Translations under genes and position numbers: made by a program
Notes under the pieces: generated by a model
Told to the model about the DNA's origin: nothing
What the model saw: the letters and a program-made list of their open reading frames with translations, nothing else
The model's database searches: none
Shown here: positions 1 through 64,000 of the stretch, in pieces
Layout of the letters: each line of letters opens with the position of its first letter
Position numbering within the stretch: position 1 is the stretch's first letter
Assembly (NCBI GenBank): GCA_004794655.1
Contig: SMMW01000188.1
Location: forward strand, 1-64,000
DNA: 64,000 nt
Direction: 5' to 3'
Source of the DNA: Marisa cornuarietis
Taxonomy: Eukaryota; Mollusca; Gastropoda; Architaenioglossa; Ampullariidae

Positions 1-98
1 TATGGAATTTGGCCGGGACCTAACAATTATTTCGAGATAGGGAGGTTTTCGACTTAGGGAAAGTCGACTTAGCGAGGTCCGACTGTACCTCAGGGTGA
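1..98. mobile_element. Probable end of a pogo/Tigger-like DNA transposon
   Basis: The stretch ends in a run of the form gacttagcgaggtccgact followed by gta, the wording typical of pogo/Tigger-type terminal repeats in invertebrates (family resemblance from memory). Similar wording recurs at 52770-52990 and 63590-63760. The other end would lie left of the window, so neither inverted repeat nor target duplication can be checked. Confidence 0.3.
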
Positions 99-330
99 AG
101 AGTTATTGACTATTTCATTTTATCTTGTGAATTGAAAAAACAGTGTAGATCACTCGAAGTTGAAGTCCGACCTGTGGTAGATTCTAAACACATGCCCGTA
201 GAACTAGTGCTTCCTCTTGGAAGTAGAGTACAAAGCTGTTGCATGTTAGAAAACAGAATCTATGTTTTTCATAAATATATATGGAATGACCAGCTGCTGA
301 ACATGTTGATCAGTAATATAGTCTGAAGAT

Positions 331-2816
331 GTGAAGGAGTGCCTTGAAGATGCTGCGCAACTTATACCTGTAGATATTATTATTGCACTAGCCAGATTTA
401 TGGATGGTGTATACCAAGCAGGTAGTTGCATGAAAAGAACTATAACTTTAAAAGACAGGAAAAAGCAGATTTGGTCGATCTTGAATGTAAAGAAAGCAGA
501 AAAGTACTTAGAAAACAGCTTAGAATATTTCATACAAGTCATTCAGCTGAAGATAGATTAAGCTATATGCAAAAGAGAAAGGAATATAAAACCTTATTAC
601 ATAACAAAAAAGTAGCTCATAGAAAACAACTTCTAAATACACTAAACGATCGTCAAAAGGATGAAAAAATTTGTGGGGAACCATTAAGTCTATTGAGACG
701 AAAGGTTCAAATATTAACCCTATCTCCAAGGAAAACTGGTATGAATATTTTCATAAGATGTTTAACACATTCCCCTCGGGGTCTACAGCTGAGTATGAAC
801 ATGAACTGGCTGACATTGACACAGTGACAAAAAGTAATGACAGATGCAATGATAGCAATTGGCGTAATGACCCAATTACTACAAAAAGGTGAAACGTGAA
901 ATCTCCTTACTAAAGAATAATAAAGCAGCAGATCCCGATAGTATAATTGGTGAATTCTTAAAGTATTGAATTAACACAGTAATCTCCTTTTTTAAAATTA
1001 AATTACTTGTTTGACCATAGTCTTTTTCTAAGTGCGTGGACAGAAGCCATAATTCAACCTCTGCATAAAAAAGGTGATACAAGCCAGCCAGATAACTATA
1101 GAGGTATTTCTCTGTTGAATATTTGTAGTAAAGTCTACAGTTCTATTTTAAATAGAAGGATTAATAGATGGATAGAATTAAATAGTGCAATAGGGGAAGA
1201 GCAGGGGGAGGGGTAAGGAGGACCGTAGCACAATAGACCATATTTTTGTATTAATGTCTATGATACAAAAACAATTAGCTCAACATAAGAAACTGTATGT
1301 AGAATTTATAGATTTTTGCAAGGCATTTGACTAAATATTAACAAACTTTGGCGTATTTTGCATAAAAATGGCGTAGATGGGAAACTTTTAGGTGCTGTTA
1401 AAAGTATTTATTCCATTGTCAAGGCACATGTCCGTATAGGAACTGATTTGACAGAATGTTTTGATTGCCCTCAAGGCGTCCAACAAGGTGAAACTTGTAG
1501 CCTCACACTTTTTTGTTTGTTTATTAATGAGCTAACTTGTGAAATTAGAAACAAGGGATGCCATGGTATCCAGTTCTTATATAACTGTTTATTTTACTAT
1601 TTGCCGATGATGTTGCCTTGTTTTCCGATACAGTAGTGGGTTTGCAGAATCAGTTAAATATCCTGAATAATATGACTAAACATTTAGAACTTGAAGTAAA
1701 TTTTGATAAATCGAATATTGTAGTTCTTAAAAACGGTGGTTTTATTTCAAAGAATGAAGAGTGGTTCCAGGAAAACGAAAAACTAACTATTATCAATACC
1801 TATAAATATGTTGGAGTGCATTTGTCAACTCGTGGTGTCTTTACTCAAGTCCTACAAGACCTTGCAGGGAAAGCACGGAAAGGAGTAGCTAGTATCCTAA
1901 AAAATGTATGGTCTTTAGATGATCGTAATCCATCTTTTTTTTTTAATTGTTCGATAACCCAACACAACCAATACTGTTATATGGCTCTGAAATATGGGGG
2001 GTTAGTGCTGACATCAGCATTATAGAAAAAGTTCATCTGTTTGCCATGAAATGTTTTCTGGGCGTCACTTCTCGGACCCCAAATGCCCTAGTTTACAGTG
2101 AGCGTGGAAGATACCCGCTTTACATATGTATATATACAAGATTCATTAGATTAGATATTGGCTTAGAATAACTCATCTCCCTTCAAACCGTCTGCCCAGG
2201 AAAGCACTAGTAATGTTAGAAAAGTTACTTCAAAACAATAAAACAACTTGGCTGAATCATATAACAATAACACTCTACAAATTTGGTTTTGGTATTGTTT
2301 GGGAAAATCAAGGCGTTGAAAATGTTAAACTGTTTTTAAGGGTGTTTAAGCTAAGGCTTATAGACTGTCATCAACAAGACTGGCATGATAAACTTGCCAG
2401 CAGCTCACGTTTTCTGTATACTTTTCTTTTAAAACAGCTATTTCGCTTAGTCCATATCTCTCCGACCTCAGAAATATAGGCTTAAGAGACATGTTAGATT
2501 TAGATTAGGTATAATAATGCTTAAGTGACACAAAATTAGGTACTTTAAACAACAATTCTCTTTGCAATGTCCTCTTTGTTACTGTGACGAGACGGAACTT
2601 CACTTTGTACTTGTTTGTCCTAGGTATACTGATTTGAGAGAAGAATATATTCCACTAAAGTTCTATAAATTTCCATCTCACTTTAGATTCTCTGTACTTA
2701 TGGCTGATAATAATACAGGAATAACACGTCACCTTGCCATTTACCTTTACAAAGCATTAGAATGGAGGAATAAGGATGTTACACATCTTTATTTGAATTA
2801 TCTTGAATATGTATAA
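331..2816 (+). mobile_element. Degenerate non-LTR retrotransposon (reverse transcriptase relic)
   Basis: A broken reverse transcriptase can be followed through several frames: a basic linker (about 430-830), the RT start with AWTEAIIQPLHKKGD and DNYRGISLLN (about 1030-1130), GVQQGETCSLTLF before the thumb (about 1470-1515), the catalytic box FADDVALF split by a frameshift near 1595-1625, then NTYKYVGVHLS (about 1795). The C-terminal part has a zinc-knuckle-like CPLCYCDETELHFVLVC (about 2565-2620). Stops and frameshifts (for example near 1200, 1330, 1595, 1950, 2170 and 2480) make it inactive. No endonuclease was recognised. Clade assignment is uncertain. Confidence 0.8.
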
Positions 2817-3119
2817 CTGCAATGTGTGTGTGTGTGTTTTAATTTAATGAACTTTTAATATAATGAACTACCAATGCAACAAATCATTTGATTTTACCCT
2901 CTTGATACGGGCCGATGGCCACATCAATAAAATGTTCCTTCTCACTCTCCTTCACAAACATACCAGAGTTTTTACTATTTCTTTATCTTTATGGGGTATT
3001 ATACATATTAGTGCACTCCCAACCATTCCAATATACAATATCTCACACAATTTTATAAATTTATCTAGTTCACCATCCTTAGTAATATCTTTACGAATCA
3101 AGCTAATCTGCTGAGGGTC

Positions 3120-3340
3120 TTTTTATTTTTTGAAGTTAATAAAGACTGGAATTTATAAGCATTTGGGTTGCGAAGATAGTAATTTGGTAAGAAATTTTTA
3201 CGCTGGTCGTCAAATTTGTTACAATAGATAATGGAATTCATCCCCTATGTTCTTAGTGTTACAGAGTCTACAGAACCTTTCATTTCTAGGGATATCTGTT
3301 TGCCTACATTTATTTAATGGAAAATGGTTATTCAATGACC
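3120..3340 (-). mobile_element. Non-LTR retrotransposon C-terminal remnant
   Basis: The reverse strand reads RNERFCRLCNTKNIGDEFHY, the CxxC...H pattern found after the RT domain in many mollusc LINEs, followed by an in-frame stop. It lies antisense to the relic at 331-2816 and is a separate decayed insertion. Confidence 0.55.
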
Positions 3341-3499
3341 CCAAATGTTATTAAAGGGAGATAATCATAGGGGGAAGTACTTTTAAGGTTCTAGTAAAAA
3401 AGCACTTGTAAACATTGTATAATTTGAATATATTTGTATGGAGTCTACTTCCCTTTATATACTATCACAGCGACTAGATGCATTCAATACTGATTAAGA

Positions 3500-3690
3500 T
3501 CGTTACAGCTCCTAGCCACAAGGTATGCAAAGAAAGCATATGACAAGCTAACCCTGCTAGATTTCAGAGGTCACAAAACATGGGTGACCAAAGTACGTAG
3601 GATTTTATGTTCCATGGGTTTTGGGTATGTCTGGATGTTCCAACAGGTTGGGAGGGAGAAGGTGTTTTTCAAGAAGTTTAGAAAGAAAGA
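3500..3690 (+). mobile_element. Non-LTR retrotransposon C-terminal fragment
   Basis: The plus strand reads GHKTWVTKVRRILCSMGFG and then a run of the form WMFQQVGxxKVFFKKF. The relic at 331-2816 has the parallel motif FGIVWENQGVENVKLFLRVF, so this is probably a third fragment of the same RT clade. No intact frame remains. Confidence 0.45.
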
Positions 3691-3699
3691 CTGAGTGAT

Positions 3700-5203
3700 G
3701 TTTTTTCTCAGAAATGGTGTGCGAGTCTGGAAAGTAGTTTCCATCCAAATGTATACAACAGTTCCAAAATCTAAATTCTATGCGAATAATATAAAGAAGG
3801 ATTATATAAGAAAGGCCTATACTCGGTTTAGAGTTGTTGTTTCAGAAATCAATGCCACAGAAATCGGTTTGCTCACTGTGATATAGCCCACCAGCATCCA
3901 TTTTGTACAGATGCCTTGGGAGGATGGAACGCGTCTTATTTTTCTGCCTTATGTATACTGACTTAACCATCCTTAAAATGAAATCTCAACTATAAAAATT
4001 ATGAAGTCAGTGAAAAATTTAATTCAAATAATTATTTTCATATAAACATCCCAATAAGTTTGCCAATTAAAATAATACTTAACTTCAACGTCATTTCAAC
4101 ATCTATAACATTAGTTAAATTTCATGTGCGTTATTAAATTCAATGTTCTTCAACAATATGATATGAAAATTGTCCTTAAGTATTCGTGAGGTAATTGTTG
4201 TTAATCAATACGACAGGTAAGCTAATCATCGCCCTCATGCAACACCTCCGCGCTTCTACCCCAAACACCTCTTATGCTAGCACATACGCCCCCCTTTCTT
4301 GCTTAAGCGGCCTCAGACTTGTCAGCAAGCCACCCTAGACCCTAATTGGGGCGATTGTTACCTCCCATTAGAGTTACCATGCGACACATTTCTCTTACGG
4401 TTATAATATTTCAAGTTCACAAAATTGCCGCTCAATGAAGAATAAAAATAGTCTAACTCAGTACTCAGTAGAGGCATTAACCCTCTGACTCCGCAGGGCC
4501 AGTTTCGTGGCTTTACCAGCTTACTCCGCAACCAATCAGAAAATTTGTTTTATTAAAAGGTCATTTCTCTTTAGTTTGGAGCCATTTTGAGTGTTGTGTC
4601 ACGATTTGAGGGCATTTTTGAGGATTATTTGTCTGGGGATTAAGTGACCGGACACCGGTCAACATGTGTGTGTGTGGTGGGGACATTGTATCAATGGTGA
4701 CTTTATGTGGATGGTGTAAGAGTTGGGGGGGGGATGTCGGGAGGATGGTGAAGACTTGTATAAACTGTTCAATTTGCTTCGACGGCCAGTGGTCTTAAGG
4801 ATGTTTTTTTTATGATTTCCCTTTTATATCTGATTGAAGTCTGTGGTAATGGTGTACAAGCAGGAGTCTGAGTGTGTGTGTGTGTGTGTGGATATATTCC
4901 TAGATGTGCTATATATAGGTCTTTGTGTGTGGTTACTTTAGTCAGTTCTAAAGTGTTGTTGTTTATAATTGGAATATGTTCTAAGATGTGTAATTATACT
5001 GACAGATGCTCACTCCCTTGCTGGAGCTATGCTAAAGCAATTAAGAATCAAATCTGAATCTATATATATATATGTTTACTTGAAGATATTCCATTTGATG
5101 GCAAAGCATCACAAATCAGGCAAAACCTTTGATAACCATATACTGCACATATCACAAATCAGGCTACAACACTGATAAACATATACTGCACATATCTCAT
5201 TGT
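3700..5203. other. Intergenic, no gene recognised
   Basis: Nothing protein-like is recognisable on either strand. The stretch holds short (TG)n runs near 4661-4674 and 4873-4890 and AT-rich filler. It separates the retroelement relics from the 3' end of the TIMM29-like gene. Some of it may be untranslated downstream sequence of that gene, but no convincing polyadenylation signal was identified. Confidence 0.4.
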
Positions 5204-5730
5204 TTAATGAGCATCACCATCCTTTCCTGAAAGAGTCCTCTTCTTGCCCATTGCATCCCACTCATCTATGTTGACATCATAGTCATGCATAGCCTGGTAC
5301 AGTTTATGCCACCGTCCTAAAATGCCAATATCCACAATATGTTGATGGAATTGTGACCACCGAGGCTTCACAAGCTTACACTGGGCATTGTATGTGTCAA
5401 CCACAGGACTGCAGTCAGCAATCCAGATGAGAGAAAAAAGTCCACAGTTGCTATACCTCAAGGTGCCATCCAGACTGGCTTGCAGGAGACTCTGAACATG
5501 GTCATCAGAATGATGATTTCTTAAGGACTCGCCAAGAAGCAGAAGCTCATGAGCGCTTTCAGTGACAGCTACATGAAAGCTGGTTTCAGATGGATTGGTT
5601 TTAGCAAGAGTTGCAGCTGCTGTCAGCACAGACACATACACGGCTGTTTTTCCTGGGCGAGACTGCATATCTGCAATCATCTCGCTAACTGCAGCCTTAT
5701 AGTCAACAGCAATATTCAGGAAATACTGGG
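5204..5730 (-). CDS. TIMM29: TIMM29 exon 2
   Basis: 527 bp after an acceptor ending ttgttgcag. It starts with two bases that complete the split Ala codon from exon 1, carries all conserved Tim29 blocks, and ends at TAA (5206-5204). Confidence 0.9.
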
Positions 5731-6593
5731 CTGCAACAATAAGTATGACATTTATAGTGATTGTATCCAAAGGCTGCTTTTACATAACAGTTGAATTATC
5801 CCCTACAAGCAATCAAGAACATGCTGCTAAGACATCAGCTGAACTAGGGGCAGAAATCACACAAAACACCTTCAACACTGAGCAACAGGGGACCAAACTG
5901 GGCTTGTGCATGTACAGACATGCACACACTCTTGCACTTACAGTCATGGCATTCCTCTACATCTTTCTTTTCGCTGGTATAGTCTTCAGATTAACACATA
6001 AGCTTTACTAAGACATGAATTATTAATTATTAAAGTTTGATATTGTGCAGTTAAACAGACTCCAAAATGTATCAAGTCTAACTCCAGCCTGTTCTAAAGA
6101 ATGACAGAGAATGTGGATCTTTCACTTTAAGTTTCCCCCCCCCCCACTCCTGCTCAAGTGGAACTTTATCAACATCAGAGAATTTCTTCCCTTCTATGTA
6201 CAGCTATCTCGACCTTCCAGTAGAACTGGAAGATCAGCAGGACTGCGTGTCTTCTGTCTCTCTTTGTGTGTCTTTTGAGGATGCTGGCGTCTACCATTTG
6301 TATGTGTAGCAGATGATGCGAGTTTTCGTATTAGCAATGGAGCAAAAGGTCTGCCCTTAGCCGCAAGTACCTCCGCCCGATTTGCAGCAATCGATAGTCT
6401 GGCAAACTGCACTTAGACTTTTGTCCACGGGCCCCGACATTCACCGTCTTATTCTAGCAAGACTTAAATGAAGTAGGATAGGCGAATATTCTAGCTTACC
6501 GATCCGTCCCAACCTCCCACTTTTGAGCTGGTCGGGGGATTTAGGCCGAAGTTTCGTGAGCAGCAATTGTCCACGTGTTGCAAAAGACGCCAT
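5204..6593 (-). CDS. TIMM29: TIMM29-like mitochondrial inner-membrane translocase subunit (complete, 2 exons)
   Basis: The product is 206 aa from exons 6593-6500 and 5730-5204, joined in phase 1 (G + CC). Recognised as Tim29 from a block with RPGKTAVYVSVLTAAATLAK (about residues 56-75, probably the membrane segment), LRYSNCGLFSLIWIADCSP, KPRWSQFHQHIVDIGILGRW and the acidic DYDVNIDEWD near the end; these match the family in order. Tim29 is a metazoan subunit of the TIM22 carrier translocase, which inserts multispan proteins into the inner membrane. The N-terminus (MASFATRGQLLLTKLRPKS) is basic and hydroxylated, fitting import. Met at 6593 is preferred (gacATGg) over in-frame Mets at 6608 and 6605, which have T at -3. 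The protein is shorter than the human one (about 260 aa), lacking the long C-terminal tail. It lies head to head with the YIPF gene. Confidence 0.88.
5731..6499 (-). other. TIMM29 intron 1
   Basis: A 769-bp intron with gtaagc donor and ttgttgcag acceptor. A GC-richer open frame inside it (6412-6194 on the minus strand) has no recognised similarity and is not called a gene. A poly-C run lies near 6135. Confidence 0.7.
6500..6593 (-). CDS. TIMM29: TIMM29 exon 1
   Basis: 94 bp, 31 codons plus one base, ending at donor gtaagc (plus-strand 6499-6494). Encodes the probable mitochondrial-targeting N-terminus. Confidence 0.8.
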
Positions 6594-6818
6594 GTCCTCT
6601 GTCATCATAAACAAGAGAAGCCTCGAAGACAGGCACACGAAAGCAGTAAAATCTGAATTAATCTTTTTCGTACAATTCAGATCTTAAATTTCAAATTTCA
6701 AAATGTTTTTCCTTACGTCTTCTAACACTGCATGAACGTGTCCCTAGCAGCAGGAAGATGTTGGCTGCTGCATGACTCTAAACAAAAAGATGTTTGCTGC
6801 TGTATGACTCTAAACAAC
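6594..6818. promoter_or_regulatory. Shared divergent promoter / 5'UTR region of TIMM29 and YIPF
   Basis: Only 225 bp separate the two divergent start codons, so a bidirectional promoter is inferred. The YIPF side has a 32-bp tandem duplication (6757-6788 and 6789-6818). Each copy holds a five-codon upstream ORF (6758 ATG to TGA; 6790 ATG to TGA) whose stop overlaps another ATG. The second overlapping ATG (6804) is in frame with the chosen YIPF start but has T at -3. No TATA box was seen. Whether the uORFs are transcribed is unknown. Confidence 0.55.
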
Positions 6819-6854
6819 ATGGCGGCGTCGGTAGCAATCGACGTGGACTCTGCC
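6819..6854 (+). CDS. YIPF1/2: YIPF exon 1 (coding part)
   Basis: 36 bp encoding MAASVAIDVDSA, then donor gtaagt. Phase 0 at the 3' end. Confidence 0.8.
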
Positions 6855-9800
6855 GTAAGTTTTCTGACGCTAGTTACACCACGCACGTAAATCAACTTCG
6901 TAGTTACACAAGTCTATTTCTCATTTGAGAAGTTGGCAGAACTTTGATATGGGGTAAGACGTGACGTCATAGGCCAGTCTATGTTATTTTGTCAGAGGTT
7001 TGGGGTAGGGTTAGGCCCGTTAGGTTTAGTTTATTAGGTACATTTGGGCAGTTGAGTGGAGCGAGCAGACGACAAATGCCGCGAGCCATTTTTGTTATGG
7101 CCGTCGCGTCTTAACCCATATCAAAGCTGTACCGAGAAGTTTTACGGAAAATGCCATAAGCTAACCAGCGGAGACCATCTTGTCCGTGCCATACTTTTGA
7201 ACGATTATAAAAAGATTTGTAGGGAAATGTCGAATGGTTACAAACTGCATCGAAAACGAGTAGAAATAAAATGTTTCATCAAGGAATTTTAGAGATGTAA
7301 GAATAACAATTACATTCGCTGGATCAGAGGTAACTACTGTCTTGAGGATACATGATCTGAGACAGATGAATGTACTATTCTTGAACTTTGTCAGCAGTAA
7401 TTGTCTGGTTCATGTTCACTCGAGTATCCACAAGTGCAGTGTGTGTGTGGACGTGTGCATTTTCCTGTCATTTATATATGTGCCTGCGATAGAAAATTGT
7501 ACACAATAAGTGCATTACACGGGTTTCACATAATTTCATGAGACCTGCCAGTCCTAGTTTTAATCAATACAAAGAACTAAAAATATCCTTATTGTCTAGT
7601 TAATTAAAGGTAGTTCATTAATGACACACAATTCCACAACACAGCTTTCTTCCATTCAGTCTGATTAGCTCCACTCCCCTCTGTTTTAACAAAAGTATGC
7701 TCATCTTTAAAATACTAACAGGCAAAATGTCCCCTAGACTGTCTGCTATCTTCTATATCAAAATAATAAGAGGCTGAATTCCCAAACTGAGAATTAACCT
7801 ATTCAAGATGAACCTGAAATATTCTGGCAGTGTTCCCTCGGATCTCCAAAAAACCGGACTCCAGTCTGCACAGGTTCAAAGTGGGACTCCTTCAACACCA
7901 TTTCTAAACCCTTAATCATCTGTTACTCTCACCGAAAAAGCAAACATGTGCCTCATGTTGCAAGTCCTCTTAGCTAGCGCACCCCCCCCAAAAAAAAACC
8001 TGTGAATTCAGATATCCACCACCATGTTTATATATATATATATATATCATAATTTCTGTTTTTATTGCCTTGTTTTGAATTAATGTAGCATTTTAATTTC
8101 TGCTACTTAGTCTGAGGGATAGATGTAAAAAAGCATAACTTTTGCACATTCTGTTTCCCTTGAATATAAAGATTTGTCATTTGTCTATTTGATTGGGATT
8201 GTACCCAATACCTCTGTTTAAGTACCTATAGCACATATTGTTTTGACCTCGGTCATAAGTTATTAAAGGGATTCTCACCCATATATTTAGAATCAAAAGT
8301 CCCATTAATTACGACAACAGTACCACTAAGTTTCATGATTTCTACTGTTATTTCGCTTTTGCTGATGCGCATCTATAAGAAAACTTTGACTGAAATGGGT
8401 AACAATGACAATGACAATGACCAACTTTATTTATCCCAGTGGGCAATTTGAATATGGGCATGTGCTCTAGTTCAACAGTGAATGGAAAAAAAAACCTTAC
8501 AGGGAAATCAAGTATACACATACAACATCACACACGCGCACACACACCACTGACAGCTCATCTAACATTAAGCAGCTGGACTGCAGATGGCACAAATGAT
8601 TTTAGGTGTCTGTTACTCTTACATATAGGCATGGCATAACGTTTACCTGAGCTTAATAATAAATACATGATCAGGTAATGATGAAAATGCATGAGGCTTT
8701 CCGTACTATTTGCTGGTCACAAAAAGAAGCTAAATCCCTCTGTCTGATACCAATTATCTTAGAACAGATGTTCACAACACTGTTCAGACTATTCCTATCA
8801 TGGACAGAGAGATTGCGGAACCAGCATACAAATGAGAAAGATAGGAGACTCTCAATGAATGACTGCTAAAAACGGCCTCAGATTACTTGACTAACTGAAA
8901 AACTCTTTAATTTATGCAAAAGATACATTCTTTGTTGGCCACGTTTAACAATGTGTTCGGTGTTTAAGTTCCATTTGAGCTGGCTATCAAAAATAGTTCC
9001 CAGATACCTGAAGGAGTTAACAACTTCAACAGGTTTACTATTAATCACACTGGCAATAACAAAATCCTCTTTGATCTTCCTAAAGTCTATAACTATTTCT
9101 TTAGTCTTATCTACATTCAACTCTAAAAAGTTATCATCACACCACTGTACAAAATTCGTTAAGGCATTGCCATGATCTGTTGTGTGTGCCTGTAAAAGAG
9201 TCAACAATGCCGTGTCATCAGAGAACTTGATGAGGTAGCTGTTCTCCTCCGTGCTTCTGCAGCTGTCAGTGTACATGATGAATAACAAGGGTGACAGACA
9301 ACAACCCTGTGGGGAGCCAGTGCTTGTAAAAACTGTGTCAGCATAATTACTATTAACATAAACCCTCTGCTGTCTACAAGTCAAAAAATCCACTATCCAT
9401 AAAACCAGTTGATGTGGCAGGTCAAAATCAAAAATCAGTCTCGAGGCCAGAAGGTGTGGTTGCACTGTATTGAATGCAGAACTAAAATCTGCGAAGAGTA
9501 CTCTGGCATGTGACTTGGGCTTTTCTAAATGTTTATACAGTGTGTTCAGAATGAATAACTTGACATCGTCAACACCCCTCCTCTTCCTGTAAGCAAATTG
9601 CCGTGGGTACAGTTTACTCTCTACAGATGTTAAGATGAGACTTTTGACAATTTTCTCAAAGGTTTTCATTACAAGGGAGGTTAAAGCTATTGGCCGAAAA
9701 TCATTGGGTTGGGTAGGATTAGGTTTTTTAGGGAGAGGGATGATGATAACGTCTGGTTCGCTAACTGAAAAGGCTGCAAGAGCCTCGATTTCGATTTGTG

Positions 9801-12800
9801 AACCTGACACAAAGCAGCGTCATCAGCCGGGGAAACCCCTCACATGTCGAAATCGAGGCTCTTCGCCCTTTTTAGCTGATTCTGTGGCGCTATCCACAGC
9901 TTGCAAGTCTGCCATTGTTATTGCCAATAAAGCGTCACACTTTGGGAATTCCGTGCTCGGGCTGCTTCGTCAAGCTCTCGTTAATTTTCGGAAACCAGCA
10001 CAATTTCTGGCCTTCAATGACGAATTAGACTTTAACAAGCCCGATGTGGCTTGAATGTCCGATATATTTAGGGTCTTGATTCAACAATTAAACGAATCCC
10101 AAAAGTTTGTATTTAGAGGTGAGAATCCCTTTAACATTGTTAGAGATATGAATTACACTTTACCAGGGCTGACATTGCCATAATACTTTGTCTAAAAAGT
10201 GAAAAGAGTCTATAATTAGGATTAGGGGTAGTGTTGGACTTTAGGGTAAGGTTTGGATTAGAATTAGGTTTTTTTTCCCAGTTTTGCACACGTCATGGAA
10301 TCCATAATGATCTATTTCAATGCATGGTGAGCTCACTTAAAGTTGATCCAAAACTGTTGAAATGTGATTGTAAACATTTGCATTTTTGTCCATGAACATT
10401 TTTCACATATGCTGGTGCACACTCACACCTTTCACAAAATTCTCTTTGACCTCTGTATAAGGTTAAAGTGTAAAGTTCTTTTCCAAAACATAAATTATAT
10501 GATATTAGAAGATTTATGCACAAAAATACATTAGAACAAGAATTTTCACTAATATGAAAATATCTTTTTCAGGGTTCAAAGCTTGATGATGGACTTCACT
10601 TTCAAGGTATTTAAACATATTTTGTCTTGTTACAGTGTATTTTACACTTCACTTGGAACTGCTTTCTGTTTATAGGCATGCTGATAAGGATCCTGTGCAT
10701 AGTACTGTGTATAATAACCTTGAGATATATGCACGATCAACCTATAAGCACATTAACATTCAATGGAGGGCATTGTGCCCCAAAATTGCTTTCAAGAACT
10801 TTATCCAAGGTCTAATATTTGTGGGGCTCCATATATGGTACAGTATGTACTTATTTTTAACCTATAGCTATGGTCATCATGGACAATGACACTGATGTAG
10901 GTGATAGCACAAGCAGATGTGATTGACACTGACACTTCTGATACAAATAATACACTGAGTACAAACAAAGTGAGCCAACAATTGCACATATAACTTCCAG
11001 CGTTGTTTGAATCTGACATTGAGAGTACATAAGATTTTTACATTGTTAAGTTGACATTGGAGCTGGTTGATTCAACCATTTACAAATTCAACTAATCAAT
11101 TTGATCATGCCTGAGTCACTCTTTATCAGTGGTCACAAGTCAAATTGACCACAGCCATAGATAATTTGACCACCAATGGCAGATGTTGCTAGTATCAGTA
11201 ATCACCAACATGGAGACACACAGAGCAGTTTATATGACTTCATAAGTGGGAGACACCAAGCAGTCTATATGACTTCCTGAAATGGGATGCAGAAGTCACA
11301 TCTAAAGCCTTAAAGAAGTGAGAATTGTAGAGAACTATAATTTATCTTAGTACACACACACACACACACAGAATGAAACTTGTACAGTGTAATACTACTT
11401 ATTTTTGGTGGGGGGTGGTGGAGGGAGTTTTCACTTTAATTTTCACACATGCTAGTGATGTGTGAGAGAGAAAGACTTGATACCTTTAATGTCATTGATG
11501 TCATTATGACATGGCAATTCAATTCAATTCTTTATTTACCAGAGGTAAAATAAGCAAGACATGCTTTTTTTCATTTAGCCCTCGCTTTTTACAGGGGAAA
11601 ATAAGCTAAGTAATTAACTAAGTACAAAAGAAGAAGTGGTAATAAACATAACATAAAATCAAAGAGAGCGAAAGGTGAAAATGTATAAGTGCAGTGGTTA
11701 AAAAAATATATTTACAAAGGTCCTGGAGTAGGGAAGTATCTCTCTTATTTATTGTTAAGGAATTTTTGTCAGAGGAGGCATCCGATTTTCCTATAATCTA
11801 ATTTATGTATTTTAGTAACTATTGTCAAAAGCAGCTAAGGGAGTTCAACTGCTTAAGATGGAGAGGGAGGCTATTCCACAGCTCACTTCCTGAGTATTTA
11901 AGACTTGCTTTGAAAAGGTCTATTCTAGGAATAGGAATATTAAATTTTAGAGTAGTTCAAGCATTATTGGAGGAAAATAGCAAAGATAAAAAAGAAAACA
12001 GAATCTGTGAGACAGTTTACCCGTCAGTATTTTAAAAACAAAGATGCATTTGTTGAATTTGTTGGCAGATTCAAGAAGAATAGCATTAACTCTTCCTATT
12101 TAGCTCGCACCTGGAAATGGGAACATCTTCATACCTAAAGCTCAGTTGCATCAATTCGTCCGTATTGAGGGAGTTAAGAAAGTAATGCAGAATATATAAC
12201 CAACATATAAGAATGAACATTTTCATCGTGTTTAAATCCAAGAATATATCTGTGACCATAAGGCACCAAAGATTTATGTATGATCATTATGCAGTTATAA
12301 TTGGAGAACATAAAAGCACATTATCCCTTACAAGGCTTACATCATGAGGAAGCCAGACAATAACAAAGCCATTAGAGAAAGAGAGATGCACACAGACCAA
12401 CACAAGGTTTATCACCCAAGGTTTTTTTTCTGATGTTGGGTTCACACCCAGTGATATGAGTGTCACTGCCAGGTGCTCAGATGTACTCAGGCTGCTTTCT
12501 GAACTAATATGAAAACCTAATAATACTCTGGAGCATATTAAACTGCTCACAGTTGAAATCTCCAATCAAATAGGAATTTGTAAAGATAGCAGGGAAATGA
12601 GATCAACCACACTATTTTATGAAGTTTTGTTTGGGTCTTTGGCCAGACATGCAAGCACTCATGTGGAATTTGCAGGACTGGCCATCGGGGGTTTTCTCTG
12701 GTTATTCCAGTTTTCTCCTTCCTCCTTCTTCCCTCATAGTATGGAATCACCTCTAGGTGGAAGCACTTTCCCAGCAAAGCAAGCAAGCAGCCAACACACC

Positions 12801-15800
12801 AATGGATGTGCACACACACACACACACAAACATTCACTCATTCTGAGAGAAGAGTGATGCAAATAGGTCAACCAACAAAGATAAAATTTAAAGGAGAAAG
12901 AGAAAAGTTGTATGCAAATATCAACTTTCTAAATCATGAAAACGGATAAAGGAGACTACATTAAAGTTAATTTGTTTTTTGCATGGATGATAGATGTGGT
13001 TGAATCAGGAAATGATCAAAGTGACTGTCAGTCATTGGAAAAATGCTAGCTCATTAGCAAAAAGATCAGGTTGTTGAAGACGTGTATGCAGACTCTTATA
13101 GTTAATTGAAAAACCTCATTGTTATAATAGTTGTTATATGATTTGTTCAGCAACCTTGGTTGCTGTTTCTAATATATTTGCAACAATACAGTAGATAAAC
13201 AGCTCAGGCTTACATACTTAAATAGCATTTGTTCGTGCAGTGAAAGCTAACTGCAATGAGGCTTAGTGATGACTGTGTTGATGCAGTATAGTAAATATAG
13301 CTAAGTGTGAAGAGGTGTAGTGGTGACTGTTGATGACCAGGAATGAACCTAAATACTTTATTGAGCACACCACTTTTGTCGTACTAGATATCCCACATAA
13401 CACCTGGTCAGGTGATGGGAAAGAGTCGGAGCAAGTTAGCAGGACTCAAACCCATTCCTTCACCAACTTTCCCCACTCTGCAGCTGATTCAGATGATGAG
13501 GAGAGTGACAAAGCTGAGGTAGGTGACACTGTCTGTGTGATGCAAATCACAACTTCTTTAACAATGGATTAGCATAGAGAAACTGGAGTTCAACAAGTCC
13601 CAACATTGCAACAAAGTAAAAGATGTGTCCATTGTTATCTGCGCATGTCGTTGCTGATTGGATTCTGCATGAAAATTTTCTTTCCTAAGCCATTGTTATA
13701 TATATATTTTTCATAACTCTTGTAAGCTGAAAGATTTAGCAATCATGCACACAAATACTGGGGCTCTCAAGGGATTGTATTCTCTCTTCTTTCTTCGTTT
13801 CTTGCAGTTAGCGCCTGTCACCAATACAGTGAAGGTTGGCTGTCCTGGGTTCAGCTCTCGTCTCGGGCACGCTGTTCTTTCTCTGCATGTGGCATGTTTA
13901 CAGGGCTGACCGCCTTGCCGTGACATAGCCTTAGTTGCTGACTCGGTGTAAAACACCAATTCCCTTCCCCTCATTTCTTGCATACAACTGAGTGAAGAGT
14001 GTCCCAAAGTTAAAGATGCAGGTGGCACCAGCTGTACAGGGCTGAGTTCCAATGATGACAGCTCCTGCTATACACAGGAGATTGGTCACTTGCTTGCATA
14101 GTGTGATGATAATTATTTAGAGTTGAGTGTAAATTTGCAGGTGCCACCAGCTTTACAGGACTGATTTCCAAGACTCCCCATACACAGGAGATTGGTGACT
14201 TGCTTGCATGGAGGGATGATAATTTAGAGTTGAGTGTAAAGCAAATGAAAGAAAATGATAGTTAATTTTGGGAAGGACATGGTAGCTTTTGGTGAAATAC
14301 TTAATAAAGGAGAAATATGAGAGTGCACATTTATAAATATTTAAGTATAATTATCGATGATAAACTTACTTGGAAAGCTCATATAGATAACATTATTAGA
14401 AAGTGCATAGCTGCCTGTACTGCTAGAGAAAACGAAATTCTTTCTGCCAATATTTTATACTCAAGTTACATGCAGCACCATGACTTTGGGTCTCATGTGG
14501 TGGGGTAGGAACATCACAAAGCAGGACAGGCACAAATTGAACAAGAAAAACAAATGGCATGAGGGGTTACAACAGAGAGACAATGTATGAAAAACTTGTG
14601 GTCAATAAACTGCAATTTTAACTGATGAAACACCCAGTCTGACAGGATTTTGACATGGACATACATGGACACAAGTTCCAAGAGCTAAAACCTCGTGTTA
14701 TCTGCACTCATTTATCTCAGTTGAAATCCAGATAAACAATCATCAGGGTTGGGCAGATGGCCATTTTGCTTGCCCCAATTCCAGCGTGTCTGTTGATATG
14801 TTGACTTTTGAATTGACGTCATACTCTCTTTGTCTTCCTTTTATGAGTAGTAATATGAATGCATACAGATTTGTAATACTGTACTTGTGAAAGAGGCTAT
14901 AGCTGCCAGCATAAATAATCACCAATGGAGAACTAGAGTTGGATTTAGACATTTTGTGTTGATGTTTCATCTAAAGTGATGTTCACATGTTACCTTGGGA
15001 AACACAACAGTTTCCTGGAAAGGATAAATATATTTTGTATTGTTTATATAATCATTTTAACTTCAAATCATGTTAAATCTGTAACACACTTTACATAAAT
15101 AGATCAGTAAATCTTACTATGATGTTTTGGGTAAATAAAAAGTTTGAATTTATTTTACAAATATTAACTTGTCAAAAACTTTGATGAATATCCAGTAGAT
15201 GAAACAGCTGGTCATCTTACATTTTTTTAATTTTTATTTCAAGTTTCAATTTAAAGAAAATTTTTTATGAATCTTTAAGAGAAGAGCTTATTTGAACTGC
15301 AATTTAGAACTTCATTGTAATTTTGTACTTCATATGCTTTGTACTGTTGGACATTATTTTTAGAACAGATCTAAGAAATATTGATAGTTTGCATATTTTC
15401 CATTACAAACAATTTTAGCAAAGATTGAAAATATTTATGTTTCTGCTTTCATGCTTTTTATTTTTTTGTGGGGTGGGCAGGAGGGTAATAGATGCTGTCA
15501 TGCTTTTCATTTCTTGTATTTGGGTGTTAACAGCTACTGAAAGACAAAAAATCAGCTTCTTTCTGGACATTTGAATATTACCAGCAGTTCTTTGATGTTG
15601 AGACAAACCAGGTGGCAGGACGCATCTTTGGGTCAATGCTTCCACGTCCTCAATTCAACTACTTAGAGAAACACATACGCCCTAACCCTGATCTTTATGG
15701 TGAGTTCAGATTTGTTGTTGAAATGCTTTGCACATTAATTGTTTGATAAATAACAATAATAAGAAGAATGATGCTTATATGATGTGGAATCTCGGCATGT

Positions 15801-18800
15801 TACCAGAATCTCAGGCTAGACTTCGAGGAGATGAAATTCCTCACTGTGCAAAAGAGTGATTATGGCACCAAGACCACAATGTTCACCTACAGGCTTACTG
15901 ACACCAACACTTTTCACATAAAGGCTTACTGGCACCAGCAATGTTCACCTACATGCTTACTGGCACCAAGACCATAATTTTCACCTACAGGTTTACTGCA
16001 GACAAGACCACAATGTCGCCTACAGACTTACTGGCACCAGCAATGTTTATCTACAGACTTACTGGCACCAACAATGTTCACCTACACACTTACTGGCACC
16101 AAGAACACAAAGTTTACCTATAGGCTGACTGCAGACAAGACCACAGTGTTCACCTACACACTTACTGGTACCAAGACCACAAAGTTTACCTATAGGCTTA
16201 CTGGCACCAAGACCACAGTGTTCACCTACAGGCTTACTGGCACCAAGACCACATTGTTCACCTACAGACTTACTGGCACCAAGACCACAGTGTTCACCTA
16301 CAGGCTGACTGCAGACAAGACCACAGTGTTCACCTACAGGCTTACTGGCACCAAGACCACAGTGTTCACCTACAGACTTACTGGCACCAAGACCACAGTG
16401 TTCACCTACAGGCTGACTGCAGACAAGACCACAGTGTTCACCTACAGACTTACTGGCACCAAGACCACAAAGTTTACCTATAGGCTTACTGGCACCAAGA
16501 TTACATTGTTCACCTACAGACTTACTGGCACCAAGACCACATTGTTCACCTACAGACTTACTGGCATCAAGACCACAGTGTTCACCTACAGACTTTCTGG
16601 CACTGTCACGGATCACCCGCATACACACGACGAGTCATCCGCAGACACGCGCATTCGTTAACTCAACACAATCAACAAATTACCACTCTGGTGTAGAACG
16701 TCCCTCAGAGAGACAAATACTTATTGACCACAAAAATCACAATTTAAATACACAAAAAAATATGCTCAGTACTGCTCTATACAAGGCAAAGCATCAGTAG
16801 TTAACACGAGCAGTTAGTCAAACATGATATTTAGCATTACTTTAAACTCTCACGGCTAGACGTAGCCTGAAAATCCCTCACTTTCTTGGATTATTACGCC
16901 GCTCAAGCTGACGTAAACAATAAATAGGCATACACAAGGAGCAATTGTTGACAAACAATAGTGTCTAACAGGTATATCAAAACAAAATTATGAAGAAATG
17001 TCTTTCAGCGACAGTGCCCTCGGCACCAACACACAAATACTTGGTTCTAACAACAGAGTCAGAATGGGTAGCACACCCTAGGCCTTATCACCTCCTCAGT
17101 AAGGATAACCTAACCGTCTTCCTACGCGTGCTTAATTTCTTCCCACTCTAGACCCGAAGCGCAAACACAAAGTTCTCCACTTGACCCTTTTTCTTTTAAA
17201 GTTCAAGTTATTTCTTTTTACAAATATTTTAGCAACTCCTCACGTATGAGTTATACAGGGAGGACATCTGGTGCGTCACTCTACCTTAATCAAAGTCTTA
17301 CTTCGTTGGGGATGTTCTTCTGGTGTTACATCATCGGAAGCCCATGCCTCTGCCTCACGTCAGTGGACCTCCGGAAACTTCGAATATTGTCTGTAGGATA
17401 TCGCCCCACGCAAGTCATTCATTCAGCCTCTCTGTATCAGATGCTCCTCCCCACCTTGGAGATACGCGGACACCCTTTCACTCGTCTTTGCCGAACCACA
17501 GGCCGTCTATGCGCCAGCTCCAGCCGTCAAAACCCGTAGTTTCCCACAGCCTTCCACGCTCTCGGCGGAGTCCCTCTGTTTACGTCAGATATGTTCTCAG
17601 ACGCCTGTATCCAAATTTCAGCAAAAGTTCTTTCTGTACTGTACCGGTAGTAGAATCACAGCCCTCGGCTTGAATACCAGTAAGTACGGTGACAACTCTT
17701 GTCACTAACCAGCGCTCTCTCTAGCGCCTCACGTCGACATACACTATGACGACTGGTAGGCCTGAATGAAGACTGCACCCCCCGTCAGTGACAGCACACA
17801 GCAGCAACACACCAGGATTGCCGGAATATCCATCGTCCAAATCGAGCATTCTCCTACTTGCTAATGTCGGGTCTAATATACCCACCCTTGTTTACATCGC
17901 CACAAGGTGAGCTAAGCCCGCCCCACACATAAAATTTTAAAATATCCAAAACCTCAATTTTCTCATGCAACTCGCATGACAGCGACAGAAAAACAAGACA
18001 CCCTAACCACCTGGACGGATGGAGCTCTGCTCTGCTCGCACGTGAAATAAGGTAAAAACCGAGACTTTCAAGTTCTCGTGACTTCCAGCGTGGCAGTGTC
18101 AAACCAAGGCACACCTGTGTGTCGAACAAAACAATACTCAACTGCTGTACCCCCTTGTACGCTACAGGCACCAACACCACATTGTTCACCTACAGACTTA
18201 CTGGCACCAAGACTACATTGTTCACCTACAGACTTACTGGCACCAAGACCACATTGTTCACCTACAGACTTACTGGCACCAAGACCACATTGTTCACCTA
18301 CAGACTTACTGGCACCAAGACCACATTGTTCACCTACAGACTTACTGGCACCAAGACCACATTGTTCACCTACAGACTTACTGGCACCAAGACCACATTG
18401 TTCACCTACAGACTTACTGGCACCAAGACCACATTGTTCACCTACAGACTTACTGGCACCAAGACCACATTGTTCACCTACAGACTTACTGGCACCAAGA
18501 CCACAAAGTTTATCTATAGGCTTACTGCAGACAAGACCACAAATGTTTACATACAGACCTACTGCAGACAAGACCACAGTGTTCACCTACAGGCTTACTG
18601 GCACCAGGACCACAGTGCTCACCTACAGACCCCCTGGCACCAACAATGTTCACCTACAGGCTGACTGGCACCAGGACCACAGTGTTCACCTACAGACCTC
18701 CTGGCACCAACAATGTTCACCTACAGGCTGACTGCAGACAAGACCACAATATTCACCTACAGGCTTACTGCAGACAAGACCACATTGTTCACCTACAGAC

Positions 18801-21800
18801 TTACTGGCACCAAGACCACAAAGTTTACCTATAGGCTTACTGGCACCAAGATCACAATGTTCACTTACAGGTTACTTGCACCAACAATGTTCACTTACAG
18901 ACTTACTGCAGACAAGCCCATAGTGTTCACCTACAGGCTTACTGGCTTAATGTTCACCTATGGGTTACTGGCACCAACAATGTTCACCTACAGGCTGACT
19001 GGCATTCACTATGTTCACTATAGACTTGCTGACACCAACAATGTTCACCTACAGGCTGACTGGCATTCACAATGTTCACTATAGACTTGCTGACACCAAA
19101 AATGTTCACCTACAGGCTGACTGGCATTCACAATGTTCACTATAGACTTGCTGACACCAACAATGTTCACCTACAGGCTGACTGGCATTCACAATGTTCA
19201 CTATAGACTTACTAGCACCAGTAATGTTCACCTATAGACTTTCTGGCACTAACAGTGTTCTAGTATAGGCTTACTGCAGACAAGACCACAATGCTCACCT
19301 ACAGACTTACTGTAGACAAGACCACGATGTTCACTTACAGGCTGACTGGCATTAACAGTGTTGAGCTATAGACTTGCTGACACCTACAATGTTCACCTAC
19401 AGTTTACTGGCACCAGCAATGTTCACCTACAGACTTACTGGCACCAACAGGGTTCATCTCCAGGCTTATTGGCACCAACAATGTTTATCTACAGGCTTAC
19501 TGCAGACGAGCACAATGTTCACATACAGACTTACTTATTTAAAGCTGTGTATTAGTGTAGCAAAACAAAGCCATCTATAAAGTTATGTATAACTTTGTGT
19601 TAGTCCAGCAAAACAGTCGTGGATAAAGTTATATATAACTTTGTGTTAGTCCAGCTAAACAGTCATCTATAAAGTTATGTAAAGCTATGGATCAGTATAG
19701 CAAAACAGTCATCTATAAATAAGAAGGCTTAGGCCTAAAAAGTGGATCCAATTTTAGCCTTTTTCTCTGTTACCTAGATGTTTGCATGCCTTCTTTCAGG
19801 ACCATTTTGGATCTGCACAACTCTAGTATTCACTACAGCTATTGCTGGTAATTTGGCCAATTATTTCCAGACCGTGGGGACCAATCAGTGGGTGTATGAC
19901 TTTCACAAAGGTCAGTTTGGTGAGGAAGTATAGAGGCTGTATGGGATATGATATCATGTCAAGATGAATTGATGTAGGATCATGAATAATACTCAATGCA
20001 TCGTAATTGATAATGCTATTAAGGTGTGGCTGTCTACACAGTCATGTTGTTAGGAGGCGTAGCTTTGGAACAGGAAGCTGAACGGTAAAAGGTTTGGAAA
20101 GAAAGGATTGTGTCCTTCTTCTTCTGCTGTGCTGAAGACAAAGGCCAAGTAACCCTAACCTTTTTTAACGAAAGACTAGCTAGTATAAGAAGGGTCATTG
20201 CTTTCATATGAAATATCAACACAGTGTAACACTTTCTTTAGTTTTTGACGACAGTAATAATAGAATTTTCCCATTAGAGAATGTTACTGTGGAAATGTTG
20301 CTCTTGCAGCAATGTATATTGTGTGTCTATAAAGGCCATTAGAAAAAAAATACATAAGGCAGATAATAAAGCAAAAAACTTTGTTTTTTTTTTTTATAAT
20401 AATAAATGCAAGATTTGTATAGCACATAGTCACACTTGTAAGGCGTATGCTCGTAGCGCTTAAGAACAAGACATGGGCAACATACAAGAGACAGAAGAAC
20501 AAACAACATATGAATGATGAAAGGATAAATGACAGTACTGATGACAAATAAAAGACAAATACAGAAAATGCAAAGAGTATCCAAGTAACAAAGACTGAAA
20601 ATATCATGATTTTGCAAAGGGAAGACCAGCAGGGAAGTAGCAATCAGCGGAAAAGGGGGGAAGGGTGTGAAAAAGGACGAGCATTGTGTGGACTGTTGTT
20701 AGGAGTACTGCTGAAAGAAGAGGTGCATTTTCAGTGCACATTTAAAGGATTCAATGGTGGGTAGGTGGTGGATATGGAAAGGGAGAAAGTTCCACTATTT
20801 TGTTGTACAGTAACTAAAACTCCTGTGACCATATGTTGTTGTTCTGGTGACAGGAATAGCGAGGATATGATCATCAGACAAAGAGCACCGTTGTCTAGCT
20901 GAGACATAAGGGAAGAGAAGTTAAGATCAGTTTGTACTGAATGTGAGAACGAATGAGTAGCCACTGCAGAAAACGAAGGAGAGGAGTGACATGGTCCCGT
21001 TTCCTGGCTCTAAGCACCAGATATGCAGCAAGTTCTGTACTTTCTGGAGTTTGTGAAGAAGGTATACAGGGCAGCCTGCCAGCAAGGAGTTGCAGTAGTC
21101 AAGCCAAGAAAGAACAAACGCACAGACAAGAGTGTTGGTAGCACGTGTAGGGAGAATGTGACGGATGGCACTGATCTTACTTAGCTGGTAATAGACTGAC
21201 ATAATAGACAGACTGACAGACAGCTGTAACTTGTTTATCATAATAGACAGACTGACAGACAGACAGCTGTAACTTGTTTATCAAGAGTCATGTCTGCAGT
21301 GACAATGAATCCCAGATACCTCACAAATGATGCAAAGGTGATGTTGATTTCGCCCATCTGGATGTGATTTGATGGACAAACGAGCGAAGACTGATTTCTT
21401 CTTCTCAAGCACAGGAGGGCTTCAGTTTTATTATTGTTGAGTACAAGTTTGCTTGTTACCATCCAGTATTTGACATCACTGATACAGGCTTCTATGGTGC
21501 TAGTAGCAGAGTGAGACTCAGCCGGTGGAATGGAGCAGTACAGTTGCCTGTCATCAGCATAGGATTGATGAGAAACCTGGTGAGATTGGATGCAAGATGA
21601 AAGTGGCTTTGTGTACAAAATAAACAAAACTGGGCCGAGTACTGAGCTTTGGGGGACCCCACAAGAAAGTGAAGCAGGGCGAGATGGTTGACTATAAAGT
21701 AGGCCCAGAGCTATGTCAAAATTACTTTCTCTATAATGATTCCAGAGTAAAGACAAATTGGAAACTGTGCGGTAGTTATTCAACACGCTGGTGTCAAGCT

Positions 21801-24800
21801 TGGATTTCTTAAGGAGTGGCCTCACCAGGGCAATTTTAAACAAAGATGGGAAAACATCTGATGACAAGGGGACGTTTACAATGTTTGTGATTGCAGGAAG
21901 TAAAATATCTAAGGATCCAAGAAAAAGGCTTGTGGGCATTGGGTCTGACTAGCAAGTTGTTGGCTTGGCTTTCAGAATAATTGCCTTTACATTGGCCTCA
22001 GAGACTGGTTGAAATTTGGTCAAAGGGGATCCCGGAAGAACATCACAATAGATGCTGTCGTGCCGATGTCGTCGAGTCCAAGGATGATCTCCGTATCTCA
22101 TATAGAGAACATAGAACCTACAACTTGGTACAAAACAAGATGGCCTCACTGGTAAGACACCAGGAACCTCTACTATTAACAGTCAAGCAACATATGCTGG
22201 ACTTCTTTGGCCATGTGACCCGGCACGACACCTTGTCGAAGACTGTCCTTCAAGGTACCTTGGAGGATAATGAGCACTGTGGTGGCCAGAGGAAGAACTG
22301 GTTTACAAAAGTCAATTACTGGACTGGTCGACCTGTACAGGACCTGCTCACTATCACCCAAAATAAGCAAGAGTGGAGGCCCTGTCAGCTCCTGCATCTA
22401 ACCATGTGCTTCCCTCAACAACAGGTGCCGGTCAAGGGTTTTAAAGCAAGATTACTTTTCTCACCAAGATATAGCCTTAGTTGCTGGCACGGCGTTAAAC
22501 ACAAATCAACCAACCAACCAACTAGCTGGTCAAGGGACGAGTGACTGACTGACTGAGTTGTAATAAATAATAATAATAGTGAAGATGTGTATAGCGCATA
22601 TTGACACTCATAGAGAGCATGCTCTTAACGCTTAAAACGGGGAAGAGACGTGGACTAAGTAGATACAGAACAAAGGGGACGAAAGAAAACGACAGTACTG
22701 ACGACGAAACAGAAAACAAAAGGCATCAAGTAACAGGAACAGAGAAATATAGTGATTCTGCCGAGAAAGATGGGTAAAGTAGCAAAAGAGGGAAGGGGGG
22801 GGGGGGTAAGAAGGACGAGCATTGTGTGGACTGTGTTAGGAGTAATGCTCAAGGAAGAGGTGAGTTTACAGTGCAAATTTGAAAGATTCAGTTGTAGGAA
22901 GGTGGCGGATATGGAAAGGGAGAGAGTTCCATTGTTTTGCAGCACAGTAGCCAAAAGTCCTGTGACCATATGTTGTTGTTCTGGTGACAGGAACAGTTAG
23001 GATACGGTCGTCAGACGAAGAGCGTAGTTGTTTGGACGGAGAGTAAGGGATGAGAAGTTCAGAGAAATAGTCACGACAGGAGCCAGCAAAGAAATTAAAA
23101 CACAGCACAGACAGTTTGTACTGAATGCCAGAACGGATGGGTAGCCAGTGTAGAAAACGAAGGAGAGGAGTGACATGGTCCCGTTTCCTTGCTCTAAGCA
23201 CCAGACGCGCAGCGGAGTTCTGTACTTTCTGGAGTCTCTCAATGAGGGATGAGGGGCAGCCTGCCAGCAAGGAGTTGCAGTAGTCAAGTCGAGAAAGAAC
23301 AAACACACAGACAAGAGTGTTGGTAGCACGTGTAGAGAGAAAATGACGGATGGCACTGATCTTACGGAGCTCATAATAGACAGACTGACAGACAGCTGTA
23401 ACATGTTTATCAAGGGTCATGTCATCAGTGACAATAAATCCCAGATTCCTAACGGAAGACGTGAAGGTGATGTTGCTGTCGCCCACCTTGATGTGATTGG
23501 GCAGACTGACGAGTGAAGGTTGATGTCTTCTTCTATGGCACAAGAGGGCTTCCGTTTTATCATCGTTTAGTTTAAGCTTGTTTTTTACCATCCAGCCCTT
23601 GACATCGCTGATACAAGCTTCTAGAGAGCTAATAGCAGAGTAAGACTCAGCCGGCGGAGTGGAACAGTAAAGCTGCGTGTCGTCTGCATAGGATTGATGA
23701 GAAACCTGGTGAGACTGAATGCACGATGAAAGGGGCTTAGTATACAGGATGAAGAGAACTGGGCCAAGTACTGAGCCTTGGGGAACACCACAGAAAAGTG
23801 AAGCAGGGCGAGAAGTCTGACCATCAACTGACACAGTCTGGGTCCTATCAGTGAGATAGGAGTTGAACCATGAGAGGGCAGGTCCAGAAATCTCGTAGAG
23901 GGTGTGGAGTCTGTGAAGAAGCAGAGAGTGGTCTATAGTGTCAAATGCAGCAGACAGGTCCAGTAGGGTTAATGGAGAGACATCACCACTGTCAAGAGCA
24001 GATAATATGTCTGTTGTTACTTTAATAAGAGTGGTCTCAGTGCTGTGGAAAGGTCTATACGCCGACTGAGCTTGTGGGATAAGATGGTGCTCTTGTAAAT
24101 ATGTCCAGAGCTGTGTCAAAACTATTTTCTCTATGATCTTAGAGAGAAAAGACAAGTTGGAGACTGGGCGGTAGTTGTTCAGCACATTGACGTCAAGCGT
24201 GGATTTCTTTAGAAGTGGCCTCACCACCGCATTTTTGAACAAAGATGGGAAAACACCTGACGACAGGCTGACATTTACAATATTAGTGATGGCAGGAAGT
24301 ACAGTATCTAGGCACTCGAGCAGAAGGCTTGTGGGCATCGGATCTAACTCGCAAGTTGTTGGTTTAGCTTTTAGAATAACCGCTTTCACATCGGCCTCAG
24401 AGACTGGTAGGAACTTGGACATGGAGCATCCTGGGAGGACATCACAGGAGATGCTGTCAAGCGCCGACACAGAGTCTAAAGATGATCGAATGTCTGATAT
24501 CTTGCTGGTGAAATAATCACTAAAAACTTGCGGCAGCAGTGAAGCAGGGTAGGCAGTAGGCAGTGGTGTTGCTGTCTTAGATCCAGTCATTTGATTCCAA
24601 ATGGCAAAGAGCTTTTTGGAGGAGGTGCAGTTAATTATTTGGCCCTGAAGATATGATGCTTTAGCCGCATAAATACATTTTGCAACACTTCGCTTTGCGG
24701 CATTATAAATTTCTTTGTGGATGGCGAGTCCAGTCTTCCGCCAAACACGTTCAGCTCGCCGGCGCGTGCACTTCAGGTCACGGAGTTCGACGCGAATCTG

Positions 24801-27800
24801 TGAATACCAAGGCGCACATTTAGACTGGCGCCTCAGACGTCGAGACACTGGGTCACGTGGTCATCAACTACTCTACGTAAAACACAGTCAAGTTGCTCAA
24901 CAGAGGGAGGTTGGAGGAGCGCCATCTGCAGCTGTGCTTTGAATGCTAGTCTATCCACATTTTGTAATGACCGAGTGGGTCTGAAAACTGGGGCCGATGA
25001 TGGGCATTTGCGATCCAGTTCGATTAGTACAGAGTAGTGGTCAGATGAGAGATCATGGGAAACATCAACTGACTGGACCAAGTGGTCATCAGGTCGATGT
25101 ATGACCCAGTCCAGGATGTGATCTCTTTTGTGAGTTGGTTGCGACACGGACTGGACAAAACGAAAGGTGTGCAACATTTTGGACAGTTTGACAGTGTCAG
25201 GGTGAGAACTGTTGTCGAAGTGCACATTAACATCTCCGAGGAGAATTGCGGGTCCAATTAGTGCATTGCTATAATCCAAGAGATCATGGAGTTCTGAGAA
25301 AAATGTAGAGGCTGTAAGTTTGTTCCTGGCGCTAGGAGGAGGTCTGTAGATGCAGAGCAGGTTGTCCATCCAGTAAGACTGCTTCATTCTCTGTTGTGAG
25401 CTGTAAATAGCGTACGGTGCTTCAAAGTGTACCACACATTTGAAGTAACTCTTTGTTACACTGGATGTAATGTAAATCCTGAAGACTTGTTGCAAGCATG
25501 ATTGACTTATTCCTGTGTACAGAACTTTTGAAATAATCTCTCTTTTACAGTGACATGGGCAGCATCAGCCATTTTTGCATACTGGTGGTTGATTCCATTT
25601 GCCTTATTGATGGTTTTATGGTGGCGTGGAAACCCAGCGCACTACACTTTTTTGGAGATCCTCTGTCTTTATGGATACTCCTTGGCCATCTACATCCCTA
25701 TATCAGTGAGTTTTTCTACGTCACTAGATCAGTTAAAATGGAGAGTAGGTTCATCTAATTTCTATCCATCTTTGTAAATGTTTGTAAATGTTCCAACCAC
25801 TCTGAGATAGGTTTGCAATTGACCATAAGCTTAGCATTTTGATGTCCTGATTGGCTAGTTTAAAGACCATATGACTAGTTTAGACGACCATGTGGTCGCC
25901 GCTTCGCCATTTTTCCATCAGCCAGCAATGGAAGCCGCTGACACAGACGTCACTTACGCTCGCTGAGTGACCATTACCATTTCCACACTACAGTCAAAGC
26001 CAATGAAAAATGGCTCCACTGCCTTGGGGGGATCTTGGGAAAGATAAAGGCTAAGGGAGTAAATCCCTACAGAAAGTCTTGATGCTAACATGGCATCAAC
26101 GGGCGAAAACTTTCCACGATGAGGGTACTGGCCAGGGCCCAGCGCCTACGTGTTTATGACCAGGCCGACTACCAGAGACAACTAAGTGGAAGTGTTATAC
26201 CAACAACTAGATAAGGTTGTGAAGGCAATTCCAAAAAATGGCATATTCATTGCACTCAGTAACTGGAACGGCAAGGTCAGCCCAGATACTTACCAGCAAT
26301 GGGCAGGAACGGTGGGGATGGCGAAACCAACGACAGGGGCATCAGACTCCTAGAGTTTGCACAGAGCCAGAGACTCACCTTAGCCAACACCTTACACCCT
26401 CACAGTAAAACAAGGACGACCGCGTGGCACTCACCAGCTGGATTGGTCCATAACCAGATCGACTATATCCTACTGCTGAGACACTTCAAATCCAACATCA
26501 ACAAGGCCAAGACAAGGACGTACCCAGGCGCTGACATAGGCAGCGACCACAGAGAGACCAGATAATGAGAGGGTCAACTCCTTCTTTGTGCCTACTTGCT
26601 TAAGAAAAGTATTGACGCAGTTGCGTCCCTTCGAAACTTGATGCTACGTGACAGTTGCTGCTCTCAACCACTACTGCTACACAAAGTCGTCGCTAGCAGC
26701 GTTTATCTTCAGAGTGAATGCCTAGGTGTTTGTGACATGAAATGACTTTCATCTAAGAACAGATTTTTATGTCTTGTATTCATGGGAACAGCTTAGATGA
26801 GAGGAGTTAGGGAGAGTTTGAATACATGTGTGACAGCTGACTATATTTAAAAAAGATAACTTTTATAAATTCAAACAGCAAATCCATGAGCACAAATTTT
26901 TAAAACCAATAAAATTCTAATTTATGAATATGAGAAGAGAAGTTAAAAACAGACTTACACATGAATATAAACATGACACAAACATGCTCACAATCAGAAG
27001 ACTTGTTCACATGTTGAGACATAGAGATTTCTGTTTACATATTTGACATACAAGCATGCAGCAATAAATTCTCACACAAATCATGATATTAGTAATAAAC
27101 AGATCTATGTTTATACATTCATATCCCTTATTGTAAGCACAGTGGTGGACAATTTAAAGAAAACAGCGAGGGTTACTACAAAATATACAGCAAGACTCAA
27201 AGGGACCATTTTTCTTCACATTTATGTACTTTAAAAAAGATTTACAACATTTTCTTTCACACTGTTCTAAAACAATTTTAAAGTGCTCTGAAAGCCTACA
27301 AATAATGTAACTTCAATATTTTTCTATTTCATTTTGTTCCTTTCTCAGAAAAGGACACATAGCTATCGTTCAGAGAAAAATTAAGGCTTCTATCATTTTA
27401 TCACTAAATCCTGGGTAGATCTTGATTTTTTTGCATTGTCATCTTTAATGTTGATACACAAGGGAGCAAAAAAAAATCTTTTTCAGCAAACGATAGGCCT
27501 TCGGGCTTGTATGAAGTAGAGAGCTGTTACTTTGTCATTCTCTGTCCACCTATATCCATTCTTGCTCTTATTAATTTCTCTCAGCTGTGATGCAAAAAAT
27601 TTCATCCTCTCAAGTGGAAGAATGGTAGACAGCTGTTTTAAAATGGCAGCTTTCTTTACTTCTTTTTGCCTCTTTCTGTTTCTGCAATGCTTTTTCATTT
27701 TCTTCTTTTTGAGCTCTACTATCAGGCTGCTCAGTTTTTCTTTGAGATTTGCACCTACATGTATTAGCATAATGAAAAGGAGTTAACAGTAGCCCAATTA

Positions 27801-30800
27801 TCCTATATATCTATATGTAGAATCTGTACAAACATGCACACCTTCAAACAAACCTTTTACTTTGTAAGCTATCATCATCGTCATCATCATCATCATCAGA
27901 CGTATGTGCCAGTTAGAGTGACCTAGCTTGACAAATGTTAATTTAAAAGAAAAGAAAATATGACAAAAACAAAGGCCTATGAAGATAAAATTTGGGTTAG
28001 TAGTATATCTAGTAATTGTAAGTTATCAACCTTGCAAAGTGGATTTGGGATGGAGAAAACTCTAGGTACAGCATTCCACACAAGACTTTTTTGGGGGGTT
28101 GGACAGTTGTACTGACTTTCCTCAAAATGTTTTGAACACAGACAGGAGCCTTTTCCATACATGTCAGATGGTTTAAGGTAGTCAAAATCTTCCCTTCATG
28201 TTAAATTCATCCATGTCTTGCACCTGTTGCAATAGTTGTTTCAATATATTAGTAACAAATATTTCAGTAATGCAAAATTAACCAGTTATAGCATTATGAG
28301 ACTGTACGTGTACAATAGTGTACCAACCGTGACCATCAACACCTCACCCAGTGACGAATGCCTTAAATGATAATCCTATAAAAAATTTATGTAGGTTCAT
28401 CATAGCATAAGTGACAATCCACCTCGCACTTTCACAGTATAAACAGTAGAGTAATATTAATATTCATATTGACGAGCAACCGCTTGTAGCAGACGACTCT
28501 CAACTACAGTACACATCGTATATTGAGAATAAATACATAGCATATTGTCCACTTTGCCTCACGCGGTCACCTTTGCTGGCTTGTGGCATGTTTCTTAACA
28601 TCCAGTTACGAAAGATAACTCTAATGGACGAGTTTTCCCTTCGGTCTAGAGTTGACCCTCTCATCTAGTCTCTCTGGCGACCATGACCTTGTTCTAATGA
28701 ATCTGAAGCTGAAAGCGAAACGACTCTCAAACACCCACTGAATTTGCTTTGATTTGGAGAAGCTGCAAGACCCAAACGTTGCAAAAGTTTTTAAGGCCAA
28801 AGTTGGAGGAAAATTTGCCGTGCTGAACCTGGTGGAATGCTGGAAACATCAAATACTTCGGGTGTATCAACGCAATTGAGCTTCAGCTATGAAGACGTGT
28901 ACATTTGCAAGTATGTGAACTGTCTGCTGTTTTATTCATCTTGCTGTGATCTTTGTAGTCGGTGTGGGTTAAATATAGCTGCTGTTTGATTCATCTTTTT
29001 GTGATCTTGTGATCTTTGTAGTCGGTGTGGGTTAAATATAGCTGCTGTTTGATTCATCTTTTTGTGATCTTGTGATCTTTGTAGTCGGTGTGGGTTAAAT
29101 ATAGCTGCTGTTTGATTCATCTTTTTGTGATCTTGTGATCTTTGTAGTCGGTGTGGGTTAAATATAGCTGCTGTTTGATTCATCTTTTTGTGATCTTGTG
29201 ATCTTTGTAGTCTGTGTGGGTTTGTTTGATTTCAGCTGCTGTGGGTTATCCAGATTACCTGGCTTCAGTGGATTCTCGTCATGTTAGGGGCAGCCTTGTC
29301 TGGTTCTGTTCTTCTTTTGGCTTTCTGGCCAGCTGTGAGAGAAGATGTCAAAAAGGTACAAATTATTATAAATGCATAACCCATGCAAAACCAAAGATTT
29401 CCTTTTTGTGCAATTATGCATAATTCCAAAACTAATCTCAGACTAGTTGCAAATATGAAAAACATAATTCTCAATCATTTAGAAAAAATGTTTTGTTTTT
29501 AACTATGAACCATTTGTGTGAAATGAAGCCTTTTCTTCAGGGAAATTTTGTTTTAGGGATTGAGGGATGACAGGTAGTTAATTTCTCATAAAGACAGGAA
29601 CTAATGAGACATAAAAGTAGGTTATTGACAAGTGTAAAAGCGTCACCTTAACCCTGACCCTGACAGAAGTACAAGTGTATCATAGGGCATGAAGTTTACA
29701 TTTTTGGTACATCAGTCATTTCTGAAAAAATATTCATATTACATAGGTAATAAACATTGTGTAGAATTTATTCACTTCATATGCATGTTGCAGGTGGCAC
29801 TGACCATTATGGCCATCATCTTCATCCTGCACTTTGCTCTAGCCTTAGGTTTCATGGTAAGTGTGCCATGCAATGCTTCCATGATGGAATTGTGTATGTG
29901 TTTGGGTTAGGCACAGGGCTTTGTTTATTAACATTGGTAATATCAGTCTTATCTTGAGGGGCAGCTTGATTTGTGCTTGTCTACGTTGACCTGTTGTGTT
30001 GTGCCTATTATTTGACACACGCTTCATCATGATGGTGCTGAACTGTTTGCAGCCCTTTGGTTTTCATCTACAGCTTTTCAACTGCTTGTCTCTGTCTACT
30101 GTCATCATGCTTTCTTTGTGCAATTTGTTGATGAGGTCATGCAATCAGCACAGAGTGGTCTTCCCTGTCTGCTATGTTATCACTCACATTTCTTCAGACC
30201 TCTGGTCCTAGCAATCTACAGATGATTTGATCTGTGGACAGCACAGACCTCTGGTCCTAGCAATCTATGGATGATTTGATCTGTGAAGAAGACTGTTCGG
30301 AGTAATAATTGTGACCCTCCACGACGAAATAAGTCGCACGGAGCATGTGCAGTTTTACTTTTCTTTAAAAATGGATTCCTTGATTATTAAACTAACAGGA
30401 AGGTACAGTGGTATGCTAAAATAAAAGTTAGAAATTGTCTTAAAATACTTTTAAATCAAGGTACCCCATGGTGATTCGTCCCGACTTCCACAGGAAAATT
30501 ACATAATAATAATAAATGAAGATTTGTATAGCACATATTGACACTCATAGAGAGCATGCTCTTAGCACTTACAACAAGGAAGAGACATGGACTACATGGA
30601 TAGAATACGAGGGACGGAAGAATAAACGACAGTACTGACAACAAACAGAAAACAAAGATGGAAAACACAAAAAAACAGCAAGTAACAGGAACAGAGAAAT
30701 ATAGTGATTCTGCAGAGAAAGATGAGGAGAAAAGTAACAAGAGCAGAAGGGGGGAGGGTAAGGACGAGCATTGTGTGGACTGTGTTAGGAGTAATGCTCA

Positions 30801-32946
30801 AGGAAGAGGTGTGTTTTCAGTGCAGATTTGAAGGATTTAGTTGTAGGAAGGTGGCGGATATGGAAAGGAAGAGAGTTCCATTGTTTTGCTGCACAGTAAC
30901 CAAAGATCCTGTGACTAATGTTTCAAATGCTGTTTCTGTATTAATTCTCTGACAGAACACCATCGTGTTATACCTTGCCAGAGAGCCAGACCTCTGTATT
31001 TTCAATCTCTTTAAAGAGTTATTCAAATATTAATTAATCAGACGATTTGTTTGCAAAAGTTTTGGGGTAAACAAAGCTGGTGGTTGATCACGACGCTATC
31101 CAGTGGGAGAATCAGATACTGATTTCTCTTTGGTAACGAAACGAAAAGCGCTGAGCGATTTGTTTGAAGGAGATGAAACTCATTCCTTCCACCAGGTTTT
31201 GTTCACACGTGCTGTGTAAAGTGAAAGCATGGCAAGAGCGTATCTGAGTGACGAACCATTATTAACTTTTAATCCATGAAGCCAGTAGAACATTTTGTGC
31301 TTTTTATTGAATAAAGGGAAAGTGTTTATTCAGTACTGTACGTGTGAATTAACAGAACAAACACATTAATTTGGCATAAAAGTTGTGCTTCTAGAAATTT
31401 GTATTTTTGTGTGAGCCGCCAGTTCTCCAAGTTTTCCAGTATGTCAAAGCATGCACTTCATGTTTTGTTTATTTTTGGCACACTAGTAGATAATGTTTGA
31501 GTACTCTGCTGTTTCTGTGAGTGTGCATGCTAATTAGACTGCAGTAACAGTTTTCTTCCATTGACGTTTACTTTACTGACAGGGTAAGGCACTAAAAGGC
31601 ACACAAATAGTCATTGCAATGTATTTTTCTGTTACTTGAAATGATGTAGCGTGCAGTATTTTATCATCAGGCAAAATGTAGTACAATTTAAACAATTAGA
31701 AGTACCGGTTGCTATAGGAAAAACCTAGTGGAATCGCTGAAAATCTTTTCTAAAAAAGGCCGCCACCGTACTCGCAAACTTCAAACCTTTATAACTCATT
31801 CAATTTTAGGGCTAGAAGAACAACTCTGGTATCAAAAGAAAGGTCAGAACCTGCACATTTTTAAAACATGCAAATTGCTATATCTCAAATTTCCGACTTA
31901 AGACTCATTTCATCGTGGAGGGTCACACTTGATCTGCTTTTATCACAGATTAATAATGATTTGTGGATCTGAACCAGCAGCTGTAAAACTTTAACATCTT
32001 AATTTGTGAAAAGATGCTAACCCACTGCGTTGGTCAGTTTGGAATATTGCAATCAGTAAAATTGTTTGGTACTCTTGCAACCAGAAAATATAATTTTTTT
32101 CTTCTGGAATATCATTTTCTTCACAAGATTATCGCAGTGATTTGTCAGTTCATAAAGCACCAGTCCAAACTGATCTACCTAAACAAAGAGATCTGCAATA
32201 CATAAAGGATGATAAGCTTGTGTTAGAAGTATTTTATCGGTGGATTTGTAGTGCTTCTCTTCCTATTCTTTGTGAACTCAGTATAGTTTTTTTAAAGTGG
32301 AATTCTGCAGATTACACTATCACCAGCAAAAAAAAAAAGTAATAATATACACTTACGTTGATCTGTTGTATGACTGAGACAGTGGTGTGGATTGGAGGAT
32401 CTGCAAACTTGATTAATCATCATTATTATTATTATTTGTAAAGTGTAATGAGCTAGACCATAGGGCTAGGATATGGTGCTGTACAAGTGTACTTTATTAT
32501 TACAGTATTTTATAAAGTATCATCTCAAGCAACAACTAGAGTTAGGAGAGTTAGTAATTTCTTGGTATGATGATTCATTGTACACGATCTGACAGTTGCC
32601 TAGTCACAGGCCGAGACCAGCTGACTGGTAATATCACTTGTTTTTTCAGCTTTGTTTCTTCTACGTGCCTTCTACTAACGACACGCAGCAGTCACATCTC
32701 GTGCCATCCAACACAACAGTGGCTACTGTTGTAGAAACCTCAGCACTGAAGGCAGCGCTGGTCAACCAGTCCCAAGCTCAAGCCCTACCAGACAGTGTGA
32801 CAGATAAGCCACAAAGTACACCGCACGACAAGCAGATGGGAATAGGTGAGGCCCTCAAAGCCAGAAGTTCAAAACACCAGTCAGATGGTGCCCAGTCATC
32901 TGACATGGGGACTTTCAACAATCAGAGACAATTGAATGGTAATTGA
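6819..32946 (+). CDS. YIPF1/2: YIPF1/YIPF2-like Yip1-family Golgi membrane protein (complete, 9 exons)
   Basis: Nine exons with consistent phases give 370 aa: 6819-6854, 10573-10606, 13388-13518, 15534-15699, 19800-19910, 25551-25705, 29236-29355, 29794-29856, 32650-32946. The order of blocks matches human YIPF1/2: acidic DSDDEESDKAE, FWTFEYYQQFFDVETNQV, RPNPDLYGPFWICTTLVF, FLEILCLYGYSLAIYIPIS and SGSVLLLAFWPAVREDVKK. Five hydrophobic spans lie near residues 124-145, 161-184, 193-211, 212-242 and 252-279, with an acidic cytosolic N-terminus, as expected for Yip1-family proteins that bind Rab GTPases and act in ER-Golgi traffic. The Met at 6819 (aacATGg) is chosen over an in-frame Met at 6804 with poor context. 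The hydrophilic, Gln/Ser-rich C-terminal tail (about residues 280-370) is longer than in human YIPF1 (306 aa). Whether it is YIPF1 or YIPF2 cannot be decided here. Confidence 0.93.
6855..8262 (+). other. YIPF intron 1, 5' part
   Basis: Intron sequence without recognisable coding potential. It holds a (TA)n run near 8031-8047 and an A-rich tract near 7988. The 3' part of the intron is occupied by the TTAA-flanked element. Confidence 0.6.
8401..9830 (-). mobile_element. 5'-truncated non-LTR retrotransposon (RT domain, CR1/L2-like group)
   Basis: A 310-aa open frame (9810-8878) carries RT blocks in order: NDFRPIALTSLVMKTFEKIV, FADFSSAFNTVQPHLL, STGSPQGCCLSPLLFIMYT, the catalytic box FSDDTALL (FADD variant), LELNVDKTKEIVIDFR and SFRYLGTIFDSQLKW. 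The frame runs off without endonuclease, so the copy is 5' truncated. The 3' end (plus-strand 8401-8420) is a short tandem tail of (TCATTG)n in element sense rather than poly(A), as in CR1/L2-type elements. It sits in YIPF intron 1, antisense to YIPF, nested in the TTAA-flanked element. Confidence 0.8.
9778..9863. repeat. Perfect 16-bp inverted repeat with 54-bp loop
   Basis: aagagcctcgatttcg at 9778-9793 is exactly inverted at 9848-9863. It spans the 5' truncation point of the RT copy at 8401-9830, suggesting a hairpin or a 5' inversion made during target-primed insertion. Confidence 0.75.
10573..10606 (+). CDS. YIPF1/2: YIPF exon 2
   Basis: 34-bp microexon encoding GSKLDDGLHFQ plus one base, between acceptor tctttttcag and donor gtattt. 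The last base joins with AT of exon 3 to make Asp. Confidence 0.75.
10607..13387 (+). other. YIPF intron 2
   Basis: 2.8 kb. It holds a probable decayed LINE 3' region (11515-12030), a (CA)n tract near 11351-11370 and another near 12811-12828. No conserved coding sequence was recognised. Confidence 0.6.
11515..12030 (-). mobile_element. Probable non-LTR retrotransposon 3' untranslated remnant
   Basis: It begins on the plus strand with (AATTC)n then tttatttaccagaggtaa, i.e. an element tail of the form ...AATAAAGAATTGAATTGAATT on the minus strand. The gcttttta-rich body and the 'ttccacagctcacttcctgagtattt' type wording resemble LINE 3' regions common in molluscs. No RT motif remains. Confidence 0.35.
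13388..13518 (+). CDS. YIPF1/2: YIPF exon 3
   Basis: 131 bp after acceptor cttttgtcgtactag. Encodes IPHNTWSGDGKESE...SDDEESDKAE, the acidic cytosolic segment; ends in phase 0 at donor gtaggt. Confidence 0.8.
13795..14000 (-). repeat. SINE-like interspersed repeat
   Basis: This is the reverse complement of the repeat at 62028-62190: shared blocks include the equivalents of ttggtgttttac, tcagcaactaaggctat, cacggcaagg and aaccttcactgtattggtgacagg. Shorter pieces lie at 22470-22500, 50240-50340 and 55090-55245. No coding frame is conserved between copies, which supports a SINE. Confidence 0.6.
14018..14240. repeat. Direct tandem duplication, about 120 bp
   Basis: Two adjacent copies share gcaggtg(g/c)caccagct, tacacaggagattggt and tagagttgagtgtaaa. 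The first copy carries an extra cagctcctgc segment. Confidence 0.6.
14317..14508 (+). mobile_element. Non-LTR RT fragment
   Basis: A 63-aa frame with YKYLSIIIDDKLTWKAHIDN and then IIRKCIAACTA, the thumb segment that follows the RT catalytic core in Jockey/CR1-like elements. Nothing recognisable flanks it. Confidence 0.6.
15534..15699 (+). CDS. YIPF1/2: YIPF exon 4
   Basis: 166 bp after gtgttaacag, with FWTFEYYQQFFDVET and HIRPNPDLY, strongly conserved in YIPF1/2. Ends in phase 1 at donor gtgagt. Confidence 0.93.
15875..19540. repeat. 36-bp minisatellite array, YIPF intron 4, split by a solo LTR
   Basis: The basic unit is 36 bp (cacctacagacttactggca is its core), with derivative units of other lengths. 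Copies from about 18172 to 18500 are nearly identical; those left of the LTR and right of 18540 are more varied, some carrying a ctgcagacaagacc variant. Because 36 is divisible by three, both strands show long open frames of 12-residue repeats (FTYRLTGTK type; GEQCGLGASKSV type). These are repeat artefacts, not genes. Confidence 0.9.
16604..18166. mobile_element. Solo LTR with 5-bp target duplication GGCAC
   Basis: A 1563-bp unique block interrupts the 36-bp array. It starts TGTCACGGATC and ends GTACGCTACA (TG...CA), and is flanked by GGCAC at 16599-16603 and 18167-18171. Five-base duplications and TG...CA termini are established marks of LTR retrotransposon integration. No gag, pol or env frame is present, so it is read as a solo LTR left by recombination. 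Confidence 0.75.
19800..19910 (+). CDS. YIPF1/2: YIPF exon 5
   Basis: 111 bp after gccttctttcag. Encodes PFWICTTLVFTTAIAGNLAN and the following loop; first membrane span. Ends in phase 1. Confidence 0.93.
20396..22063 (-). mobile_element. L2-type LINE copy A (decayed, 5' truncated)
   Basis: Minus-strand RT with FKIALVRPLLKKSKLDTSVL, CGVPQSSVLGPVLFILYT, catalytic SYADDRQLYC and the thumb YLGFIVTADMTLDKQV. The 3' end starts on the plus strand at an (AAT)n stretch followed by tttgtatagcacata. Frames are broken near 20950, 21240 and 21945, and part of the fingers region is missing compared with copy B. Same family as copies at 22561, 30503 and 43285. Confidence 0.85.
22064..22556 (+). mobile_element. 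RTE-type LINE 3' fragment
   Basis: The plus strand reads KMASLVRHQEPLLLTVKQH, FFGHVTRHDTLSKTVLQGTL and WTGRPVQDLLTI, the C-terminus of RTE-clade polyproteins, also seen at 46330-47290. It ends in short tandem repeats (accaacca, then ctgactga). It lies between two L2 copies on the opposite strand. Confidence 0.75.
22561..25490 (-). mobile_element. L2-type LINE copy B (endonuclease + RT, nearly intact)
   Basis: A 660-aa frame (24848-22866) carries the RT: VLNNYRPVSNLSFLSKIIEK, LLDLSAAFDTIDH, FCGVPQGSVLGPVLFILYT, catalytic SYADDTQLYC and NLGFIVTDDMTLDKHV. Upstream, 25495-24833 encodes the C-terminal half of an APE endonuclease (ILLGDVNVHF, SSDHYSVLIEL). The two frames differ by one indel near 24840, and a stop replaces the last residues kept in copy C. 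The 5' part of the endonuclease is absent. The 3' tail is (AAT)n on the plus strand. The insertion ends only about 60 bp before the YIPF exon 6 acceptor, antisense to YIPF. Confidence 0.9.
25551..25705 (+). CDS. YIPF1/2: YIPF exon 6
   Basis: 155 bp after ctctcttttacag. Encodes TWAASAIFAYWWLIPFALLM and FLEILCLYGYSLAIYIPIS, spans 2 and 3. Ends in phase 0 at gtgagt. Confidence 0.93.
26100..26549 (+). mobile_element. RTE-type LINE fragment, 5' part (continues at 28677)
   Basis: Encodes the end of an RTE endonuclease: RLLEFAQSQRLTLANTLHPH, then VHNQIDYILL and GADIGSD. The coding continues in frame at 28677 when the intervening DNA transposon and one target copy are removed. Frame breaks upstream show decay. 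Confidence 0.75.
26550..28676 (-). mobile_element. THAP-coding DNA transposon (P-element/THAP9-like), internally reduced
   Basis: Terminal inverted repeats of about 28-31 bp (26550-26580 and 28649-28676, beginning cagagagac and ending ggtcaactc inward) bound 2127 bp, flanked by gcgacca at 26543-26549 and 28677-28683. On the minus strand, 28162-27977 encodes the end of a THAP zinc finger: CSKHFEESQY (C-x2-H ligands) and AVPRVFSIP (the AVPTIF signature). Then 27770-27483 encodes a Lys-rich coiled coil and NGYRWTENDKVTALYF, as in THAP9/P transposases. The catalytic region is absent. P elements make 8-bp duplications; 7 bp match exactly here. The element interrupts an RTE LINE in YIPF intron 6. 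Confidence 0.75.
27977..28162 (-). pseudogene. THAP zinc-finger segment of the DNA transposon
   Basis: Partial THAP (C2CH) DNA-binding domain with the second C-x2-H pair and the AVPxxF box. The first cysteine pair is not in this frame. Read as part of the mobile element, not as a host gene. Confidence 0.65.
28677..28905 (+). mobile_element. RTE-type LINE fragment, continuation
   Basis: Encodes HDLVLMNLKLKAKRL, then one stop and FDLEKLQDPNVAKVFKAKVG, the endonuclease-RT linker of RTE elements. It is in frame with the fragment ending at 26549. Confidence 0.7.
28922..29235. repeat. 63-bp minisatellite abutting YIPF exon 7 acceptor
   Basis: About 4.5 copies of a 63-bp unit (core tgtgggttaaatatagctgc). 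The last, diverged unit merges with the functional acceptor tttgatttcag before exon 7. Each full unit contains tatagCTGCTG, like the true junction tttcagCTGCTG. The reverse strand shows an artefactual 21-residue repeat frame. Confidence 0.85.
29236..29355 (+). CDS. YIPF1/2: YIPF exon 7
   Basis: 120 bp, phase 0 at both ends: LLWVIQITWLQWILVMLGAA and SGSVLLLAFWPAVREDVKK, span 4 plus the conserved cytosolic loop. Confidence 0.93.
29794..29856 (+). CDS. YIPF1/2: YIPF exon 8
   Basis: 63 bp, phase 0, after ttgcatgttgcag (atgcatgttgcag). Encodes VALTIMAIIFILHFALALGF and a Met, span 5; donor gtaagt. Confidence 0.9.
29857..32649 (+). other. YIPF intron 8
   Basis: 2.8 kb with an L2 3' fragment (30503-30915) and otherwise no recognised coding sequence. 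30180-30290 holds an imperfect duplication around agacctctggtcctagcaat. An (ATT)n run lies near 32421-32437. Confidence 0.6.
30503..30915 (-). mobile_element. L2-type LINE copy, 3' end only
   Basis: Closely matches the 3' portions of the copies at 22561 and 43285: (AAT)n, then agatttgtatagcacatatt, then the segment with gtaggaaggtggcggatatgg. Truncated at its 5' side near 30915. Confidence 0.85.
32650..32946 (+). CDS. YIPF1/2: YIPF exon 9 (last coding exon)
   Basis: 297 bp after cacttgttttttcag. Encodes the end of span 5 (LCFFYVPS) and a hydrophilic Gln/Ser/Lys-rich tail to TGA at 32944-32946. A strong internal donor-like site (gtgagg at 32848) could allow alternative C-termini. The tail is poorly conserved in the family, so the stop rests on the open frame. 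Confidence 0.8.
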   Translation, partial: LCFFYVPSTNDTQQSHLVPSNTTVATVVETSALKAALVNQSQAQALPDSVTDKPQSTPHDKQMGIGEALKARSSKHQSDGAQSSDMGTFNNQRQLNGN

Positions 32947-35900
32947 TCTACTAGGGTGAAAAGAGACTAAGAATACAAAGCTCTAAAACATGGTGATGTA
33001 TATTTTATTATTCTGTATGGGATAGCATTTTTATTGATGGCTGCTGCACATGGACACAGGTGAGGAAGAGAAGATAATTTCTAATAAGGGAAAAAAAGTA
33101 AAATTGCAGACCTTCGATGGTGTGATAAGCCTGTAAATCACATCAGTTGCCATAGGACGAGACTTTTTTGGTATTTCTTTGCTTGACTTAAGCTGGCAAA
33201 GTGTGCAGGTTGGTGTTGGCTCAAGCGGAGCGATTTTATCTTGTCCAAGACTTATTCTACACTTCACAGACATTGTGTGCACCTGACAAGGAGCCAGCAG
33301 TGTTGAACGCTATGTTGTGAGTGACCAGCTCTGCTACAGAGCGGTTAATTACTCAAAGTAAACATGGCGTGAGTAAGTCTTGTCACTGGGAGCTCGATGT
33401 GGACCAACAGGTCACTGCTGAAAAGCTCACGAGGGTCTGCGACTAGTGGGAAACCCACAAGGGCCTGTGATTGGAAAACTCCTAGCAAGCAGATGGCTTC
33501 CTCATTTTTCAGGGAAGCTAAAAGGCAGTGGAAGGAAAGGGTTAGGCTTCACCTTGTATATACCATAATCTAGATATAGTGAACCACTTACATTTCACTT
33601 CTCTTGTGGCCATCAGATCTTTTACCTTTACCAATTTTTTGGGGTCAACTGAAACGTTAGCTGTAATGGCCAACTCTATCAATAATCTGCTTGTTAAATT
33701 TGTAAAAGACCCACATTAGCGGTCGAAGTGTTTTGTTATTTGGGATATCAAGACCTTACTGCAATCGTTGTTTATTTTGTGATGGGGAGATGTGTGAAGT
33801 GGCGTTCTGATGTAATGTTGTTTTGGAGATGAGGTTTTGTGGTTTGATGCTGATGATGTATATTTTCTGATTTTTGTTTTCATTTATGGGAGGGTAGGGA
33901 GGTGTAGACTGTCATGGGAAGGCCTTTTCAGAACTTGTGCAATGAGCAAGTATATTGTTCCTCATGCATGTAAAGTCATTGTAACATAAGCAATTTCTTT
34001 GGTTGAATGTGATCACATGGAGATGTTGAATGTGGTAGCAGTTGGGTGAGGGACCATCAAATCAGCTGCTCGAGACAACATTCAGCTGTAACTGGCTGCA
34101 CTGGTGATTGGCATCAATATTTTTGACTCTTACTTTTGCTTTTTTGGATTCCGAGCGAGATCCAAGTGTTTGTGTTTATAGATGTCAGCATATTAATCTA
34201 AACAAGTAAATGTTACAGCTTACAGTTATTTCCAACATTTCTTGAATTTAGTCTAGCTGCTGAGAAGCTGCTTCCGATAATGTGGTAAGGTTAAACGGTT
34301 TTGTAAATAAATGTCTTAAGCCTCTCTGAGAACAAATGATGACCTGCAAGAATCTAATGATGCTCTTGGATTCTAGTCAACTGCTCCCTGTTAGTCAGCC
34401 ATTGCCTAGCAACATGTAGCCAGCAATTTACAACACTTGTATGTGTTTGTGGGAAACTTAGCAGCTTCAGATTGTGTGAGAAGACATGCAGAATTTCATT
34501 GCTATTACTTGTATGCTTGTGGGAAGCTTAAGATGTTCAGGCTGAGGACTGTTCTTGTGACAGAGTTGTAGAATTGCATTACATGTACTTTGCACATCGA
34601 TCAGTGTCAGCAGACAGGAGAAAGTGCAGCACATTTGTACAGGTGCTTCCTCTCTCATCAGCTTGTAGCAAACTGTTATCATCATTTGACATCACAAACA
34701 CTGCAGGCATGATTGTGGTTATCTGTGGTATGCAAGCCTTCATTTTCCAGCTCATAGTGTTACCTTTCAACATTATCCTGTTTTAATCTTGTTACTTTAG
34801 TCATCTAAAGACACCATTTTTGCTAGTAAGGAGTCCCGGCCAACTTTAATTTACGTTCATTCCTTTCTTAATGTGGTTTATATTTTTTTATGTCTTCATT
34901 TACCAAATTAAGTGAATGACAAAAACTGGTAAAAGAAAATGGTTATCATGAAAATGTAAGATTTGTTAAAGTATGCCCTGCAGATGACACATGCAGACAC
35001 AGAGCCGAGTTATGTCGAGAACCAGGAAAATGGCTTCTTGAATGCTGAAGTACTGCACAAATATGAAGCTGGTGCATTTTTTTTTTAAACACAGAAGGCT
35101 GAAGCAAATAATAATAATAATACACTTGTGTAGCACAATATTTAATCCTGAAGACCTACACAAATGTAAAGCTGGTGCATTTATTTGTCAAAAAGACTGA
35201 AGCAAATAATAATAAAGTTCACTTGTGTAGCCCAATATTCCAGGTCACAGGCTGGCTGCTGCTGTAGACATCACAGTATCCACAAGACAATAATAATCAG
35301 TGCTGTAAAATCACTGGTCTAAAGCTACCATCCCTTCCCTGTTGACTTGGGTTATTAAAATGACCAGCTTCAACTATTCATCACACAAAATTACATATGG
35401 TTGAAGATGACTGAATAGTTTCCTTTGAAAAGTATTCTAGTGATTTGAGAAGTTATGGTACTTGTACTTTACACAACCAGTGGCAGTGTATTGTGTATTT
35501 AATACGACTCTGGTCTCACCTTAGTATAAGGTGATGATTACACAACTACTGGCTGTGTAGTGTAGTGTGTATAGAACAATACACAGACTTTGGTCTCGTG
35601 CTGTTAGTATAAGGTGATCACTGTTTCACACAACCACTGGCTGTGTGCTGTGTATACAACAATACAAAACTTTGGCGCCATGCTGTTAGTACAAGGTTGT
35701 AGCTGCAGATCAAACCTGTGATTATTTATATGATTAGACAAAGACAGAAGGGTTTGATGGGTAGAACTGCTTTCTGAGGCTATGGGGAGGGGAGAAATGA
35801 CAAGTAGACCATCAAAGTTGCTTGGGTGCAATGGATGTTGTATTGTTTTGTTGTGCTTTTATGTAGAGCTGCCTCTAACTCCCCTCTGTAAAAACTAAAA

Positions 35901-36792
35901 TGGTAAACATCATATCAACACTTCAAGAAGCCTTGTTTGCTAGCACAGGTCCCTGTTTCACAGATAATAATTCTGGCTAAACTCACAGGATTCTTGAAAA
36001 TATTCTTTCTGCTTCCAAACGTGAGGAGAAAAGCTTGCTTTCTTGCTAAACGAGTGACTTTCTTTATGGATAAGAGAAAGTAAAGTGGTTATGTCTGGAG
36101 GGACTGATCAGCTTTACACATGCAGGGTAACATCGAGGCAGACGGTGATGTATCACAAAGTGTCGAGCTTTTCCAGTCCATGACATTGTGAAACACTCCT
36201 ATAGTTATGCCAAGGAAACTTTTTTTGTGGAGAGGGCTTCTGTTTTCTGGGCATGTGCATTCAGTATTACGTATCTTGTCAGGTGGGGGGGACTTTATAA
36301 TCCGTTCTGTTGTGGCACTCCTGTACAGTTACGATGTATCATGGACAAAACTTTCCTATTGGTGAAAGATTGTTTAACTTTAAAGAATATATTGAAGTTA
36401 AGAAGGACTGGAGGGTTCTGTTGGAGAATTCTGGAAATGTCAGGAATGCAGAGGACTTTATGCTCAAGTTGGTCTTGTATCAAAAACAGTAAGAGAAATG
36501 ACAATATATATGAGGAGTTTAAAACCAGTAACAAGAGATCGTGATGCTGGTTATGAATAACAGCAAGTGATATCGTAATTAATGTACAATATGAATCACA
36601 GTAACAAGAGGTCATCTTGTTGGTCATCTACAACAAGTGGAATTACAATGAACACACGATATGCCTCAGGAACAAGAGATCATGTTGCTGATCATGAGGA
36701 ACAAGATCTGTGATATTTCTGTAACTGAAGTTAACAGGATATTATGTTGTGCTAGTGTTTTGTCTGCTCAATGTGCATTATTGCAGACGGGT
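32947..36792. other. Convergent intergenic region between YIPF and OvoA
   Basis: 3.8 kb with no recognised gene. It should contain both 3'UTRs. Imperfect tandem repeats occur at 34440-34590 (about 75 bp x2), 35455-35715 (about 85 bp x3, with ctggctgtgt and ttagtataaggtgat) and 36525-36700 (about 80 bp x3, with aacaagag(a/g)tcat). A THAP- or zinc-finger-looking frame at 33282-33031 (minus) is not convincing. Confidence 0.5.
34306..34311 (+). terminator. Candidate YIPF polyadenylation signal
   Basis: AATAAA 1.36 kb downstream of the YIPF stop, the first exact plus-strand AATAAA noticed after it. No transcript evidence. Confidence 0.3.
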
Positions 36793-36880
36793 TCATTTGT
36801 GTTTCCACACAGTGAAAGAAGCGCTGGCCTGACCAGCAGCAGTGGAGTAAAAGAAGCTTTGGGCATCAGCACAATGGAAC
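36793..36880 (-). CDS. OvoA: OvoA last exon
   Basis: 88 bp after tttctgttgacag. The first base completes Lys; then 28 codons ending SASFTVWKHK and TGA. OvoA proteins typically finish with a segment ending TVW plus one or a few basic residues, which fits. The middle part lacks the usual PFxIREHxRK wording, so this exon is less certain than the others. Confidence 0.7.
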
Positions 36881-39206
36881 CTGTCAACAGAAACAAATTT
36901 CAATCATGGAAATTTTCAAAAAAATCCACTTTCTGGAACTTTCCAAAATAAACAGAAAAAGTGGTCAACTCAGATGTTTTGAGAAGACAGCTGAAACCTG
37001 TTAACAGGAATCACAATTCTGTTTTCTTGGGAAGAAGGTAAATGAAGGCACAGAAATAAATAAAGGGGTGTATGTGCCTGTTTGTGTGTGTGTGTGTGTG
37101 GGGGGGGGGAGGGTCCAAAGTGACGAGAGAGAGAGAGAGAGAAGTCTATAAAATGGGGTTATACCAGTTCAGGGTGCATCAAGAGAAAGATGTGTTAAAA
37201 CCACATTAACCCACCTACATCCAAGATGATGTAAGATAAGATGAATGAAGCCACATTCACTTGTGTGAAAGATATGAAAAGATTATAAAGCTGCAGCCCA
37301 TGTCAAAGATATAAGGTGTAAAGCTACGTTAACTCACTTGTGTCCAAGATGCTCCCAAAGGTTTTCTTTGGTCCAGGTCCCATCACTGCTGATTATGATC
37401 ACAATACCACTTGGGGAAGTTATTTCCCATAGACGTGCAAGCCAGGCTGTAGAAAGAGCGTATGATAAGTAAATTCTGGTAGTTAATAAGTAACAAGAAG
37501 TAAACAGAAAGATGTATACTAGTAGTCCTACAAATTGCAGGCGGTCAACCATATTCATCATCACTTATATCAACTAATGTTGATTCACTTAATGAAGCGG
37601 GGTAAAATCAACTGAGAACTTTGTGCAGCTGGCTGGTGTCAATAATAAGTAAACTGCTCACAACATGCAGCTAAGTGTTGAATGCACAGAATATGGCATC
37701 GGGATAGTGTCGGTGACACAGACCGACAAGTATGGTCACTTTATGTATCCAGTCCAAAGTCAACCCCTTTGAAAACACCTACACTTCCTGTCTTTTAGGA
37801 CCTAACAAGTACCACACGCCATATGTTTTCTTGGAATAATAAATTTCAGCATGCAGAGACTAATAATGCTTGTGGCTGCAAAAATAACATGCTATGGGAA
37901 CTAGTTTGCTCAACTTACAAAATAATTTGTTTTATTTCATGGTATTTTATGCTATCCTGTAGCACCCATGGACACTTTTGTTGACATATTAAAGAATCCC
38001 ACATGAAGAGAGATTGGTCTTCTCCAAGCCTACATTTCAAAGGCATAAAAAGTCTTTCAACAGCTATGCCTAAACAATATTCACACAAATACTTAAACGT
38101 AATATGCTATTGGCATGAAAACTTTAAAAAAAAAAAAAGTTTTGGACTTGTTTGCTTGAGGCTATACAGTGTCGGGGCTTAGATTTTCGCTCAACAGTAG
38201 TGGACATCAGAGTCAAGGAGGAAATGCTGACAGTTTGAAATACTAGGGGTCATTTGTTTAATATGAAATAGTTTCCACCTTCATTTATTATTTTGATTGA
38301 AACTTTAATGACACTGCCATGCAATAACTGTATTATATCGCAATACAATGTTAATGACAGTTATTTTATTAGTAACAACAACAATCTAATCAGTGTTTTT
38401 ACTACAACTACCTAATCTATTCCTCTATCAGGACACAAGTACAGATGATTTTCTATTTAATTTAATATTAGATCTGAGAGATCTTAAAGGCAGACAATAC
38501 GTGGTCTTCCAGTCACAACATAAAGTCATGTACGGTGATGATGAATGTGTTGATGTCCACAGTGGTGTTTCGCTCTTCTCATATTGACATTTTAGTTCTT
38601 TTTTAATGATATCCGTTAAAGCTTTTTGTATTTTTGACTTCAATCAAGAAAATTTAAATGTGTTGTCAACAAGAAAACCTAGAAGAAATAACTATGATGT
38701 TCCAAGAGTGGCTCAGTGTATGTGTGCATGTGTAAATTGCCGAAGTGCAAAATGGTAAGTTTGGCACAAGTGAATGACCTTATAACATCAATGTTTATTG
38801 CACAACAATCTACAACCCAGATATATTGTTACCACATTTCATACAGAGCTAAATTTGTGAGCGAACCAGTCTATAGGCTAAATTCATCTTTACTGAAATG
38901 TAGCAGATGCTCATCAGCATCAGAAACTCCATCTGGATACGAGATTAAGCCAAGTCAACCAGGTGGCCAACCAAAAGGCTCAGATAAGGTCTCTACAATT
39001 TTCCTTAGTGTTAATGACAAGATAAGAAGGTAGTGTGTGTGTGTGTAGGTCAGTGGATGGGATAAGAGAGAGGGAGAAAGAGCACTAAATTTTTCTTGCA
39101 CCTCCCCCCCGCCTCATCAACTTCTATTTTTGTATTTCTTATGCTTAGCGTGGTTATGTAAAGTGCAGTGAGCGTAGCCACATGCTATGACTCTGTGCTA
39201 TACAAG

Positions 39207-39242
<36 letters not shown>

Positions 39243-42200
39243 ATCCATTAGAAAGTGGGATGGAAGTAAACAAAACAGTCAACAATTTCCTACCTTTTGG
39301 ATTCTGTATGCGGTGCAGAAAGGAGACAAGAACCATGTTGTGCTGTTTGATTTCATTGGGCAGCCACGTCAGCTGACACATACATATACAGATATTGTCA
39401 TTAAATGCTCAGTACATAGGTAGCCACGTCAGCTGACACATACATACACAGACATTATGTCGTTAAATGCTATATACACAAGTAGCCATGTCAGCTGACA
39501 CATACATACACAGACATTATGTCGTTAAATGCTATATACACAGGTAGCCATGTCAGCTGACACATACATACATACACAGACATTATGTCGTTAAACGCTC
39601 TATACACAGGTAGCCATGTCAGCTGACACATACATACATACACAGACATTATGTCGTTAAACGCTCTATACACAGGTAGCCATGTCAGCTGACACATACA
39701 TACATACACAGACATTATGTCGTTAAACGCTCTATACACAGGTAGCCATGTCAGCTGACACATACATACATACACAGACATTATGTCGTTAAATGCTATA
39801 TACACAGGTAGCCACGTCAGCTGACACATACACAGACATTATGTCGTTAAACGCTCTATACACAGGTAGCCATGTCAGCTGACACATACATACACAGACA
39901 TTATGTCGTTAAATGCTATATACACAGGTAGCCATGTCAGCTGACACATACATACACACACAGACATTATGTCGTTAAATGCTATATACACAGGTAGCCA
40001 TGTCAGCTGACACATACATACATACACAGACATTATGTCATTAAATGCTCTGTACATAGCCACGTCAGCTGACACATACATATACAGATATTGTCATTAA
40101 ATGCTCAGTACATAGGTAGCCACGTCAGCTGACACATACATACATACACAGACATTATGTCGTTAAACGCTCTATACACAGGTAGCCATGTCAGCTGACA
40201 CATACATACATACACAGACATTATGTCGTTAAATGCTATATACACAGGTAGCCATGTCAGCTGACACATACATACATACACACACAGACATTATGTCGTT
40301 AAATGCTATATACACAGGTAGCCATGTCAGCTGACACATACATACATACACACACAGACATTATGTCGTTAAATGCTATATACACAGGTAGCCATGTCAG
40401 CTGACACATACATACACAGACATTATGTCGTTAAATGCTATATACACAGGTAGCCATGTCAGCTGACACATACATACATACCCAGACATTATGTCGTTAA
40501 ATGCTATATACACAGGTAGCCATGTCAGCTGACACATACATACATACACAGACATTATGTCGTTAAATGCTATATACACAGGTAGCCATGTCAGCTGACA
40601 CATACATACACAGACATTATGTCGTTAAACGCTATATACACAGGTAGCCATGTCAGCTGACACATACATACACAGACATTATGTCGTTAAATGCTATATA
40701 CACAGGTAGCCACGTCAGCTGATACATACACAGACATTATGTCGTTAAATGCTATATACACAGGTAGCCACGTCAGCTGACACATACATACACAGACATT
40801 ATGTCGTTAAATGCTATATACACGGGTAGCCATGTCAGCTGACACATACATACATACACAGACATTATGTCGTTAAATGCTATATACACAGGTAGCCATG
40901 TCAGCTGACACATACATACACAGACATTATGTCATTAAATGCTCTGTACATAGCCACGTCAGCTGACACATACATATACAGATATTGTCATTAAATGCTC
41001 AGTACATAGGTAGCCACGTCAGCTGACACATACATACATACACAGACATTATGTCGTTAAACGCTCTATACACAGGTAGCCATGTCAGCTGACACATACA
41101 TACATACACAGACATTATGTCGTTAAATGCTATATACACAGGTAGCCATGTCAGCTGACACATACATACATACACACACAGACATTATGTCGTTAAATGC
41201 TATATACACAGGTAGCCATGTCAGCTGACACATACAGCTGACATACATACATACCCAGACATTATGTCGTTAAATGCTATATACACAGGTAGCCATGTCA
41301 GCTGACACATACATACATACACAGACATTATGTCGTTAAATGCTATATACACAGGTAGCCATGTCAGCTGACACATACATACACAGACATTATGTCGTTA
41401 AACGCTATATACACAGGTAGCCATGTCAGCTGACACATACATACACAGACATTATGTCGTTAAATGCTATATACACAGGTAGCCACGTCAGCTGATACAT
41501 ACACAGACATTATGTCGTTAAATGCTATATACACAGGTAGCCACGTCAGCTGACACATACATACACAGACATTATGTCGTTAAATGCTATATACACGGGT
41601 AGCCATGTCAGCTGACACATACATACATACACAGACATTATGTCGTTAAATGCTATATACACAGGTAGCCATGTCAGCTGACACATACATACACAGACAT
41701 TATGTCGTTAAATGCTATATACACAGGTAGCCATGTCAGCTGACACATACATACACAGACATTATGTCATTAAATGCTATGTACACAGGTAGCCATGTCA
41801 GCTGACACATACATACACAGACATTATGTCGTTAAATGCTATATACACAGGTAGCCATGTCAGCTGACACATACATACACAGACATTATGTCGTTAAATG
41901 CTATATACACAGGTAGCCATGTCAGCTGACACATACATACATACACAGACATTATGTCGTTAAACGCTATATACACAGGTAGCCATGTCAGCTGACACAT
42001 ACATACACAGACATTATGTCGTTAAACGCTATATACACAGGTAGCCATGTCAGCTGACACATACATACATACACAGACATTATGTCGTTAAACGCTATAT
42101 ACACAGGTAGCCATGTCAGCTGACACATACATACACACAGACATTATGTCGTTAAATGCTATATACACAAGTAGCCATGTCAGCTGACACATACATACAC

Positions 42201-45200
42201 ACAGACATTATGTCGTTAAATGCTATATACACAGGTAGCCATGTCAGCTGACACATACATACACACAGACATTATGTCGTTAAATGCTATATACACAGGT
42301 AGCCATGTCAGCTGACACATACATACACAGACATTATGTCGTTAAATGCTATATACACAGGTAGCCATGTCAGCTGACACATACATACACAGACATTATG
42401 TCGTTAAATGCTATATACACAGGTAGCCATCAGCTGATACATACACAGACATTATGTCGTTAAATGCTATATACACAGGTAGCCATGTCAGCTGACACAT
42501 ACATACACAGACATTATGTCGTTAAATGCTATATACACAGGTAGCCATGTCAGCTGACACATACATACATACACAGACATTATGTCGTTAAATGCTATAT
42601 ACACAGGTAGCCATGTCAGCTGACACATACATACACAGACATTATGTCGTTAAATGCTATATACACAGGTAGCCATGTCAGCTGACACATACATACACAG
42701 ACATTATGTCGTTAAATGCTATATACACAGGTAGCCATGTCAGCTGACACATACATACACAGACATTATGTACGTTAAATGCTATATACACAGGTAGCCA
42801 TGTCAGCTGACACATACATACATACACAGACATTATGTCGTTAAACGCTATATACACAGGTAGCCATGTCAGCTGACACATACATACACACAGACATTAT
42901 GTCGTTAAACGCTATATACACAGGTAGCCATGTCAGCTGACACATACATACATACACAGACATTATGTCGTTAAATGCTATATACACAGGTAGCCATGTC
43001 AGCTGACACATACATACACACAGACATTATGTCGTTAAATGCTATATACACAGGTAGCCATGTCAGCTGACACATACACAGACATTATGTCGTTAAACGC
43101 TATATACACAGGTAGCCATGTCAGCTGACACATACATACACAGACATTATGTCGTTAAATGCTATATACACAGGTAGCCATGTCAGCTGACACATACATA
43201 CACACACAGACATTATGTCGTTAAATGCTATATACACAGGTAGCCATGTCAGCTGACACATACATACATACACACACAGACATTGTCGTTAAATAATAAT
43301 AATAGTGAAGATGTGTATAGCGCATATTGACACTCATAGAGAGCATGCTCTTAGCGCTTAAAACAGGGAAGAGACGTGGACTAAGTAGACACAGAACAAA
43401 GGGGACGAAAGAAAACGACAGTACTGACGACGAAACAGAAAACAAAAGGCATCAAGTAACAGGAACAGAAAAATATAGTGAGTCTGCGAGAAAGATGGGT
43501 AAAGTAGCAAGAGGGAAGGGGGCGGGGTTAAGAAGGACTAGCATTGTGTGGACTGTGTTAGGAGTAATGCTCAAGGAAGAGGTGCGTTTTCAGTGCAGAT
43601 TTGAAAGATTCAGTTGTAGGAAGGTGGCGGATATGGAAAGGAAGAGAGTTCCATTGTTTTGCAGCACAGTAGCCAAAAGTCCTGTGACCATATGTTGTTG
43701 TTCTGGTGACAGGAACAGTTAGGATATGGTCGTCAGACGAAGAGCGTAGTTGTCTGGACGGAGAGTAAGGGATGAGAAGTTCAGAGAAATAGTCAGGACA
43801 GGGGCCAGCAAAGAAATTAAAACACAGCACAGACAGTTTGTACTGAATGCCAGAACGGATGGGTAGCCAGTGTAGAAAACGAAGGAGAGGAGTGACATGG
43901 TCCCGTTTCCTTGCTCTAAGCACCAGACGTGCAGTGGAGTTCTGTACTCTCTGGAGTCTCTGAATGAGGTAGTCAGGGCAGCCTGCCAGCAAGGAGTTGC
44001 AGTAGTCAAGTCGAGAAAGAACAAACGCACAGACAAGAGTGTTGGTAGCGCGTGTAGAGAGAAAATGACGGATGGCACTGATCTTACGGAGCTCATAATA
44101 GGCAGACCGACAGACAGCTGCTACATGTCTATCGAGTGTCATGTCATCAGTGACAATAAATCCCAGATTCCTAACAGATGACGTGAAGGTGATGTTGCTG
44201 TCGCCCACCTTGATGTGATTGGGCAGACTGACGAGTGAAGGTTGATGTCTTCTTCTATGGCACAAGAGGGCTTCCGTTTTATCATCATTTAGTTTAAGCT
44301 TGTTTTTTAGCATCCAGCCCTTGACATCACTGATACAAGCTTCTAGAGAGCTAATAGCAGAGTAAGACTCAGCCGGCGGAGTGGAACAGAAAAGCTGCGT
44401 GTCATCAGCATAGGATTGATGAGAAACCTGGTGAGACCGGATATATATGCTATATACACAGGTAGCCATGTCAGCTGACACATACATACACAGACATTAT
44501 GTCGTTAAATGCTATATACACAGGTAGCCATGTCAGCTGACACATACATACACAGACATTATGTCGTTAAATGCTATATACACAGGTAGCCATGTCAGCT
44601 GACACATACAGACATTGTGTTTTTGAATGCTCTATACATAGGTAGCCATGTCTTCTGACATATACATACACAGACATTATGTCGTTAAATGCTCTGTACA
44701 CAGGTAGCCATGTCAGCTGACACATACATACACAGACATTATGTCGTTAAATGCTCTGTACACAGGTAGCCATGTCAGCTGACACATACAGACATTGTGT
44801 TTTTGAATGCTCTATACATAGGTAGCCATGTCAGCAGTACATAAGAAAATCTATCATAGAGTGCTCTGTACATCGGTGCAAAAGAAAAGCTCCGATGAAA
44901 CATGACTGATGTGATTTAGATACACCTGCAATCAGGGATGTTGGTTACTACCATGTGTTCTGTAGAACAGTTCAGGATGAAGACTGAAGAACGTTGCCAT
45001 GTTTACCTGTATAATTTTCAGTGTGTATTACCTCTAACCTTACTAAAGAGAAGCGTTGTGGCAAAGAGTGAGGTTATTACCTGTTTAAAGAGGACTTTTT
45101 GAGGGTTTACTGTTGGATCAAGAGTTACTTTCTTCCCATCTTTGTAGGTCAATGTTTTGCCTTTCTGTAGTTCTAGTGCTGCACTGATGAGCCGTGCACA

Positions 45201-48200
45201 ACACTCCACACCTAGAACCTGCACACAAGCATATTCAACATTACAGAATAATCCTTGTGACCATGATGAAATCTACTTTTGCAAAATAGCTACAAATAGT
45301 TGTGCTGTGGAGTAAAACAGAAATCTATGATCTGCAGGATACGAGCTTAAAATGCCAGTCCTTCCAGCTGTAGCCAATTGTCTCTCTTCTCATCAGTGTC
45401 ACTGTATTATTTCTTGGCACATCACAGAGTCATTTCTTGACAAGTCACTGTGTCATTTCTTAACACATTTTGACATTTTATTTTATTCATTTCCCCCATG
45501 AGAAGTATAGAGAAATTTTGACTATACACAACAGCTCACCCATACAAAGCTTGAATACACACACAACGATAAAAGAAAAATAAAAGTAAATACAAAACTG
45601 TGTTACACGAGAAAGGAGAGCGTAACAACGATACTAATAGTACATTTAGTACAGTGTTGCTCTAATCTTGGTACACTGCAAAATCGTTCAGTCTGGACTA
45701 GAGTTTTATTGAATGTTGTAAACTTAAAGTATGTTACATGGTCCTTGTAAGGTAATAAAGTAATAATAATAATGTGAACTTATAACATGCAACATCATGA
45801 CCAAGATAGATCGCACTCTCTGCGCAGACCAATAATGATAAATGAAAGATAAGAGACAGTGGAGGGTGAGATGTGTATAGACACACTGAAAAAGATAAGA
45901 GACAGTGGAGGGTGAGATGTGTATAGACACACTGAACAACATACAGATGAGGTACAAGAGTAGAAAATAAAGCAACTGATGAAGGTATGAAGGGATGTAG
46001 GTACTGTACACAGTGTGAGAATGGAGTCATTACATGATGGTTAGCATGACAGACAGTATTGACAGGAAGTTAAGAACAGTAATTCAGGGATAGTTCTTAG
46101 TGAACAGATATTTCAGAGAACATTTGAATGTAGACTTGGAGTCCGAGTGGTGAATGTGATGTGGAAGAAAGTTCCACTGCTTAGCAGCACAGAGGGAGTA
46201 TGTCCGTTGTCCGTATGTGACTGTCTTTGTGAGAGGGAGGGAGGGAGGGAAAGAATGCAGGAGTCTGATGAGGAGCGAAGGTTTAGGGCAAGGAAGTGGA
46301 CAGACAAGATTTTAGTAAAGTAGTAGGGGGTTGGTCAGTTGGTCGTCCCTTGCCTGGCACCTGTGGTTGGGGGGATCACATGGATAGACACGGCAGCTGA
46401 CAGGGGCCGCCACTCTTGTCTACTGTGGGTGATAGTCAGCAGGTCCTGTACAGGACGGCCAGTCCAGTCTTTGATGTTCGTAAGCCAGTTCTTCCTCTGG
46501 CCACCGCGGCGTCGGCCACCCTCCAAGGTGTCTTGAAGGACAGTCTTCTACAAGGTGTCGTGCCGGGTCACGTGACCAAAGAAGACCAGCTTACGTCACT
46601 TGACTGTAGATAGTAGAGGTTCCTGGTGTCCTACCAGTGTGGCCATCTTGTTTCTTACAAAGTCGTTGGTTTTGTGTTCTTTGTATGAGATCCGGAGCAG
46701 CCTCCTCAGACACTTGTTCTCGAATGCCTGGATTCTCCTTTTCGTGTCGGCGAGCAGAGTCCACGTGTCACATCCGTAGAGCAGGATTGGCACTACCAGG
46801 GATTTGTACAGCCTGTACTTGGTAGTGAACCTTATCTTGTGGCTATACCAGATCCTATCTAGCCTAGCCATTGCTACTGTTACTATTGTGATCCTGATGC
46901 CGATATCTGGCATGGTGCTGCCATCATTGGAGAGGGTGGCTCCCAAGTATTTGAAGCTGCTGACCTTTTCAAGCTGTATCCCGTTCATAAAGATCTCTGC
47001 TTTGCCATTGCCATTGATCATAACTTTGCTCTTTTCAGTGCTGGTCTCCATTCCTGCTAACAGGTCTGTGTCATCTGCGAAGCGTAGGTTGCAGATTGGT
47101 CTTCCACCGATTGAAATGGAGGTATGATGGTCATGAAGAGCTTCAAGCATGATGTTCTCCAAGAATATATTGAACAGCACGGGTGATAGGGGACACGACG
47201 TAGTCCTACTGTGGTGTGAAAGTAAGCTCCTATTTGGTTGTTCAGCAGTACTGTACTCGTTGAGCTTTTATACAGTGCTTCAACGACTTGAACGAGGCTT
47301 GAACGAGTAGTAGGGGGAGAAGCATTCAAAGAATCCATAGCATAGACTATTAGGAAGCCGAGTCCAATAAACTTGATTCCTTTGACCACTGAGTGGTTTA
47401 AATGTGCATGAGTCAGGGTATGCAGCAAGATGTGTGGGTAGGAGGCACACTAACATCAAACATACAATTGACATTAGCGAATACTCTGATGTGAAGACAC
47501 TGATTCATTTTGAACAGAAAAATCAGATACTGATTCATGTTACACAGAAAGATCAGAGATTGATTCATGTTACACAGAAAGATCAGAGACTGAGTAATGC
47601 TACACAGAAAGATCAGAGACTGGCTCATGTTTTGCTGAAAGATCAGATATTGCTTCATGATACACAGAAAGATCAGAGGTAAGGACATCCTAGAATCTCT
47701 CTCTCTCTTCCTAAGTGAATAAAGATTTTGTTGACAAGAAAACAAACAGGTCCCTAGGAATCACAATCTAAATACAGTAAGCTATAACTAGATACTCACT
47801 TCTTCAAAATGTTTGCTCAATTCAAAAGCAGCACAACCCACAGCACTTCCTATATGCAATGCAGTTGTCATGGGAATGTTGTAAGAGCGTGTCAGGCTGG
47901 CAGCAAGAGTAGCACAGGTAGAAGGCAAACTGTCTCGGTATCCAAACTCTAGTTCCAGAATTCCTTGCAGTGGCATGGTGGAGTCATACAGGTAGTTGAC
48001 GTTGACGGTTGGGACACTGTGCACCTCAGCATTCTCTATCACCATCTGTGATTTCTCTGGATAATGTAGACATAACGAGAACACATCAGTGGCTGTGTGT
48101 GTGTAAGTGTGTGTGTGTGTGTTTTCCTTTATTAATTTTATTAGACACTATAATTTGTTCTGGATTTATTTAATTGCTCAGGACACCTTTCTGGTCACAA

Positions 48201-51200
48201 TACTCGCTGTTGTACTGAGTTCATCTAGCTGATCATAATGCTTACTGTTGTACAGAGTATGTCTAGCTGGTCACAATACTCGCTGTTGTACAGAGTACAT
48301 CTAGCTGGTCATAATGCTCACTGAGTTCATATAGCTGGTCATAATGCTCACTGTTGTACATAGTTCATATAGCTGGTCATAATGCTCACTGTTGTACTGA
48401 GTTCATCTAGCTGGTCACAATACTCACTGTTGTACAGAGTACATTTAGCCATGCCAATGCTCACTGCTGTATGGCATTCATTTAGTTTGTCACAATACTC
48501 ACTGATTGACTAGGCACACTAGGCTGGTCACAACACTAACTGATTGACTAGGCACACTAGGCTGGTCACAACACTCACTGACTGACTAGGCACACTAGGC
48601 TGGTCACAACACTCACTGACTGACTAGGCACACTAGGCTGGTCACAACACTCACTGACTGACTAGGCACACTAGGCTGGTCACAACACTCACTGACTGAC
48701 TAGGCACACTAGGCTGGTCACAACACTGATTGACTAGGCACGCTATATTCACTGACTGACTAGGCACACTAGGCTGGTCACAACACTAACTGATTGACTA
48801 GGCACACTAGGCTGGTCACAACACTAACTGACTGACTAGGCACACTAGGCTGGTCACAACACTCACTGACTGACTAGGCACACTAGGCTGGTCACAACAC
48901 TAACTGATTGACTAGGCACACTAGGCTGGTCACAACACTAACTGACTGACTAGGCACACTAGGCTGGTCACAACACTCACTGATTTACCAAGTGCAGTTA
49001 GCTGGTCTCAATTCTTTCATTTACTGATGATGCACTCAGTGCAACTAGCTACATGAGAGCAATGTTAAGTATTTTCTCATTGGATACAATAATCAAGTAC
49101 TTATACAAAATGTTTAGACATTAGTAGTGACTATTTTATTAGATGGCTGGGTATTTGCTACACGAGCTATTGTTGTGGTCAATGTAAATGGTGGAAATCA
49201 TTATCTACCTGACATGCCTGATCCTAGCACAAACACTTCTGTGTCCACCATGCATATAGGCAAAACAGGGGTTCCCTCGACAAGGGTCTTTACTAGACGA
49301 AAACCAAGATGCTGGTAAAAATGGCGGCGGAATGCAAATCTGGCAAATCGAGAAGCTTCATCCCCTGTTGATATCCAAGAGCCCCCCTGTCAAAATTCAG
49401 ACAAGAAACAATAGGCGTTTGAACGTTTCTAATTTTCTGGAATATTCTAGAGTTTGCAAAGTGTGCTTGTGCATTCCTTGTTTTACTACCAGTTAAGCTG
49501 TGCAGCGTCTTAGTGGTGTCTGAAGCTTCAAATGTTAGGGACCTGTGCAAGCATAAGAATATGAAATATAGTGTGACACTAATTTACGTAAGTTTCACAT
49601 CAGATTTTTATAATAGTATCATTCAGACATTTGTAAAATTGTGACAAAAGTGTATTCAGAGTTTGTAAGTGATCTACAGAATAAAACAGACTAGCAGAAG
49701 TGGGCATTCACAAACATAGATCTCATGAGGTAACACACAGTTGAGGACAAGGGAGAAGGAGGGAGCCACAACAGATTTGGGGCAGAATCTTGATCAGTCA
49801 GCAACAATCCAGGAATATTACAGGAGATTATAAAAACAAAGTGTACCATGATGACGTTGTGTTTGCCATCAAAGCAAGGACTGGAGAAATCATCATATAA
49901 GTAGTGCGTCTGAAAGTTGCTTAGGCCATTGAAGTGGTCCTCTGTCCACTCCCAGACATTGCCAAAGACATCAAAGAAACCTGCTTTTGTGGGTGGGAAC
50001 ATGTCCACAGGCTAAAGAAAAATAAAGTAGTAAGATTTGAAATTCATTATGACCCACACCTTTCAAATATTTTGGAGAACAGCTGTGCAAGTGGAACTTC
50101 TGACCATAGTCTTAGTACACAGCTGTTGAATTTAAACAGTTATAGAACACATATGTGACAGCCTAGTGTCACTGTAAGTAGGTGTCAAATGTGTCAACTA
50201 AAGGCCTTTCAAAGTACTACTGAAAAGCTATTTATTGTCTTGGGGTGGGGGTGGGGGTGGAAATTGGTGTTTTACGCAGAGTCAGCAACTAAGACTACAT
50301 CACGGCAAGGCACCCAGCCCTGTAAATATGTGTCACACTATATAAATTCACTTTATTATTATTAGGTGCCCTGTCTTGAGTCTACAGGAACACTATAGGT
50401 ACCCCATGTCTTGTGGCTACAGGTGTGCACTATAGGTACCATGTCTTATGCCAACAGGTGTGCACTATAGGTATCCCATGTCTTGTGCCTACAGGTGTGC
50501 ACTATAGGTACCCCATGTCTTATGCTGACAGGTGTGCACTGTCATGCCTACAGGTGTGCACTATAGGTACCCCATGTCTTATGCTGACAGGTGTGCACTA
50601 TAGGTATCCCATGTCTTGTGCCTACAGGTGTGCACTAGAGGTGTACAATGTCATGCCTACAGGTGTGCACTGTAGGTACCATGTCTTCTGGCTACAGGTG
50701 TGCACTACAGGTACCTGTCATGCCTATAAGTGTGCACTATAGGTATCCCATGTCTTGTGCCTACAGGTGTGCACTGTAGGTACCATGTCTTCTGGCTACA
50801 GGTGTGCACTACAGGTACCTGTAATGCCTATAAGTGTGCACTATAGGTATCCCATGTCTTGTGCCTACAGGTGTGCACTAGGTGTACAATGTCATGCCTA
50901 CAGGTGTGCAATATAAGTGCCTGTGTCTTGTGCCTACAGGTGTGCACTAGAGGTGTACAATGTCATGCCTACAGGTGTGCAATATAAGTGTCCGTGTCTT
51001 GTGCCTACAGGTGTGCACTAGGTGTACAATGTCATGCCTACAGGTGTGCAATATGTGCCGTGTCTTGTGCCTACAGGTGTGTACTATGGGTACCATGTCT
51101 TCTGGCTACAGGTGTGCACTGCAGGTACCTGTCATGCCTACAGGTGTGCACTATAGGTGTCCCATGTCTTGTGCCTACAGGTGTGCACTACATGTACCCC

Positions 51201-54200
51201 ATGTCATGCCTACGGGCATGCACTAAATGCACGTCTTGCCAACAGCCGTGCACTATAGGTACCCCATGTCTTGCGCCTACAGGCATTCACTACAGGTGCT
51301 CCCTGTCTTGTCTACAGGTGTGCACTACAGGTACCCCATGTCATGCCGACAGGTGTGCACTACAGGTGCCCCATGTCTTGTGCCTACAGGTGTGCACTAT
51401 AGGTGCCCCATGTCATGCCTACAGGTGTGCACTATAGGTCCCCCATGTCTTGTGCCTACAGGTGTGCGCTGTTGGCGTCCCGTGTCTTGTGCCTACCTTT
51501 TCTACCTTTTGTGTATAAAACAGCAGCTGTTCATCTGTTAAGTACATCAGAACTCAACCGTTTTACATAAGTACTCAACACTACACCAGCAGTTATCGCT
51601 GGGAGACAGATTTATGAAAATTTCAATACCCTTAAGTGGGTTTATGTCAGGCTTTGGGACACACCTAAATTCTTATGCTTAATACTTTCCTAACCCTGTG
51701 AATACACAGTAAGAAGCAAAGAAATATGAAAAGATGGAGCAACTGGCAAATACTGACAGTGGAGGAACCAAATTGGAGATTGAGGTTTGCCTTGGTCTCT
51801 TTCTGGAAGATGACATCACAGATAGGGCCTTCGCTAGATGGCAGCTGGAAAACAATAATGACCACAATGCAGAGCTAAATGCTGGAAGTTTTAGGGCTTT
51901 TTTCCTCTCAATATATCATCTGCTTCTGACCCACCTACAAAATGTGTTTTAATTTTCAGTATGTTAGCTTTAGAAACTAAATGGATTTCAGTATCATGCA
52001 GGTAAGAGTCACACTAAAGAAGGGTCACGTTTGTGAATTCTGTAACTGTGACCTAAAGAATTATTGAAAGACCAGAAGAAACATGCATCATGGTTACAAA
52101 AATGTAATTTTTGCAATATAAATTCAGATAACGTAATCAGATATGTCTAATTAGTTTGATCCTACTGAGTCAAACAGAGACCATTGCAAACATGGATGCC
52201 CACCAGGTGATCATCTCTCTCACAGATCTGTCTGGGGCTACAATGACAGCACCGTGAGACATAAACACATGCTACACTGACAGCAACATAAAGAGATGAC
52301 CAAAGAAAATACTTCTGTAAGAAACTAACAAATTCTATAAGGAACCTATAAACCTCAAAACTTCAATACAGATCAGAAAAAATGAAACATACAGACGTGT
52401 CAGTTTTTAATACTGAAATTGTCTTTTTCTTTACTGTATTTGTTCTGCAGTTTATGTAAGCTTTTTACAATGATGTTTTGGGTATGCACCTTTCACCCTG
52501 TCATCAAATGATACATCAGTTGTTGTCTTAGGCAGTTTATCTGGGACCATCTCATTAGATGATGGGTTATCTGTCATTTTTATTGTTTGCTTACTTGTGG
52601 CCCTCTCATCAGGTGATGCTCAGCTTCACCAGGTAAGCGGAAGCCTGGTCCCTTCCACCGGCAAAATGCTTTGGCCTCGTGGTAGTTGACATCGACTGGC
52701 CAATCCCAAGGCATCGCCAGCACATCAAAAATGGCCCGGTACCTACAAAGGTTATGTCTGGCATCATTGTATATACAGTAAAACCTATTTACTAAAACCC
52801 TCCCGATTATGATCCCCTCTTAGCTATAACCAAAACAAAAAAAGGTTGACAGATGTATTTCGCTATATGAGCATCATCTCTATTACAACTATCCTCCTAT
52901 CCCACTTACGACCAACTGAGCTCTTTTACGACTTTTTCCAGTCCTTTTACTTCAACGCCAGTGGATAGTTCTGGCTAAGGGCGAAAACATGTACATCAGA
53001 AACACGTTCTTACAACTGGTTGGTGGGGCAATGCTCCCACCTCTGCCCTCCTTACAACTGCCCTATCTTCTTGTTGTTTATTTAGGAAAGTGCTTCCATT
53101 TTGCACAAGGGAGGGGGCAGGACTTCTGCTAACGCTAAAATTCTTTGGGGTCCCAGGTACCCCTTCTTTAGATTTCTAAGGGGTTCCAGGCTAACTCTAA
53201 GGGGTTCCTTTACAATGTGAAAAAAAATCAACAAATCAACGATGATTTTAAACCACGCTATCGACGACATCTTGGAAATAGGTTAATGGAAGTGTTTCCG
53301 ATAAGGGAAAACACTCAGTGCAAGGGAAGTTACTCTCACCTTGTAGCAGACGACAACAATAGATTGGGCTACGATGACACTACACCAGAGGTCTCAAACT
53401 CAATTTACCCGGGGGCCGCTGTAGGTAGAGTCTGGGTGAGGCTGGGCCGCATCATGTTCTTCATAAGAAAAGCTCTTACAATAGCATCCCAATGTTATCA
53501 AATGTCTTTATTTTTTTCATCTTATTTTTTGTGTTAAAAAATAAAAATAAATTAACAAATTCATAAGAAAAAATAAATCAATCAGTAATAAATAAATTGA
53601 AAATGAAAAAAAAATACAGCAGATATAGAAGACTGAAGAAACCACATGACTTGGCTTTGAGTTCAGAGTTGCACTGCAGGTCAATGAGGTCCATTTGAAG
53701 CACAGGAGGGGCATCCTGCACATCAAAGGAGAAGGGGTCCGCAAAAATTTGCAGTGTGGCTCTGTGCGTCTTGAAGTCTGCAAATCTGTGATCAAATTCC
53801 TCCTGTAGCTTCAAAATGACATCCACATACTCGTTACCACTGAACGGTGCCTGCATCCATGAGTGCCTTGCATGCTGGGAAATGGCAAATGTTTGTCTGA
53901 GAAAGCTGGGTTTTCCATAACATAAGTTTTGTAGAAAATGCTCTCACGTTGTCATTGGCAGGTTTACAAGTCACCCCTGGCCTTGCAACTTCTTGTTCAG
54001 TACATTAAGCTCATGTGTGATATCAACAAAAAAATGCCAAGTCCATGAGCCATTTTGGATCACTTAGCACAGGAACAGCAACCCCATCTTTCTCCATGAA
54101 GGCTTTCACTTCCACTCTCAACTAAAAAAATCTCTTCAATATGTTTCCTCTGCTGAGCCAACGTACCTTTGGTGAAGTAGAGCACATCCCCACATTCTGA

Positions 54201-57200
54201 CTCCATTTCCTCTAAAAAAAACACGAAACCGTCTGTGCTTAAACCCCTGGATCTGATTTGGTTGATGCATTTTGCAATGAAAGACATCACACTGTCAAAC
54301 TTCAGGCATTTGCTGCAAAGGGCCTGCTGATGGGTAATGCAGTGCAGAGAATTGGCCTCCTCCACACCTTCCTCTTCCAGTTTTCTTGAACAAGTGTCAC
54401 CAGTCCTTCAGTTGTTATTCCAACAAACCTCCTCCAAGGCAAACGGGCATTCTCAATGGCATCACACAGCTGGTGAAATATCTCCTGAGCGGTGGTCTGG
54501 CCATGCATTGGAATCACTGTGAGCAACTCCTCTCTGACTTCAAAATTGTCATCAACACCACCGACATATGTCGATGATGTCCCGCCTCCGAGAGCAATAT
54601 ACCCCACCGCGATTGGTAGGTTCATTCAGCTCCGCACACAACACTGAAAAGAGAGGATTCGTATCTCTCGTATCCTTGGGCTAGTACTATTATAATAGCC
54701 TAGACAGTCGACCTATGACCTCGTCTCATTAAGTAGCGATATACAGAGGATGGTGGGAAGCCAGAGGACAGTTGACAGAAACTGGAAGTTGCAGACTAAG
54801 GAGCGAGAGAGCAGAAGATATAACAGTATCAAAACTCGGGCCGCACTAACATTAAACTTTGATATTGAGGTGGGGGCCGCAAACTATTGTCCTGAGGGCT
54901 GCAGTTGGCCCGCGGGCCGTGAGTTTGAGACCCTGCACTACACTTACCCAATTTTGTATCTGTTCTTTGCCCAAATTTGAAGGGGTCCCCTGGGACCCCA
55001 TTGACGAAAATTGAAGGGGTCCTCTGAACTTTTAATGCGTACTGTACGCAATTTTTTGCGTTAGCAGAATCCCTGGGGGAAGGGAGGGGGAGGAAACCAG
55101 AGTACCCGGAGAAAACCTCTGGCGCCCAGCCCTGTGAACAGGTGTCACATACAGAGAGTGTCCCGAGACAAGATCTGAACCCTGAGCTGCTCACTGCAGC
55201 GGTGACAAGCGAGTGTTTTAACCACTACACTACCGGGGCCCCTTACTGCCCTGTCTTCTCTCTTTACCACCCTCTTATCTCCATCACACTCGACTTTGCT
55301 CACTGCCTGTACAGGACATGCCAGAGGTAATCATGCAGATTCAGCACATCATGTTATTCACTATCTGGTATGATCTGAATGTGTAGGTATTGTCACTGTA
55401 AGTATGATTTACTAGTATGATTTATCACCAAGTGTATGACTCAAGCTGACAGATATTTAAGCTACGTAAGATCGACTAAATGATTTTTATTTATAAAATA
55501 ATTTTTTCTTCTTAAGTACATACACATGTAGGATTGCAGTTGTATTTGCTGTATGCATATATGTACACTTATATGTACACACACACACACACAGAGGATT
55601 AATGTGGTATTTGCTATGTGTGTGGTATTCGCCTTATATATCTGTACATATATACAAACATGACAAATACCACACCAATCCTATATGCACAATCCTGTAT
55701 GTGTACATATACATGGAAAATATCACACCAATGCTCTGTGTATATGCATATGTATGTGTGTGTGTGTGTGTGTATATATATATCCCCATATACACATGGC
55801 AAATACCACACCAATCCTATATGCACAGTCCTGTATGTGTACATATACATGGAAAATATCACACCAATGCTCTGTGTGTATGCATATGTGTGTGTGTGTG
55901 TGTGTGTGTCCCCATATACACATGGCAAATACCACATTAATCCTGTGTGTGTATATGTTCATATAAGTGTACATATATGCATACAGCAAATACAACTGCA
56001 ATCCTACATGTGTATGTATATATAAATATATCTGTACATATATACACACATGACAAATACCACACCAATCCTATATGCACAATCCTGTATGTGTACATAT
56101 ACATGGGAAATATCACACCAATGCTCTGTGTATATGCATGTGTGTGTGTGTGTGTGTGTGTATCCCCATATACACATGGCAAATATGAAACCAATCCTTT
56201 ATGCACAATCCTGTATGTGTACATATACATGGAAAATATCACACCAATGCTCTGTGTATATGCATGTTTGTGTGTGTGTGTGTGTGTGTCCCCATATACA
56301 CATGGCAAATACCACACCAATCCTTTATGTTATATGCATGGACATAATCCTACACACATATACCACACCAATCTGTGAATAGTAATACTCAGGATGCTTG
56401 TAAAGTGTGGAATCCCAGCACGTGGTCAGGCACTCTTTGCTTACCATTACTAGGCCATCAATATGGAATACAACTGAAGGGGAAGGTGTTAAATAATAGT
56501 AGTCTTTCACTGAAAACACACACATACACACATCTTCTTGCCTACCTGTACTGTGACTGGCTGTCTAGGATATTTGTCCCCCCATTCATCCAGCAAATGT
56601 CCTTCTTTACGTGAACTTCAGCATCACAGTTCATTGAGTTGCTGAGGTTGCAATGGGAGTAGGATGCTAGGTCTGCACCACATCCACTCTTGCATCCTGC
56701 ATATAGTCCAGTGCAGCAAAGTTTATAATCTATGAATCACAGACAGCACATGCAAGGTCATCATAAACTGCTTGTACTAGGTGCTTCCTTCGGTGCCCAC
56801 AATCGAATAATAAAACAGCCTTGACTCCTTCTGGTTGTGTGTAGACTTGTCAAAGTGTGGGCACAAATATAAATAATAATAATAATAATAATGAGGATTT
56901 ATATAGTTCTTTTTCCAATGATTTGCTGAGAGCGCTTTACATAAATACATGTAATATACAGACTGAATCATCAAGCACCATGCTTCGGTATTTGCATATA
57001 AGAGACGCGCTCACTTCTACAACATACACTCACTCATCAACAAACTGGGATGACGGGTAATCCGTTCCAAGATGACGGGGCTTGGTAGGATAAATATTTT
57101 TGTCTATATGTCCTTGTTTTAGCTAGCAGGACTCGCAGAAGCTTGGTGTCTGAAGATGACTGAAGTTCGGAGTGAGTTTGGAGAGGTACCGATGACCAGT

Positions 57201-60200
57201 GCCAAAAACAATGGAGAAAGTCAAAGTGGACATTTTTTAGGCTATACGGTCCATGACTGGTAGCCCGTAAAGAAAACAAATGATAAGTGATAGATGTTCA
57301 CATCTAGATGATCTGCAGATGAGGCGAGCAGCATTGTTCTGGATCCTTTGAAGTCTGTCAAGAAGATACTTGAGAATTCCAGGCAAAAGAAAATTACAAT
57401 AGACCATCCTCGACAGCACAAAGGCATAGAGTAGAGTTTTAGTTGGAGAGATGCTCCCATGGCCATACATGATCACCACAGCAAAAAAAGTGTGCCATTA
57501 CTTATATGTAAAGTTCCTATCAACCATACCATGATATGCCATTTCTTCAAATTATTTCATTGCTTTAATGATAGTGCAAATATTTATGTGCAAACAGCTT
57601 CGAATCCTATGGCTGGTCAACCAGTCTTTGTGAGATGAGGGAAAGAGAGAGAGAAAGAGAATGCCAAGCAAGCATGGAAACAGAGTCAGTGAATGTGTTA
57701 TCAAGCACCAATATCACTGATCAGAGCCGGCGCTAGGGAAATGTGAGGCCTTGAGCAAATAGAATCGTGGGACCTTTGGAAGCCGGCACAACATGCGTGT
57801 ACTTGTTAGCATGGGACCCTTATCAAATGCAGGGCCTTAGGCCTTTTTATATTCCTTTTATATATACTTATATATATTTGCATCTATATATAAGTTATAA
57901 AATGCATTCTATAGTTATATAATTAAATTCTATAGCTAGAATGCCCTTATTTTAGGACCTAAATCATTTCCATATCAAATTCTGTGCCAGCATCAGCTGT
58001 ATTCCAGAATTTCCCCCAGTCAAGCAACCTGCTGACCTGATCTCACATGACTGGGCAAGGTAAGCCAGCTGTTGACCTGACTTCTTACATGACAGGGCAA
58101 GGTAAGGCAGTGAGAGAGAAGGGGTAGGAACCATCCTCCCAATAGCTGCTGCATCAGAAGTGCTGTTCCGTTCATTGTGTGACTGGTCAGTTGGTGCATG
58201 AGAGGTGAGTCAACAAAGTCTAATTCAGATGACGTCAAGTGTATGAATTATCTCAGATGTTGTTGGACTGAAAGGGTAATTGGTTGGGTATTTGAAGCAA
58301 ATAGAATGAATCTAAGACAAAAAGAGTTAATGTTGTGATAGGTAGTAAGAATGATTTTGAAAGTGAAAGAATGGGTGACAGGGCTCTATAAATGGGGCTT
58401 CTCACCAGAAATCTAACAAGGATAAGCATAAATTAAACGTTTTTAGTGAGATTTAAAAAAAAGTGTTTAAAATGGCGCTGTCTTAAAATATCTGGTTTCT
58501 CAGATGAGACTCAAAAAGACATGAGATAAAGGTGGTACCTTATAAAAAAAATAGATGTCTGACCTTCGTGACACACCCAGAAGGTTGGGTGTTTTGCTTG
58601 ACGGTATTGCACCCATTGCCATCCCTCGGTTGTCCAGAACTCCTGCTGAGTGTAGCCTCCTGCCAGTACAAACTCTAGGAACTCCCTGTTTGTCACCAAG
58701 TATCTACTGGCTTCAAATGGTACCACCCTGTAACATACGATACGTACTGCCAGACTAGACTGACTGTGTGCATACTCATATCTGTATATTTTGTATGTGT
58801 GTGAGTGAGTTACTGTCAGTCTAACCTATTACATTCACTCCACAGTTAAACTGTCAGGGTAACCCACAGTTCAACTGTCAGTCTAATCCACAGTTCAACT
58901 GTCAGTCTAACCTATTACATTCACCCCACAGTTAAACTGTCAGGGTAACCCACAGTTCAACTGTCAGTCTAACCCACATTTAAGCTGTCAGTCTAACCTA
59001 TTACATTCACTCCACAGTTAAACTGTCAGAGTAACCCACAGTTCAACTGTCAGTCTAACCCACAGTTCAACTGTCAGTCTAACCTATTACATTCACTCCA
59101 CAGTTAAACTGTCAGGGTAACCCACAGTTCAACTGTCAGTCTAACCCACATTTAAGCTGTCAGTCTAACCTATTACATTCACTCCACAGTTAAACTGTCT
59201 AACCTATTACATTCACCCCACAGTTCAACTGTCAGTCTAACCCACAGTTCAACTGTCAGTCTAACCCACAGTTCAACTGTCAGTCTAACCCACATTTAAG
59301 CTGTCAGTCTAACCTATTACATTCACTCCACAGTTAAACTGTCAGAGTAATCCACAGTTAAGCTGTGAGCCTAATCCATTACATTCACTCCAAAGTTTAA
59401 CCGTCAGCCTAACCCACAGTTAAACTGTCAGTCTGTCAACAGCTTCAGCTGTATACTGAGGCAGAGAGTGCCGTGACACCTGGAGAAGCCCCTGGCCCAG
59501 TGACATACTGGGTATCATTGTCCAATGATATACAACCCATCCCTCACCCAATGGTATACTGGGAACTTTTGTCCAGTTGTGTGCTGGGATCCCTGGTCCA
59601 ATGGTAGTTTGAGGACCACTAGAAATTGTCTGTCCCATAAAGTGTGCTATCTGTTCTTATGTCCAGACTGTGATCAGCTGTTTGAGGAGTACCTAGTCAT
59701 TATCAGGTTGCAAATATATGGAGGGAGAAAGGTGAAGAAGCTTTACCTGGCTGTGACCTCTCCATATTCATTGTCCCACCCATATGACGAAAAGTCTTTA
59801 GGCTTGCCAAGAGTCACCTCCCCTCCTGACACCTGTACCATTTTATTTTCAGGTACTGAAAGACAGCCTACACACACACACACACACACACACACATTCA
59901 GGTGCGTGCACACGCACATACATGCAAACATATTGTAAAATGTCATGCTGGAGGTAAAATCAAGCATAATGAATGAAGTATTGATAGTGAGAACACAATG
60001 GACAAGGAAGTAAGAGTGAAGTATTACCAATGTAACAAGAAAGTGTCATGGATGTAACAATGAAATATCAATGGTAGTAATAACGATCAAGCTCTTATGT
60101 ATTAACAGATCAAAAACTGGAGGAACATGTAGTGAAGAAACATAAGTGCTGACAGAACTCTTAGTAAAGTGCCAACAACTCATCAAAATGTAGGCACTGT

Positions 60201-62869
60201 CAGAAACAAATCTGTGAGACAGACAAACATAAAGATGCTAGACATGCAAATGTTAAATCCAGCGCCAAAAGTGATACTCAGGGATCCTGACAATGTCAAC
60301 AAGACATTATGTCAACAATGCTAACAAGACATAAAGAAATATCAAAAGTACTAACAAGATTAAGTGTCATAAGTGCAAACCAGACATAAACAAGAATCTC
60401 AAGCACTAAGTACCAGAGGAACTTGGAGCATAGACCCATCCTGGAGGTTTTTGCACCAGGTGAAGTGGCAATTGTCGTAGCAGAACTGATGATGTTTCCA
60501 GGTGGATGCGCTCATGCTCCATGCCCATCATCAGAGCCCACTGTTACATGACATCATGAGAGGAGAAAGCAATATGCAGCATTGTATTAAAGGATATGAA
60601 TTCACAAAATTTCCTTAACTAGTCTGTACAACAACTTTGTGTACAATTACTTCCTTCATAGATCTTCTGTATCATTTGCTGATATTTTCTGAGGTGAAAT
60701 GATTTTTGTGAGCAGGATTTGAACACTACTTAACCACTCTGTTACAACTTTGTTCTTCTGTGACCACTTGATTATCCTTCTATATGTGCTTTAATAATAA
60801 TGTCTTGAAATAAATGAAAGCAACAGATAAATATGTCGGCAAGCAGACATAGACAACAGTTGTTGATAGCAGCAACTCACCCAGGGTGAGTCCATAGTAA
60901 CTGGTAGAACAAGTGTAGTGTCAGCAATGAGTTTGAGGATGATGTTTCTCACATTTCGTCGGTATTCCACCACATCATCTACATTTGGCCACTTATAGCC
61001 ACCTCCCATACGGTAGTTTTCCTGCGTTGACACAATATATGCACTTTACTGTATGGAACGATTACAGAATGGACTTGTGATTCAGGTAAATACTGTTACA
61101 AGGCGGATTTTTTCTTCTTTTTTTTGTAGGGAAGTAATTGTAAATAATGTCTATCATGTTACAGAGACAGCAAACTCTGTCTTCAATACTATAAAGTCAT
61201 ACTATGACAATATAGATATATACTGTACATTGTATCCATATTTTTAAATGCACATCTTTTCTTACTAGAACCTGTGTATTACAATGTATATTCTTACTAG
61301 AACCTGCATTATGATGTCTATTCTTTCTAGAACCTGTGTATTGTGCTGTATATTTGTCACAGTCAGGATAGAGAGGGGGGATGGGGCTAGTGGTGCCCTT
61401 CTTAACATACCCCTTCTCTTACAGGGGAAAACGTGGGTCCTCGAGTTTGTTGGACCCCACGTGCAGTCCGTGATATGGTCACCCCCATGTCAAGCTAGAC
61501 AGGGGTGGGTATTTAAGGCAGTCAGGGAGTTGCTACTGGTTGCTGCTGGTCGATGGATTTATGGCTTGATGCTGTGTGCTGAGGGCTTTTGCTTGATCCT
61601 TGGGTGAAGCTAGCTTGATACTGTGTGCTGAGAGCAGGAAGTCATACCTGGAGTGGAGACTGATGCTGAGACATGGGACAGCTGGCAGGGTGGGGGCGAG
61701 AAAGCTTCATGGGACAAGCAACATAGGTGTTGAGCAAGAGGGGCTCCACCGTATGCCGAAAGAAAGGGAAGTGGGACCAGCAAACCGGTGTAGAGCAATG
61801 AGACTCCACCATAAGCTGACAGTGGTCACGGAGTCAAACAGAGGAATAGCTCATGACTACAGCTTGGGATGTCGTGCCATCTCGAAATGATGGACCGAGT
61901 GCTGTGCTGATGACGGAGACATAACGCTGGGGCCGTGCATCTTCGTTCGTTGGAGCAGACTGCCCCCTGGGGCAGCTGGATCAACTGCTAGCGGGGGCAG
62001 TTGTGAGAGGACTAGGGAGAGGGGGGAAATTGGTGTTTTAAGTCTAGCCAGTAATTAAGACTATATCATGGCAAGGCAGCCAGCCTTATAAACAGATACC
62101 ACATGCAGAGAAAGAACAGTGTGCCTGAGATAAGAGCTGAACACAGGACAGCCAACCTTCACTGTATTGGTGACAGGCACTAACTGGACTGCGCTGTAAG
62201 AGGATCACCTCTCCCTTGACACTGGTGAAACTTGCAGAACCAAAGTAAGAACCTTCCTTTTCATAAAAACGGTGGGACAGTCTAGGGCCTGCCTGACTGT
62301 AATTACGCTGTTAACAAGGGCTGTAGTGGAAAGTATACTGAAGTTTAATTCAAGACTGTGTGTCAATGTGTAGAGACCATGAACTTTCAACATGCCAAAG
62401 ATGCCGGCAGTTCTCTAAACTCCAGTTCGTTCACTTAAGAGCTGTGATGTGGCGAGAATAGTGTGGCCTGATTTTGGTATTTACTTGACATGCGATGTGA
62501 TGTTTATACATGTTGAGATGAGTGTGGTTAGTGTAACCTGTCACTTTGATGTTTAATATATTGTTACACAGGGCAGGGCAAGCCAAGTTAAAACGACTTT
62601 GAGTTGATTTGTGGAAATAATGCACTTGTCTTGCCTGTGTGATGTGACAATATTCTTACCAGAACGTGTATTGTGATGTCTATTCTTATTAGAACCTATT
62701 ATGCTATATATTCTTACTAAAACATATGTATTATGATGTCTGTTTTTCATGTACATGAATGTATGCCCACGTAAGTATTGTTTCTTCTCTGAGTACTGAC
62801 CGTGTCATCCCAAGACATCTCGTCAACACCAGTCTCAAACATGGTCTCGAAGGAAAGGTTGACTCGCTC
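36793..62869 (-). CDS. OvoA: OvoA, 5-histidylcysteine sulfoxide synthase / ovothiol synthase (15 exons; N-terminus outside window)
   Basis: Fifteen exons with matching phases encode 669 aa to the stop at 36795-36793. OvoA is a non-haem iron enzyme that couples Cys to the C5 of His with O2; its C-terminal domain N-methylates the thiohistidine to ovothiol A, a marine antioxidant. Seen here: DinB-like domain end with the iron motif HxxxHxE (HERIHLE, exon 3); FGE-sulfatase-type domain (SYGWDNEYGE, YLVTNREFLEFVLAGGY, PWDWPVDVNYHEAKAFCRW, FDVFGNVWEWTEDHF, GDEASRFARFAFRRHF); SAM-dependent methyltransferase domain with ALHIGSAVGCAAFELSK. Exons: 62869-62801, 61021-60881, 60540-60414, 59855-59747, 58727-58564, 56696-56546, 52742-52595, 51844-51758, 50011-49847, 49386-49209, 48056-47800, 45218-45081, 39372-39294, 37446-37338, 36880-36793. 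About 70 N-terminal residues are expected to the right of the window. Reading frame is intact throughout. Confidence 0.93.
37170..37345. repeat. Diverged repeats of the OvoA exon 14 donor region
   Basis: On the minus strand, catcttggacacaagtgagt (exon end plus donor) and the following gttaacgtagctttacacc have two diverged relatives about 70 and 140 bp downstream (cat-atctttcacacaagtgaa; catcttggatgtaggtgggt). Confidence 0.5.
37338..37446 (-). CDS. OvoA: OvoA exon n
   Basis: 109 bp after ctttctacag. Encodes AWLARLWEITSPSGIVIIIS and GTWTKENLWEHLGH. The frame meets TGA two bases after a strong donor gtgagt, so splicing to the last exon is inferred (CAC AA|G). Referred to here as exon 14. Confidence 0.9.
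39209..39242. repeat. (TCA)n microsatellite
   Basis: Eleven or so perfect trinucleotide repeats, 50 bp into the intron after OvoA exon 13. Confidence 0.95.
39294..39372 (-). CDS. OvoA: OvoA exon m (the acceptor duplicated in the minisatellite)
   Basis: 79 bp encoding LTWLPNEIKQHNMVLVSFLH and RIQNPK plus one base, methyltransferase domain. The acceptor tatgtgtcag and the first 14 exon bases are repeated in every unit of the array 39359-44840. Referred to here as exon 13. Confidence 0.9.
39359..44840. repeat. Exon-edge-seeded minisatellite, 62-66-bp unit, OvoA intron 12
   Basis: Roughly 65-70 tandem units (core gtagccatgtcagctgacac) interrupted once by an L2 insertion (43285-44441). Units are mainly 62 bp or 66 bp (one extra catac-type 4-mer). 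On the OvoA strand each unit reads ...gtatgtgtcag|CTGACATGGCTACC..., matching the real intron/exon 13 junction, where the exon begins CTGACGTGGCTGCC. The first unit overlaps the exon itself. Units with the exon-like CTGACG form recur at 39419, about 40060-40130 and about 40950-41030. Confidence 0.95.
43285..44441 (-). mobile_element. L2-type LINE copy C, inserted in the minisatellite
   Basis: RT C-terminal half: SYADDTQLFC, NLGFIVTDDMTLDRHV, CNSLLAGCPDYLIQRLQRVQ and the terminal LKTHLFLEHYS that copy B has lost. The (AAT)n tail abuts gtcgttaaa of one array unit, and the truncated 5' end abuts atgctatatacacagg of the next. The frame runs past the junction into array sequence. Confidence 0.93.
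45081..45218 (-). CDS. OvoA: OvoA exon l
   Basis: 138 bp, phase 0, after cttgtgtgcag. Encodes VLGVECCARLISAALELQKG and the following basic strand, methyltransferase domain. Confidence 0.9.
45761..46310 (-). mobile_element. L2-type LINE 3' fragment, different subfamily
   Basis: Plus strand starts (AAT)n then gtgaacttataaca; near 46130-46200 it has the segment equivalent to the other copies' ggaagaaagttccactgctt...agcacag. Contains an internal tandem duplication (aaagataagagacagtggag, 45847 and 45892). Confidence 0.6.
46330..47290 (-). mobile_element. RTE-type LINE fragment (RT catalytic core to 3' end)
   Basis: A 194-aa frame (47180-46596) starts in the RT palm: LFNIFLENIMLEALHDHHTS, catalytic FADDTDLLAG, SSFKYLGATLSNDGS, then the RTE C-terminus LRRLLRISYKEHKTNDFVRN. 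Downstream frames give FGHVTRHDTL and GGQRKNWLTNIKDWTGRPVQ. The N-terminal side continues weakly to about 47290 (LNNQIGAYF). Inside an OvoA intron, same strand as OvoA. Confidence 0.85.
47510..47682. repeat. 30-bp minisatellite, about 6 copies
   Basis: Unit core cagaaagatcagagactgat, followed by tcatgttaca. Period 30 gives an open 10-residue repeat frame, not regarded as a gene. Confidence 0.85.
47800..48056 (-). CDS. OvoA: OvoA exon k (methyltransferase motif I)
   Basis: 257 bp after acattatccag. Encodes the start of the methyltransferase domain including ALHIGSAVGCAAFELSK, the glycine-rich SAM-binding loop. Confidence 0.93.
48185..48995. repeat. 38-bp minisatellite, OvoA intron 10
   Basis: Left part: diverged units (tagctggtcataatgctcac type). 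Right part from about 48500: nearly identical units (cactaggctggtcacaacac). Both have period 38, so one array with an old and a homogenised half. Confidence 0.85.
49209..49386 (-). CDS. OvoA: OvoA exon j
   Basis: 178 bp after aattttgacag. Encodes GGSWISTGDEASRFARFAFR, then RHFYQHLGFR, closing the FGE-like domain, and the linker to the methyltransferase. Confidence 0.95.
49847..50011 (-). CDS. OvoA: OvoA exon i
   Basis: 165 bp, phase 0, after tattttctttag. Encodes PVDMFPPTKAGFFDVFGNVW, EWTEDHFNGL and FDGKHNVIM, the FGE-like core. Confidence 0.95.
50240..50340 (+). repeat. SINE-like repeat fragment
   Basis: Contains ttggtgttttacgcagagtc and agcaactaagactacatcac, the head of the family seen at 13795 and 62028. 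Confidence 0.6.
50380..51500. repeat. 37-bp minisatellite, OvoA intron 8
   Basis: Unit core ccatgtcttgtgcctacagg, then tgtgcactataggtac. About 30 variable copies. Long plus-strand frames here are repeat artefacts. Confidence 0.9.
51758..51844 (-). CDS. OvoA: OvoA exon h
   Basis: 87 bp after attgttttccag. Encodes LPSSEGPICDVIFQKETKAN and LNLQFGSST; NLxxxFGSSTPVDMFPP is formed across the junction with exon i. Confidence 0.88.
52595..52742 (-). CDS. OvoA: OvoA exon g
   Basis: 148 bp after cctttgtag. Encodes FDVLAMPWDWPVDVNYHEAK and FCRWKGPGFRLPGEAEHHLM; donor gtaagc. Confidence 0.93.
52770..52990. mobile_element. pogo/Tigger-like MITE fragment
   Basis: Contains acagtaaaacctatttacta and cccacttacgaccaactgag, wording shared with 63590-63760 (taccaagtacgacc, cgacttaacgaccgaca). 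No transposase. Confidence 0.35.
53100..55090. repeat. Inverted repeat arms flanking the hAT element
   Basis: The arm 53100-53210 (ctgctaacgctaaaattc, ggggtcccaggtacccctt) is inverted at 54965-55090 (gcgttagcag, aggggtcccctgggacccc). Arms are imperfect. Either an older palindromic element into which the hAT inserted, or two opposed copies of one repeat. Confidence 0.5.
53386..54935 (-). mobile_element. hAT DNA transposon, decayed, with 8-bp target duplication
   Basis: Ends read caga/ggtctcaaactca (left) and its inverse gagtttgagaccctg (right). CACTACAC duplicates at 53378-53385 and 54936-54943; 8-bp duplications are the hAT rule. The minus strand encodes pieces of a hAT-type transposase of the ZBED5/GTF2IRD2-like group: DNFEVREELLTVIPMHGQTT, HCITHQQALCSKCL, LMEF-type loop and FDHRFADFKTHRATLQIFAD followed by PFSFDVQDAPPVLQMDLIDL. 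Several frameshifts and a short length (1.55 kb) mark it as inactive. Confidence 0.85.
55090..55245 (+). repeat. SINE-like repeat
   Basis: Contains gcccagccctgtgaacaggt, gtcccgagacaagatctgaa and ttaaccactacactaccggg, typical of tRNA-related short repeats; shares the ccagccctgtaaa block with 50240 and 62028. Confidence 0.5.
55560..56350. repeat. AT/GT-rich tandem repeat, period about 120-130 bp
   Basis: Repeated blocks acacatggcaaataccacac, caatcctatatgcacaatcc, gtgtacatatacatgg and (TG)n. Several long frames on both strands are low-complexity artefacts. Confidence 0.8.
56546..56696 (-). CDS. OvoA: OvoA exon f (Cys-rich)
   Basis: 151 bp after tatatgcag. Encodes CKSGCGADLASYSHCNLSNS and further residues including DAEVHVKKDICW. 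Phase fits both neighbours (GAA G|GA, TAC AG|G). The family match is weaker than for the other exons. Confidence 0.75.
56865..57480 (-). mobile_element. L2/CR1-like LINE 3' fragment
   Basis: Plus strand starts with (AAT)n then gaggatttatatagttc; minus strand encodes LLYAFVLSRMVYCNFLLPGI, LDRLQRIQNNAARLICRSSR and LPVMDRI, the C-terminal RT region. A different family from copies A-C. Confidence 0.75.
58564..58727 (-). CDS. OvoA: OvoA exon e
   Basis: 164 bp after tatgttacag. Encodes FEASRYLVTNREFLEFVLAG and WTTEGWQWVQYRQAKHPTFW, FGE-like domain. Confidence 0.93.
58830..59440. repeat. Tandem repeat with palindromic cores, OvoA intron 4
   Basis: Units of about 24 bp (cacagttcaactgtcagtct) and longer variants carrying tattacattcactc. 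Each has inverted halves acagtt/aactgt. Confidence 0.85.
59747..59855 (-). CDS. OvoA: OvoA exon d
   Basis: 109 bp after ctgtctttcag. Encodes VPENKMVQVSGGEVTLGKPK and SYGWDNEYGE, the start of the FGE-like domain. Phase 2 at the end. Confidence 0.9.
60414..60540 (-). CDS. OvoA: OvoA exon c (iron-binding motif)
   Basis: 127 bp starting WALMMGMEHERIHLETSSVL. The H-x3-H-x-E triad provides the predicted iron ligands. Ends in phase 1 at gtactt, a weak but phase-consistent donor. Confidence 0.92.
60881..61021 (-). CDS. OvoA: OvoA exon b
   Basis: 141 bp, phase 0, after gtgtcaacgcag. Encodes a run containing GGGYKWPNVDDVVEYRR and LPVTMDSPW, DinB-like domain. Confidence 0.9.
61355..62649. mobile_element. 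Second solo LTR, target duplication ATATT
   Basis: A 1295-bp block starts TGTCACAGTCAGG and ends GATGTGACA (TGTCAC...GTGACA inverted ends), flanked by ATATT at 61350-61354 and 62650-62654. No coding domain; a SINE-like repeat (62028-62190) is nested inside. Lies in an OvoA intron. Confidence 0.75.
62028..62190 (+). repeat. SINE-like repeat nested in the solo LTR
   Basis: Full-looking copy of the family: gaaattggtgttttaagtct, actatatcatggcaaggcag, gagctgaacacaggacagcc, tcactgtattggtgacaggc. Reverse-complement partner at 13795-14000. Confidence 0.6.
62801..62869 (-). CDS. OvoA: OvoA exon a (first in window)
   Basis: 69 bp, phase 0 at both ends, after ttatttttcag. Encodes ERVNLSFETMFETGVDEMSW and DDT; GVDEMSWDD is a hallmark of the OvoA DinB-like domain. 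Confidence 0.92.
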
Positions 62870-62872
62870 CTG

Positions 62873-64000
62873 AAAAATAAGACATTTGAAACTTGACAGC
62901 AGTCTTCATGACTCTAATCTTGTAGTTATATATTTCTGAACACATGGCAGTGGCTATCTAGGATAGTATGCATGCTTCTAGCCTCAGATGCCAGTGATCT
63001 AAACACCTGGCTATCCTCTTCCCCAAAGATGAGGGTTAACTACATAGTTAATCCTACTACCATTAAAACTTTGATGAGTGTGGTACTGTCAACTAAATGC
63101 TCAAATATTGGTCTGAGAACATAGAGTGTGCAACCATCAACACATCCTTGATTGGATGACAAAAATTTAATTTTAGTTGCTCTTGTTAATTAAATAATTT
63201 GTCACTTCACAAGTATTTAAATAATAAATAGAAGCATGCACTGAAAGAAATAAAAAAATAATAACTGTACGGGGTCATAAATATGAGAGCTGATGTGAGG
63301 CAGACATGTAGCAACAGATGTCTGGTGGTACACACCATGGTGAAGTCAGAATGTAGACCACAAGTTAAAGACACTTGAACGTCAAAGGCTAGAAGGTCAG
63401 TGTATAAGAAACCAGGTACAATAAAGTCAGGTGATCTTCTAAAGTCTTTGGACTGTCTACTGAAATTATGAACTGTTAGACAAATATCTAAGTGGTTATA
63501 ATAAAATACATAATCTAAAAATAAATATTATGTAAAAATAATAACAAAAACTGTCAGCCCAGGATGAACGAAAAGTAGATTCCTATTATTTTGTGAAAGT
63601 AAAATCTCCTTACTGAGACCTTACCAAGTACGACCAAAACATTGTTTGTGGATATATTTAGCTAAATAAACATCACCTGTATTATTACGACTACTTTCGT
63701 ACCCGACTTAACGACCGACACTTTGGGCTCTATTGCGATCTTTTTGCCAAAGTGGTGTTTTAAGAAAGTCTACATTTTAAATGAGACGACTGAACTGTGG
63801 CCGACCGTTTACCCTATACTGCGATTTTGTGCAGAGTTCAAACAAATGAAGTGCATTTTGAAAGCAACTACTTGTTTCGGGGGGGTCACTGGTAATCATC
63901 ACCCAAACCCTAGCTCTCCAGACCTTGTAAGAACCATATTGTCCCAACACCGAAAATGAAAACAAGCCTGGATGACAAGAGTATAGCTATTAAACTCAAA
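62873..64000. other. OvoA intron upstream of exon a, to window edge
   Basis: No further OvoA exon was recognised here; the next upstream exon should encode the start of the DinB-like domain. 63590-63760 resembles the pogo/Tigger-like repeat at 52770 and at the left window edge. Confidence 0.45.

What the first reader, a model, noticed from the sequence alone, without database searches (positions are those of the whole stretch)
39359..44840. A 5.4-kb minisatellite made of copies of the OvoA exon 13 splice acceptor
On the OvoA strand every unit ends its intron-like part in tatgtatgtgtcag and continues CTGACATGGCTACC, while the real junction is tatgtatgtgtcag|CTGACGTGGCTGCC. The array therefore begins inside the exon (exon base 14) and repeats the 3' splice site with the first 14 exon bases roughly 65-70 times. 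The spliceosome meets dozens of near-perfect decoy acceptors upstream of the true one. This could slow or vary splicing of the methyltransferase domain, or could be buffered because only the last copy is followed by a real exon.
Basis: partly seen in the sequence, partly recalled or inferred. Interest (0 to 1): 0.88.

Follow-up and report, generated by a model that had tools for sequence, protein, structure and literature searches.

The report
Sixty-eight tandem copies of a splice acceptor
In what is likely an apple snail's only copy of the ovothiol-synthesis gene OvoA, the end of one intron is a tandem array holding 68 copies of the junction between that intron and its exon, and splicing is predicted to pass over 67 look-alike acceptors and use only the last, real one, which makes it a natural stress test of how cells choose splice sites.

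Summary
On the OvoA strand, 68 tandem copies (56-77 bp) of the 3' end of one intron plus the first 14 bases of the next exon lie upstream of the true junction at 39372; 67 still carry AG. A 1.15-kb LINE fragment splits the array. The consensus unit matched only this locus in the 534-Mb assembly. One OvoA locus was found there, with an open 758-codon frame over 18 coding exons; of its 34 splice junctions only this one is copied. Local signals do not tell the true site from the decoys; exon-like sequence and a good donor follow only the true one. Every decoy read on into the exon gives an early stop, 67 of 67. So the true site is likely still used, by exon definition. The kind is known: "mirages" over intron-exon boundaries in amphioxus (PMC3087553), and boundary minisatellites in human genes, which can alter splicing (PMC2812944). 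New here: a mollusc, 68 copies, and a second snail, Nucella lapillus, whose predicted OvoA protein has extra copies of the same exon start. No RNA data could be consulted; effects on splicing are untested.

The parts
45081..45218 (-).
   Evidence: tblastn with P0001; exon table
44835..45080 (-). the only part of the intron before the array (246 nt); its 3' end GATGTACAGAGCACTC...TTATGTACTG looks like a decayed first intron tail
   Evidence: sequence
44447..44834 (-). distal part of the array: 7 exon-start copies; the seventh unit is cut by the LINE
43295..44446 (-). 5'-truncated LINE fragment inserted in the array, same strand as OvoA; holds a donor-like AAG|GTGGGC at 44208
   Evidence: 96% identical over 1,152 positions to window 22564-23715; RVT_1 E=3.8e-6, 27.2 bits, just under Pfam's cut-off of 29.6; donor score
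39373..43294 (-). proximal part of the array: 61 exon-start copies with their intron-like tails, up to the true junction
39294..39372 (-).
39373..39374 (-). true acceptor AG; the junction is the centre of the 10-nt palindrome GTCAG|CTGAC
37338..37446 (-). OvoA coding exon 17
36794..36880 (-). OvoA coding exon 18, ends the 758-codon frame
40016..41801 (-). block of about 14 units present twice in tandem (94.8% identical over 908 alignment positions): likely a multi-unit duplication inside the array

Best explanation
The intron before coding exon 16 of OvoA ends in a tandem array holding 68 copies of its own 3' end plus the first 14 exon bases, which likely arose in place by repeated duplication of the real junction, and splicing is predicted to skip the 67 AG-bearing copies because only the last acceptor is followed by an exon body and a good donor. 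Shown: the copies, their absence elsewhere in the assembly by the search used, the intact frame of the one OvoA locus found, and the lack of exon-like sequence and of comparable donors behind the copies. Inferred: origin from the exon side, since the copied bases encode L-T-W-L-P, which is conserved in OvoA proteins; expansion by slippage or unequal exchange; use of the true acceptor by exon definition (U1 at the downstream donor helping to fix the nearest upstream acceptor). Any decoy that is used would give a transcript with an early stop, predicted to be removed by nonsense-mediated decay, so the array is probably a tolerated load rather than an evolved device. This is a mirage-type minisatellite.
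For: 68 units, 67 with AG. All 68 places matched by the consensus unit in the 534-Mb assembly lie in window 39382-44835. Of 34 OvoA junctions only this acceptor is copied, although tandem arrays fill about 26 of 53 kb of the gene's introns; of the 16 array stretches listed (two of them parts of this array) 1 overlaps an exon edge. The exon start FKQ-[LFMW]-T-W is kept in 49 of 54 OvoA proteins shown, mostly molluscs, so the exon is the likely donor of the copied bases. Open 758-codon frame, 92% identity to the Pomacea canaliculata protein, and exons after the array as conserved as those before it (blocks 86-95% against 70-98%) imply that the true acceptor is still used. Exon-likeness of the 79 nt after the acceptor: true 0.10, best decoy -0.11, 0 of 66 decoys reach the true value; the other 12 exons tested range from -0.09 to 0.43. 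Donor score: exon 16's own 4.3; best of 584 GTs in the array 1.9. 67 of 67 decoys give a stop before exon 16. [quoted passage not shown]
Against: No transcript was seen. In human duplicated genes, minisatellites at exon-intron boundaries do produce alternative splicing (PMC2812944, passages read). The acceptor matrix built from 13 sites of this gene is weak: 41% of other intronic AGs score at least as high as the true site. The exon-likeness gap between the best decoy (-0.11) and the lowest real exon (-0.09) is narrow. The first AG-bearing decoy is 302 nt from the donor, the true site 5,708 nt, so intron definition or first-come kinetics would favour decoys. 231 of 584 GTs in the array score at least as high as the gene's weakest donor, and 86 outscore three of the 13 real donors tested, so pseudo-exons are not excluded. 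The origin from exon to array is inferred from one species' DNA; no relative's DNA for this intron was available.
Confidence: 0.71

Rival explanations
1. Splicing brake: a share of transcripts is spliced to decoys, carries an early stop and is degraded, so array length sets OvoA output.
For: Local decoy signals equal to the true site (28 of 66 score at least as high); first decoy 302 nt from the donor, and all 67 decoys give early stops. Minisatellites at exon-intron boundaries change splicing in human duplicated genes (PMC2812944, passages). Human CBS has a 31-bp VNTR over a boundary, linked to reduced activity by the title of Lievers 2001 (seen in the references of PMC2630376; paper not held).
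Against: Decoys lack exon-like sequence and comparable donors; amphioxus mirages were reported not to disturb splicing (PMC3087553, passages).
Confidence: 0.16
2. Self-masking: the palindrome TGTCAG|CTGACA lets any two copies pair and bury their AGs in RNA, leaving the true AG free.
For: The palindrome is centred exactly on the junction (arm 5 nt at the true site; 0-3 nt at the other 33 junctions). Breaking it in silico raises the predicted accessibility of decoys from 0.013 to 0.053.
Against: The true site is predicted to be just as buried (0.010), so masking does not single it out.
Confidence: 0.04
3. Assembly artefact: copies inflated or misplaced by the assembler.
For: A block of about 14 units occurs twice at 95% identity; no reads were seen.
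Against: 30 distinct unit sequences in mixed order, a LINE inside the array, intact exons on both sides on a 206-kb contig, and other large arrays in the same gene.
Confidence: 0.05
4. A pre-existing satellite or mobile repeat reached the exon and overwrote its first 14 bases.
For: The gene is full of unrelated tandem arrays.
Against: The unit matched nowhere else in the genome (caveat: only two candidate stretches were scored); the exon start encodes residues conserved in distant OvoA proteins.
Confidence: 0.04

Closest known systems
Amphioxus 'mirage' minisatellites (BflGb6, BflGb9, Adh3; PMC3087553, abstract and passages read; Canestro 2002 not held)
   Same: Minisatellite-like tandem duplications spanning an intron-exon boundary; [quoted passage not shown] many, not all, copies keep splice signals; length instability.
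   Different: BflGb6 haplotypes have 6 and 3 units of 150-160 bp; here 68 units of 56-77 bp, in a mollusc, with a LINE inside. Normal splicing was supported by RT-PCR there, not tested here. The copy number of Adh3 mirages (10-72-bp units) was not seen.
Human internal tandem repeats at exon-intron boundaries (PMC2812944, passages read)
   Same: Minisatellites located at exon-intron boundaries; 27 intron modifications after manual inspection.
   Different: On average 30-bp units repeated 4 times, found in recently duplicated genes; they generate alternative splicing and novel introns. Here one gene, 68 units, effect unknown.
Lancelet PGBD5 tandem repeats over splice sites (PMC3902484, one passage read)
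   Different: Few copies (a triplication is named), lancelet, another gene.
Human CBS 31-bp VNTR c.1444_1467+7 (PMC2630376, passages read)
   Same: A VNTR over an exon-intron boundary, by its coordinates; 16-21 repeats.
   Different: Donor side, fixed 31-bp unit, human; that each unit carries a donor is from recall.
Predicted OvoA protein of Nucella lapillus (P0125)
   Same: Extra tandem copies of the same exon start (LMWLPIE-LTWLPME-LTWLPME).
   Different: 7-residue (21-nt) in-frame units read into the predicted protein; DNA and transcript not seen, may be a gene-model product.

Membership tests
Mirage minisatellite (intron-exon boundary repeat) | Minisatellite-like tandem repeats that span an intron-exon boundary | tested here: met
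   68 units with intron tail plus 14 exon bases, contiguous with the true junction
Mirage minisatellite (intron-exon boundary repeat) | Many, not all, units keep splice signals | tested here: met
   67 of 68 copies with AG; yUnAy site in 65 of 66 scored decoys
Mirage minisatellite (intron-exon boundary repeat) | Regular mRNA splicing not disturbed | not testable with these tools
   no RNA data; intact and conserved frame is indirect support
Mirage minisatellite (intron-exon boundary repeat) | Length instability between alleles or cells | not testable with these tools
   one locus found in the assembly; the internal 14-unit block duplication is a hint
Human-type boundary repeat (PMC2812944) | Boundary repeat that yields alternative transcripts | not testable with these tools
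   no RNA data
OvoA (5-histidylcysteine sulfoxide synthase) | ovoA_Nterm model above its curated cut-off | tested here: met
   TIGR04344 653 bits, cut-off 400
OvoA C-terminal methyltransferase | 4-mercaptohistidine N1-methyltransferase model (TIGR04345) above its cut-off | tested here: not met
   70 bits, cut-off 170, E=1.9e-19; a divergent methyltransferase-like domain
Dispersed satellite or mobile repeat | Copies at other genomic places | tested here: not met
   none outside the array (only the best candidates are scored there)

The most novel reading that the evidence does not exclude
The start of this OvoA exon is a recurrent duplication hotspot in caenogastropods, seeded by the palindrome GTCAG|CTGAC at the junction, and the number of decoy acceptors acts as a length-tuned brake on OvoA output through spliced transcripts that end early.
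Probability: 0.1. Interest if true: 0.85.

Novelty: new member of a known kind. Interest (0 to 1): 0.56.

Why it matters
It offers a natural experiment in 3' splice-site choice: dozens of near-identical acceptors in one intron, only the last followed by an exon, in the one OvoA locus found and with an intact frame. Long reads would show directly how far proximity to the donor, local signals and exon definition each count. It also brings a mirage, named from lancelets in the passages I read, to a mollusc, and points to a site where such duplications may recur.

Tried and rejected
Acceptor strength as discriminator: a matrix from 13 acceptors of this gene is too weak to separate sites (41% of 1,179 background AGs reach the true score) and puts 28 of 66 decoys at or above the true site. 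RNA masking: predicted AG accessibility is alike for decoys (mean 0.013) and true site (0.010); 46 of 66 decoys are lower, 20 are not. Known RNA families: none in the window at gathering threshold. Array-coded peptide: no relative at E<=0.001 among 2,433 candidates. Second OvoA locus: none among 17 scored candidates. Per-column conservation inside units: the last columns were scattered by the aligner because of length variation, so that part was not used. A survey of how common such arrays are in this genome (family PF00005) was planned and never answered (see below).

Literature: searches. Other papers holding the word mirage in those listings that I opened use it otherwise (a transposon class; a cited title). 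An abalone gene has a 27-bp minisatellite inside an intron, with no word of a copied splice site in the passages seen (PMC6905558). I did not find a mollusc case of a boundary repeat, which is a statement about these searches only. Troponin C mirages were seen only as a mention in PMC3902484. The passages of PMC2812944 were read late; because they show altered splicing at human boundary repeats, I moved the best explanation from 0.74 to 0.71 and the brake from 0.13 to 0.16.
Full report
What is there. On the minus strand of the window lies OvoA, the gene for 5-histidylcysteine sulfoxide synthase (ovoA_Nterm 653 bits against a cut-off of 400). tblastn with the Pomacea canaliculata protein places 14 exons in the window; with proteins of other snails and 140 kb more of the contig four further N-terminal exons appear, three of them outside the window. 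The 18 coding exons join into an open frame of 758 codons over about 55 kb, and the 650-residue part used as query is 92% identical to the Pomacea protein. The window's genome is held without a name: 534 Mb in 572 contigs. An apple snail or a near relative is likely; I did not identify it further.

The array. All but its first 246 nt, 96%, is array or LINE. Cutting at each copy of the exon start gives 68 units before the true junction at 39372. A typical unit reads CTGACATGGCTACC, then an intron-like part with TTTAACGAC, and ends TGTATGTATGTGTCAG. 67 of 68 copies have AG: 66 exactly before the copy and one shifted by a small deletion. A LINE fragment splits the array at about 43295-44446; it is 96% identical to another copy 20 kb away and carries part of a reverse transcriptase (just under the Pfam cut-off). 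A block of about 14 units is present twice.

Not chance and not found elsewhere. The 24-mer across this junction has 66 copies with up to five mismatches in the gene region; the other 33 splice junctions have none, and five mononucleotide shuffles give none. The consensus unit matched 68 places in the genome, all in this array (that search scores only the best candidates, here two). Tandem arrays fill about 26 of 53 kb of OvoA introns; of 16 stretches listed, two of them parts of this array, 1 overlaps an exon edge. So the array looks like one of many minisatellites of this gene that happened to include a splice junction.

Origin. The copied exon bases encode L-T-W-L-P. Of 185 OvoA alignments spanning the junction, bacterial ones included, 98 have hydrophobic-T-W/F-x-P there, and 49 of 54 proteins shown, mostly molluscs, read FKQ-[LFMW]-T-W (three gave no motif, one reads FSW, one is the Nucella case below). 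The exon was therefore most likely the source. The units differ from the exon at base 12 (A for G; 0 of 68 have G) and mostly at base 6 (A in 56 of 68, G as in the exon in 10); both changes are silent. The left flank reads GCACC|GATGTACAGAGC and the exon GCTGCC|CAATG; units read GGCTACCTATGTAC, as if the two were joined at a shared CC (my reading, not tested). The junction is a 10-nt palindrome, GTCAG|CTGAC; the other 33 junctions of the gene have arms of 0-3 nt. This may have helped the first duplication.

A second snail. In a search of 5.8 billion proteins, the predicted protein of Nucella lapillus (P0125) reads FKQ-LMWLPIE-LTWLPME-LTWLPME-VSHHD: two extra in-frame copies of the same exon start. 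It is 1 of 229 fetched proteins with more than one copy by the pattern [any][T/M]WLP. Seven of 229 proteins show any tandem duplication by my criterion; the other six lie in Asn/Gly-rich linkers. Eight of 185 alignments have an insertion of 4 or more residues near the junction; I see no copies of the motif in the other seven,'s pattern.

How it likely works. Locally the decoys are as good as the true site, and predicted RNA folding does not single out the true AG. What differs is downstream: the 79 nt after the true acceptor look like the gene's exons, those after the decoys do not (0 of 66 reach the true value; best decoy -0.11, lowest of 12 other exons -0.09), and the exon's own donor scores 4.3 against at most 1.9 for 584 GTs in the array, with donor frequencies from recall. 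Exon definition is thus the likely reason why the true acceptor can be found. Against this, 231 array GTs score at least as high as the gene's weakest donor, 86 of them above three of 13 real donors, and the first decoy is only 302 nt from the donor. A decoy read on into the exon always gives a stop first (67 of 67); mixed unit lengths make this expected, so it is no sign of selection. One place deserves a look: the LINE supplies a donor scoring 4.5 at 44208, 266 nt after the seventh decoy (44474), a possible pseudo-exon.

What is known. Minisatellite-like repeats over intron-exon boundaries were named mirages in amphioxus Adh3 and found again in its globin genes, where RT-PCR suggested regular splicing (PMC3087553, abstract and passages read). 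Similar repeats were noted in lancelet PGBD5 (PMC3902484, one passage). In human duplicated genes, minisatellites at exon-intron boundaries generate alternative splicing and novel introns; 27 such intron modifications, units of 30 bp repeated 4 times on average over all variable repeats (PMC2812944, passages). Human CBS has a 31-bp VNTR over an exon-intron boundary (PMC2630376, passages). By the features that could be tested this array is a mirage; its copy number is far above the 6 and 3 units of BflGb6, but I could not see the Adh3 numbers.

Verdict. A real and striking array of a known kind, in a mollusc, with a lead towards recurrence; functional effect open.

Noticed in passing
contig C91 64727-91756 (loci L017-L019): OvoA's first introns hold further large tandem arrays, one of 7.6 kb (70029-77597, 59-bp period, 98 copies); arrays make up about half of the gene's intron length.
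   Followed up: partly
contig C91 168907-203973 (L027-L030): A 35-kb array of a 10-bp unit, about 3,400 copies, near the end of the contig.
   Followed up: no
window 22564-24860 -, 20396-21591 and 30499-30922: Further copies of the LINE found inside the array, 96%, 73% and 84% identical; the first has a long reverse-transcriptase frame (RVT_1 E=1.4e-33).
   Followed up: partly
OvoA C-terminal domain, exons at 48056-36794: The methyltransferase half matches TIGR04345 at 70 bits, below its cut-off of 170, and the snail OvoA proteins at the top's list carry no precomputed methyltransferase domain: a divergent domain.
   Followed up: partly
window 44208-44474 -: LINE-borne donor AAG|GTGGGC lies 266 nt after a decoy acceptor and could create a pseudo-exon with an early stop.
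   Followed up: partly
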